Positions 1-64,000 of a stretch of 64,000 nucleotides of DNA are shown here, piece after piece. The translations under genes and the position numbers were made by a program. Below the pieces are notes generated by a model, which made no database searches, had not been told where the DNA came from, and saw nothing but the letters and a program-made list of their open reading frames with translations. How positions within the stretch are numbered: position 1 is the stretch's first letter; every line of letters starts with the position of its first letter. Source of the stretch: Arenicola marina. Its lineage: Eukaryota; Annelida; Polychaeta; Arenicolidae. The stretch spans positions 36,016,254-36,080,253 of the forward strand of contig OZ025260.1 of assembly GCA_964019135.1 (NCBI GenBank), written 5' to 3'.

Positions 1-1590
1 CTGTCTGTGTGGAGACAGTCAAGGGTCTGCCAGAGGACAGGTAGGCACCCCATTGTCATCTTGTATGTGTGTAGTATCTATGTCAGGTAGGCACCCCATT
101 GTCATCTTGTATGTGTGTAGTATCTATGACAGGTAGGCACCCCATTGTCATCTTGTATGTGTGTAGTATCTATGAGAGGTAGGCACCCCATTGTCATCTT
201 GTATGTGTGTAGTATCTATGACAGGTAGGCACCCCATTGTCATCTTGTATGTGTGTAGTATCTATGAGAGGTAGGCACCCCATTGTCATCTTGTATGTGT
301 GTAGTATCTATGGCAGGTAGGCACCCCATTGTCATCTTGTATGTGTGTAGTATCTGACAGGTAGGCACCCCATTGTCATCTTGTATGTGTGTAGTATCTA
401 TGGCAGGTAGGCACCCCATTGTCATCTTGTATATGTGTAGTATCTATGACAGGTAGGCACCCCATTGTCATCTTGTATGTGTGTAGTATCTATGGCAGGT
501 AGGTACCCCATTGTCATCTTGTATGTGTGTAGTATCTATGACAGGTAGGCACCCCATTGTCATCTTGTATGTGTGTAGTATCTATGGCTGGTAGGCACCC
601 CATTGTCATCTTGTATATGTGTAGTATCTATGACGGGTAGGCACCCCATTGTCATCTTGTATGTGTGTAGTATCTATGGCAGGTAGGCACCCCATTGTCA
701 TCTTGTATGTGTGTAGTATCTATGGCAGGTTGGTACCCCATTGTCATCTTGTATGTGTGTAGTATCTATGACAGGTAGGCACCCCATTGTCATCTTGTAT
801 GTGTGTAGTATCTATGGCAGGTAGGCACCCCATTGTCATCTTGTATGTGTGTAGTATCTATGACAGGTAGGCACCCCATTGTCATCTTGTATGTGTGTAG
901 TATCTATGACAGGCAGGCATCCCATTGTCATCTTGTATGTGTGTAGTATCTATGACAGGTCGGCATCCCATTGTCATCTTGTATGTGTGTAGTATCTATG
1001 ACGGGTAGGCACCCCATTGTCATCTTGTATGTGTGTAGTATCTATGACAGGTAGGCATCCCATTTTCATCTTGTATGTGTAGTATCTATGACAGGTAGGC
1101 ACCCCATTGTCATCTTGTATGTGTGTAGTATCTATGACAGGTAGGCACCCCATTGTCATCTTGTATGTGTGTAGTATCTATGGCAGGTAGGCACCCCATT
1201 GTCATCTTGTATGTGTGTAGTATCTATGACAGGTAGGCACCCCATTGTCATCTTGTATGTGTGTAGTATCTATGACAGGCAGGCATCCCATTGTCATCTT
1301 GTATGTGTGTAGTATCTATGACAGGTCGGCATCCCATTGTCATCTTGTATGTGTGTAGTATCTATGACGGGTAGGCACCCCATTGTCATCTTGTATGTGT
1401 GTAGTATCTATGACAGGTAGGCATCCCATTTTCATCTTGTATGTGTAGTATCTATGACAGGTAGGCACCCCATTGTCATCTTGTATGTGTGTAGTATCTA
1501 TGACAGGTAGGCACCCCATTGTCATCTTGTATGTGTAGTATCTATGACAGGTAGACACCCCATTGTCATCTTGTATGTGCAGTTTGTATT
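1..1590. repeat. 46-bp minisatellite array, about 33 copies
   Basis: Tandem units of 46 bp (for example starts at 41 and 87), each carrying GTAGGCACCCCATTGTCATC followed by a TG-rich half and ending in TATGACAG or TATGGCAG. A few units are 43-44 bp. A block near 960-1,130 recurs near 1,325-1,500, so segments were duplicated. The 40 bases before the first unit (1-40) are unique and end in GGACAG, so the array begins at GACAG|GTAGGC, which looks like a weak 5' splice junction. Short peptide reading frames inside are repeat artefacts. Confidence 0.95.
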
Positions 1591-2281
1591 ACAGATACCC
1601 GTGGTCATGTTGCATTTTTTTTGTTATGACAGGGAGAATTTTGGTTGAACTAAAGTTATATATATTATTGATCCAGTCATTTTGTAAAATGTTCCAAAGA
1701 TGTAATGTTTGTTGCAAAGAACTGTCGATCGATCTATTTTTCTTTTATATTGAACGATAATATTTGCTTTCGCTTTATTTTGTTACTGTTTTGGCCAGAC
1801 TTTGGCGGAGACTTGTGGATCAATATTCCCCTGGTTAAAAAAATCATCGGACGAGAACTGATCGATTTCTTTCCGACCCCCCACGGAGCATCATGTTATT
1901 CTAGGGTTTTGGGGGGGGGGGGGGGGGGCGTGGCTTATTTGGTGTCGATCTATTTGTTGTTTCTTTTTCATTTTTTTGCCTTATGAATTTTATGAGTTTG
2001 TCCATCTTATTTGCTGAATGTCTTTTTGGGGTTTGAATAAATTTTGGTCGCTGTAAGTCACGCTGTTGAGATAGTGTTATTACACCAACGGTGCACTTGT
2101 AGTGAATTCCAGATATGAAGGGGTTAATAGGAAACAAGGACTGCTGACATGGCAGAACTATTTGTAACATATATACTTTAATGCAGATATATTGTATCTT
2201 CAATGCTAATACGCATATGTGTACTATATAGATATAAATTTATTCATGACATGACGTTAACAATAGAATTTGTACAACATT
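1591..2281. other. AT-rich non-coding spacer with poly(G) tract
   Basis: No exon could be supported here on either strand. The stretch holds an 18-base G run at 1,911-1,928 and otherwise AT-rich unique sequence. It lies downstream of the minus-strand GPCR gene. Confidence 0.6.
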
Positions 2282-2287
2282 TTTATT
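2282..2287 (-). terminator. Poly(A) signal AATAAA of the first GPCR gene
   Basis: A canonical AATAAA reads on the minus strand here, about 255 bases beyond the stop codon of the GPCR gene. It would give a short 3' UTR containing the 52-bp repeats. This is sequence inference; no transcript evidence is available. Confidence 0.6.
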
Positions 2288-2562
2288 ATCGAGATGACTT
2301 GTGAGGGTTGCGGCACTGGCCAATGGCGAAGCGCCTTATATCGAGGTGACTTGTGAGGGTGGCGGCACTGACCAATGGCGAAGCGCGATATATCGAGGTG
2401 ACTTGTGAGGGTGGCGGCACTGACCAATGGCGAAGCGCGATATATCGAGGTGACTTGTCAGGGTGGCGGCACTGACCAATGGCGAAGCGCGATATATCGA
2501 GGTGACTTGTCAGGGTGGCGGCACTGACCAATGGCGAAGCGCGTTATATCGAGATAACTTGT
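2288..2562. repeat. 52-bp minisatellite, 5 copies, overlapping the GPCR stop codon
   Basis: Units of 52 bp (one of 54) recur with GACTTGT at 2,294, 2,348, 2,400, 2,452 and 2,504. The partial unit nearest the gene includes the last codons and the TAA of the GPCR on the minus strand (CAAGTTATCTCGATATAA). The array therefore amplified a segment spanning the end of the coding region and the start of the 3' UTR. The units carry a conserved CCAATGG-type core in all copies. Confidence 0.9.
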
Positions 2563-4886
2563 TTGGCGGCTGAACAGGGACAGAACTTAGCCTTTAGTTT
2601 GGCCGACACCCTGGCGCAGTATTGCTGGAAGGCCTTACTGATGAAGGCGTACAGGAAGGGGTTAACGAGCGACAGGGTCCAGCCGGCCCAGTAGGCCACG
2701 TCATAGGCCAGCCTGGGGATGCAGTCCGGGCAGTAGAGGGAGTAGAGGCGGCACACGACGTACGGGGTACGGCCCACGATAAACTCGACCGTAATGACCC
2801 CTAGCACTAGTGCCGCCTTTGTCACGTTCTTCCTCGTCGGGGTGCTTAGCAACTGCATCTTCCAGGGCGCGCGAGGCGTCAGGGCCACCGCGTCCTCCTT
2901 GGCCTCTGAGTGGGGCTGCTCCACCACTATCACTGGCGCCACCTGCTGCTGCTGCACCTCAGCACCATCTAGCGGCAGGTCAACGGTCCAAATGGTCATG
3001 GCGGCCTCGTCGAATACCGGACCGCTTCCGCGCGACGAGCGATGCCTGCTGTACCTGCGCGCGTTGGGGAAGCACGTGACCTCTCTGTGGTCCGCTAGAC
3101 TGTTCCGGAGAACCACGTGGTCTCCGACGGTCGATACGTCCTCCAGGGGGCGCAGCAATCGCCGCTCTGTGACGTCAACCACGTGGATATCTTCGACATC
3201 AGAGGGCGCCTCCGAAGGGGTGTCAGGATACAGCACAGAGTGCAGCTCTTCCGTCTGTTTATCCAGACTGAGCTTACGGCTCCGGGACGTGTTGCTGTAG
3301 TTCGATCCCGACGAATCGTCTTCCGAATCCAGGATGTGGATATCCCGAGCCGTTAGTGGTACGGCGGCGACGTCGGTTCTTCCCTTCCTATCTAGCTCGG
3401 TCAGTTTTATGGATTTCGGTGTGATTTTTAACTTGGTCTTCATCTGGTGGTTACTCCTCTTACCAGATGTGTTCCAGCTATTGGACTTAAGCGATATCCC
3501 GGAACGCTCAAGGCGTGCGAGAACGTGTTTCTTTTTACCCGAGAGGCTGGGCGCCCCGCTGTCCTTCGCCGCAGGGTCTGCCGGGCATGCTTTGCTCCCG
3601 GCGACTGCCTCGGTTTGATTACTGTAGGCAGGTACCACCGCTTCTTCGTCCGCTAGGGCTTTGCGGCCGTTTGCGGCGAGGGTCTGGCGTTTGACTGGTT
3701 CGGGTGTCGCGATGAGCTGCGGATGGGCCCTAGGATCCAGACTGAGAGCGCTGTAGCTGTGGTGGGACACCAGCGTGGCCTGATCCAGAGGGCTCTCCCT
3801 CGCCACCGTCAGACGGCTGGACCGCCTCTTCTTCGTCCTCGCCTTGGGGCCGATGTTCGGGGATTCGAAAGCCACTCTCTGCGGCTCTGCGTGCGACAAC
3901 TCCTGGTCCTGGACACTCTCCAGCCGTAAGATGTCGCCACCGGGATCGATGAAGCCGTCCGGGCGCTGCAGTTGGGCGACGACCGCGTCCTCTGCGCCGT
4001 GCGGAAACCTGGCGATCGCCGTGGCGATCAGCTGGTTGACGACTTTGCGCGACCTCTGGCGGATGCAGTTGTAGACGTGGACATTCCAGTAGACGATGCA
4101 GCCGAGCGGGACGGCGTACTCGCACAGGACGGAGATCAGGGTGTAGCTGTAGTCGTAGGCCGGGAGTCCGATCCTGAACGGGGCGTCGATGTTGGAGAGC
4201 GGCGAGCAGGACACGCCCATGCCCTGCTGGGCCACCCACGTGTGGCTGAAGGCGATGAAGGGCAGTCGGATGAGGGCGGACAGTATCCATGACACAGCGA
4301 TCCGGATGAGCGGCTTGCGGGCCCGGACGGTGCCCGTGTGGTAGGCCACGGGGTTGCGAACCAGCCGGTAGCGGTCGTGGGTGATGAGCAGGATGGAGAA
4401 AACCGTCTCCAGACGACACACCAGGTCCACGGAGGTCCACACGGCGCAGAACTCCCGGCCAAAGGGCCAGGACTCCATGATGATGGCCACGGAGTAGAAG
4501 GGGATGGCGATGACGGCGATGATGAAGTCTGAGAGCGCCAGGTTGAGGATGTAGTAGTTGCGCGGCGAGCGGACAGTGCGGTCCTGGATGAAGGCCAGCA
4601 GCACCAGCGAGTTGACGGCGATGGCCAGCACGTCGAAGGCGATGACCAGTGCCGCGAAGCTCAAGGCCGACTCGGCCGGGTAGCCGTCGTCGGGACCGAC
4701 CTCGGTGATGGTGACGGTGCTGGGCAGGACCGTGACCGTCACCCCAGCCACCGTCACCTCGCCCACCGCCACCCCGGCCGGCGACAGTTGCAGCGCCGGG
4801 TGATGAACCCAGCGCGACCTCTGCAGGTTCAAAACGACTTTGTCGACCACGTGCGCGTCCGCGTCCATGACCTTGGCACGGTCCAT
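2544..4886 (-). CDS. Class A amine-type GPCR, single exon, large third loop
   Basis: The 780-codon frame starts at the first ATG (4,886); an in-frame TAA lies just upstream, so it is complete and intronless. Seven membrane segments are visible: TM1 74-100 (Asn92), TM2 to about 136 (Asp120), TM3 with Cys147, Asp154 (3.32) and DRY 171-173, TM4 (Trp200), TM5 (Pro260), TM6 688-716, TM7 726-749 with NPFLY 742-746. Asp3.32 exactly 17 residues before DRY is typical of biogenic-amine receptors. The TM2-TM3 stretch most resembles histamine H3/muscarinic-type receptors. The third intracellular loop is about 410 residues, Ser/Arg/Lys-rich, without membrane segments. The tail is short with KFCPCS, possible palmitoylation. 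Oddity: in TM6 the usual FxxCWxP reads FIVGRTP, so the Trp6.48 toggle is Arg706. The ligand is unknown. The coding region is GC-rich against AT-rich flanks. Confidence 0.9.
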   Translation of the reverse strand: MDRAKVMDADAHVVDKVVLNLQRSRWVHHPALQLSPAGVAVGEVTVAGVTVTVLPSTVTITEVGPDDGYPAESALSFAALVIAFDVLAIAVNSLVLLAFIQDRTVRSPRNYYILNLALSDFIIAVIAIPFYSVAIIMESWPFGREFCAVWTSVDLVCRLETVFSILLITHDRYRLVRNPVAYHTGTVRARKPLIRIAVSWILSALIRLPFIAFSHTWVAQQGMGVSCSPLSNIDAPFRIGLPAYDYSYTLISVLCEYAVPLGCIVYWNVHVYNCIRQRSRKVVNQLIATAIARFPHGAEDAVVAQLQRPDGFIDPGGDILRLESVQDQELSHAEPQRVAFESPNIGPKARTKKRRSSRLTVARESPLDQATLVSHHSYSALSLDPRAHPQLIATPEPVKRQTLAANGRKALADEEAVVPAYSNQTEAVAGSKACPADPAAKDSGAPSLSGKKKHVLARLERSGISLKSNSWNTSGKRSNHQMKTKLKITPKSIKLTELDRKGRTDVAAVPLTARDIHILDSEDDSSGSNYSNTSRSRKLSLDKQTEELHSVLYPDTPSEAPSDVEDIHVVDVTERRLLRPLEDVSTVGDHVVLRNSLADHREVTCFPNARRYSRHRSSRGSGPVFDEAAMTIWTVDLPLDGAEVQQQQVAPVIVVEQPHSEAKEDAVALTPRAPWKMQLLSTPTRKNVTKAALVLGVITVEFIVGRTPYVVCRLYSLYCPDCIPRLAYDVAYWAGWTLSLVNPFLYAFISKAFQQYCARVSAKLKAKFCPCSAAKQVISI

Positions 4887-5016
4887 TTCAAGGTCATCCC
4901 GTGCAATTGAAGTTCGATTCACGTTTTACTTCGTGTATATTGCATAATGTCTCGTGATTTGGAAATAGTCCAGATCATTTAAGAGCATCATGTTATTATA
5001 ATTTAAAGCATCGCGT

Positions 5017-5028
5017 CCTTATATATAG
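5017..5028 (-). promoter_or_regulatory. Putative TATA box of the first GPCR gene
   Basis: The minus strand reads CTATATATAAGG about 135 bases upstream of the GPCR ATG at 4,886. A start about 30 bases downstream would give a 5' UTR of about 100 bases, which fits an intronless gene. There is no experimental support. Confidence 0.45.
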
Positions 5029-7430
5029 CGTTCGCCGGTCGCTACTTACTTTTCGATGCGACTTCTATTTTAGCCTTTGTAATATGTAAATGACTGCAGT
5101 CGCCATCTGGCAAGTGTCGTGGTAGTGGCGGCGCCGTCTGAATCTCGCGTGTGTCACTCTCACCGGGACATGAAGGGTTTCCGTAACGCAAGCACGCCAT
5201 ACCCCGGGCTGAAGTGTGCCGGTCGGAGGTCGCGCTATCGTTAATAATGCTTTAAGGATACTGTCAAAGTCCGCGTCGGTGCCTCGTGCTAGCAATCCTA
5301 ACTAATTTCCCGGGAGAGGCCGTCAACGTCGAGACGTTATCAGCGGCGCCCATCGAGAGAGCCAATAGTCGGGGTACCATTAATCAAGGCATGTAGCGCG
5401 GGATTTATTTAATCAATGACGTCGGAGAGCGAGGGGAACGCCGTCTTTGCGTCTGATCGTCGTCCAAAATTTGGCTTTGTTTTATCCCGTCTGTTACTCA
5501 TTTATGGTATGAGGTTATATTTGCTGTTGTCGTTGCCTTGTCCATCCCCTCCTTCCCTCCCTCCCCTCCCGACTGAAGGCCCACCCCCTCCCCCTACAGA
5601 CCCCTCCCCTCCCATCACACCCCGCCCCCTCTCCTCCCCTCCAACTACTCCAACTACACCCCATCACCGCCACCCTAACATCAACCCTTACCCGCCCCCC
5701 CCCTCTTAATCGTTAGAGAGCCTTGCCACCGAATGGGGGTGACACTGTCAGCATTTGTCAGTGTTTGTTAGGAAAAAAATCACGGCTGCCTGCATCTTAA
5801 TCTGGCGCCCGTACCGCTGATCGCAAGACCCCCCCCCCCGTCCTCACCCCTATCGCCCCCCACCACCCCTCTACCCGACCCTCGACTCCTACCCCCTCCC
5901 CCTGCCCCGAGTTGCTCCCCGAATTTGCGGGACGAATGCTGCAGCATTCTCTCACCGTCACATCCCGTCATCAGCCTCCCTCCCTCCCTCCCGCAGCCCC
6001 CCGCGCCCAAGATGACGGCAGTCACCCCCCCCCCCCACCCTTACCAACAACCCGTCTCGTCAAAATCACGTTGTTTCAGCCCACAATTCACGCCCCCGTT
6101 AATCCATTCCGAGGGCCCGTCGCTCGTTTTGCCGGCGGTTTATGTTGGGGGGGGCAAGGCTGCGGGGAACGGGGAAGGAGGACCCCCCCCCCACCTCCCA
6201 ACTGTCGCCAAGGCGAGCTGATCGATCAACGGTTGTCAAGGCGGCGATAGAGACCGTCGATGGCGAGTAAACTCAGCCACTGGGCTCTCCAAACAGTCCA
6301 CTTTGACGGCGTGTTTTTGATGGACTACTCCAGCGGCTCGCCTCTGTCGGCTCTCCATCTCCACCTCGCTCACGTCATTAATTAACCTGGAAGCTAACCT
6401 GCCTCGACGACGACAATCTCCCCGCGCGCGCCCTCTAGCGTAGTATTCATAATAAGCACCAGGCGGCGAAGCGCGATTGACCAGGAGACATTCAAGCCAG
6501 CCTTCGTCTTCTGCGCAATGACTGGGAACTGTCTGTTCCCGTAATATCCGTAATATTGTCGCCATTTGAGCCTCACGGCTGTCAAAGCGTACGGTGATGT
6601 AGCAACCAATCCAGATACATATCTATGTATGTCTTCGGGCTCCAGGAGCTGCAGATTAACAGGTCGTGGGAAAGCACACGGCTACCTACATCTGGAGCAA
6701 TTTCATTTTATTTCAGCCGATTTCCATTTCGCAAAATATTTTTTGGCTCAAGTTAGCCTTCATGTCAGCGACCAAAAGCACCAACTTTCATTGTTGTTTT
6801 CATTTAGTTTATTGAAATTCTACGGTCACGAGATATACTTGCTTACAACACAGACACATTTCGTTTTCCAGGATTCGGCGCGATTTTACTTTATTAAGAT
6901 AGTAACGCACAACCTAGCGCACATTTCTTTCGTGAGTACGGTATTTACAGACCTAGATATAAGACTGTCCCAATGAAAGAAGGCGAGTGGCTCCCCGGTT
7001 GTACTCAGTCCATGAAATCACCACCATCTTGACCGCCCCAGCAATTGTACTTTCTATGTGTTGATTCAGCTATCGAGGTGGCGTGCTTTTGCGTGTCGCA
7101 ACCTCTCGTTCGCTGTAAGTTATTACCCTGTTGGGGGCGTCTTGTGATCGGGAATGAGTACAACACCACAAAATGGGTCGAGTTCCCTTGTTATAGGACA
7201 CGTGGCAGTCGCCGGTTGTGGAACAAAACAGCGTAACCTTGAACTGTCATCACAAGGTTAGCGTGTGAGACAGCTTAACAGGGCGGTGGGGGTGTGGTTA
7301 ATAAGGGACATAATGTACTCGGTCTGGGAGGTGCAGAGACTTTTATTTTATGTGAACAACCAAATCTGGTTCCAGGAATAATAAGTCACTGGGTTTTAAG
7401 ATCACTTGGGTGTGAAGGAGTGGGGTCACG
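5029..7430. other. Non-coding spacer with C-rich segments
   Basis: No gene could be supported. From about 5,540 to 6,215 the plus strand is strongly C-rich with many runs of CCCC (pyrimidine-rich low complexity). Open frames here lack recognisable domains. The stretch 6,640-6,780 resembles parts of the tRNA-derived SINE seen at 54,290 and 60,170 (AGGTCGTGGGA, ATCTGGAGCA, GGCTCAAGTTAG). It may be a decayed copy. Confidence 0.5.
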
Positions 7431-7439
7431 CGGACGAAA

Positions 7440-10400
7440 GACCACATGGTTGTAAGGTCACTGGGCTGTAAAGTAACTGCGTTGTAAGGTATAATGTCAC
7501 TGGATTGTAAAGTAACTGCGTTGTCAGGTCACTGGGGTGTAAGGTCATTGGGTGTTCAGGTCTCTGGGGTGTAAGGTCCCTGGGGTGTAAGGTCACTGGG
7601 TTGTAAAGTAACTGTTATCAGGTCACTGGGGTGTAAGGTCATTGGGTTGTAAAGTAACTGCGTTGTCAGGTCACTGGGGTGTAAGGTCACTGGGTTGTAA
7701 AGTAACTGTGTTATCAGGTCACTGGGGTGTAAGGTCATTGGGTTGTAAAGTAACTGCGTTGTCAGGTCACTGGGGTGTAAGGTCATTGGGTTGTAAAGTA
7801 ACTGCGTTGTCAGGTCACTGGGGTGTAAGGTCACTGGGTTGTAAAGTAACTGTGTTATCAGGTCACTGGGGTGTAAGGTCACTGGGTTGTAAAGTAACTG
7901 CGTTGTCAGGTCACTGGGGTGTAAGGTCACTGGATTGTAAAGTAACTGTGTTATCAGGTCACTGGGGTGTGAGTTCATTGGGTTGTAAAGTAACTGCGTT
8001 GTCAGGTCACTGGGGTGTAAGGTCACTGAGTTGTAAAGTAACTGTGTTATCAGGTCACTGGGGTGTGAGGTCACTGGGTTGTAAAGTAACTGTTATCAGG
8101 TCACTGGGGTGTAAGGTCACTGGGTTGTAAAGTAACTGCGTTGTCAGGTCACTGGGGTGTAAAGTCATTGGGTTGTAAAGTAACTGTTATCAGGTCACTG
8201 GGGTGTAAGGTCACTGGTTTGTAAAGTAACTGTGTTATCAGGTCACTGGGGTGTAAGGTCATTGGGTTGTAAAGTAACTGTTATCAGGTCACTGCGTTGT
8301 AAAGTAACTGCGTTGTCAGGTCACTGGGGTGTAAGGTCATTGGGTTGTAAAGTAACTGTTATCAGGTCACTGGGGTGTAAGGTCACTGGGTTGTAAAGTA
8401 ACTGCGTTGTCAGGTCACTGGGGTGTAAGGTCACTGGGTTGTAAAGTAACTGCGTTGTCAGGTCGCTGGGGTGTAAGGTCATTGGGTTGTAAAGTAACTG
8501 TGTTATCAGGTCACTGGGGTGTAAGGTCACTGGGTTGTAAAGTAACTTATCAGGTCACTGGGGTGTAAGGTCATTGGGTTGTAAAGTAACTGCGTTATCA
8601 GGTCACTGGGGTGTAAGGTCACTGGATTATAAAGTAACTGTTATCAGGTCACTGGGTGTACGGTCATTGAGTTGTAAAGTAACTGCGTTGTCAGGTCACT
8701 GGGGTGTAAGGTCATTGGGTTGTAAAGTAACTGTTATCAGATCACTGGGGTGTAAGGTCACTGGGTTGTAAAGTAACTGCGTTGTCAGGTCACTGGGGTG
8801 TAAGGTCACTGGGTTGTAAAGTAACTGTGTTATCAGGTCACTGGGGTGTAAGGTCACTGGGGTGTAAGGTCACTGGGTTGTAAAGTAACTGTTATCAGGT
8901 CACTGGGGTGTAAGGTCATTGGGTTGTAAAGTAACTGCGTTGTCAGGTCACTGGGGTGTAAGGTCATTGGGTTGTAAAGTAACTGTGTTATCAGGTCACT
9001 GGGGTGTAAGGTCATTGGGTTGTAAAGTAACTGTGTTATCAGGTCACTGGGGTGTAAGGTCATTGGGTTGTAAAGTAACTGTTATCAGGTCACTTGGGTG
9101 TAAGGTCACTGGGTTGTAAAGTAACTGTTATCAGGTCACTGGGGTGTAAGGTCATTGGGTTGTAAAGTAACTGCGTTGTCAGGTCACTGGGGTGTAAGGT
9201 CATTGGGTTGTAAAGTAACTGTGTTATCAGGTCACTGGGGTGTAAGGTCATTGGGTTGTAAAGTAACTGTGTTATCAGGTCACTGGGGTGTAAGGTCATT
9301 GGGTTGTAAAGTAACTGTTATCAGGTCACTTGGGTGTAAGGTCACTGGGTTGTAAAGTAACTGCGTTGTCAGGTCACTGGGGTGTAAGGTCACTGGGTTG
9401 TAAAGTAACTGCGTTGTCAGGTCACTGGAGTGTAAGGTCACTGGGTTGTATAGTAACTGTGTTATCAGGTCTCTGGGGTGTAAGGTCACTGGGGTGTAAG
9501 GTTACTGGGTTGTAAAGTAACTGTTATCAGGTCACTGGGGTGTAAGGTCATTGGGTTGTAAAGTAACTGTGTTATCAGGTCACTGGGGTGTAAGGTCATT
9601 GGGTTGTAAAGTAACTGTGTTATCAGGTCACTGGGGTGTAAGGTCATTGGGTTGTAAAGTAACTGTTATCAGGTCACTGGGGTGTAAGGTCATTGGGTTG
9701 TAAAGTAACTGCGTTGTCAGGTCGCTGGGGTGTAAGGTCATTGGGTTGTAAAGTAACTGTGTTATCAGGTCACTGGGGTGTAAGGTCACTGGGTTGTAAA
9801 GTAACTTATCAGGTCACTGGGGTGTAAGGTCATTGGGTTGTAAAGTAACTGCGTTATCAGGTCACTGGGGTGTAAGGTCACTGGATTATAAAGTAACTGT
9901 TATCAGGTCACTGGGTGTACGGTCATTGAGTTGTAAAGTAACTGCGTTGTCAGGTCACTGGGGTGTAAGGTCATTGGGTTGTAAAGTAACTGTTATCAGA
10001 TCACTGGGGTGTAAGGTCACTGGGTTGTAAAGTAACTGCGTTGTCAGGTCACTGGGGTGTAAGGTCACTGGGTTGTAAAGTAACTGTGTTATCAGGTCAC
10101 TGGGGTGTAAGGTCACTGGGGTGTAAGGTCACTGGGTTGTAAAGTAACTGTTATCAGGTCACTGGGGTGTAAGGTCATTGGGTTGTAAAGTAACTGCGTT
10201 GTCAGGTCACTGGGGTGTAAGGTCATTGGGTTGTAAAGTAACTGTGTTATCAGGTCACTGGGGTGTAAGGTCATTGGGTTGTAAAGTAACTGTGTTATCA
10301 GGTCACTGGGGTGTAAGGTCATTGGGTTGTAAAGTAACTGTTATCAGGTCACTTGGGTGTAAGGTCACTGGGTTGTAAAGTAACTGTTATCAGGTCACTG

Positions 10401-12610
10401 GGGTGTAAGGTCATTGGGTTGTAAAGTAACTGCGTTGTCAGGTCACTGGGGTGTAAGGTCATTGGGTTGTAAAGTAACTGTGTTATCAGGTCACTGGGGT
10501 GTAAGGTCATTGGGTTGTAAAGTAACTGTGTTATCAGGTCACTGGGGTGTAAGGTCATTGGGTTGTAAAGTAACTGTTATCAGGTCACTTGGGTGTAAGG
10601 TCACTGGGTTGTAAAGTAACTGCGTTGTCAGGTCACTGGGGTGTAAGGTCACTGGGTTGTAAAGTAACTGCGTTGTCAGGTCACTGGAGTGTAAGGTCAC
10701 TGGGTTGTATAGTAACTGTGTTATCAGGTCTCTGGGGTGTAAGGTCACTGGGGTGTAAGGTTACTGGGTTGTAAAGTAACTGTTATCAGGTCACTGGGGT
10801 GTAAGGTCATTGGGTTGTAAAGTAACTGTGTTATCAGGTCACTGGGGTGTAAGGTCATTGGGTTGTAAAGTAACTGTGTTATCAGGTCACTGGGGTGTAA
10901 GGTCATTGGGTTGTAAAGTAACTGTTATCAGGTCACTGGGGTGTAAGGTCACTGGGTTGTAAAGTAACTGCGTTGTCAGGTCACTGGGGTGTAAGGTCAC
11001 TGGGTTGTAAAATAACTGCGTTGTCAGGTCGCTGGGGTGTAAGGTCATTGGGTTGTAAAGTAACTGTGTTATCAGGTCACTGGGGTGTAAGGTCACTGGG
11101 TTGTAAAGTAACTTATCAGGTCACTGGGGTGTAAGGTCATTGGGTTGTAAAGTAACTGCGTTATCAGGTCACTGGGGTGTAAGGTCACTGGATTATAAAG
11201 TAACTGTTATCAGGTCACTGGGGTGTACGGTCATTGGGTTGTAAAGTAACTGCGTTGTCAGGTCACTGGGGTGTAAGGTCATTGGGTTGTAAAGTAACTG
11301 TTATCAGGTCACTGGGGTGTAAGGTCACTGGGTTGTAAAGTAACTGCGTTGTCAGGTCACTGGAGTGTAAGGTCACTGGGTTGTATAGTAACTGTGTTAT
11401 CAGGTCACTGGGGTGTAAGGTCACTGGGGTGTAAGGTCACTGGGTTGTAAAGTAACTGTTATCAGGTCACTGGGGTGTAAGGTCATTGGGTTGTAAAGTA
11501 ACTGTGTTATCAGGTCACTGGGGTGTAAGGTCATTGGGTTGTAAAGTAACTGTTATCAGGTCACTGGGGTGTAAGGTCATTGGGTTGTAAAGTAACTGTT
11601 ATCAGATCACTGGGGTGTAAGGTCACTGGGTTGTAAAGTAACTGCGTTGTCAGGTCACTGGGGTGTAAGGTCACTGGGTTATAAAGTAACTGCGTTGTCA
11701 GGTCGCTGGGGTGTAAGGTCATTGGGTTGTAAAGTAACTGTGTTATCAGGTCACTGGGGTGTAAGGTCACTGGGTTGTAAAGTAACTTATCAGGTCACTG
11801 GGGTGTAAGGTCATTGGGTTGTAAAGTAACTGCGTTATCAGGTCACTGGGGTGTAAGGTCACTGGATTATAAAGTAACTGTTATCAGGTCACTGGGGTGT
11901 ACGGTCATTGGGTTGTAAAGTAACTGCGTTGTCAGGTCACTGGGGTGTAAGGTCATTGGGTTGTAAAGTAACTGTTATCAGGTCACTGGGGTGTAAGGTG
12001 ACTGGGTTGTAAAGTAACTGCGTTGTCAGGTCACTGGGGTGTAAGGTCACTGGGTTGTAAAGTAACTGCGTTGTCAGGTCACTGGGGTGTAAGGTCATTG
12101 GGTTGTAAAGTAACTGTGTTATCAGGTCACTGGGGTGTAAGGTCACTGGGGTGTAAGGTCACTGGGTTGTAAAGTAACTGCGTTGTCAGGTCACTGGGGT
12201 GTAAGGTCACTGGGTTGTAAAGTAACTGTTATCAGGTCACTGGGGTGTACGGTCATTGGGTGTTCAGGTCTCTGGGGTGTAAGGTCACTAGGGTGTAAGG
12301 TCACTGGGTTGTAAAGTAACTGCGTTGTCAGGTCACTGGGGTGTAAGGTCATTGGGTTGTAAAGTAACTGTTATCAGGTCACTGGGGTGTAAGGTCATTG
12401 GGTGTTCAGGTCTCTGGGGTGTAAGGTCACTGGGGTGTAAGTTCACTGAATTGTACTGTTACTTGATTGTACGGTCACCGTGATATAAAGTCACAGTGAT
12501 ATAAGGTCACAGTAGTGTAACGTCACAGTGATATAAGGTCACAGTAGTGTAAGGTCACCGTGATATAAAGTCACATTGATGTAAGGTCACAGTGATGTAA
12601 GCTCACAGAG
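7440..12610. repeat. 48-bp minisatellite built of three 16-bp subunits, about 107 copies
   Basis: Each 48-bp unit is three related 16-mers: GTCACTGGGGTGTAAG, GTCATTGGGTTGTAAA and GTAACTGTGTTATCAG. Shorter 46-bp units with a 14-base third subunit are frequent. A block of about 1,259 bp is repeated: 8,574-9,515 matches 9,833-10,774 almost base for base, with a further partial copy near 11,100-11,900. From 12,440 to 12,610 the array decays into diverged 16-17-mers (GTCACAGTGATATAAG type), which may be the older edge. The array lies beyond the 3' end of the minus-strand lectin-like gene. The open frames on both strands are artefacts of a unit length divisible by three. Confidence 0.95.
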
Positions 12611-12882
12611 CTACCAATCTCCCGGTTCGTCTGACCGTACGCCTTATACAATATTCCAACCTTCTCCTCCCTGCGATCCCGATGCCGACCAAAACAACCA
12701 ATTATTCCGACTCCCTTGGACGCTTGACCTTACTCGTGCAATGACGGCTCTCGGCTTACTTACGTTGCTTCTCCCCGCACTACCTAGTGATGACACTGTC
12801 TACCAGAGACTATCATGTCTACGAACACACGTTGCGGGTCAAATCAATGAGATTAATTGTAATAATTGTCTTCTTGTTGCAT
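12611..12882. other. 3' flank of the lectin-like receptor gene
   Basis: Unique sequence between the 48-bp array and the stop codon of the minus-strand gene. It probably holds the 3' UTR. No canonical AATAAA was found on the minus strand, so the poly(A) site is undetermined. Confidence 0.4.
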
Positions 12883-13024
12883 TTAAAAATCCCCGTACAA
12901 GTTATTCTCCTGTAAAGTGAGATCATCATCATTCGCTTCGTCCGGTTTGCCGATCTCGGAATACACAACGTCGCCAGATGAATTGAGGCCAGCGGTCATA
13001 GGATGCGCTGTCGGCGCTTTTTGC
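12883..13024 (-). CDS. Last coding exon of lectin-like receptor: cytoplasmic tail with ITIM-like motif
   Basis: On the minus strand an acceptor (CTATCCAG) is followed by 142 bases that continue the phase-2 frame of the transmembrane exon and end in TAA (12,883-12,885). The exon encodes 46 residues plus the codon shared across the junction. It contains GDVVYSEIGK, where VVYSEI fits the ITIM consensus (I/V/L/S)xYxx(I/V/L), then an acidic stretch DEANDDD, and near the end NNLYGDF, a second Tyr in a YxxF context. In animal receptors ITIMs recruit SH2 phosphatases such as SHP-1/SHP-2 once phosphorylated. That is family knowledge; this protein is untested. The phase fit and the in-frame stop support the exon. 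Confidence 0.7.
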
Positions 13025-13460
13025 CTGGATAGAAAGTTTCTGATGCTATACGGGTGTGTTTTTGCAATAATTTTAGTCCTAACTTTAATTTACCATAAAT
13101 TAGTCTAAACGTCAGTTAAATAACTAAATATCAATGAAAATATTTGCCCTTACGCGCATTTTAATTATGATGGTTAAGAGATGGTTCAATTAATACTGTG
13201 CCAACAATAATGCAAATATAAGATTTGTTTGTGAACATTCATGATTTTTATAGAAAATCTCACCAGACATATCATTTGGTGTATTTTATGACGGTTAATC
13301 TGATGCTTATGAATTTTGAGGCAGTTTAAACTTTGTGCGTACTGTTTTATCAGTTTTTGGAACAGTGCGAATTTTTATGATTGAATGGCGCAATATAACC
13401 GAAAGAGGGGTTCGTTGAAAGAGGGATTCCCAACAATATGACATTCTTTGGAGTACTAAC

Positions 13461-13539
13461 CTTCGCCTCACTGCGCACCAGACGCCGAGACCGAGGAGAA
13501 CCACTATGACTCCGGCCACCGTGACACCGATGATAAATC
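13461..13539 (-). CDS. Transmembrane exon of lectin-like receptor
   Basis: On the minus strand, acceptor TTTTAATCCAG and donor AAG|GTTAGT bound a 79-base exon of phase 1 in, phase 2 out. It encodes a single strongly hydrophobic helix (core GVTVAGVIVVLLGLGVW) followed by Cys and three basic residues. This is the standard arrangement of a type I membrane anchor with a positive cytoplasmic edge. It joins in frame with the 36-base exon upstream and the tail exon downstream. Confidence 0.75.
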
Positions 13540-13735
13540 CTGGATTAAAAATTAGTAATATTATATATATTTGTACAACAATTTAAGATTTTACTGACAA
13601 GTCATAATATATCATTTTAGTTTAAAATCCTGTCATGTTATTAGGGGAGACAATGCGTGAGTGTAAAGAAAACAATCGTTTATTACATGTAATTGAGATT
13701 GTAATGTATTCTCCCGTTATGATGGATCGACTGAC

Positions 13736-13771
13736 CTGTATCGTCCGGTGCAACAGTGACCTCAATGGTAT
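13736..13771 (-). CDS. 36-base stalk exon of lectin-like receptor
   Basis: On the minus strand, acceptor TGTATCTGTTTTAG and donor ACAG|GTCAGT bound an exon of 36 bases, phase 1 on both sides. It encodes about DTIEVTVAPDDTG (the first residue depends on the base before the intron, the last completes in the next exon). It is an acidic, Thr/Val-rich spacer before the membrane helix. It is supported by good splice sites and the matching phase chain. A 36-base exon directly after a 24-kb intron is unusual. Confidence 0.6.
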
Positions 13772-13835
13772 CTAAAACAGATACAGAATACAGTGTTCTC
13801 ATAAACAACGCAGTTTGTGTTTACACATTATTTTG

Positions 13836-13944
13836 ATCTCCCTGACTGATGAGATTGTAATGTATTCTCCCTGACTGATGAGATTGTAATGTATTTCCCC
13901 TGACTGATGAGATTGTAATGTATTCTCCCTGACTGACGAGAGAG
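13836..13944. repeat. 29-bp tandem repeat, 3-4 copies
   Basis: GAGATTGTAATG recurs at 13,851, 13,880 and 13,909 with a diverged copy at 13,938, giving a 29-bp unit. A related diverged copy sits near 13,692. It lies between the small stalk exon and the 59-bp array. Confidence 0.85.
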
Positions 13945-16900
13945 CAGACACAGAGTGCAGGATGGTTTATGCCGGACCTGGTGTCACAATGGGCCACAGT
14001 ACTCAGTCACAGAGTGCGGGATGGTTTATCCCGGACCTGGTGTCACAATGGGCCACAGTAGCCAGGCACAGAGTGCGGGATGGTTTATCCCGGACCTGGT
14101 GTCACAATGGGCCACAGTACTCAGTCACAGAGTGCGGGATGGTTTATCCCGGACCTGGTGTCACAATGGGCCACAGTAGCCAGGCACAGAGTGCGGGATG
14201 GTTTATCCCGGACCTGGTGTCACAATGGGCCACAGTAGCCAGGCACAGAGTGCGGGATGGTTTATGCCGGACCTGGTGTCACAATGGGCCACAGTACTCA
14301 GTCACAGAGTGCGGGATGGTTTATCCCGGACCTGGTGTCACAATGGGCCTCAGTAGCCAGGCACAGAGTGCGGGATGGTTTATCCCGGACCTGGTGTCAC
14401 GACGGGCCGCAGAACTCAGACACAGAGTGCAGGATGGTTTATCCCGGACCTGGTATCACACTATGCCACAGTACTCAGTCACAGAGTGCGGGATGGTTTA
14501 TCTCGCACCTGGTGTCACAATGGGCCACAGTACTCAGACACAGAGTGCGGGATGGTTTATCCCGGACCTGGTGTCACACTATGCCACAGTAGCCAGTCAC
14601 AGAGTGCGGGATGGTTTATCCCGGACCTGGTGTCACGACGGGCCGCAGAACTCAGACACAGAGTGCAGGATGGTTTATCCCGGACCTGGTGTCACAATGG
14701 GCCACAGTACTCAGTCACAGAGTGCGGGATGGTTTATCCCGGACCTGGTGTCACAATGGGCCACAGTAGCCAGGCACAGAGTGCGGGATGGTTTATCCCG
14801 GACCTGGTGTCACGACGGGCCGCAGAACTCAGACACAGAGTGCAGGATGGTTTATCCCGGACCTGGTATCACACTATGCCACAGTACTCAGTCACAGAGT
14901 GCGGGATGGTTTATCTCGCACCTGGTGTCACAATGGGCCACAGTACTCAGACACAGAGTGCGGGATGGTTTATCCCGGACCTGGTGTCACACTATGCCAC
15001 AGTAGCCAGTCACAGAGTGCGGGATGGTTTATCCCGGACCTGGTGTCACGACGGGCCGCAGAACTCAGACACAGAGTGCAGGATGGTTTATCCCGGACCT
15101 GGTATCACACTATGCTACAGTACTCAGTCACAGAGTGCGGGATGGTTTATCCCGGACCTGGTGTCACACTATGCCACAGTACTCAGACACAGAGTGCAGG
15201 ATGGTTTATCCCGGACCTGGTATCACACTATGCCACAGTACTCAGTCACAGAGTGCGGGATGGTTTATCTCGCACCTGGTGTCACAATGGGCCACAGTAC
15301 TCAGACACAGAGTGCGGGATGGTTTATCCCGGACCTGGTGTCACGACGGGCCGCAGAACTCAGACACAGAGTGCAGGATGGTTTATCCCGGACCTGGTAT
15401 CACACTATGCCACAGTACTCAGTCACAGAGTGCGGGATGGTTTATCTTGGACCTGGTGTCACACTATGCCACAGTACTCAGTCACAGAGTGCGGGATGGT
15501 TTATCCCGGACCTGGTGTCACGACGGGCCGCAGTACTCAGACACAGAGTGCAGGATGGTTTATCCCGGACCTGGTATCACACTATGCCACAGTACTCAGT
15601 CACAGAGTGCGGGATGGTTTATCTCGCACCTGGTGTCACAATGGGCCACAGTACTCAGACACAGAGTGCGGGATGGTTTATCCCGGACCTGGTGTCACAA
15701 TAGGCCACAGTACTCAGTCACAGAGTGCGGGATGGTTTATCCGGGACCTGGTATCACACTATACCACAGTACTCAGTCACAGAGTGCGGGATGGTTTATC
15801 TTGGACCTGGTGTCACACTATGCCACAGTACTCAGTCACAGAGTGCGGGATGGTTTATCCCGGACCTGGTGTCAGGACGGGCCGCAGTACTCAGACACAG
15901 AGTGCAGGATGGTTTATCCCGGACCTGGTATCACACTATGCCACAGTAGCCAGTCACAGAGTGTGGGATGGTTTATCTCGCACCTGGTGTCACAATGGGC
16001 CACAGTACTCAGACACAGAGTGCAGTATGGCTTATCCCGGACCTGGTGTCACAATAGGCCACAGTACTCAGTCACAGAGTGCGGGATGGTTTATCCCGGA
16101 CCTGGTGTCACACTATGCCACAGTACTCACTCATAGAGTACGGTATGGTTTATCCCGGACCTGATGTCACAATAGGCCACAGTACTTAGTCACAGAGTGC
16201 AGGATGGTTTATCCCGGACCTGGTGTCACAATAGGCCACTGTACTTAGTCACAACGTGCAGGATGGTTTATCCCGGACCTGGTGTCACACTATGCCACAG
16301 TAGCCAGTCAAAGAGTGTGGGGTGGTTTATCCCGGACCTGGTGTCACACTATGCCACAGTAGCCAGACACAGAGTGCGTAATGGTTTATGTGGGACATTG
16401 TGTCACAATGGGCCACAGTAGCCACTCACAGAGTGCGGGGTGGTTTATCGGACCTGGTGTCACACTATGCTACAGTAGCCAGACACAGAGTGCGTAATGG
16501 TTTATGTGGGACATTGTGTCACAATGGGCCACAGTAGCCAGTCACAGAGTGCAGGATGGTTTATCCCGGACCTGGTGTCACGACGGGCCGCAGTACTCAG
16601 ACACAGAGTGCAGGATGGTTTATCCCGGACCTGGTGTCACAATGGGCCACAGTAGCCAGACACAGTGCGGGATGGTTTATCTCGGAACTGGTGTCACAAT
16701 GGGCCACAGTACTCAGTCACAGAGTGCGGGATGGGTTTATCTCGGACCTGGTGTCACAATAGGCCACAGTACTTAGTCACAGAGTGCGGGATGGTTTATC
16801 CCGGACCTGGTGTCACAATGGGCCACAGTAGCCAGTCACAGAGTGTGGGATGAATTTATGCCGGACCTGGTGTCACAATGGGCCACAGTAGCCAGTCACA

Positions 16901-19900
16901 GAGTGCAGGATGGTTTATCCCGGACCTGGTGTCACGACGGGCCGCAGTACTCAGACACAGAGTGCAGGATGGTTTATCCCGGACCTTGTCGTCACAATGG
17001 GCCACAGTACTCAGTCAAAGTGCGGGATGGTTTATCCCGGACCTGGTGTCACAATAGGCCACAGTAGCCAGTCACAGAGTGCGGGATGGTTTATCCCGGA
17101 CCTGATGTCACAATAGGCCACAGTAGCCAGTCACAGAGTGCGGGATGGTTTATCTTGGACCTGGTGTCACAATGGGCCACTGTAGCCAGACACAGTGCGT
17201 GATGGTTTATCTCGGACCTGGTGTCACAATGGGCCACAGTATGGTTTATCCCGGACCTGGTGTTACAATAGGCCACAGTACTCAGTCACAGAGTGCGGGA
17301 TGGTTTATCCCGGACCTGGTGTCACACTATGCCACAGTAGCCAGTCACAGAGTGCGGGATGGTTTATCCCGGACCTGGTGTTACAATAGGCCACAGTACT
17401 CAGTCACAGAGTGCGGGATGGTTTATCTCAGACCTGGTGTCACAATGAGCCACAGTACTCAGTCTCAGAGTGCGGGATGGTTTATCCCGGACCTGGTGTC
17501 ACAATAGGCCACAGTAGCCAGACACAGTGCGGGATGGTTTATCTCGGACCTGGTGTCACAATAGGCCACAGTAGCCAGACACAGTGCGGGATGGTTTATC
17601 CCGGACCTGGTGTCACAATGGGCCACAGTAGCCAGACACAGTGCGGGATGGTTTATCTCGGAACTGGTGTCACAATGGGCCACAGTACTCAGTCACAGAG
17701 TGCGGGATGGGTTTATCTCGGACCTGGTGTCACAATAGGCCACAGTACTTAGTCACAGAGTGCGGGATGGTTTATCCCGGACCTGGTGTCACAATGGGCC
17801 ACAGTAGCCAGGCACAGAGTGCAGGATGGTTTATCCCGGACCTGGTGTCACGACGGGCCGCAGTACTCAGACACAGAGTGCAGGATGGTTTATCCCGGAC
17901 CTTGTCGTCACAATGGGCCACAGTACTCAGTCAAAGTGCGGGATGGTTTATCCCGGACCTGGTGTCACAATAGGCCACAGTAGCCAGTCACAGAGTGCGG
18001 GATGGTTTATCCCGGACCTGATGTCACATTAGGCCACAGTAGCCAGTCACAGAGTGCGGGATGGTTTATCTTGGACCTGGTGTCACAATGGGCCACTGTA
18101 GCCAGACACAGTGCGTGATGGTTTATCTCGGACCTGGTGTCACAATGGGCCACAGTATGGTTTATCCCGGACCTGGTGTTACAATAGGCCACAGTACTCA
18201 GTCACAGAGTGCGGGATGGTTTATCCCGGACCTGGTGTCACTCTATGCCACAGTAGCCAGTCACAGAGTGCGGGATGGTTTATCCCGGACCTGGTGTTAC
18301 AATAGGCCACAGTACTCAGTCACAGAGTGCGGGATGGTTTATCTCAGACCTGGTGTCACAATGAGCCACAGTACTCAGTCTCAGAGTGCGGGATGGTTTA
18401 TCCCGGACCTGGTGTCACAATAGGCCACAGTAGCCAGACACAGTGCGGGATGGTTTATCTCGGACCTGGTGTCACAATGGGCCACAGTATGGTTTATCTC
18501 GGACCTGGTGTTACAATAGGCCCCAGTACTCAGTCACAGAGTGCGGGATGGTTTATGCCGGACCTGGTGTCACACTATGCCACAGTAGCCAGTCACAGAG
18601 TGCGGGATGGTTTATCCCGGACCTGGTGTTACAATAGGCCACAGTACTTAGTCACAGAGTGCGGGATGGTTTATCTCAGACCTGGTGTCACAATGGGCCA
18701 CAGTACTCAGTCACAAAGTACGGGATGGTTTATCCCGGACCTGGTGTCACACTATGCCACAGTAGCCAGTCACAGAGTGCGGGATGGTTTATCTCGGACC
18801 TGGTGTCACAATGGGCCACAGTACTCAGTCACAAAGTGCGGGATGGTTTATCCCGGACCTGGTGTCACACTATGCCACAGTAGCCAGACACAGAGTGCGG
18901 GGTGGTTTATTTCGGACCTGGTGTCAAAATAGGCCACAGTACTCAGTCACAGAGTGCGGGATGGTTTATCCCGGGCCTGGTGTCACACTATGCCACAGTA
19001 GCCAGTCACAGAGTGCGGGGTGGTCTATCTCGGACATGGTGTCACAATAGGCCACAGTACTCAGTCACAGAGTGCGGGATGGTTTATCCCGGACCTGGTG
19101 TCACACTATGCCACAGTAGCCAGACACAGAGTGCGGGTGTGTTTATCCCGGACCTGATGTCACACTATGCCACAGTAGCCAGTCACAGAGTGCAGGATGG
19201 TTTATTTAGGACCTGGTGTCACACTATGCCACATTACTCAGTCACAGAGTGCGGGATGGTTTATCCCGGACCTGGTGTCACACTATGCCACAGTAGCCAG
19301 TCACAGAGTGCGGGATGGTTTATCCCGGACCTGGTGTTACAATGGGCCACAGTACTCAGTCACAGAGTGCGGGATGGTTTATCTCTGACCTGGTGTCACA
19401 ATGGGCCACAGTACTCAGTCACAAAGTACGGGATGGTTTATCCCGGACCTGGTGTCACACTATGCCACAGTAGCCAGTCACAGAGTGCGGGATGGTTTAT
19501 CCCGGACCTGGTGTTACAATAGGCCACAGAACTCAGTCACAGAGTGCGGGATGGTTTATCCCGGACCTGGTGTCACACTATACCACAGTAGCCAGACACA
19601 GAGTGCGGGATTGTTTATCCCGGACCTGATGTCACACTATGCCACAGTAGCCAGTCACAGAGTGCGGGATGGTTTATTTCGGACCTGGTGTCACACTATG
19701 CCACAGTACTCAGTAACAGAGTGCGGGATGGTTTATCCCGGACCTGGTGTCACACTATGCCACAGTAGCCAGTCACAGAGTGCGGGATGGTTTATCCCGG
19801 ACCTGGTGTTACAATAGGCCACAGTACTCAGTCACAGAGTGCGGGATGGTTTATCTCAGACCTGGTGTCACAATGGGCCACAGTACTCAGTCACAGAGTG

Positions 19901-22900
19901 CGGGATGGTTTATCCCGGACCTGGTGTCACACTCTGCCACAGTAGCCAGTCACAGAGTGCGGGATGGTTTATCCCGGACCTGGTGTCACACTATGCCACA
20001 GTACTCAGTCACAGAGTGCGGGATGGTTTATCCCGGACCTGGTGTCACACTATGCCACAGTAGCCAGTCACAGAGTGCGGGATGGTTTATCCCGGGCCTG
20101 GTGTCACACTATGCCACAGTAGCCAGTCACAAAGTGCGGGATGGTTTATCCCGGACCTGGTGTCACAAAAGGCCACAGTAGCCACTCACAGAGTGCGGGA
20201 TGGTTTATCCCGGACCTGATGTCACAATAGGCCACAGTAGCCAGACACAGTGCGGGATGGTTTATCTCGGACCTGGTGTCACAATGGGCCACAGTATGGT
20301 TTATCCCGGACCTGGTGTTACAATAGGCCACAGTACTCAGTCACAGAGTGCGGGATGGTTTATCCCGGACCTGGTGTCACACTATGCCACAGTAGCCAGT
20401 TACAGAGTGCGGGATGGTTTATCCCGGACCTGGTGTTACAATAGGCCACAGTACTCAGTCACAGAGTGCGGGATGGTTTATCTCAGACCTGGTGTCACAA
20501 TGGGCCACAGTACTCAGTCACAAAGTACGGGATGGTTTATCCCGGACCTGGTGTCACACTATGCCACAGTAGCCAGTCACAGAGTGCGGGATGGTTTATC
20601 TCGGACCTGGTGTCACAATGGGCCACAGTACTCAGTCACAAAGTGCGGGATGGTTTATCCCGGACCTGGTGTCACACTATACCACAGTAGCCAGACACAG
20701 AGTGCGGGGTGGTTTATTTCGGACCTGGTGTCAAAATAGGCCACAGTACTCAGTCACAGAGTGCGGGATGGTTTATCCCGGGCCTGGTGTCACACTATGC
20801 CACAGTAGCCAGTCACAGAGTGCGGGGTGGTCTATCTCGGACATGGTGTCACAATAGGCCACAGTACTCAGTCACAGAGTGCGGGATGGTTTATCCCGGA
20901 CCTGGTGTCACACTATGCCACAGTAGCCAGACACAGAGTGCGGGTGTGTTTATCCCGGACCTGATGTCACACTATGCCACAGTAGCCAGTCACAGAGTGC
21001 AGGATGGTTTATTTAGGACCTGGTGTCACACTATGCCACAGTACTCAGTCACAGAGTGCGGGATGGTTTATCCCGGACCTGGTGTCACACTATGCCACAG
21101 TAGCCAGTCACAGAGTGCGGGATGGTTTATCCCGGACCTGGTGTTACAATGGGCCACAGTACTCAGTCACAGAGTGCGGGATGGTTTATCTCTGACCTGG
21201 TGTCACAATGGGCCACAGTACTCAGTCACAAAGTGCGGGATGATTTATCCCGGACCTGGTGTCACACTATGCCACAGTAGCCAGTCACAGAGTGCGGGAT
21301 GGTTTATCCCGGACCTGGTGTTACAATAGGCCACAGAACTCAGTCACAGAGTGTGGGATGAATTTATGCCGGACCTGGTGTCACAATGGGCCACAGTAGC
21401 CAGTCACAGAGTGCAGGATGGTTTATCCCGGACCTGGTGTCACACTATGCCACAGTAGCCAGTCACAGAGTGCGGGATGGTTTATTTCGGACCTGGTGTC
21501 ACACTATGCCACAGTACTCAGTAACAGAGTGCGGGATGGTTTATCCCGGACCTGGTGTCACACTATGCCACAGTAGCCAGTCACAGAGTGCGGGATGGTT
21601 TATCCCGGACCTGGTGTTACAATAGGCCACAGTACTCAGTCACAGAGTGCGGGATGGTTTATCTCAGACCTGGTGTCACAATGGGCCACAGTACTCAGTC
21701 ACAGAGTGCGGGATGGTTTATCCCGGACCTGGTGTCACACTCTGCCACAGTAGCCAGTCACAGAGTGCGGGATGGTTTATCCCGGACCTGGTGTCACACT
21801 ATGCCACAGTACTCAGTCACAGAGTGCGGGATGGTTTATCCCGGACCTGGTGTCACACTATGCCACAGTAGCCAGTCACAGAGTGCGGGATGGTTTATCC
21901 CGGACCTGGTGTTACAATGGGCCACAGTACTCAGTCACAATGTGCGGGATCTTTTATCCCGGACCTGGTGTCACACTATGCCACAGTAGCCAGACACAGA
22001 GTGCGGGATGGTTTATCTCAGACCTGGTGTCACAATAGGCCACAGTACTCAGTCACAGAGTGCGGGATGGTTTATATTGGACCTGGTGTCACACTATGCC
22101 ACAGTAGCCAGTCACAGAGTGCGGGATGGTTTATCCCGGACCTGGTGTCACACTATGCCACAGTAGCCAGATACAGAGTGCAGGATGGTTTTCCCCGAAC
22201 CTGTTGTTACAATAGGCCACAGTACTCAGTCACAGAGTGCGGGATGGTTTATCCCGGACCTGGTGTCACAATAGGCCACAGTACTCAGTCACAGAGTGCG
22301 GGATGGTTTATCCCGGACCTGGTGTTACAATAGGCCACAGTACTCAGTCACAGAGTGCGGGATGGTTTATCTCAGACCTGGTGTCACAATGGGCCACAGT
22401 ACTCAGTCACAAAGTGCGGGATGGTTTATCCCGGACCTGGTGTCACACTCTGCCACAGTCGCCAGTCACAGAGTGCGGGATGGTTTCTCCCGGACCTGGT
22501 GTTACAATAGGCCACAGCACTCAGTCACAGAGTTCGGGATGGTTTATCCCGGACCTGGTGTCACACTATGCCACAGTAGCCAGTCACAGAGTGCGGGATG
22601 GTTTATTTCGGACCTGGTGTCAAAATAGGCCACAGTACTCAGTCACAGAGTGCAGGATGGTTTATCCCACGCCTGGTGTCACACTATGCCACAGTAGCCA
22701 GTCACAGAGTGCGGGGTGGTCTATCTCGGACCTGGTGTCACAATAGGCCACAGTACTCAGTCACAGAGTGCGGGATGGTTTATCCCGGACCTGGTGTCAC
22801 ACTATGCCACAGTAGCCAGACACAGAGTGCGGGTGTGTTTATCCCGGACCTGATGCCACACTATGCCACAGTAGCCAGTCACAGGATGCGGGATGGTTTA

Positions 22901-25900
22901 TTTAGGACCTGGTGTCACACTATGCCACAGTACTCAGTCACAGAGTGCGGGATGGTTTATCCCGGACCTGGTGTCACACTATGCCACAGTAGCCAGTCAC
23001 AGAGTGCGGGATGGTTTATCCCGGACCTGGTGTTACAATAGGCCACAGTACTCAGTCACAGAGTGCGGGATGGTTTATCTCAGACCTGGTGTCACAATGG
23101 GCCACAGTACTCAGTCACAAAGTACGGGATGGTTTATCCCGGACCTGGTGTCACACTATGCCACAGTAGCCAGTCACAGAGTGCGGGATGGTTTATCTCG
23201 GACCTGGTGTCACAATGGGCCACAGTACTCAGTCACAAAGTGCGGGATGGTTTATCCCGGACCTGGTGTCACACTATGCCACAGTAGCCAGACACAGAGT
23301 GCGGGGTGGTTTATTTCGGACCTGGTGTCAAAATAGGCCACAGTACTCAGTCACAGAGTGCGGGATGGTTTATCCCGGGCCTGGTGTCACACTATGCCAC
23401 AGTAGCCAGTCACAGAGTGCGGGGTGGTCTATCTCGGACATGGTGTCACAATAGGCCACAGTACTCAGTCACAGAGTGCGGGATGGTTTATCCCGGACCT
23501 GGTGTCACACTATGCCACAGTAGCCAGACACAGAGTGCGGGTGTGTTTATCCCGGACCTGATGTCACACTATGCCACAGTAGCCAGTCACAGAGTGCAGG
23601 ATGGTTTATTTAGGACCTGGTGTCACACTATGCCACAGTACTCAGTCACAGAGTGCGGGATGGTTTATCCCGGACCTGGTGTCACACTATGCCACAGTAG
23701 CCAGTCACAGAGTGCGGGATGGTTTATCCCGGACCTGGTGTTACAATGGGCCACAGTACTCAGTCACAGAGTGCGGGATGGTTTATCTCTGACCTGGTGT
23801 CACAATGGGCCACAGTACTCAGTCACAAAGTGCGGGATGATTTATCCCGGACCTGGTGTCACACTATGCCACAGTAGCCAGTCACAGAGTGCGGGATGGT
23901 TTATCCCGGACCTGGTGTTACAATAGGCCACAGAACTCAGTCACAGAGTGCGGGATGGTTTATCCCGGACCTGGTGTCACACTATACCACAGTAGCCAGA
24001 CACAGAGTGCGGGATTGTTTATCCCGGACCTGATGTCACACTATGCCACAGTAGCCAGTCACAGAGTGCGGGATGGTTTATTTCGGACCTGGTGTCACAC
24101 TATGCCACAGTACTCAGTAACAGAGTGCGGGATGGTTTATCCCGGACCTGGTGTCACACTATGCCACAGTAGCCAGTCACAGAGTGCGGGATGGTTTATC
24201 CCGGACCTGGTGTTACAATAGGCCACAGTACTCAGTCACAGAGTGCGGGATGGTTTATCTCAGACCTGGTGTCACAATGGGCCACAGTACTCAGTCACAG
24301 AGTGCGGGATGGTTTATCCCGGACCTGGTGTCACACTCTGCCACAGTAGCCAGTCACAGAGTGCGGGATGGTTTATCCCGGACCTGGTGTCACACTATGC
24401 CACAGTACTCAGTCACAGAGTGCGGGATGGTTTATCCCGGACCTGGTGTCACACTATGCCACAGTAGCCAGTCACAGAGTGCGGGATGGTTTATCCCGGA
24501 CCTGGTGTTACAATGGGCCACAGTACTCAGTCACAATGTGCGGGATCTTTTATCCCGGACCTGGTGTCACACTATGCCACAGTAGCCAGACACAGAGTGC
24601 GGGATGGTTTATCTCAGACCTGGTGTCACAATAGGCCACAGTACTCAGTCACAGAGTGCGGGATGGTTTATATTGGACCTGGTGTCACACTATGCCACAG
24701 TAGCCAGTCACAGAGTGCGGGATGGTTTATCCCGGACCTGGTGTCACACTATGCCACAGTAGCCAGATACAGAGTGCAGGATGGTTTTCCCCGAACCTGT
24801 TGTTACAATAGGCCACAGTACTCAGTCACAGAGTGCGGGATGGTTTATCCCGGACCTGGTGTCACAATAGGCCACAGTACTCAGTCACAGAGTGCGGGAT
24901 GGTTTATCCCGGACCTGGTGTTACAATAGGCCACAGTACTCAGTCACAGAGTGCGGGATGGTTTATCTCAGACCTGGTGTCACAATGGGCCACAGTACTC
25001 AGTCACAAAGTGCGGGATGGTTTATCCCGGACCTGGTGTCACACTCTGCCACAGTCGCCAGTCACAGAGTGCGGGATGGTTTCTCCCGGACCTGGTGTTA
25101 CAATAGGCCACAGCACTCAGTCACAGAGTTCGGGATGGTTTATCCCGGACCTGGTGTCACACTATGCCACAGTAGCCAGTCACAGAGTGCGGGATGGTTT
25201 ATTTCGGACCTGGTGTCAAAATAGGCCACAGTACTCAGTCACAGAGTGCAGGATGGTTTATCCCACGCCTGGTGTCACACTATGCCACAGTAGCCAGTCA
25301 CAGAGTGCGGGGTGGTCTATCTCGGACCTGGTGTCACAATAGGCCACAGTACTCAGTCACAGAGTGCGGGATGGTTTATCCCGGACCTGGTGTCACACTA
25401 TGCCACAGTAGCCAGACACAGAGTGCGGGTGTGTTTATCCCGGACCTGATGCCACACTATGCCACAGTAGCCAGTCACAGGATGCGGGATGGTTTATTTA
25501 GGACCTGGTGTCACACTATGCCACAGTACTCAGTCACAGAGTGCGGGATGGTTTATCCCGGACCTGGTGTCACACTATGCCACAGTAGCCAGTCACAGAG
25601 TGCGGGATGGTTTATCCCGGACCTGGTGTTACAATAGGCCACAGTACTCAGTCACAGAGTGCGGGATGGTTTATCTCTGACCTGGTGTCACAATGGGCCA
25701 CAGTACTCAGTCACAAAGTGCGGGATGGTTTATCCCGGACCTGGTGTCACACTATGCCACAGTAGCCAGTCACAGAGTGCGGGATGGTTTATCCCGGACC
25801 TGTTGTTACAATAGGCCACAGAACTCAGTCACAGAGTGCGGGATGGTTTATCCCGGGCCTGGTGTCACACTATGCCACAGTAGCCAGACACAGAGTGCGG

Positions 25901-28900
25901 GATTGTTTATCCCGGACCTGATGTCACACTATGCCACAGTAGCCAGTCACAGAGTGCGGGATGGTTTATTTCGGACCTGGTGTCACACTATGCCACAGTA
26001 CTCAGTAACAGAGTGCGGGATGGTTTATCCCGGACCTGGTGTCACACTATGCCACAGTAGCCAGTCACAGAGTGCGGGATGGTTTATCCCGGACCTGGTG
26101 TTACAATAGGCCACAGTACTCAGTCACAGAGTGCGGGATGGTTTATCTCAGACCTGGTGTCACAATGGGCCACAGTACTCAGTCACAGAGTGCGGGATGG
26201 TTTATCCCGGACCTGGTGTCACACTCTGCCACAGTAGCCAGTCACAGAGTGCGGGATGGTTTATCTCGAACCTGGTGTCACACTATGCCACAGTACTCAG
26301 TCACAGAGTGCGGGATGGTTTATCCCGGACCTGGTGTCACACTATGCCACAGTAGCCAGTCACAGAGTGCGGGATGGTTTATCCCGGACCTGGTGTTACA
26401 ATGGGCCACAGAACTCAGTCACAATGTGCGGGATGGTTTATCCCGGTCCTGGTGTCACACTATGCCACAGTAGCCAGACACAGAGTGCGGGGTGGTTTAT
26501 TACGGACCTGGTGTCAAAATAGGCCACAGTACTCAGTCACAGAGTGCGGGATGGTTTATCCCGGACCTGGTGTCACAATAGGCCACAGTACTCAGTCACA
26601 GAGTGCGGGATGGTTTATCCCGGACCTGGTGTTACAATAGGCCACAGTACTCAGTCACAGAGTGCGGGATGGTTTATCTCAGACCTGGTGTCACAATGGG
26701 CCACAGTACTCAGTCACAAAGTGCGGGATGGTTTATCCCGGACCTGGTGTCACACTATGCCACAGTCGCCAGTCACAGAGTGCGGGATGGTTTCTCCCGG
26801 ACCTGGTGTTACAATATGCCACAGCACTCAGTCACAGAGTTCGGGATTGTTTATCCCGGACCTGGTGTCACACTATGCCACAGTAGCCAGTCACAGAGTG
26901 CGGGATGGTTTATCTCGGACCTGGTGTCACAATGGGCCACAGTACTCAGTCACAAAGTGCGGGATGGTTTATCCCGGACCTGGTGTCACACTCTGCCACA
27001 GTAGCCAGACACAGAGTGCGGGGTGGTTTATTTCGGACCTGGTGTCAAAATAGGCCACAGTACTCAGTCACAGAGTGCAGGATGGTTTATCCCGGGCCTG
27101 GTGTCACACTATGCCACAGTAGCCAGTCACAGAGTGCGGGGTGGTCTATCTCGGACCTGGTGTCACAATAGGCCACAGTACTCAGTCACAGAGTGCGGGA
27201 TGGTTTATCCCGGACCTGGTGTCACACTATGCCACAGTAGCCAGACACAGAGTGCGGGTGTGTTTATCCCGGACCTGATGCCACACTATGCCACAGTAGC
27301 CAGTCACAGGATGCGGGATGGTTTATTTAGGACCTGGTGTCACACTATGCCACAGTACTCAGTCACAGAGTGCGGGATGGTTTATCCCGGACCTGGTGTC
27401 ACACTATGCCACAGTAGCCAGTCACAGAGTGCGGGATGGTTTATCCCGGACCTGGTGTTACAATGGGCCACAGTACTCAGTCACAGAGTGCGGGATGGTT
27501 TATCTCTGACCTGGTGTCACAATGGGCCACAGTACTCAGTCACAAAGTGCGGGATGGTTTATCCCGGACCTGGTGTCACACTATGCCACAGTAGCCAGTC
27601 ACAGAGTGCGGGATGGTTTATCCCGGACCTGGTGTTACAATGGTCCACAGAACTCAGTCACAGAGTGCGGGATGGTTTATCCCGGACCTGGTGTCACACT
27701 ATACCACAATAGCCAGACACAGAGTGCGGGATTGTTTATCCCGGACCTGATGTCACACTATGCCACAGTAGCCAGTCACAGAGTGCGGGATGGTTTATTT
27801 CGGACCTGGTGTCACACTATGCCACAGTACTCAGTAACAGAGTGCGGGATGGTTTATCCCGGACCTGGTGTCACACTATGCCACAGTAGCCAGTCACAGA
27901 GTGCGGGATGGTTTATCCCGGACCTGGTGTTACAATAGGCCACAGTACTCAGTCACAGAGTGCGGGATGGTTTATCTCAGACCTGGTGTCACAATGGGCC
28001 ACAGTACTCAGTCACAGAGTGCGGGATGGTTTATCCCGGACCTGGTGTCACACTCTGCCACAGTAGCCAGTCACAGAGTGCGGGATGGTTTATCTCGGAC
28101 CTGGTGTCACACTATGCCACAGTACTCAGTCACAGAGTGCGGGATGGTTTATCCCGGACCTGGTGTCACACTATGCCACAGTAGCCAGTCACAGAGTGCG
28201 GGATGGTTTATCCCGGACCTGGTGTTACAATGGGCCACAGAACTCAGTCACAATGTGCGGGATGGTTTATCCCGGACCTGGTGTCACACTATGCCACAGT
28301 AGCCAGACACAGAGTGCGGGGTGGTTTATTACGGACCTGGTGTCAAAATAGGCCACAGTACTCAGTCACAGAGTGCGGGATGGTTTATCCCGGGCCTGGT
28401 GTCACACTATGCCACATTACTCAGTCACAGATTGCGGGATGGTTTATCCCGGACCTGGTGTCACACTATGCCACAGTAGCCAGTCACAGAGTGCGGGATG
28501 GTTTATCCCGGACCTGGTCTTACAATAGGCCACAGTAGTCAGTCACAGAGTGCGGGATGGTTTATCTCAGACCTGGTGTCACAATGGGCCACAGTACTCA
28601 GTCACAAAGTGCGGGATGGTTTATCCCGGACCTGGTGTCACACTATGCCACAGCAGCCAGTCACAGAGTGCGGGATGGTTTATCCCGGACCTGGTGTTAC
28701 AATAGGCCAAAGTACTCAGTCACAGAGTGCGGGATGGTTTATCCCGGACCTGGTGTCACAATGGGCCACAGTACTCAGTCACAAAGTGCGGGATGGTTTA
28801 GCCGGACCTGGTGTCACACTATGCCACAGTAGCCAGTCACAGAGTGCGGGGTGGTTTATCTCGGACCTGGTGTCACAATGGGCCACAGTACTCAGTCACA

Positions 28901-31900
28901 AAGTGCGGGATGGTTTATCCCGGACCTGGTGTCACACTATGCCACAGTAGCCAGACACAGAGTGTGGGGTGGTTTATTTCGGACCTGGTGTCAAAATATG
29001 CCACAGTACTCAGTCACAGAGTGCGGGATGGTTTATCCCGGGCCTGGTGTCACACTATGCCACAGTAGCCAGTCACAGAGTGCGGGGTGGTCTATCTCGG
29101 ACCTGGTGTCACAATAGGCCACGGTACTCAGGCACACAGTGCGGGATGGTTTATTCCGGACCTGGTGTCACACTATGCCACATTAGCCAGACACAGAGTG
29201 CGGGATGGTTTATCTCAGACCATGTGTCACAATAGGCCACAGTACTCAGTCACAGAATGCGGGATGGTTTATATTGGACCTGGTGTCACACTATGCCACA
29301 GTAGCCAGTCACAGAGTGCGGGATGGTTTATCCCGGACCTGGTGTCACACTATGCCACAGTAGCCAGTCACAGAGTGCGGGATGGTCTATCTCGGACCTG
29401 GTGTCACAATAGGCCACGGTACTCAGGCACACAGTGCAGGATGGTTTATTCCGGACCTGGTGTCACACTATGCCACATTAGCCAGACACAGAGTGCGGGG
29501 TGGTTTATCCCGGACCTGGTGTCACACTATGCCACAGTACTCAGTCACAGAGTGCGGGATGGTTTATCCCGGACCTGGTGTCACACTATGCCACAGTAGC
29601 CAGTCACAGAGTGCGGGATGGTTTATCCCGGACCTGGTGTTACAATGGGCCACAGTACTCAGTCACAATGTGCGGGATCTTTTATCCCGGACCTGGTGTC
29701 ACACTATGCCACAGTAGCCAGACACAGAGTGCGGGATGGTTTATCTCAGACCTGGTGTCACAATAGGCCACAGTACTCAGTCACAGAGTGCGGGATGGTT
29801 TATATTGGACCTGGTGTCACACTATGCCACAGTAGCCAGTCACAGAGTGCGGGATGGTTTATCCCGGACCTGGTGTCACACTATGCCACAGTAGCCAGAT
29901 ACAGAGTGCAGGATGGTTTATCCCGGACCTGGTGTTACAATAGGCCACAGTACTCAGTCACAGAGTGCGGGATGGTTTATCTCAGACCTGGTGTCACAAT
30001 GGGCCACAGTACTCAGTCACAATGTGCGGGATCTTTTATCCCGGACCTGGTGTCACACTATGCCACAGTAGCCAGACACAGAGTGCGGGATGGTTTATCT
30101 CAGACCTGGTGTCACAATAGGCCACAGTACTCAGTCACAGAGTGCGGGATGGTTTATATTGGACCTGGTGTCACACTATGCCACAGTAGCCAGTCACAGA
30201 GTGCGGGATGGTTTATCCCGGACCTGGTGTCACACTATGCCACAGTAGCCAGATACAGAGTGCAGGATGGTTTATCCCGGACCTGGTGTTACAATAGGCC
30301 ACAGTACTCAGTCACAGAGTGCGGGATGGTTTATCTCAGACCTGGTGTCACAATGGGCCACAGTACTCAGTCACAAAGTGCGGGATGGTTTATCCCGGAC
30401 CTGGTGTCACACTCTGCCACAGTCGCCAGTCACAGAGTGCGGGATGGTTTCTCCCGGACCTGGTGTTACAATAGGCCACAGCACTCAGTCACAGAGTTCG
30501 GGATGGTTTATCCCGGACCTGGTGTCACACTATGCCACAGTAGCCAGTCACAGAGTGCGGGATGGTTTATTTCGGACCTGGTGTCAAAATAGGCCACAGT
30601 ACTCAGTCACAGAGTGCAGGATGGTTTATCCCACGCCTGGTGTCACACTATGCCACAGTAGCCAGTCACAGAGTGCGGGGTGGTCTATCTCGGACCTGGT
30701 GTCACAATAGGCCACAGTACTCAGTCACAGAGTGCGGGATGGTTTATCCCGGACCTGGTGTCACACTATGCCACAGTAGCCAGACACAGAGTGCGGGTGT
30801 GTTTATCCCGGACCTGATGCCACACTATGCCACAGTAGCCAGTCACAGGTAGCGGGATGGTTTATTTAGGACCTGGTGTCACACTATGCCACAGTACTCA
30901 GTCACAGAGTGCGGGATGGTTTATCCCGGACCTGGTGTCACACTATGCCACAGTAGCCAGTCACAGAGTGCGGGATGGTTTATCCCGGACCTGGTGTTAC
31001 AATAGGCCACAGTACTCAGTCACAGAGTGCGGGATGGTTTATCTCTGACCTGGTGTCACAATGGGCCACAGTACTCAGTCACAAAGTGCGGGATGGTTTA
31101 TCCCGGACCTGGTGTCACACTATGCCACAGTAGCCAGTCACAGAGTGCGGGATGGTTTATCCCGGACCTGTTGTTACAATAGGCCACAGAACTCAGTCAC
31201 AGAGTGCGGGATGGTTTATCCCGGGCCTGGTGTCACACTATGCCACAGTAGCCAGACACAGAGTGCGGGATTGTTTATCCCGGACCTGATGTCACACTAT
31301 GCCACAGTAGCCAGTCACAGAGTGCGGGATGGTTTATTTCGGACCTGGTGTCACACTATGCCACAGTACTCAGTAACAGAGTGCGGGATGGTTTATCCCG
31401 GACCTGGTGTCACACTATGCCACAGTAGCCAGTCACAGAGTGCGGGATGGTTTATCCCGGACCTGGTGTTACAATAGGCCACAGTACTCAGTCACAGAGT
31501 GCGGGATGGTTTATCTCAGACCTGGTGTCACAATGGGCCACAGTACTCAGTCACAGAGTGCGGGATGGTTTATCCCGGACCTGGTGTCACACTCTGCCAC
31601 AGTAGCCAGTCACAGAGTGCGGGATGGTTTATCTCGAACCTGGTGTCACACTATGCCACAGTACTCAGTCACAGAGTGCGGGATGGTTTATCCCGGACCT
31701 GGTGTCACACTATGCCACAGTAGCCAGTCACAGAGTGCGGGATGGTTTATCCCGGACCTGGTGTTACAATGGGCCACAGAACTCAGTCACAATGTGCGGG
31801 ATGGTTTATCCCGGTCCTGGTGTCACACTATGCCACAGTAGCCAGACACAGAGTGCGGGGTGGTTTATTACGGACCTGGTGTCAAAATAGGCCACAGTAC

Positions 31901-34900
31901 TCAGTCACGGAGTGCGGGATGGTTTATCCCGGACCTGGTGTCACAATAGGCCACAGTACTCAGTCACAGAGTGCGGGATGGTTTATCCCGGACCTGGTGT
32001 TACAATAGGCCACAGTACTCAGTCACAGAGTGCGGGATGGTTTATCTCAGACCTGGTGTCACAATGGGCCACAGTACTCAGTCACAAAGTGCGGGATGGT
32101 TTATCCCGGACCTGGTGTCACACTATGCCACAGTCGCCAGTCACAGAGTGCGGGATGGTTTCTCCCGGACCTGGTGTTACAATATGCCACAGCACTCAGT
32201 CACAGAGTTCGGGATTGTTTATCCCGGACCTGGTGTCACACTATGCCACAGTAGCCAGTCACAGAGTGCGGGATGGTTTATCTCGGACCTGGTGTCACAA
32301 TGGGCCACAGTACTCAGTCACAAAGTGCGGGATGGTTTATCCCGGACCTGGTGTCACACTCTGCCACAGTAGCCAGACACAGAGTGCGGGGTGGTTTATT
32401 TCGGACCTGGTGTCAAAATAGGCCACAGTACTCAGTCACAGAGTGCAGGATGGTTTATCCCGGGCCTGGTGTCACACTATGCCACAGTAGCCAGTCACAG
32501 AGTGCGGGGTGGTCTATCTCGGACCTGGTGTCACAATAGGCCACAGTACTCAGTCACAGAGTGCGGGATGGTTTATCCCGGACCTGGTGTCACACTATGC
32601 CACAGTAGCCAGACACAGAGTGCGGGTGTGTTTATCCCGGACCTGATGCCACACTATGCCACAGTAGCCAGTCACAGGATGCGGGATGGTTTATTTAGGA
32701 CCTGGTGTCACACTATGCCACAGTACTCAGTCACAGAGTGCGGGATGGTTTATCCCGGACCTGGTGTCACACTATGCCACAGTAGCCAGTCACAGAGTGC
32801 GGGATGGTTTATCCCGGACCTGGTGTTACAATGGGCCACAGTACTCAGTCACAGAGTGCGGGATGGTTTATCTCTGACCTGGTGTCACAATGGGCCACAG
32901 TACTCAGTCACAAAGTGCGGGATGGTTTATCCCGGACCTGGTGTCACACTATGCCACAGTAGCCAGTCACAGAGTGCGGGATGGTTTATCCCGGACCTGG
33001 TGTTACAATGGTCCACAGAACTCAGTCACAGAGTGCGGGATGGTTTATCCCGGACCTGGTGTCACACTATACCACAATAGCCAGTCACAGAGTGCGGGAT
33101 TGTTTATCCCGGACCTGATGTCACACTATGCCACAGTAGCCAGTCACAGAGTGCGGGATGGTTTATTTCGGACCTGGTGTCACACTATGCCACAGTACTC
33201 AGTAACAGAGTGCGGGATGGTTTATCCCGGACCTGGTGTCACACTATGCCACAGTAGCCAGTCACAGAGTGCGGGATGGTTTATCCCGGACCTGGTGTTA
33301 CAATAGGCCACAGTACTCAGTCACAGAGTGCGGGATGGTTTATCTCAGACCTGGTGTCACAATGGGCCACAGTACTCAGTCACAGAGTGCGGGATGGTTT
33401 ATCCCGGACCTGGTGTCACACTCTGCCACAGTAGCCAGTCACAGAGTGCGGGATGGTTTATCTCGGACCTGGTGTCACACTATGCCACAGTACTCAGTCA
33501 CAGAGTGCGGGATGGTTTATCCCGGACCTGGTGTCACACTATGCCACAGTAGCCAGTCACAGAGTGCGGGATGGTTTATCCCGGACCTGGTGTTACAATG
33601 GGCCACAGAACTCAGTCACAATGTGCGGGATGGTTTATCCCGGACCTGGTGTCACACTATGCCACAGTAGCCAGACACAGAGTGCGGGGTGGTTTATTAC
33701 GGACCTGGTGTCAAAATAGGCCACAGTGCTCAGTCACAGAGTGCGGGATGGTTTATCCCGGGCCTGGTGTCACACTATGCCACATTACTCAGTCACAGAT
33801 TGCGGGATGGTTTATCCCGGACCTGGTGTCACACTATGCCACAGTAGCCAGTCACAGAGTGCGGGATGGTTTATCCCGGACCTGGTCTTACAATAGGCCA
33901 CAGTAGTCAGTCACAGAGTGCGGGATGGTTTATCTCAGACCTGGTGTCACAATGGGCCACAGTACTCAGTCACAAAGTGCGGGATGGTTTATCCCGGACC
34001 TGGTGTCACACTATGCCACAGCAGCCAGTCACAGAGTGCGGGATGGTTTATCCCGGACCTGGTGTTACAATAGGCCAAAGTACTCAGTCACAGAGTGCGG
34101 GATGGTTTATCCCGGACCTGGTGTCACAATGGGCCACAGTACTCAGTCACAAAGTGCGGGATGGTTTATCCGGACCTGGTGTCACACTATGCCACAGTAG
34201 CCAGTCACAGAGTGCGGGGTGGTTTATCTCGGACCTGGTGTCACAATGGGCCACAGTACTCAGTCACAAAGTGCGGGATGGTTTATCCCGGACCTGGTGT
34301 CACACTATGCCACAGTAGCCAGACACAGAGTGTGGGGTGGTTTATTTCGGACCTGGTGTCAAAATATGCCACAGTACTCAGTCACAGAGTGCGGGATGGT
34401 TTATCCCGGGCCTGGTGTCACACTATGCCACAGTAGCCAGTCACAGAGTGCGGGGTGGTATATCTCGGACCTGGTGTCACAATAGGCCACCATACTCAGG
34501 CACACAGTGCGGGATGGTTTATTCCGGACCTGGTGTCACACTATGCCACATTAGCCAGACACAGAGTGCGGGATGGTTTATCTCAGACCATGTGTCACAA
34601 TAGGCCACAGTACTCAGTCACAGAATGCGGGATGGTTTATATTGGACCTGGTGTCACACTATGCCACAGTAGCCAGTCACAGAGTGCGGGATGGTTTATC
34701 CCGGACCTGGTGTCACACTATGCCACAGTAGCCAGTCACAGAGTGCGGGATGGTCTATCTCGGACCTGGTGTCACAATAGGCCACGGTACTCAGGCACAC
34801 AGTGCAGGATGGTTTATTCCGGACCTGGTGTCACACTATGCCACATTAGCCAGACACAGAGTGCGGGGTGGTTTATCCCGGACCTGGTGTCACACTATGC

Positions 34901-37900
34901 CACAGTAGCCAGTCACAGAGTGCGGGATGGTTTATCCCGGACCTGGTGTTACAATGGGCCACAGTACTCAGTCACAGAGTGCGGGATGGTTTATCCCGGA
35001 CCTGGTGTCACACTCTGCCACAGTAGCCAGTCACAGAGTGCGGGATGGTTTATCTCGGACCTGGTGTCACACTATGCCACAGTACTCAGTCACAGAGTGC
35101 GGGATGGTTTATCCCGGACCTGGTGTCACACTATGCCACAGTAGCCAGTCACAGAGTGCGGGATGGTTTATCCCGGACCTGGTGTTACAATGGGCCACAG
35201 AACTCAGGCACAATGTGCGGGATGGTTTATCCCGGACCTGGTGTCACACTATGCCACAGTAGCCAGACACAGAGTGCGGGGTGGTTTATTACGGACCTGG
35301 TGTCAAAATAGGCCACAGTACTCAGTCACAGAGTGCGGGATGGTTTATCCCGGGCCTGGTGTCACACTATGCCACAGTACTCAGTCACAGAGTGCGGGAT
35401 GGTTTATCCCGGACCTGGTGTCACACTATGCCACAGTAGCCAGTCACAGAGTGCGGGATGGTTTATCCCGGACCTGGTCTTACAATAGGCCACAGTAGTC
35501 AGTCACAGAGTGCGGGATGGTTTATCTCAGACCTGGTGTCACAATGGGCCACAGTACTCAGTCACAAAGTGCGGGATGGTTTATCCCGGACCTGGTGTCA
35601 CACTATGCCACAGCAGCCAGTCACAGAGTGCGGGATGGTTTATCCCGGACCTGGTGTTACAATAGGCCAAAGTACTCAGTCACAGAGTGCGGGATGGTTT
35701 ATCCCGGACCTGGTGTCACAATGGGCCACAGTACTCAGTCACAAAGTGCGGGATGGTTTATCCGGACCTGGTGTCACACTATGCCACAGTAGCCAGTCAC
35801 AGAGTGCGGGGTGGTTTATCTCGGACCTGGTGTCACAATGGGCCACAGTACTCAGTCACAAAGTGCGGGATGGTTTATCCCGGACCTGGTGTCACACTAT
35901 GCCACAGTAGCCAGACACAGAGTGTGGGGTGGTTTATTTCGGACCTGGTGTCAAAATATGCCACAGTACTCAGTCACAGAGTGCGGGATGGTTTATCCCG
36001 GGCCTGGTGTCACACTATGCCACAGTAGCCAGTCACAGAGTGCGGGGTGGTATATCTCGGACCTGGTGTCACAATAGGCCACCATACTCAGGCACACAGT
36101 GCGGGATGGTTTATTCCGGACCTGGTGTCACACTATGCCACATTAGCCAGACACAGAGTGCGGGATGGTTTATCTCAGACCATGTGTCACAATAGGCCAC
36201 AGTACTCAGTCACAGAATGCGGGATGGTTTATATTGGACCTGGTGTCACACTATGCCACAGTAGCCAGTCACAGAGTGCGGGATGGTTTATCCCGGACCT
36301 GGTGTCACACTATGCCACAGTAGCCAGTCACAGAGTGCGGGATGGTCTATCTCGGACCTGGTGTCACAATAGGCCACGGTACTCAGGCACACAGTACAGG
36401 ATGGTTTATTCCGGACCTGGTGTCACACTATGCCACATTAGCCAGACACAGAGTGCGGGGTGGTTTATCCCGGACCTGGTGTCACACTATGCCACAGTAG
36501 CCAGTCACAGAGTGCGGGATGGTTTATCCCGGACCTGGTGTTACAATGGGCCACAGTACTCAGTCACAGAGTGCGGGATGGTTTATCCCGGACCTGGTGT
36601 CACACTCTGCCACAGTAGCCAGTCACAGAGTGCGGGATGGTTTATCTCGGACCTGGTGTCACACTATGCCACAGTACTCAGTCACAGAGTGCGGGATGGT
36701 TTATCCCGGACCTGGTGTCACACTATGCCACAGTAGCCAGTCACAGAGTGCGGGATGGTTTATCCCGGACCTGGTGTTACAATGGGCCACAGAACTCAGG
36801 CACAATGTGCGGGATGGTTTATCCCGGACCTGGTGTCACACTATGCCACAGTAGCCAGACACAGAGTGCGGGGTGGTTTATTACGGACCTGGTGTCAAAA
36901 TAGGCCACAGTACTCAGTCACAGAGTGCGGGATGGTTTATCCCGGGCCTGGTGTCACACTATGCCACAGTACTCAGTCACAGAGTGCGGGATGGTTTATC
37001 CCGGACCTGGTGTCACACTATGCCACAGTAGCCAGTCACAGAGTGCGGGATGGTTTATCCCGGACCTGGTCTTACAATAGGCCACAGTAGTCAGTCACAG
37101 AGTGCGGGATGGTTTATCTCAGACCTGGTGTCACAATGGGCCACAGTACTCAGTCACAAAGTGCGGGATGGTTTATCCCGGACCTGGTGTCACACTATGC
37201 CACAGCAGCCAGTCACAGAGTGCGGGATGGTTTATCCGGGACCTGGTGTTACAATAGGCCAAAGTACTCAGTCACAGAGTGCGGGATGGTTTATCCCGGG
37301 CCTGGTGTCACACTATGCCACAGTAGCCAGTCACAGAGTGCGGGGTGGTCTATCTCGGACCTGGTGTCACAATAGGCCACGGTACTCAGGCACACAGTGC
37401 GGGATGGTTTATTCCGGACCTGGTGTCACACTATGCCACATTAGCCAGACACAGAGTGCGGGATGGTTTATCTCAGACCTGGTGTCACAATAGGCCACAG
37501 TACTCAGTCACAGAATGCGGGATGGTTTATCCCGGACCTGGTGTCACAATAGGCCACAGTACCCAGTCACAGAGTGCAGGATGGTTTATGTCGGACCTCG
37601 TGTCACAATGGGCCACAGTAGCCAGTCACAGAGTGCGGGATGGTTTATCCCGGACCTGGTGTCACACTGTGCCAGAGTACTCAGTCACAGAGTGCGGGAT
37701 GGTTTATCCCAGACCTGGTGTCACAATGGGCCACAGTACTCAGTCACAGAGTGCGGGATGGTTTATCCCGTACCTGGTGTCACAATGGGGCGCCGTACTC
37801 AGACACAGAGTGCAGGATGGTTTATCCCGGACCTGGTATCACACTATGCCACAGTACTCAGTCACAGAGTACGGGATGGTTTATCCCGGACCTGGTGTCA

Positions 37901-37945
37901 CAATGGGCCACAGTAGCCAGTCACAGAGTGCGGGATGGTTAAAAT
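13945..37945. repeat. 59-bp minisatellite, about 407 copies, with higher-order duplications
   Basis: The unit contains CAGAGTGCGGGATGGTTTAT, CCTGGTGTCACA and GCCACAGTA. Two subtypes, ending in CAATGGGCCACAGTACTC and CTATGCCACAGTAGCC, often alternate, giving a 118-bp dimer. Rare variants mark larger copies. ACAGGATGCGGG occurs at 22,877, 25,473, 27,304 and 32,672, and a variant at 30,841. The implied block offsets are 2,596 and 5,368 bp. Other blocks repeat at 916 bp (16,910 and 17,826) and 1,592 bp (34,455 and 36,047). Because 59 is not a multiple of three and stops are rare on the plus strand, many open frames up to 458 codons arise. They are artefacts. Confidence 0.97.
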
Positions 37946-38221
37946 CGTACATAGTTTAGCTGGTTACGGGGCTTAGTCGACTGAAATCGCCCATTATTTA
38001 GCCGACTAAGGCCCGTAGCCGGCCAAACCGCGTTAGTGAAATCCGCCAACGGTGTCACCTTGGGCCGCAGCCAAGTGAGTTCGAGAACACCTGAAGTAAT
38101 TAAGCTGATGTGTATTACTTAATGTACAAATTCATGTGCGTCAGCATTTTCATCACTGAAATATATCTATGTGGCAGAGTTGAACATGATCTCGTTCCTG
38201 TTACCGGTGACATGGTCTTAC

Positions 38222-38542
38222 CGTTGACACACTCATATTCAATAGTTGTATGTTCCATGCGTGCTGTGGTGTGGTAACAGAAGACGCTCTCATTTCTGTC
38301 GTTGAGTGCGGAGAGGTTGTCACAGGCTAACCGGCCGTTACAACGATCGCTAACGTAGAGGTGGTACGGCGCTTCGACCGTCAGGCGTTTGGCGCAAAGC
38401 ACAGCTGCAGGATCAGTGTTGCACTTTGCTCCATTACTGTTACTGTTCCCGATGACAACCTTTGTGACGTGTATCCTCTTATTGCCCGTACAGTTGACGT
38501 CTCGAAATGGCTGGCCATTACACTGGGTGGACTTTAGTATTT
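38222..38542 (-). CDS. Second SUEL/galactose-lectin-like domain exon
   Basis: On the minus strand the exon runs from an acceptor (TTCCCATGGACAG) to donor AACG|GTAAGA, 321 bases, phase 1 in and out. It encodes about 106 residues with eight cysteines. The order VNCTGNKRIHV, a VxIG stretch, C...LCAKR, YVSDRCNGRLAC, and a final IEYECV matches the layout of SUEL-type lectin domains (rhamnose/galactose-binding, Gal_Lectin family). N-glycosylation sequons are NCT and NES. The domain in one symmetric 1-1 exon is typical of shuffled extracellular modules. Sugar binding is not proven: the YGR and DPC signature residues of strict family members are not clear. An alternative acceptor (TTTAACAG) upstream would be out of phase. 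Confidence 0.65.
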
Positions 38543-39196
38543 CTGTCCATGGGAAGAAACAAGGCACGGTTCTGTTAAATTATTGATATAGATTGTTCCA
38601 TGCGCGGGGACCAGTGTTAATAAGTTTAGTAATTAATTGTATTAATGGTGATAGACTTCGCATTCTAAGTCGTTATGCCCACATAAGCAATGTAGTTGTT
38701 GGATATATAGATGTCATGGCTTCAATCAATGCAGGATTACTGCATTGTGCTGTTATATCATATTAAAATAGACGAACTAATTCTATTTAATGTGTATGAG
38801 CTGAACATATGCTGTTTGCACGTATACCTAAAGTAGGAAAGAGTTAGTCTCAACATCACAAGCTGAAATTACGCATTTTGTTTCCAAAAATAAAACTTTT
38901 GATATTACTTTGTTATTAAATGACGCAATTATTAATAATATAGAAATCGCCAGGTGCGTAGCATCGTTGCATGTTCTAAGCGGTGGTAGATTGAAGCTAC
39001 GTTGCAATTTAGATGGCATGTATGCAACTGTATACAGGATGCTATGTGGCACATTTTATTTCCAAACTAATTCATGCAAACTACTATTTGGTTGTGCCAC
39101 CTACTTGTGTCAGGCGTGCGTACCGTCAGCCATGTACCTTGGACGTGATATGATGCAAATCGACAGTATGGTATATAGTATTTGCAGGTGACTTAC
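38543..39196 (-). other. Intron between the two lectin-like exons
   Basis: A 654-base AT-rich intron with GTAAGT donor at its 39,196 end. No array, RNA gene or further exon was seen in it. Confidence 0.6.
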
Positions 39197-39490
39197 TTCT
39201 GGTTGACGTCGAACATTGGTATTTTACTTCGAAGTGTATCTCCAAACAATCGCGAGGGATCTGCAAGGGCAGTCTGCAGTTTTGCTCGTAGGCACATTCC
39301 CGTGAGAGTCTAATGTAATATATTCCATCTTCTTCGATATGTTGTGTTATCACGCAATTCGTTGCAGACTTTGTCCTCACTGTCAAGATATCAACAGTTC
39401 CGTTGCCACACCTGATTGTCGGGATATGTTGTGAGGCGTGTGTTACGTTGAACATCTCCTTTATCGGGGATCCTTTTGTTGGCACTGCAC
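39197..39490 (-). CDS. First visible SUEL/galactose-lectin-like domain exon
   Basis: On the minus strand, acceptor TTTAAATTTTCAG and donor AGAA|GTAAGT bound 294 bases, phase 1 in and out. The exon encodes about 97 residues with six cysteines. IRCGNGTVDILTVR, YIRLSRECAYEQNCRLPLQ and FEVKYQC follow the same order as in the second domain. The exon therefore probably encodes another SUEL-like module, more diverged. Sequons NVT and NGT are present. With the downstream exons it forms an extracellular lectin-like region, stalk, one membrane helix and ITIM-like tail. The 5' part of the gene (signal peptide, possibly more domains) was not found; it should lie at higher coordinates or outside the window. 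Confidence 0.6.
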
Positions 39491-41860
39491 CTGAAAATTT
39501 AAACTGCGTTGTTAAGACTTCGACACATTGTTAAAACACATGTGTCCTAGACGTATTGTATGAGAAAGTTGTTTCCTGTCCACCAAGATTATCACTAGTT
39601 GTAACACCAGTCCTATGATTGATCCCTACTTTCATACTTTGTTTACGTTTTCTGTACTTTCCTACCGTTTTCACTCCTTTTTGTATCTTGACCCTACTTT
39701 TTCCAAGATCTGTCCAGATGACATGCCAGGCACCCATTGTTTGTAGGAAATCGGGTACATCAGGATCACGCCGCAAGTGTCTGATGCCCGATGACCTGTG
39801 ACACTGGGTACTGGCACAGAGTAGTTATAATACAAACTCTTGGCAGTCTGGGGTACTGGAATGTATGTTATCTGGCCTGGTCTCAAAAATATGTGATTCA
39901 TCCTGTGGTAAGGGTAATTGTCATATCGGTAAATATGCAGAAAAGGCGTAGCTAATTTTCATCAGCACGCCCAACGTTGTACTGGAGTCTCTACCTTTCC
40001 CTACTTTTTCCCCTACTTTGCTGGCACAAGTAGCTCTACTTTATCCCTATTTTTGTGAGGGGTCAATCACTAGGCCAGTAATGCCGCAATTGGCATCTGC
40101 AAATTGTACATAGCCTATCGGTCGGTGGCTTTGTTTTTGAGTGGGTGGAGCTGGAGGAATTTAGATCCATGAGGCTGTTTGCATCAATAACATTGAGGGA
40201 GACTATGTTGGGCAGAGATCCTGCCCGGGGTGGCAATATAGGATTGCTTCCCATACATAGCAGTCACCTCGTTGGCACGGTTAACCCATGCGTGCCTAAA
40301 GATGGTCTAAAACGCCAACTCAAATCATGTTGACGCAGTAACTAGAAAAGGCTGACGTTACATTGTGCTAAACTGCAGAGGGTGAGGGCCACCATGCCGT
40401 GGAGACTGGCCCAGTCTGTCATAGCGTCCTCGGGCTGCACTGCTGCTGTCCAAGCTGTTCTCTCCAGGCAGGAATAGCGCGCATGCACCACGCTCCGCTC
40501 TACGGGTTAAGTCCAGGCCGACTTGGTGAGAGTAACTTTGACGATTGATGACCTAAACGGATCTCTGACTCTGGGTGGCCCTGGTGCGCGTCGCGTTGTC
40601 TCGGAAACACCAGGTCACCATTCGTTTGATATTTTAGATTCACGTTGCTATGGATGCGTCCGTTCACCGCGTGTTTGATCGTGCCGATTCACGTTGTCAA
40701 GGAGAGAAACGTTTGTCCACCATGTTCGGTATGGTCGGATCGGCTCCGTATCGTTTTAGTCCATGTTTAGTCGACTGTCGCCGTACTTCTCTGTGAAACA
40801 CATGCGGCGCCGGCCCGGACTATACATAGGGGGTCGTAAAAACTGAGAGCGTGCGCCGCGCTGCGCCGTGCCTGCACCAAGCACCGGCCCCGCGTCATGA
40901 GCCGCAGGAATATAGACCACTTGCTATTATTATAAACTCCCTGTCTACCCCCCTCCACACCGCCACCACGACGCCTGACATCCGTTTTTTCATGGACCGA
41001 GACCCGAACTTGCCTCGGCGCTCGCACTTGGTCAACGAAAACAGGCCACCCCCCCCCCCCCCCTTCCGTGGAGGCCGGGCACGCCAATGGTAAAACGTCA
41101 CTATTAGTCATTGGTGTAGGGAATACTATTTCCGAGAAGATGGTTAATAATCGGTGATAAGTGGTCATTTTGACGTTATAAACCCAACATGACTAATACA
41201 CACATTTGCTGTGGGGTATATATATATATGGCTTAATAAATACGTCCCCACCCCCGCCCCCCCCCCCCCCCCCACCCCCGCCGTCATGAGGGAAGTCGTT
41301 TATAATGCAGCGTGCCGGATATATTATGTTGCAGTGTGTGCGTGTGTTTGCAACGGAGAGGGGCGTCTGTACGCCGCGATAAAGTCAACTTGTTCCGGTT
41401 TTCTTGGCAAATAATCTATTAAATGAAAGAAATAAACTTGGAATGATTTATAGCAAGCGCAAGCGAGCTCTTAAGGTAACATGCATGCATATTCAAAGTC
41501 CATTTCAAGCATAGGCTTAGGACTTTCATTTCGCGTAACAGCCCCCATGAGACTTTTTCGGATTCGGAGTAAATATCGGCTGTACATAAATATATTCAAG
41601 CAAAGAGAGGTCGAAGCATATTATGTCATGTCTTTAATAATTAAATCAGCTGCCCCACAAAATTAACGAATAAATTATTCAATGTTAACAATGGATGTAT
41701 GTATTTAAAATTAAAGTTCATTTATAAGCGATGCGCTAAATGTCTGTTGCCAAGCTCCAAGCAGAGCATATTGAGTAGTTGTGACGTCAAAATGTTATAA
41801 ACATGACGTCACAATGGGAGTTCCTAAGCAACCGAATGATTTGTCACAAGCACGTGCACG
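39491..41860. other. Non-coding region with unclassified repeat-like sequence
   Basis: No gene could be supported. From 39,600 to 40,060 the minus strand carries many AAAGTAGGG-type short motifs around a 76-codon open frame (39,671-39,901) with no family resemblance, perhaps a transposon remnant. C runs occur at 41,051 and 41,257. Missing 5' exons of the minus-strand lectin-like gene may lie here, but none was convincing. Confidence 0.4.
41782..41811. promoter_or_regulatory. Two perfect CRE palindromes
   Basis: TGACGTCA occurs at 41,782-41,789 and 41,804-41,811, within a larger imperfect inverted repeat beginning TTGTGACGTCA and ending TGACGTCACAA. Further copies are at 42,433 and 44,402. 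CREB/ATF proteins bind this octamer in animals. Which gene, if any, is controlled is unknown. Confidence 0.35.
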
Positions 41861-42829
41861 GTATAGGGCTATACAGTTCTCGCGATCGGGCTGCGAGATT
41901 TCAATTTTGGGGACAAACAAACACACGTGCTCCATGTTGAACTATAGGCAGCTATAAGTCAATTTCTTTCCAGATTTATTCTAAAGACTATGAGTACCAT
42001 TTCACTAAACATGGCTATGGGAGATAGACGTTAAAATATTTGGCGGCGATGGAGCGCAGAACTTTCGGAATATACAAGGAAAAATCCGTCTTCACAACAC
42101 TCGAAAGCTAAAAATAGCGTTCTAAATTTAGCCCTGCACCCGGGCTTTCGCGAGTTCTCCAAAGTGCGAGTGACGTCTCAGAGTTTCACGTGCCTCCGCG
42201 GTAACAAAAATGGCGAGAGCAAGTGATCGACTTAACCATTCCGCTGTCAAAATGTGCAGCGCATGGAGTAACAACACACGGACGCGTCATTAAACCACAT
42301 GGTAAAGGTAAATTAAGACCAGTAGGATGTTTTCGTATCACTTTTGGATCACGAAAAGACAAAGTTCTTCATTCTTTGTAAGTTTTCTGTTTGAAGCGTG
42401 GCGCCAACGTTGTCACTCAGGGAGAATCCGTGTGACGTCATAATGTCTCGTTTTCGTAGGAAATGCAAAAAAACGTTAGTTTCTCAGCCGTGTTGTCCCG
42501 TCGTAACAGATATTAGTCATTGTGGTGGCGCAAATGAACGAAAAATATGTCGTCTATCCGTTTTGGGCAGCTATATTTCTTAAATATTCTTAATTATATC
42601 GCCAGGCCTTCCGCAATGGACCCACCCCTCAGCGCCTGGCTTTTGCGCAGGTAGTCTGGTTCCCAGTCTCTCTCTTTGCGTAACATACACGTCATGCCTA
42701 CGTCACAGATAGTCAGGATACCAGTGTGCGCAGAGATTCTAAACTCGTTCCGAACACGTGCTTCGTTTGTTTGTCCCCAAAATGAGTAAACCGGAAGTCT
42801 AGGCGAACGAGACTTTATAGCCCTATACT
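41861..42829. mobile_element. Possible DNA transposon/MITE with inverted ends
   Basis: The left end (41,861-41,935) and the reverse complement of the right end (42,755-42,829) share GTATAGGGCTATA at the outer edge, then TTTTGGGGACAAACAAAC, then CACGTG on the inside. The interior of about 820 bases has no transposase frame. No clear target-site duplication was found, so a chance or segmental inverted duplication remains possible. Confidence 0.4.
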
Positions 42830-44674
42830 TCATCCCGCCAAAGATATGCGTTATGGCAAGCCGAAGTGAAATTAATTTTGAATATTAATCTAGATGTATC
42901 GACTCGGAATATCTGAATTAATAAATATACGCTCGCATTTTTTAGGTCGCACCTATCCATATTATGTCAACGCGTCTACTCTTTGCCACCACATACAAAT
43001 ATATATGATGAGACTGTCCAATATCACTTGCTCTTTCTATTTCTCCTATCCTGGCGGCTGTCTATAGAGGGGGGGGGGGGGGGTAATAATTTCTTCGCTA
43101 TCCGTGATATTGCAACTAAAATTATTATCGTGATCCTGAACTGAGGAGACTTGTTTTTGTGATGCGTGACGTCCGTTTCACTTTGGATAGCGTTTTGCCG
43201 TGATTCAGCGCCAACCAGCGTCAACTTCCTCCCAACTTGCTGGCTTGGTGGTCAGCTATGTCGGCTGCTTTGGTGATAAGCCTACTGATAGGTTCATGGC
43301 AGTGCCAGTGGCACAGGAGTTCGACGGCGTTGTTAAATCGGTGATGTCGAAAGTGTTCTGTTGGTGTGTTATGTTGGTGTGTTATGTCGGTGTGTTATGG
43401 TGGTGTGTTCGGTTGGTACGTCTGTGTGTCCGTGGTAACGACGTGCGATATCTGTCTCCTAACTTGAGACCGGCATTGCCTTTTTTCATCACCATGAAGA
43501 ATGTATGGCGTATTGGACCCATAGGTGGCTTATACTGCACATTTAAATTTTGCTAATTTTTATTACAATACCTTAACATTGAACCATATGAGAACATTTT
43601 GATGGGAATATCACCTCTCAGTTTCTCAATGAAGGAAGTCCGCCAAATGACACCTTGCGTGTACTAACATTTGGGCGCGGATTTTGACCAATATTTATGG
43701 TTGGATAGAATATGGGATCCGCACTTGCTGGATGCATTGGGCAGGTATTGGCATTCGCTCTATAAATAATTAATTGAAATAGAAGTGCAGACACTGTCGT
43801 TGGTAACAGATTTTATACGTTTATATACACACTGAGTTTCACACATTTCATATATAGGATATTTATATGTAGCTTAACAGCGAGCGGGACGGAATCACAC
43901 TGATCGTATGAGATACATATTCACTTAATAATATTGACTACTATTCATGACACAATCCGTTAAAAGTGCTACGCGGTACCGGCAAACATCAAATAACATC
44001 GTTTCGTACATATAATTGTGGATAGGTTTTTACGCAGAATATGTACACTAAGATTCGTCGCAATAAATACGTTGTAATTATTTGCCGTTTTGTAAATACT
44101 GATAAGCTTCACAACGAGAGGCTGCATGCGTTGCGGGGTGCTCGTTCGTTCATGCTGTATGGAGATTGTTCATTGCTTGCCTGACACTGACTCCAGTCTT
44201 GGGGTGAGAAAACCATCCAAATATAGTTACGGGCCAGCACCCTGTACCCCCCCCCTCCCCTGGGCCACGCCCCTCCCCCACAGTTGTGGGGCAGTTGTTC
44301 TGCTTCTTGGCTGATGATTGATACGAGGCAGTAACGGACTGATAGCCGAGGGTTCCGACTCGTTCGTCTCGGTATGACCTGCGCCGTGGCTTACGCTTCT
44401 GTGACGTCATTTCCTTCGTGCAGCCGTTTGATGTGATGACGTCTGGCGGTCACGTGGTGCCTTAGTCAGATATGAAAGTTGTGCTCTCTCTCTCCGCATC
44501 TGCCCCCCCCCCCCTCATCTGTCTCTCCTACCTCGCTTTCTCTTGCCTCTGTGGGCGTGTCTCTCCCTCGCTGTGTTGCGTTCTATTTCTCATCTGATTC
44601 GTCAGAACGCCTCTTACTCTGCCTTGTTCGCTCTGCTCGCTCGTTGCCAGCCGTGGCGACCAGTGTGTCTGATG
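42830..44674. other. Non-coding region downstream of the second GPCR gene
   Basis: It contains a 15-base G run at 43,069-43,083, a short GTGTGTTATG-type repeat at about 43,360-43,420, and CT-rich sequence at 44,480-44,660. The nearest AATAAA seen on the minus strand is at 43,558-43,563, about 1.1 kb beyond the GPCR stop. The plus-strand stretch 43,245-43,345 encodes a YVGCFGDKPTDRFM-like peptide after an AG; see the findings. Confidence 0.4.
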
Positions 44675-45051
44675 TCAGTTCTGGAAGTGGCTGCTAAGGA
44701 TTAGCTCTTGCTTGTCAGCCGGCGACACCTTGCGCGGTGGCTTGCGGCAGAAGACTCGCTTCCACATTTCTGCGTAGTGATCCCTAAATCCCTTGCTGAG
44801 GAAGGCATAGAGGAAGGGATCGGCCAGCGACTTGGCCCGGAACAGCCAGGCCAGGCCGTACCAGACCTCCACGCTGACGCAGGAGCGACAGATGGCGTAA
44901 AAGAACACCCCCACGGCCAGCGGCAGCTTGAATATGACGTAGAAGCCGACCAGCAGAGAGACGGTGACATAGGCCTTCCGGTCCTGGCGCTCTTTGCACT
45001 TGACCAGCCAGACGGCAGACGGCCGCCGGAGGGAGTTTTTCCTTGCGCTTA

Positions 45052-45084
<33 letters not shown>

Positions 45085-47224
45085 TGCCGCCGCCACCGCC
45101 ACCGCCGCTGGTAGCTCCCTTGCCGCTTTTGCTGCCCCGGGTTCCGGTGCCCATGGTCACCCCATCGCCGCCCCCACCGCCGCCGCCGCCACGGTCGTCC
45201 CCGCGTCGCTCCGTGGTCTCATCTGAAGACGTTTTCACCGCCCGTCGCCGCTTCTCGATCCGGTTCGTGTTGGAGAAGCCGGCGTCCTTGGTCGCACGGG
45301 CGCCGCCATGGTTACCCCCGTGACCGCCGCCGCCGCTCCCGTGGCCGCTGCTGCCGTGGCCGTCAGCGTGGGAGCCCTTGTGACCAGCGGTTCCGCCCCC
45401 ACTACCGGCCGCGTGGCTGCCCCCATGGCCGCCATTCCCGCCGCCGTGACCCCACGCGGCCGGCTCGTGCGACCGGAAGAACTCTGACGACTTCTTGGCG
45501 TAGGACAGCTTCCTCCGTGCCGCCGACTGCGACGGCTGGGTCGGCGGCGGCGGCGCTGGCGTCGGTAACCGCGGCAACTGGGTGCGGTGCGTGGTGTGGG
45601 GCGGGACCTGGCTGCCGTGGGACCCCGCCGGGCCGCCGCCACCGTCGCCACCGGCCCCGCCCCCGACAACCCCGACCCCTAACCCACCCCCGTTCGCGCC
45701 AACCTCCCCCCCGTCGCCGTCGACATCGACACCGACACCGTCGTCTTCTTCTCCGCTGTCCCGCGTCATATTTTCGGTGATGTCCTCGTGCTCGAGCTCA
45801 CGCTGGTGCGGGTCGTCCGACAGGGTGGAGCCGGGCCCGGGAGGCCCTGGCAGCACGAGCTCCTCCACGTCGCTGGCGAAGGAGGCCGAGCCGGAGGAGG
45901 ACAGCTTCCGCATCGTGACCGTCCCCTCCGTCGCCGCCGCCAACATCGAGGCGGGACCTTTGCCGAAATTGGCCGCCATTTCCGGGCTGTCGGGCTTGCT
46001 GAAGTTGAAGTATTCGGTTGTGAAGCCCTCCGGGAGCGAGATGGGGTCATTTAACTCGGAGACGCTGTCCCAGCGTTTCATGCCGCGCGACATGGAGTGC
46101 AGGGTTTGGGTCTCCAATGGGGCCTTGACCAGCACGTGCTCACGCCCCTTGGCCTCCTTCTCCAGCGCCCCGTCCCCATCGTGGGGGTGTTCCTCGTCGC
46201 TCACGGGGTGCACTCGGTTATCCACGTTGATACCGGCGACGATCTTCTTGGACTCCGGGAAGTACTCGTCGGTCGGGGAGATGCTGGCATCTGGCGATGA
46301 GCCAGACCGGCCGTTGGAGGTGTTCCGGGACGGGTTGTGGTCGCTAGGGGGAGCGAACAGCTGCAGGTCGCCCCAGATGGACTTGCTGGCCGTGGTCGTG
46401 TGGGCGTGGGTATTGCTCTCGCCGCCGCCACTCTTGTTGGCCTCCACTGCTCCCTGATGAGCGTGGGAGTGATGTGCCTGCTGCGGCATCCTCTCCCTCT
46501 CCCTCTCTCTCTCCCTCTCCTTCTCCCTCTCTCTCTCCCTCCCCCTCCCCTTCTCCGTCTCCCTCTCCCTGTCCCTCTCCCTGTCCCTCTCCCTCCCCCT
46601 CTCTGTCTCCCTCTCTCTCTCCTTGTTCCTCTCCCTCTCCCCTCTCTCCCTCTCCTCCCTCTCCCTCTCCCTCTCCCTCTCCCTGTCGCTCTCCCTCTCC
46701 TGGCCGATGCCGATGGACGAGGGGTCGGAGCGGGCACTGGCGGAGGACGTCCTGCCGGACAACAGGTGCGACCACGTGGGGCCGACCTCCTCCGGGTCCA
46801 GCTCCAGGCCCAGCGGCGTCTTCTTGGGCTTGGCATGCTGCGGCTGCTGCTGCTGTTGCTGCGGCTGCTGCTGCTGTTGCTGCGGCTGCGGCTGCTGCTG
46901 CTGTTGCTGCGGCTGCGGCTGCGGCTGCTGCTGCGGCTGCTGCTGCTGCTGCGGCTGCTGCTGCGGCTGCGGCTGCTGCTGCGGCTGCTGCTGCGGCTGC
47001 TGCTGCGGCTGCGGCTGCTGCTGCGGCTGCGGCTGCTGCTGCTGGGCCTCTTGCGCCGGGTTCCCCCAACACGTCTTGACCGAGGCCGCCGCGTCCAGCT
47101 CCTTGGCGATCACGGGAGCATCCCGAACCCCGGCCTCCTTCGTGTCCACCGGGGGGTCCAGCATCTCGAAGGGGTCCGACAGATCCGGCGGCCACGACTC
47201 CGGCACCTGAAGCGTGTCCATCAA

Positions 47225-47314
<90 letters not shown>

Positions 47315-48097
47315 ACCCGAGGATGTTGGCCCGCCGAGGTTCGGTTCCATATTGGCGATCATCTGACCCGTCAGCGACATGTGCACCAACTTGCCCATGA
47401 CGGAGCGCTGCTTGCTGCGCCGCCGCAAGTCGCCGTAGACCTTGGCGTTGAAGACGGCGATGAGAAAGAAGGGGATGATGATCTCGAGGATGACGGACAG
47501 CGGGGCGTAGATGAGGTCGTACACCGGGTGGCCCACCACGTAGGGGATGTCCACCAGCGAGGACGCGCAGGACGCCGTGCTGTTGGCCTGGTACTGGTAC
47601 CACTCGCCCACCACGATAAACGCCAGCTTGACCACGCAGGCCGCGCCCCACATGGATATGATGCGCAGCGCCGCCTTGCGGGGCGTCTCCTGTGCGTGGT
47701 AGCGCAGCGCGTCGTGCACCAACAGGTAGCGGTCATAGGACATGAGCGTCAGGCTGATGTGGGACGCCAGGATCGTGCAGTCGTCGATGATATTCCAGAA
47801 GATGCAGAAGGGCTCGCCGAAGGACCAGTAGCCGACCCACATGGTGATGGAGTAGACGGGCGTGACGAAGACGCCGATGAGGATGTCGGCCACGGCCAGG
47901 CTGAAGATGTAGTAGTTGCGCGTCACCCGCAGCCGGCCGTCGCGCACGAAGGCCGCCAGCACCATGGCGTTAGACACGATGAGGAGTACGTCTAGGATGT
48001 AAATACAGCTCACCGTCGCCGCCTCCCGGCTGTCCGTCAACACAGTCTTTGGCGCATGCGTCACGTTCGCCGTGGCGACCGCCTCCTCGAATATCAT
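44675..48097 (-). CDS. Class A amine-type GPCR, single exon, giant low-complexity third loop
   Basis: The frame is 1,140 residues from ATG 48,097 (A at -3); it stays open to a GTG at 48,202, so an upstream start or exon is possible. Visible are an NVT sequon in the N-terminus, TM1 (Asn43), TM2 (Asp71), TM3 (Cys98, Asp105 at 3.32, DRY 122-124), TM4 (Trp150), ECL2 Cys177, TM5 (Pro209), TM6 from about 1,042 and TM7 with DPFLY 1,093-1,097. The third loop spans about 222-1,038 (over 800 residues). It contains a tract of about 30 Gln, a Gln/Pro-rich stretch, an Arg-Glu repeat stretch and long Gly/His-rich runs. Two canonical residues differ: Trp6.48 is Lys1057 (FYVIFKLP) and Asn7.49 is Asp1093. TM2-TM3 resembles histamine H3/muscarinic-type receptors and the first GPCR of this window. 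The ligand is unknown. Confidence 0.88.
46489..46702. repeat. CTCTCC microsatellite coding for Arg-Glu repeats
   Basis: A CTCTCC/CTCCCT-type low-complexity tract lies inside the GPCR coding region. On the minus strand it encodes about 70 residues that are mainly alternating Arg and Glu, likely a charged helix in the third loop. It stays in frame. Confidence 0.9.
46840..47050. repeat. CAG/CCG microsatellite coding for Gln/Pro-rich segment
   Basis: Imperfect CAG repeats interrupted by CCG encode alternating poly-Gln and Gln-Pro on the minus strand, within the third loop of the second GPCR. It is likely length-polymorphic. Confidence 0.9.
47225..47315. repeat. CAG microsatellite coding for poly-Gln, about 30 residues
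   Basis: A nearly pure CAG tract (minus strand) with a few CAA codons encodes about 30 Gln shortly after TM5 in the second GPCR. Pure CAG tracts expand and contract, so allele length probably varies. Confidence 0.95.
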
Positions 48098-48292
48098 CTT
48101 TGAAAAGTGGGCGCGTACTCTTGTTGCGGATGTGTCGCACCACCACCGCGGCCTGCGTGTGCGTACGTACCACCAAGCAATTGGGGTTCTGAAAGATTGC
48201 ACCGAAAAGGGAATTGATAATCAAAACTCGTTCTCTCTGAGATATATCTGATCATGACTTTCGTCGTGTTTTTTCACCCGTCGATGTTGGTA
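48098..48292 (-). other. 5' flank of the second GPCR gene
   Basis: The GPCR frame stays open upstream of its ATG as far as 48,202, where an AG after CAATCTTTC could be an acceptor. No TATA box was evident. The start and promoter are unresolved. Confidence 0.35.
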
Positions 48293-48420
48293 CTATAATA
48301 ATAATAATAATAATAATCTTTATTGCCATAAAAAGTACACAGATCAAAATAGTACCGAACTGGTTGGCAAGGTAAAATGAAAAGTGGCATTGTTTGATTC
48401 GTGTATTTGAACCATATATA
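48293..48420 (-). mobile_element. 3' end of a non-LTR retrotransposon (L2/CR1-like)
   Basis: The minus strand reads TATGGCAATAAAGATTATTA with a run of ATT units at the end. That form, a polyadenylation-like motif followed by a short microsatellite tail, is typical of 5'-truncated LINE copies. About 130 bases remain and no reverse transcriptase is present. Confidence 0.5.
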
Positions 48421-48539
48421 TGCATAAAAGACACCCGATCGTTGGGAGATATTGTCCAAAAGGTCTATGGTTGGTTAGTCGGTTGGTTATTCAGGACGCT
48501 TTAACCACTGATGGTCATATCGCGTCAATGGGAGAAAGA

Positions 48540-48730
48540 AGGGAGAGTGGAGCCATGTCCCCGGGGGTAACCCCCTTCTCTTTACGAAGAAAGACATGGA
48601 ATCTTTATCCTGCGACCACACAGACATGCCAACAGCGGGGCGCAAACCATCAATCCATGTGCCGTTAGGCTCTCAGGTGGCCAGAGCACTCAATGCGAGC
48701 GCTCTAACCCACTGAGTTATCGCCACCCCC
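48540..48730 (-). mobile_element. tRNA-derived SINE
   Basis: The minus strand begins GGTGGCGATAACTCAGTGGG, then TTAGAGCGCTCG, a good RNA polymerase III A box. A B-box-like GGTTTGCGCCCC follows about 65 bases later. The cloverleaf does not close and the sequence continues into an unrelated tail, so this is a SINE rather than a functional tRNA gene. A 13-base C run borders it at 48,727-48,739. Confidence 0.55.
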
Positions 48731-48739
48731 CCCCCCCCC

Positions 48740-50390
48740 AGAAAGGTCTATGGTCTTGAGTTTCAAATGAAACTACATGTAGTTTCAAAATATAACCTTC
48801 TTACAGAGAGAAGTAATGAACCGTTTGGTGTTTTAGGCCAATTTTGCACACATGGCCTTTGTACGCACAATATCAATTAGACCACAAACCTACCCGAAAC
48901 GACTGAATGGAATTAATCAGGAATTTAGAACTTGAGATGTTTTCCCACCCGAAATAATATAATAGAAAAGCAGTGCATAAAACAGAAGGATACATTCCGA
49001 TGGTTAACGGTTAAATAACTGGAGATGTACTGAAGCAACACTTTTTCTAACACAATTAAGAAAAATAAAATGACAATCGGAATAGAGACTGATGAACCTT
49101 GACCTATGAAGAAATTGATACTTACATTGGCGGCAGTCCCTTTTGGCGTAAATCTCTATCCGGGTTCTCCGCCAAAATACCACCGCGGCGGAGAAAGTCT
49201 GCTCTTCCCAATGCGTCCTTGATCCTTGATAGTAGATCCTAGATCGCAGATCCAAGATCCTGGATGTTTGCAATGCTTCTAGCCCCGGAGCGCTGCGTGG
49301 TTCTGTGATGGGGTCACTGGCATGACGGATGATGGCCGATCAGTAGCGACAGTGAAGGCATCCATGCCAACTGATCTGCCGCCTCAGTCTGGCCCCGCCC
49401 CCCGTTTGACATACGTCATAACTGACAGGTGGCATCTTGACCAATCGGCGTTCCGAATTACATACTTGTGCGGTGCATTCCAAGGCATGTTTCGGCTTTC
49501 ACTCGGCGTCGAGGTATTTTAGTAGAGCAGTAGACAAAGTAGATATATGGTGGACGGGAGGGGGGTGGGGGATATGGAGGATGGGACGAGTTTGAAGACC
49601 TGCTGAGTGGTGGACAGGGGGAGAGGGGTGGGGGGGTTGTATTGCATAAGCTACCTTTCGACGACCGGTGACTATATTAAGTAGTCCAAGAGTTTAGTTA
49701 CGTGGGGGTAGGTGATGGGGGGTCAGGGTTTATGTCACAGGCGTGGGATGGGGTGGGGTGAGGGTTGCATCACCTGGATTTTTGCGGTGCCAATGATGAT
49801 GGCGACGTGTTGGCCTATTTGCTCCACAGGTGGCGCTGCTGCCTGTTTCCTCCCCACCCCTTGGCGACTTAAAGGGAACCTCCAGCCTGGCCTCTAACGT
49901 TGCTTTACCGATTTATATAATACCCATTTGTCTATCCTCCAAATTACAACATTTTTCGTCCTATATATAGCTCACAATGAAATTTTGAAGTGACCGCCAG
50001 GCACGATTTCGCAGCCTACCCAGGCGGCAGCCCTTTTTGGAGGTGTGTCCGCGATTGACCAATCAGGAGGCGATACTCTAATTTATTCAAACCGGAAATT
50101 ACGCCTATTGTGTGAGCAAAATAAGAGCGCGTGATCGTCGTTAATATAAAGAGCTGCGATTCTAACTCCATTCATGGCATTGTTGCGGAGTCAATCGTCG
50201 TAAGACGTATATCAATTTGTTTGGATGGTGCTTTTCCATGAAACACTAAGATCACGGTCTACTGCGCGGCTTGGAACTACCGCTGTTCATCATAAATCGC
50301 GGTCCTGATCTCTCTGTCCGCGAGTGATAGCATAAGGCGGTGCCACATGAATAGTCACAATACGCGTCACTGCTCCCGACAAAATGCTCA
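48740..50390. other. Non-coding spacer with possible dispersed repeat
   Basis: No exon could be supported. G-rich sequence is at 49,555-49,770. From about 49,870 to 50,380 the sequence starts AAAGGGAACCTCCAGCC and is unique within this window; it has the feel of a dispersed repeat, but this was not checked. The missing upstream exons of the plus-strand NUP54 gene may lie in this region or further on. Confidence 0.35.
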
Positions 50391-50392
50391 GG

Positions 50393-52430
50393 AGTACGAA
50401 TACTGTCCATAAACTACGAATACTGGTCAGATATTACGAATGCCGGTCAGACACGAATACCGGTCAGACACAGGAATACTGATCAGACACGAATACCGGT
50501 CAGACACAGGAATACGGGTCAGACACGAATACCCGTCAGACACGAATAACGGTCAGACACAGGAATACTGATCAGACACGAATACTGGTCAGACACACTA
50601 ATACTGGTCAGACACGAATACTGGTCAGACACGAATACTGGTCAGACACGAATACTGGTCAGACACGAATTACTGGTCAGGCACACGGTTACTGGTCAGA
50701 CACGAATACCGGTCAGACACAGGAATACTGATCAGACACGAATACCGGTCAGACACAGGAATACTGATCAGACACGAATACCGGTCAGACACAGGAATAC
50801 TGATCAGGCACGAATACTGGTCAGACACACGAATACTGGTCAGACACGAATACTAGTCAGACACGAATACTGGTGAGACACGATTACTGGTCAGACACGA
50901 ATACTGGTCAGACACGAATACTGGTCAGACACGAATACTAGTCAGACACGATTACTGGTCAGACACGAATACCGTCAGACACGAATACCGGTCAGACACA
51001 CGAATACGGGTCAGACACGAATACCGGTCAGACACGAATACTGGTCAGACACACGAATACTGGTCAGACACGAATACCGGTCAGACACGAATACTGGTCA
51101 GACACACGAATACTGGTCAGACACGAATACCGGTCAGACACACGAATACTGGTCAGACACGAATACTGGTCAGACACGAATACTGGTCAGAAACAAATAC
51201 GGGTCAGACACGAATACTGGTCAGACACGAATACTGGTCAGACACGAATACCGGTCAGACACAGGAATACTGATCAGACACGAATACTGTTCAGACACGA
51301 ATACTGTTCAGACACACGAATACTGTTCAGACACGAATACTGTTCAGACACACGAATACTGGTCAGACACGAATACCGGTCAGACACACGAATACGGGTC
51401 AGACACGAATACCGGTCAGACACGAATAACGGTCAGACACAGGAATACTGATCAGACACGAATACTGGTCAGACACGAATACTGGTCAGACACGAATACC
51501 GGTCAGACACACGAATACTGGTCTGACACACTAATACTGGTCAGACACGAATACTGGTCAGACACGAATACTGGTCAGACACGAATACTGGTCAGACACG
51601 AATACTGGTCAGACACGAATACTGGTCAGACACGAATTACTGGTCAGGCACACGGTTACTGGTCAGACACGAATACTGGTCAGACACGAATACTGGTCAG
51701 GCACACGAATACTGGTCAGACACATGAATACTGGTCGGACACACGAATACTGGTCAGACACGAATACTGGTCAGGCACACGAATACTGGTCAGACACATG
51801 AATACTGGTCGGACACACGAATACTGGTCAGACACGAATACTGGTCAGGCACACGAATACTGGTCGGACACGAATACTGGTCAGACACGAATACTGGTCA
51901 GACACGAATACTGGTCAGACACGAATACTAGGCAGACACGAATACTGGTGAGACACGAATACTGGTCAGACACGAATACTGGTCAGACACGAATTACTGG
52001 TCAGACACGATTACTGGTCAGACACGAATACTGGTCAGACACACGAATACTGGTCAGACACACGAATACTTGTCAGACACACGAATACTTGTCAGACACA
52101 CGAATACTGGTCAGACACGATTACTGGTCAGACACACGAATACTGGTCAGACACGATTACTGGTCAGACACGAATACTAGTCAGACACGAATACTGGTCA
52201 GACACAAATACTGGTCAGGCACACGATTACTGGTCAGACACGAATACTGGTCAGACACGAATACTGGTCAGACACGATTACTGGTCAGACACAAATACTG
52301 GTCAGGCACACGATTACTGGTCAGACACGAATACTGGTCAGACACGAATACTGGTCAGACACGATTACTGGTCAGACACGAATACTGGTCAGACACGAAT
52401 ACTGGTCAGACACGAATACTGGCTAGAATC
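50393..52430. repeat. 17-bp minisatellite, about 118 copies
   Basis: The unit is GAATACTGGTCAGACAC, with 18-19-bp forms where CACGA becomes CACACGA and variants CCGGTCAG, CTGATCAG and CGATTACTGG. Blocks of several units repeat, for example near 51,690-51,780 and 51,780-51,850. A 223-codon frame at 51,798-52,469 is an artefact. Confidence 0.95.
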
Positions 52431-53576
52431 TGTGCATACTGTGGCTTGAAGAGACACTTGAGTGATTGATTAATGCTGTAAACTATCACCATTCCTAAGA
52501 TGTAGTTACCACATGGCAAAGATCTAAGCGTTCTTCCCCGCTACGCAGCCAACTGTTATCCAAAACAGAGACTGTGACTTGAGTTGCTTAATTCCACCAG
52601 GCTCGTTCCTGGTAATTGCTTATTCAATTAAAGATTATGAGACAGAAAATGTAATACATAGCGGTCGTAAGGAATGCCAATGATTCTCCTGTTGAATGTC
52701 CACTTTGGCCGGTGCAATGTAACAGTCGTAAGCGCCGAACGTTAAATCCGGAAGCGATGACAAGAGAGGATGGGGGGTCGTCGATAGGGGTGTCGGCAGC
52801 TCGCCCACTGGGGCTTGAGGAATGGGTGGGGTGCCTCTTTGATATCTCGGTGTGACGTCATATCCGCGGCAACGATTGCGTGTCCTCTTTCCGGTGAAAG
52901 GTGGTGCCTTGCTTTGCTAATCACCGCCGGTTGCTATGGGTGATAACTGCATGAAGGGTGGGAGGGTGAAGGGGTGGGGGACTAATTAAGTACGCGGCCT
53001 TCGCTGCCATGCGGAGGCAACGGTGGCACCCCTAGGGTGATGTCGTCATGGTGATTGATTCTGTCGCCGCCACTAATTGAGTCCCAGGAAAACTGAACCG
53101 CATAGACACATAAGGTATTTTCTATGACCAAAGTGGTTTTGTATAGAAAGTGTCTCTCTTGCCTTAGGGTTGTTGGTTTTGCAGCTAATAAGCATGGTAA
53201 GATCATCAGCCTTATTGGGGGAAGGACTGGTTGGAGCTAAAAGGTAGTTGAGTCGAGCATTTGGATTTCAGCGATGTAGCTGTTCTGAGTGACCCAACAA
53301 AACGTTGAGAGTGAATCCAAACCACTCTGCACGTAAAGGACTGTCCTTAGACATAACTAGATTATAACATGTCAGTGCTATATATAATTAAATACCATTT
53401 GCATCTTTCAAACTTACATTTACATTTGACGTTTCAACCCTGCACAATCTGCCTATATGAAACCAATGGAAAGTTGTGTAGGCTGCAATGCATTACTTTT
53501 TATCTTGTTAGCCTTCTCGAAATCGATAATTGAATTCGCGCCTGTAAATGCCAGACGCGAGCAAGTAATGCGTGAG
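52431..53576. other. Spacer between two 17-bp arrays
   Basis: Unique sequence without a supported exon. A CRE-like TGACGTCA occurs at 52,853-52,860. Confidence 0.4.
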
Positions 53577-54075
53577 CTACACCGATACACTGTTTACACC
53601 GATACACTGTTTACACCGATACACTGTTTACATCGATAAACTGTTTACACCGATACACTGTTTACACCGATACACTGTTTACACCGATACACTGTTTACA
53701 CCGATACACTGTTTACACCGATACACTGTTTACATCGATACACTGTTTACACCGATACACTGTTTACACCGATACACTGTTTACACCGATACACTGTTTA
53801 CACCGATACACTGTTTATACCGATACACTGTTTACATCGATACACTGTTTACACCGATACACTGTTTACACCAATACACTGTTTACACCGATACACTGTT
53901 TACACCGATACACTGTTTACACCGATACACTGGTTACACCGATACACTGTTTACACCGATACACTGTTTACATCGATACACTGTTTACACCGATACACTG
54001 TTTACACCGATACACTGTTTACACCGATACACTGTTTACACCGATACACTGTTTGCACCCATACACTGTTTCGCA
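53577..54075. repeat. 17-bp minisatellite, about 29 copies
   Basis: The unit is GATACACTGTTTACACC, a strict 17-bp period (for example 53,584 and 53,601) with few variants (TTTACATC, GGTTACACC). It lies about 480 bases upstream of the first visible NUP54 exon. A 170-codon frame through it is an artefact. Confidence 0.95.
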
Positions 54076-54555
54076 CAGCCATGAAAGAACGACCAGGAGC
54101 TGCATTCCTGAATGCGGTTCCAAAATAAAATACCGGTGGAAATAAATACCCGTGTGTGCATTTTAGCTGTGCGGATGCCTTGGTTGCGGTTTGGGCCACT
54201 ACGAATGCATCATTTAAACTGTTGCAACATTGACATCACCCGTAAAGTTTCTTGCTCCAGATTAACGTCCAGGTACACAGTCGGCCTAAAACACGTGGCT
54301 AATTGGGCATGTAGACTTAGACGCAGATGATCAGGTCGTGGGACGAACCCTGGCACCTGAATCTGGAGCATGTTTCATTATGCCGGGAAGTTTCCTGGCC
54401 CAGGTTAGCTTAATGCGTACAACTGGCCTACAACAAGCATGGCTGCACTGTATCTCATTGCTCTGTATGAAGGTTCCGCAGTCGTCTGTATATGTCGCTT
54501 ATATATGCACACCGCACACCATTGAAGTAATGTCGCGTTTGTTCCGCCTCTGCAG
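54076..54555 (+). other. Intron sequence before the first visible NUP54 exon, with a SINE-like copy
   Basis: From about 54,290 to 54,440 there is an A-box-like GTGGCTAATTGGGCATG, a T-arm-like AGGTCGTGGGACGAACCC, then ATCTGGAGCATGTTTCATT and CCTGGCCCAGGTTAG. The last two motifs match the tail of the SINE at 60,170. The acceptor TTCCGCCTCTGCAG ends at 54,555. Confidence 0.45.
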
Positions 54556-54758
54556 GACGGAGATGGTGCTATTCCTTCAGGAGCGCTCGCCCACGGGATC
54601 CACCCGCCGGATCCCGGCCCTGGATGTCTTCAAGGCGATCCAAGGCAACGCCGGCCTGAAACAGCAACTGGGCACCCACCTGAGCGTGGAAAACATGCTC
54701 CCCAAGACAGGACTGAGCAAGGAACAACTCAAACAGTACCTGGACACGGCGCCCGCCG
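54556..54758 (+). CDS. NUP54: NUP54 internal exon (nucleoporin p54)
   Basis: The exon lies between acceptor CCTCTGCAG and donor GCCG|GTAAGT, 203 bases, phase 2 in and phase 1 out. It encodes 67 full codons including ERSPTGSTRRIPALDVFK and LPKTGLSKEQLKQYLDTAPA. The identification rests on the two downstream exons, which closely match the NUP54 C-terminal region, and on the correct exon order and phase. NUP54 forms the central-channel NUP62-NUP58-NUP54 complex of the nuclear pore. This exon belongs to the alpha/beta to helical region before the coiled coil. Its last 49 bases are the source of the following 59-bp array. The FG-repeat N-terminus and other 5' exons were not found in the window. 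Confidence 0.75.
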
Positions 54759-57700
54759 GTAAGTACACGGACTGAGCGAGGAACAACTCAAACAGTCCCT
54801 GGACGCGGCGCCCGCCGGTAAGTACGCGGACTGAGCGAGGAACAACTCAAACAGTCCCTGGACGCGGCGCCCGCCAGTAAGTACGCGGACTGAGCGAGGA
54901 ACAACTCAAACAGTACCTGGACACGGCGCCCGCCAGTAAGTACGCGGACTGAGCGAGGAACAACTCAAACAGTCCCTGGACGCGGCGCCCGCCGGTAAGT
55001 ACGCGGACTGAGCGAGGAACAACTCAAACAGTCCCTGGACACGGCGCCCGCCGGTAAGTACGCGGACTGAGCGAGGAACAACTCAAACAGTACCTAGACA
55101 CGGCGCCCGCCAGTAAGTACGCGGACTGAGCGAGGAACAACTCAAACAGTCCCTGGACACGGCGCCCGCCGGTAAGTACACGGACTGAGCAAGGAACAAC
55201 TCAAACAGTACCTGGGCACGGCGCCCGCCAGTAAGTACGCGGACTGAGCGAGGAACAACTCAAACAGTACCTGGACACGGCGCCCGCCGGTAAGTACACG
55301 GACTGAGCGAGAAACAACTCAAACAGTACCTAGACACGGCGCCCGCCAGTAAGTACGCGGACTGAGCGAGGAACAACTCAAACAGTCCCAGGACGCGGCG
55401 CCCGCCGGTAAGTACACGGACTGAGCAAGGAACAAGTCAAACAGTACCTGGGCACGGCGCCCGCCAGTAAGTACGCGGACTGAGCGAGGAACAACTCAAA
55501 CAGTACCTGGACACGGCGCCCGCCGGTAAGTACACGGACTGAGCGAGGAACAACTCAAACAGTCCCTGGACGCGGCGCCCGCCGGTAAGTACGCGGACTG
55601 AGCGAGGAACAACTCAAACAGTCCCTGGACACGGCGCCCGCCAGTAAGTACGCGGACTGAGCGAGGAACAACTCAAACAGTCCCTGGACGCGGCGCCCGC
55701 CGGTAAGTACACGGACTGAGCGAGGAACAACTCAAACAGTCCCTGGACACGGCGCCCGCCAGTAAGTACGCGGACTGAGCGAGGAACAACTCAAACAGTC
55801 CCTGGACGCGGCGCCCGCCGGTAAGTACGCGGACTGAGCGAGGAACAACTCAAACAGTCCCTGGACCCGGCGCCCGCCGGTAAGTACACGGACTGAGCGA
55901 GGAACAACTCAAACAGTACCTGGACACGGCGCCCGCCAGTAAGTACGCGGACTGAGCGAGGAACAACTCAAACAGTCCCTGGACGCGGCGCCCGCCGGTA
56001 AGTACACGGACTGAGCGAGGAACAACTCAAACAGTACCTGGACACGGCGCCCGCCGGTAAGTACACGGACTGAGCAAGGAACAACTCAAACAGTCCCTGG
56101 ACGCGGCGCCCGCCGGTAAGTACACGGACTGAGCGAGGAACAACTCAAACAGTACCTGGACACGGCGCCCGCCAGTAAGTACGCGGACTGAGCGAGGAAC
56201 AACTCAAACAGTACCTGGACACGGCGCCCGCCGGTAAGTACACGGACTGAGCAAGGAACAACTCAAACAGTCCCTGGACACGGCGCCCGCCAGTAAGTAC
56301 ACGGACTGAGCAAGGAACAACTCAAACAGTACCTGGACACGGCGCCCGCCTATAAGTACGCGGACTGAGCGAGGAACAACTCAAACAGTACCTGGACACG
56401 GCGCCCGCCGGTAAGTACACGGACTGAGCAAGGAACAACTCAAACAGTACCTGGACACGGCGCCCGCCAGTAAGTACGCGGACTGAGCAAGGAACAACTC
56501 AAACAGTACCTAGACACGGCGCCCGCCAGTAAGTACGCGGACTGAGCGAGGAACAACTCAAACAGTCCCAGGACGCGGCGCCCGCCGGTAAGTACACGGA
56601 CTGAGCAAGGAACAACTCAAACAGTACCTGGGAACGGCGCCCGCCGGTAAGTACGCGGACTGAGCAAGGAACAACTCAAACAGTCCCTGGACGCGGCGCC
56701 CGCCGGTAAATACACGGACTGAGCGAGGAACAACTCAAACAGTCCCTGGACACGGCGCCCGGCGGTAAGTACATGGACTGAGCGAGGAACAACTCAAACA
56801 GTCCCTGGACACGGCGCCCGCCGGTAAGTACACGGACTGAGCAAGGAACAACTCAAACAGTACCTGGACACGGCGCCCGCCAGTAAGTACGCGGACTGAG
56901 CGAGGAACAACTCAAACATTACCTGGACACGACGCCCGCCGGTAAGTACACGGACTGAGCGAGGAACAACACAAACAGTACCTGGACACGGCGCCCGCCG
57001 GTAAGTACACGGACTGAGCGAGGAACAACTCAAACAGTCCCTGGACGCGGCGCCCGCCGGTAAGTACACGGACTGAGCAAGGAACAACTCAAACAGTACC
57101 TAGACACGGCGCCCGCCAGTAAGTACGCGGACTGAGCGAGGAACAACTCAAACAGTCCCAGGACGCGGCGCCCGCCAGTAAGTACACGGACTGAGCAAGG
57201 AACAACTCAAACAGTACCTGGACACGGCGCCCGCCGGTAAGTACGCGAACTGAGCGAGGAACAACTCAAACAGTACCTGGACACGGCGCCCGCCGGTAAG
57301 TACACGGACTGAGCGAGGAACAACTCAAACAGTCCCTGGACACGGCGCCCGCCAGTAAGTACGCGGACTGAGCGAGGAACAACTCAAACAGTCCCTGGAC
57401 ACGGCGCCCGCCGGTAAGTACACGGACCGAGCGAGGAACAACTCAAGCAGTCCCTGGACGCGGCGCCCACCGGTAAGTACACGGACTGAGCGAGGAACAA
57501 CTCAAACAGTCCCTGGACACGGCGCCCGCCGGTACGTACATGGACTGAGCGAGGAACAACTCAAACAGTCCCTGGACGCGGCGCCCGCCGGTAAGTACAC
57601 GGACTGAGCGAGGAACAACTCAAACAGTCCCTGGACACGGCGCCCGCCGGTAAGTACACGGACTGAGCGAGGAACAACTCAAACAGTCCCTGGACGCGCC

Positions 57701-60068
57701 GCCCACCGGTAAGTACACGGACTGAGCGAGGAACAACTCAAACAGTCCCTGGACACGGCGCCCGCCGGTAAGTACATGGACTGAGCGAGGAACAACTCAA
57801 ACAGTCCCTGGACGCGGCGCCCGCCGGTAAGTACACGGACTGAGCGAGGAACAACTCAAACAGTACCTGGACACGGCGCCCGCCGGTAAGTACGCGGACT
57901 GAGCGAGGAACAACTCAAACATTCCCTGGACACGGCGCCCGCCGGTAAGTACACGGACTGAGCAAGGAACAACTCAAACAGTACCTGGACACGGCGCCCG
58001 CCAGTAAGTACGCGGACTGAGCGAGGAACAACTCAAACATTCCCTGGACACGGCGCCCGCCGGTAAGTACACGGACTGAGCGAGGAACAACTCAAACAGT
58101 ACCTGGACACGGCGCCCGCCAGTAAGTACGCGGACTGAGCAAGGAACAACTCAAACAGTACCTGGACACGGCGCCCGCCAGTAAGTACGCGGACTGAGCG
58201 AGGAACAACTCAAACATTCCCTGGACACGGCGCCCGCCGGTAAGTACGCGGACTGAGCGAGGAACAACTCAAACAGTACCTGGACACGGCGCCCGCCGGT
58301 AAGTACGCGGACTGAGCGAGGAACAACTCAAACAGTACCTGGACACGGCGCCCGCCAGTAAGTACGCGGACTGAGCGAGGAACAACTCAAACAGTACCTG
58401 GACACGGCGCCCGCCAGTAAGTACGCGGACTGAGCGAGGAACAACTCAAACAGTACCTGGACACGGCGCCCGCCAGTAAGTACGCGGACTGAGCGAGGAA
58501 CAACTCAAACATTCCCTGGACACGGCGCCCGCCGGTAAGTACACGGATTGAGCGAGGAACAACTCAAACCGTCCCTGGACACGGCGCCCGCCAGTAAGTA
58601 CGCGGACTGAGCGAGGAACAACTCAAACAGTACCTGGACACGGCGCCCGCCAGTAAGTACGCGGACTGAGCGAGGAACAACTCAAACATTCCCTGGACAC
58701 GGCGCCCGCCGGTAAGTACACGGATTGAGCGAGGAACAACTCAAACCGTCCCTGGACACGGCGCCCGCCAGTAAGTACACGGACTGAGCAAGGAACAACT
58801 CAAACAGTACCTGGACACGGCGCCCGCCGGTAAGTACACGGACTGAGCAAGGAACAACTCAAACAGTACCTGGACACGGCGCCCGCCAGTAAGTACGCGG
58901 ACTGAGCAAGGAACAACTCAAACCGTCCCTGGACACGGCGCCCGCCAGTAAGTACGCGGACTGAGCAAGGAACAACTCAAACAGTACCTGGACACGGCGC
59001 CCGCCAGTAAGTACGCGGACTGAGCAAGGAACAACTCAAACAGTCCCTGGACACGGCGCCCGCCGGTAAGTACACTGACTAAGCGAGGAACAACTCAAAC
59101 AGTACCTGGACACGGCGCCCGCCAGTAAGTACACTGACTGAGCAAGGAACAACTCAAACAGTACCTAGACACGGCGCCCGCCGGTAAGTACACGGACTGA
59201 GCGAGGAACAACTCAAACAGTACCTGGACACGGCGCCCGCCGGTAAGTACACGGACTGAGCGAGGAACAACTCAAACAGTACCTAGACACGGCGCCCGCC
59301 GGTAAGTACACGGACTGAGCGAGGAACAACTCAAACAGTACCTGGACACGGCGCCCGCCAGTAAGTACACGGACTGAGCGAGGAACAACTCAAACAGTCC
59401 CTGGACACGGCGCCCGCCAGTAAGTACACTGACTGAGCAAGGAACAACTCAAACAGTACCTAGACACGGCGCCCGCCGGTAAGTACACGGACTGAGTGAG
59501 GAACAACTCAAACAGTACCTGGACACGGCGCCCGCCGGTAAGTACACGGACTGAGCGAGGAACAACTCAAACAGTACCTGGACACGGCGCCCGCCAGTAA
59601 GTACACTGACTGAGCAAGGAACAACTCAAACAGTACCTGGACACGGCGCCCGCCGGTAGGTACACGGACTGAGCGAGGAACAACTCAAACAGTACCTGGA
59701 CACGGCGCCCGCCGGTAAGTACACGGACTGAGCGAGGAACAACTCAAACAGTACCTGGACACGGCGCCCGCCGGTAAGTACACGGACTGAGCGAGGAACA
59801 ACTCAAACAGTACCTGGACACGGCGCCCGCCGGTAAGTACACGGACTGAGCGAGGAACAACTCAAACAGTCCCTGGACGCGGCGCCCGCCAGTAAGTACA
59901 CTGACTGAGCAAGGAACAACTCAAACAGTACCTGGACACGGCGCCCGCCGGTAAGTACACGGACTGAGCGAGGAACAACTCAAACAGTACCTGGACACGG
60001 CGCCCGCCGGTAAGTACACGGACTGAGCAAGGAACAACTCAAACAGTCCCTGGACACGGCGCCCGCGA
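54710..60068. repeat. 59-bp array of duplicated exon end plus 5' splice site, about 91 copies
   Basis: Each unit is about 49 bases of the NUP54 exon end (starting GGACTGAGC, ending GCGCCCGCCG) plus the intron start GTAAGTACAC. The first unit is the real exon-intron junction at 54,758/54,759; the next donor is at 54,818, and the period continues to 60,068. Nearly all units keep GTAAGT, preceded by CCG or CCA. Rare changes are TATAAGT near 56,351, GTACGT near 57,532, GTAAAT near 56,706 and GTAGGT near 59,656; the last unit is degenerate (GAATTAGT). The unit length is not divisible by three, and reading on from the exon meets TGA five codons past the junction (GKYTD then stop). Downstream donors are therefore non-productive. 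Confidence 0.95.
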
Positions 60069-60126
60069 ATTAGTACATATTTAAATATTAACACCCATTG
60101 GTTAAAATCTTCGCCTTTCTTCTACA

Positions 60127-60129
<3 letters not shown>

Positions 60130-60161
<32 letters not shown>
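60130..60161. repeat. ATT trinucleotide microsatellite
   Basis: About ten ATT units in the NUP54 intron, next to the SINE that follows. Confidence 0.9.
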
Positions 60162-60162
<1 letters not shown>

Positions 60163-60169
60163 TGTATTA

Positions 60170-60385
60170 ACACTGGTGTAGTGGTTAGCACAGTAGACCA
60201 CAGATCAATAATTCCTGGGTTCTAATCCTCCCTTGTGCAGTGTTTGGCGGTGATTTGATTCCGGGCCCTGTACTTACCTTATCTAGAGCATGTTAGATCC
60301 ATTCACCCTCCATCGTCCCGAGAGGTTCCTTGGCCCAGTCTATACCCTGTGTGCACAAAAGCAGCCTAAGACTAAGACTAATTTC
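60170..60385 (+). mobile_element. tRNA-derived SINE at the end of a NUP54 intron
   Basis: The head reads TGGTGTAGTGGTTAGCAC (A box) and GGGTTCTAATCC (B box) at tRNA spacing, followed by a tRNA-unrelated body with ATCTAGAGCATGTT and TTCCTTGGCCCAG. It shares body motifs with 54,290-54,440. The end AGCCTAAGACTAAGACTAAT lies within 50 bases of the acceptor at 60,411 and offers good branch-point-like sequence. Confidence 0.6.
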
Positions 60386-60411
60386 CTTTCGCTTCCCTCT
60401 GTCTCCCGCAG

Positions 60412-60419
60412 GTATCGAC
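60412..60419 (+). CDS. NUP54: NUP54 exon start, cut by assembly gap
   Basis: A strong acceptor (pyrimidine tract, CTCCCGCAG) ends at 60,411. Eight bases of exon remain before the gap; in phase 1 they complete Gly and give Ile-Asp after the previous exon (APA-GID). The rest of this exon and the start of the next intron are missing. Confidence 0.55.
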
Positions 60420-60619
60420 NNNNNNNNNNNNNNNNNNNNNNNNNNNNNNNNNNNNNNNNNNNNNNNNNNNNNNNNNNNNNNNNNNNNNNNNNNNNNNNNN
60501 NNNNNNNNNNNNNNNNNNNNNNNNNNNNNNNNNNNNNNNNNNNNNNNNNNNNNNNNNNNNNNNNNNNNNNNNNNNNNNNNNNNNNNNNNNNNNNNNNNNN
60601 NNNNNNNNNNNNNNNNNNN
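60420..60619. other. Assembly gap, 200 N
   Basis: Exactly 200 N, probably a placeholder rather than a measured size. It removes most of one NUP54 exon and part of an intron. The short word TATCG flanks both sides. Confidence 0.99.
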
Positions 60620-60641
60620 TATCGTCATTCGCTTTTTGTAG

Positions 60642-60749
60642 ATAATCGCCTCGGACATTGCCCACCTACAGAGGAACCACACCGAGACACAATCCAAGAT
60701 GGCGGAGTACAAGCGGCGACACCTGGAGTTGGGTCACCGAGTGTTGCAG
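60642..60749 (+). CDS. NUP54: NUP54 exon, start of C-terminal coiled coil
   Basis: Acceptor CTTTTTGTAG and donor CAG|GTAAAA bound 108 bases, 36 codons, phase 0. It encodes DIAHLQRNHTETQSK then MAEYKRRHLELGHRVLQ. This closely matches the helical C-terminal region of animal NUP54, which pairs with NUP62 and NUP58 in the pore channel. It continues in frame into the exon at 62,997. Confidence 0.9.
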
Positions 60750-61096
60750 GTAAAACACAACTTGTTGTTCGTAAAATGTATACTGCAGTTTCATTTAAAT
60801 CACCGGGCCGCAGAGGAACTTTTTTTTTCTATTTATCATAAATTTATTGCGAACCTTAATGTGAATAATTTTGCCTGGAGAGAAATTGCGCAACAAAAAA
60901 CTGGCTGTTTTGCCGGTGCTGTCCTTTCCGCAATATACAATTCATAGTATTCAGTTTGCATCTCCAGTAAATAACAATATGCACAATGTAGACGACATTT
61001 GGAACCGAAGCAGTAATTGCTACCATTGAGCATAATGTACAGAAAAGAAATTGTCAGACGTACTTAATATGATAGCATTGTAATAAAACACTAGGT
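60750..61096 (+). other. 5' part of NUP54 intron
   Basis: AT-rich intron sequence from the donor GTAAAACA to the 27-bp array. No RNA gene or mobile element was recognised. Confidence 0.5.
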
Positions 61097-62965
61097 ATGA
61101 CGTTGAACAAGGACTGGCTGAGGCTGTAGGGACATAAGGACTGACTGAGGCTGTAGTGACACAAAGACTGCCTAAGGCTGTAGGGACACAAGGACTGACA
61201 GAGGCTGTAGTGACACAAGGACTGACTGAGGCTGTAGTGACACAAGGACTGACTGAGGCTGTAGTGACACAAGGACTGGCTGAGGCTGTAGTGACACAAG
61301 GACTGACTGAGGCTGTAGTGACACAAGGACTGACTGAAGCTGTAGTGACACAAGGACTGACTGAGGCTGTAGTGACACAAGGACTGACTGAGGCTGTAGT
61401 GACACAAGGACTGACTGAGGCCGTAGTGACACAAGGACTACTGAGGCTGTAAGGACACAAGGACTGACTGAGGCTGTAAGGACACAAGGACTGACTGAGG
61501 CTGTAGTGACACAAGGACTGACTGAGGCTGAAGGGACACAAGGACTGACTGAGGCTGTAGGGACACAAGGACTGACTGAGGCTGTAGGGACACAAGGACT
61601 GACTGAGGCTGTAGTGACACAAGGATTCGCTGAGGCTGTAGTGACACAAGGACGGACTGAGGCTGTTGTGACACAAGGACTGACTCAGGCTGTAGTGACA
61701 CAAGGACTGACTGAGGCTGTAGTGACACAAGGACTGACTGAGGCTGTAGTGACACAAGGACTGACTGAGGCTGTAGGGACACAAGAACTGACTGAGGCTG
61801 TAGTGACACAAGGACTGACTGAGGCTGTAGGGACACAAGAACTGACTGAGGCTGTAGTGACACAAGGACTGACTGAGGCTGTAGTGACACAAGGACTGAC
61901 TGAGGCTGTAGGGACACAAGAACTGACTGAGGCTGTAGGGACACAAGAACTGACTGAGGCTGTAGGGACACAAGAACTGACTGAGGCTGTAATGACACAA
62001 GAACTGACTGAGGCTGTAGTGACACAAGAACTGACTTAGGCTGTAGTGACACAAGGACTGACTTAGGCTGTAGTGGCACAAGGACTGACTGAGGCTGTAG
62101 TGACACAAGAACTGACTAAGGCTGTAGGGACACAAGGACTGACTGAGGCTGTAGTGACACAAGGACTGACTGAGGCTGTAGAGACACAAGAACTGACTGA
62201 GGCTGTAGGGACACAAGAACTGACTGAGGCTGTAGGGACACAAGAACTGACTGAGGCTGTAGGGACACAAGAACTGACTCAGGCTGTAGGGACACAAGGA
62301 CTGACTGAGGCTGTAGGGACACAAGGACTGACTGAGGCTGTAGTGACACAAGGACTGACTGAGGCTGTAGTGACACAAGGACTGACTGAGGCTGTAGTGA
62401 CACAAGGACTGACTGAGGCTGTAGTGACACAAGGACTGACTGAGGCTGTAGGGACACAAGAACTGACTGATGCTGTAGGGACACAAGAACTGAATGAGGC
62501 TGTAATGACACAAGGAGTGACTGAGGCTGTAGTGATACAAGGACTGACTGAGGCTGTAGGGGAACAAGAACTGACTGAGGCTGTAGGGACACAAGAACTG
62601 ACTCAGGCTGTAGGGACACAAGAACTGACTGAGGCTGTAGTGACACAAGAACTGACTGAGGCTGTAGGGACACAAGGACTGACTGAGGCTGTAATGACAC
62701 AAGGACTGACTGAGGCTGTAGTGACACAAGGGCTGACTGAGGCTGTAGTGACACAAGGACTGACTGAGGCTGTAGTGACACAATGACTGACTGAGGCTGT
62801 AGTGACACAAGGACTGACTGAGGCCGTAGTGACACAAGGACTGACTGAGGCTGTAGGGACACAAGGACTGATTGAGGCTGTAGTGACACAAGGACTGACT
62901 GAGGCTGTAGTGACACAGGGACTGACAGGCTGTAGTGACACAAGAACTGACTGAGACTGTAGTGA
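61097..62965. repeat. 27-bp minisatellite, about 69 copies, in a NUP54 intron
   Basis: The unit is GGACTGACTGAGGCTGTAG plus TGACACAA or GGACACAA, 27 bp. It runs to about 30 bases before the acceptor of the next exon. Because 27 is a multiple of three and the minus strand lacks stops, a 623-codon Ser/Leu/Cys-rich frame appears; it is an artefact. Each unit contains ACTGACTGA, which resembles a branch-point consensus. Confidence 0.95.
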
Positions 62966-62996
62966 CACAAGGAATGACGGGGTCTTGCTCTGACAG

Positions 62997-63116
62997 GTGA
63001 TGGTGAAGCAGGAGATTGCCAGGAAGACGGGGTACGCCATTCAGGCGGACGAGGAGCAGCTACGAACGCAACTAGAGGCCATTCAAGCCGAGCTGAACGC
63101 GCCCACCCGATTCAAG
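62997..63116 (+). CDS. NUP54: NUP54 exon, C-terminal helical region
   Basis: Acceptor CTCTGACAG and donor AAG|GTCAGT bound 120 bases, 40 codons, phase 0. It encodes VMVK, QEIARKTGYAIQADEEQLR and AELNAPTRFK. The KSGYAIQADEE-type block is the most conserved part of NUP54 across animals, so the family call is firm. The remaining 3' exons lie beyond the window. Confidence 0.95.
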
Positions 63117-63130
63117 GTCAGTCAAGGTCA
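63110..63130 (+). repeat. 10-bp duplication across the NUP54 5' splice site
   Basis: TCAAGGTCAG is followed at once by TCAAGGTCAA, so the exon-intron junction AAG|GTCA is present twice, ten bases apart. The first copy is the donor in frame with the family sequence. Confidence 0.7.
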
Positions 63131-63365
63131 AATCATTCACCATGCACGTTCTTCGTGTCCTAGCTCTGTGATCAAACAGTGATGTTTGGACTGCCTTTTG
63201 TTTACTATCATATATCTTTGTCAATTGAAAAAAGATCGGTTAGGTGCATGATTGTTTTTGAGATGACGGGTCATATGAATGGTCTGGTGGTTTGCGCGCT
63301 CGGCGTTATCGAGCGACCAGCCGTCGTGTTGGAATCTTTCTCCGAAAAGGGTACAGGGTTCCGCT
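63117..63365 (+). other. NUP54 intron start with a possible tRNA-like remnant
   Basis: Unique intron sequence. At 63,278-63,300 TGGTCTGGTGGTTTGCGCGC looks like a polymerase III A box, and GGGTTCCGCTCAACCC follows about 50 bases later as a poor B box. It may be a decayed tRNA-derived SINE. Confidence 0.3.
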
Positions 63366-64000
63366 CAACCCTTCATCGTTCCCATCGACGCGATATGATG
63401 CCTTCATCGTTCCCATCGACGCGATATGATGCCTTCATCGTTCCCATTGACGCGATATGATGCCTTCATCGTTCCCATCGACGCGATATGATGCCTTCAT
63501 CGTTCCCATTGACGCGATATGATGCCTTCATCGTTCCCATCGACGCGATATGATGCCTTCATCGTTCCCATTGACGCGATATGATGCCTTCATCGTTCCC
63601 ATTGACGCGATATGATGCCTTCATCGTTCCCATCGACGCGATATGATGCCTTCATCGTTCCCATTGACGCGATATGATGCCTTCATCGTTCCCATCGACG
63701 CGATATGATGCCTTCATCGTTCCCATTGACGCGATATGATGCCTTCATCGTTCCCATTGACGCGATATGATGCCTTCATCGTTCCCATTGACGCGATATG
63801 ATGCCTTCATCGTTCCCATTGACGCGATATGATGCCTTCATCGTTCCCATTGACGCGATATGATGCCTTCATCGTTCCCATCGACGCGATATGATGCCTT
63901 CATCGTTCCCATCGACGCGATATGATGCCTTCATCGTTCCCATTGACGCGATATGATGCCTTCATCGTTCCCATTGACGCGATATGATGCCTTCATCGTT
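63366..64000. repeat. 31-bp minisatellite, at least 20 copies, runs off the window
   Basis: The unit contains CGCGATATGATGCCTTCATC and GTTCCCATCGA or GTTCCCATTGA, period 31 (63,390 and 63,421). It lies in the NUP54 intron after the exon ending at 63,116 and continues past position 64,000. Confidence 0.95.

Follow-up and report, generated by a model that had tools for sequence, protein, structure and literature searches.

The window, that is the whole 64,000-nt stretch of DNA analysed, carries on its plus strand part of a NUP54 gene. The N- and C-terminal exons lie beyond the window and one exon falls inside an assembly gap. The first coding segment is an exon 3' end (positions 1..40; VCVETVKGLPEDR) that shares a split codon, AG|G, with the exon starting at 54556. 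Nine of ten NUP54 proteins used in tblastn (all but P0022) match positions 3-41, and the residues matched directly precede those of the exon at 54556 (in P0008, 293-305 and then 305-372); these matches are individually weak (E 1.5-10) and the exon call was decided by their co-linearity and the split codon. An intron of 54,515 bp (41..54555) separates this segment from a 203-nt coding exon (54556..54758; RTEMVLFLQERSP...LDTAPAG), which is followed by an intron of 5,653 nt (54759..60411) and by the start of the next exon (60412..60419; GTATCGAC...), interrupted by 200 N at 60420-60619. Two further exons found by tblastn lie at 60642..60749 (IIASDIAHLQ...RVLQ) and 62997..63116 (VMVKQEIARK...APTRFK).

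The preliminary description had named the gene NUP54, and this identification holds. The joined exons score 78.5 bits with Pfam Nup54 (PF13874; cutoff 30.5), a match confined to the two downstream exons (27.5 bits for the first by itself, under the cutoff, and 40.2 bits for the second), and they match a PDB chain labelled NUP54 with E = 1.1e-37. Four exons of the window are co-linear with animal NUP54 in tblastn with the ten proteins. Exon 54556-54758 searched alone gave no Pfam Nup54 match; its identity is based on PDB chain 5ijn_F, labelled NUP54 (E = 2.5e-8 for this exon alone), on the proteins of relatives and on tblastn co-linearity. The NUP54 exons read are open, with GT and AG splice sites. 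A truncated gene or pseudogene, with human NUP54 residues before 237 matching the window no better than E = 2, was dropped because positions 3-40 are the preceding exon. BURRH, two PDB chains of which matched the array-bearing exon with E of ~1e-7, was rejected as well, the match consisting of many weak pieces and no single passing stretch. The protein search also returned six short NUP54 fragments, one of them from Centruroides.

Twelve selected tandem arrays make up 65% of the window. The 54,515-bp intron, which opens with the 46-bp array described below, holds further arrays together with two minus-strand GPCR genes; the protein search gave a single GPCR match (P0007, 65% identical across 29% of the query). 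Minus-strand ORFs at 38115-38579 and 39126-39530, lectin-like by eye, had no Pfam match at E 0.001.

Two arrays over consecutive exon-intron junctions

The 5,653-nt intron is occupied for 94% of its length (5,310 nt) by a 59-bp minisatellite on the plus strand (54710..60068). The unit combines the final 49 nt of the NUP54 exon with the 10 nt that open the intron. TRF delimits the array at 54710-60066 with period 59, 90.8 copies, 94% matches and 0% indels, while direct cutting yields 91 head-to-tail units in register, of which copies 2-91 are intronic and the last (60020-60078) is degenerate. The roughly 90 junction copies initially reported are thus confirmed; the exon begins at 54556, the position given for them, and the array itself at 54710. 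A consensus donor had been claimed for nearly every copy. This is correct for the hexamer GTAAGT, intact in 86/91 units (GT in 89/91), and not for base -1, which is G in only 55/91; GGTAAGT is found in 52/91 units and the weaker AGTAAGT in 34/91.

Judged by protein homology, the true junction is that of copy 1, whose donor GTAAGT lies at 54759..54764. Spliced there, the exon (TEMVLF...PAG) continues with GID from the next exon (G|GT ATC GAC), the reading frame giving PAG-ID, and relatives keep the same continuity: chain 5ijn_F reads ...PAGVD at this junction, and P(A/S)GID stands there in four proteins from annelids or nemerteans (P0008, P0009, P0010 and P0013). Read-through of copy 1 meets its first in-frame stop, TGA, at 54773..54775, 14 nt downstream of where the authentic donor begins. 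The stop predicted five codons beyond the first junction is therefore present, and with it stands the proposal that donor 1 alone would yield protein.

A second array, absent from the preliminary description, covers the preceding NUP54 junction on the same strand. TRF places it at 36..1579, and its donor copies number 34 when the true donor is counted. The 46-bp unit has a short exonic share of 5 nt (GACAG) and 41 nt of intron (GTAGGC...); GT is intact in 32/34 donor copies and AG|GTAGGC is present in 23/34. Read-through at the true donor meets TAG at once. Part of this array has been duplicated as a block, donor copies 908-1090 recurring as 1274-1456. Since this array also spans its own junction, such arrays occur in two consecutive NUP54 introns. 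Both junctions are bridged by the NUP54 reading frame and by homology, which supports the reading of the two as junction arrays. A 10-bp, two-copy repeat at a third donor (63116|63117; repeat 63112-63130) was not counted: its score of 9 in the junction duplication scan was reached by 59/1500 random points and 1/47 AG|GT controls. The scan found nothing at donor 60749 (score 4) or at three acceptors (scores 4, 5 and 5).

A 200-N gap begins 352 bp past the 59-bp array and could betray an assembly that inflated a few copies to 91. The array itself contains no N, however, and it is unlike an assembly loop because it comprises 49 distinct unit types in 91 copies and no run of four or more identical units recurs within it. 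The shared anatomy of the 46-bp array likewise argues against an artefact, which we regard as highly improbable.

Variation, strength and folding of the extra donors

A role under selection had been envisaged for the extra donors, together with a comparison of substitutions at the donor and in the rest of the unit. This comparison speaks against such a role: in both arrays variation at the donor positions is no more restricted than at the others. Among copies 1-90 of the 59-bp array, singleton changes occupy 6/810 cells in positions -3 to +6 and 12/4500 elsewhere (p = 0.045, rising to 0.16 if two neighbouring changes in unit 28 are taken as one event), and no 9-nt window of the unit exceeds -3 to +6 in singleton changes. 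In the 46-bp array (29/34 units used) 5/9 donor positions are variable versus 3/37 others (p = 0.004). Pooling the two tests gives p = 0.002. These data lend no support to selection acting on the extra donors. Coding use of the intronic copies was discarded too, the exon-derived part of the 59-bp unit displaying no coding bias: compared with the exon copy, 19 of its variant types are nonsynonymous and 5 synonymous, versus 110:34 for all random single changes, and codon positions 1, 2 and 3 hold 10, 8 and 6 variant types, respectively.

The predicted strength of the donors does not designate the true one either. Pairing with U1 is predicted to equal that of the true donor in 51/90 other copies of the 59-bp array, copy 2 included, while A at -1, found in the 34/91 units noted above, weakens the predicted pairing from -10.7 to -7.0 kcal/mol. 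The 46-bp array has 21/33 other copies at least as strong as the true donor, one of them clearly stronger with -13.2 versus -10.7 kcal/mol. Strength alone is therefore unable to single out the true donor because many decoys match or exceed it. There is also no gradient along the 59-bp array, the A(-1) form being present in 12/29 copies from 2 to 30, 8/30 from 31 to 60 and 14/31 from 61 to 91.

The excess of changes at donor positions could mean that decoys are selected for silencing, mutations that weaken them being favoured. The pooled test and the G>A change at -1 in 34/90 copies of the 59-bp array are in line with this. The -1 G sits in a CpG (CCGG), though, so its change may be mutational, the variants of the 46-bp array were partly spread by block duplication, the p value of the 59-bp array rises to 0.16 if the double change in unit 28 is taken as one event, and the majority of decoys in both arrays keep full strength. 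Silencing is thus an unlikely explanation of the pattern.

The arrays might instead act as a switch to non-productive splicing, in which, under some conditions, use of a downstream donor would retain 59 nt or more, a stop codon among them, and mRNA decay would tune the level of NUP54. Any downstream donor would indeed keep an in-frame stop, at 14 nt in the 59-bp array and immediately in the 46-bp array, and many decoys are predicted to equal the true donor. A few decoys would suffice for such a switch, however, and 90 near-identical copies lacking both donor conservation and a strength gradient look like the product of homogenisation. Published work on comparable repeats in amphioxus suggests that they do not disturb splicing (PMC3087553). 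We consider a switch very unlikely.

Another proposal was that a run of bound U1 snRNP keeps the nascent transcript from being cleaved and polyadenylated too early, or titrates U1 in its surroundings. In its favour, 86 of the 90 plus-strand GTAAGT motifs of the window lie within the 5.3-kb array and 4 outside it (the minus strand has 6 more). Protection has no visible target, however: AATAAA, ATTAAA, AGTAAA and TATAAA are all absent from the intron of the 59-bp array, the intron scanned. The donors are not conserved and more than a third have the weakened pairing caused by A at -1. It is hard to credit the array with a function of this kind.

RNA structure might, at most, help to hide decoy donors. 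Three of the five commonest variants of the 59-bp array stabilise the predicted RNA fold of the unit, ranking 4, 8 and 19 of 177; the remaining two rank 85 and 120, and the whole set gives p = 0.03, a nominal value that, like those of the other structure tests, is optimistic because several such tests were made. Decoys are also predicted to be less accessible than the true donor in 63/89 and 30/33 cases for the 59-bp and 46-bp arrays, respectively.

Origin of the arrays and their relatives

We favour, with a probability of about 0.8, the reading of both arrays as junction-spanning minisatellites of the kind called mirages, unselected and tolerated since splicing takes the first donor. Two short stretches of annelid NUP54, each straddling an exon end and the start of an intron, would have been duplicated in tandem and would then have grown and been homogenised, as ordinary minisatellites are, to 34 copies of 46 bp and 91 copies of 59 bp. 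Each duplicated stretch carried the donor, so the copy touching the intact exon would stay the working site and later copies would become intron, the introns lengthening and the protein remaining unchanged. Exon definition and co-transcriptional recognition would favour the first donor. The extra donors would thus be ignored mainly by position, donor 1 being the nearest to the acceptor of its exon and the first to be transcribed. We infer the duplication history, this positional mechanism and the use of donor 1 in RNA, the last from protein homology. Homogenisation with splicing on the first site was among the options first put forward, and it is the one with which the free drift of intronic copies and the lack of a gradient agree. 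One observation counts against a purely indifferent origin: among the ~10 larger arrays of the two introns, two begin at a donor (P = 0.0004 if positions are taken as uniform, a model chosen post hoc), which hints that arrays may not arise at donors at random.

Mirages, mentioned in the preliminary description, do exist in print. Published accounts describe, in amphioxus Adh3, globins BflGb6 and BflGb9, troponin C and PGBD5, minisatellite-like tandem repeats over an exon-intron boundary that contain copies of the splice site, with regular splicing reported or suggested by the authors to be undisturbed (PMC3087553, PMC3902484). Both NUP54 units similarly extend over the two sides of a genuine exon-intron boundary, and their copies keep the splice signal GT (89/91 and 32/34); normal splicing may be preserved in NUP54 too, where protein homology fits use of the first donor. 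The differences are of scale and setting. In the same accounts, two haplotypes of BflGb6 carry 6 and 3 units, and the PGBD5 mirages of two sequences have 2 or 7 units of 60 bp and 3 or 6 of 108 bp, far below the 91 and 34 copies in NUP54. The BflGb6 and Adh3 repeats are reported to vary in length between haplotypes or cells, while the NUP54 arrays are known from one assembly. Two consecutive introns of a single gene are affected in NUP54, unlike in the amphioxus mirages as there described. The latter are cephalochordate, a setting not treated as defining, whereas the NUP54 of the window groups with that of the annelid Paralvinella (support 97/95) in a tree of the window protein and 12/18 protein matches (leaving out P0012, P0014, P0016, P0020, P0024 and P0025); Branchiostoma was not found among those 12 matches. 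On this basis amphioxus was rejected as the host, which is probably an annelid and a marine worm, a point absent from the preliminary description.

Two other systems are related in part. Variable internal tandem repeats at exon-intron boundaries of human segmental duplications are also minisatellite expansions able to alter intron structure; they average four 30-bp units, and most intron cases have alternative transcripts that retain the repeat (PMC2812944). The NUP54 arrays extend over thousands of bases and their retention would bring in a stop. Earthworm metallothionein genes share with NUP54 the phylum and large intronic minisatellites, with mean monomers of 178 and 181 bp; these lie inside the first intron, and junction-spanning or donor-bearing units are not described in the portion of the paper available (PMC12783039). 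Scale, doubling in one gene and phylum look new among the open-access papers listed, the Adh3 copy numbers lying outside the comparison.

A broader possibility, which we advance tentatively and hold to be doubtful, is that minisatellites of this worm lineage arise preferentially where introns begin, at their 5' ends, introns growing by repeatedly copying their own donor while the first copy anchors splicing, possibly helped by folding or weakening of the decoys. If so, mirages would be a general and recurrent route of intron growth in animals and not an amphioxus oddity. The 59-bp array is in addition a natural competition experiment, with ~50 donors whose predicted U1 pairing equals that of the true donor, spaced by multiples of 59 nt behind a single exon; as only the first of these equals would give protein, long-read RNA could measure how strictly position governs donor choice. 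The presence of two arrays in consecutive introns, outside chordates, suggests that repeats of this kind feed intron growth more widely, and on a larger scale, than the few short amphioxus cases showed, and the NUP54 arrays offer a natural test, unusual in its size, of the way cells choose the correct splice site.

NUP54 exon junctions covered by tandem repeats

A 59-bp minisatellite (54710-60068, forward strand) spans the junction between a 203-nt coding exon (54556-54758, forward strand), assigned to NUP54, and its intron (54759-60411, forward strand), and fills 5,310 of the 5,653 intronic nucleotides. Its 91 copies keep register throughout, free of indels, and the final copy is degenerate. 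The unit is GGACTGAGC(A/G)AGGAACAACTCAAACAGT(A/C)CCTGGAC(A/G)CGGCGCCCGCC(G/A) followed by GTAAGTAC(A/G)C. In copy 1, positions 1-49 close the coding exon and the final 10 open the intron, as anticipated in the preliminary description of a junction-spanning NUP54 array of about 90 copies.

The joined exons match the Pfam Nup54 family (PF13874, 78.5 bits), a match covering the two downstream exons only; the array-bearing exon searched alone against Pfam gave no Nup54 match. Its NUP54 identity rests on similarity to PDB chain 5ijn_F, labelled NUP54 and presumably human (E = 1.1e-37 when the exons are joined and 2.5e-8 when this exon is searched by itself), and to NUP54 proteins of other animals. 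The homology reaches the final codon of the exon without a break and resumes in the next exon (LDTAPA-G-ID in the window, NPPAGVD in the PDB chain, NPPAGID in Paralvinella), which places the biological junction at 54758/54759 and the next exon start at 60412. From this protein homology we infer that the first donor is the one used. Read-through of the junction meets its first stop, the early TGA noted before, at 54773, 14 nt beyond the intron start; any later donor would therefore give a truncated, probably unstable message. A run of exactly 200 N (60420-60619), resembling a scaffold gap, begins 8 nt inside the exon starting at 60412.

Positions 3-40 encode VCVETVKGLPEDR. When 10 NUP54 proteins, taken from 25 retrieved proteins, were used as tblastn queries, nine matched this segment with the residues directly preceding the exon at 54556; single matches are weak (E 1.5-10). 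A split codon AG/G links the two segments in frame. It is this co-linearity that makes the case for positions 3-40 as the preceding NUP54 exon, which is followed by a 54.5-kb intron (41-54555, forward strand). A 46-bp minisatellite (36-1579, forward strand; units GACAG/GTAGGC...) spans the junction with 34 donor copies, 32 of them with an intact GT, and read-through beyond its donor meets TAG immediately. With an array at the start of each, consecutive introns of NUP54 are both affected, each opening with a long series of copies of its own donor.

Choice among donors of similar predicted strength

GT is intact in 89 of the 91 copies of the 59-bp unit and the whole GTAAGT in 86; the -1 base is G in 55 copies, and 34 others combine A with an intact GTAAGT. 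Donor strength was estimated by predicting how well each copy pairs with an assumed sequence of the U1 5' end. The true donor scores -10.7 kcal/mol and 52/91 copies match it, a count that includes the true donor and copy 2. At least the strength of the first donor is predicted for 22 of the 34 copies of the 46-bp array (first included), one being clearly stronger; for the decoy (later donor copy) at 494, predicted U1 pairing exceeds that of the true donor. With so many decoys as strong, splice-site strength cannot identify the true donor, and the deciding factor must sit largely outside the repeat unit. The simplest account is that position decides: donor 1 would be selected by exon definition over the 203-nt exon and by first-come recognition while transcription proceeds, both being principles of splicing.

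RNA folding may also help to hide the decoys, a weak possibility that we treat as a lead. Variants at unit positions 10, 29 and 37 strengthen the predicted fold of the unit relative to the exon copy: the common changes A10G, A29C and A37G rank 8, 4 and 19 of 177 substitutions for stabilisation, and the other two common variants rank 85 and 120 (p = 0.03 for the set). For 63/89 decoys of the 59-bp array and 30/33 of the 46-bp array, predicted accessibility is lower than that of the true donor, in a prediction where all donors, the true one included, are mostly closed.

Variation among the donor copies

Lower variability at donor positions had been proposed as the test for selection on the extra donors; these positions turn out no less variable than the rest of the unit in either array. 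Among copies 1-90 of the 59-bp array, the degenerate copy 91 being excluded, the 9 donor positions hold six singletons versus 12 for the 50 remaining positions. None of the other 9-nt windows exceeds the donor count. The excess is in the direction of more variation (p = 0.045, or 0.16 with an adjacent double change treated as one event); GTAAGT alone has 4 singletons in 6 positions versus 14 in 53 (p = 0.10). Five of 9 donor positions vary in the 46-bp array versus 3 of 37 others, as scored in the 29 of 34 units that are exactly 46 bp long. In the segment of the 59-bp unit that comes from the exon, variant types divide into 19 nonsynonymous and 5 synonymous, compared with 110:34 for random changes, so the intronic copies are not constrained to protein sequence.

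No gradient of weak donors was found along the 59-bp array, and none of four polyadenylation hexamers sought occurs in the 54759-60411 intron. Together with the unconserved donors, these results argue against roles suggested earlier: as a U1 sink, in telescripting, or as a conserved poison switch to non-productive mRNA. Use of individual donors is possible.

Origin and relation to known mirages

Minisatellites abound in the window: 65% of it falls within 12 selected arrays. Of about 10 larger arrays in these NUP54 introns, a count that leaves out small ones, two have their start at a donor (P = 0.0004 in a uniform model set up post hoc). This fits tolerance of donor-straddling duplications, since the first copy preserves the protein; it also fits donors being favoured birthplaces of minisatellites, and one window is insufficient to separate the two. 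A two-copy 10-bp duplication (63112-63130) over the donor at 63116/63117 is not clearly beyond chance, its score being reached by 59/1500 and 1/47 controls.

The 54.5-kb intron also holds a 24-kb array (13945-37940) of 59-bp units with higher periods of 118 and 177 bp, by eye unlike the junction unit despite the common period, and an array at 7448-12606 with units near GGTTGTAAGGTCACTG, possibly adding weak donor-like GTAAGG sites. Two single-ORF genes of rhodopsin-family GPCRs (PF00001) lie within it on the reverse strand (2544-4886 and 44675-48220), the second with long poly-Q and arginine/glutamate-rich tracts. Another NUP54 intron is mostly occupied by a 27-bp minisatellite (61107-62978, 69 copies), which stops 18 bp short of the exon at 62997 without spanning the junction.

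The NUP54 arrays have the structure that defines mirages, minisatellites spanning exon-intron junctions, and are members of this known kind. Mirages were first described in amphioxus Adh3 and later in globins, troponin C and PGBD5, with splicing reported or suggested by the authors to be undisturbed; copy numbers given there are 2 to 7 units for PGBD5 and, for BflGb6, 6 units in one haplotype and 3 in another (PMC3087553, PMC3902484). Human exon-intron boundary repeats are summarised as having on average four 30-bp units (PMC2812944). Earthworm metallothionein first introns contain minisatellites, and those described in the passages on them do not include junction-spanning ones (PMC12783039). 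Compared with the published examples considered, the NUP54 arrays are extreme in copy number, belong to a different phylum and are doubled within one gene. No earlier report of such NUP54 arrays was among the matches listed in the open-access literature.

Among the protein matches to the NUP54 fragment, the four best come from annelids and nemerteans. In a tree of 13 rows, including 12 of 18 protein matches, the fragment pairs with Paralvinella palmiformis (support 97/95) and joins the other two annelids with lower support (81/83). The host is thus probably an annelid. This setting matters, the published junction-spanning arrays that we found being those of amphioxus and the short human cases.
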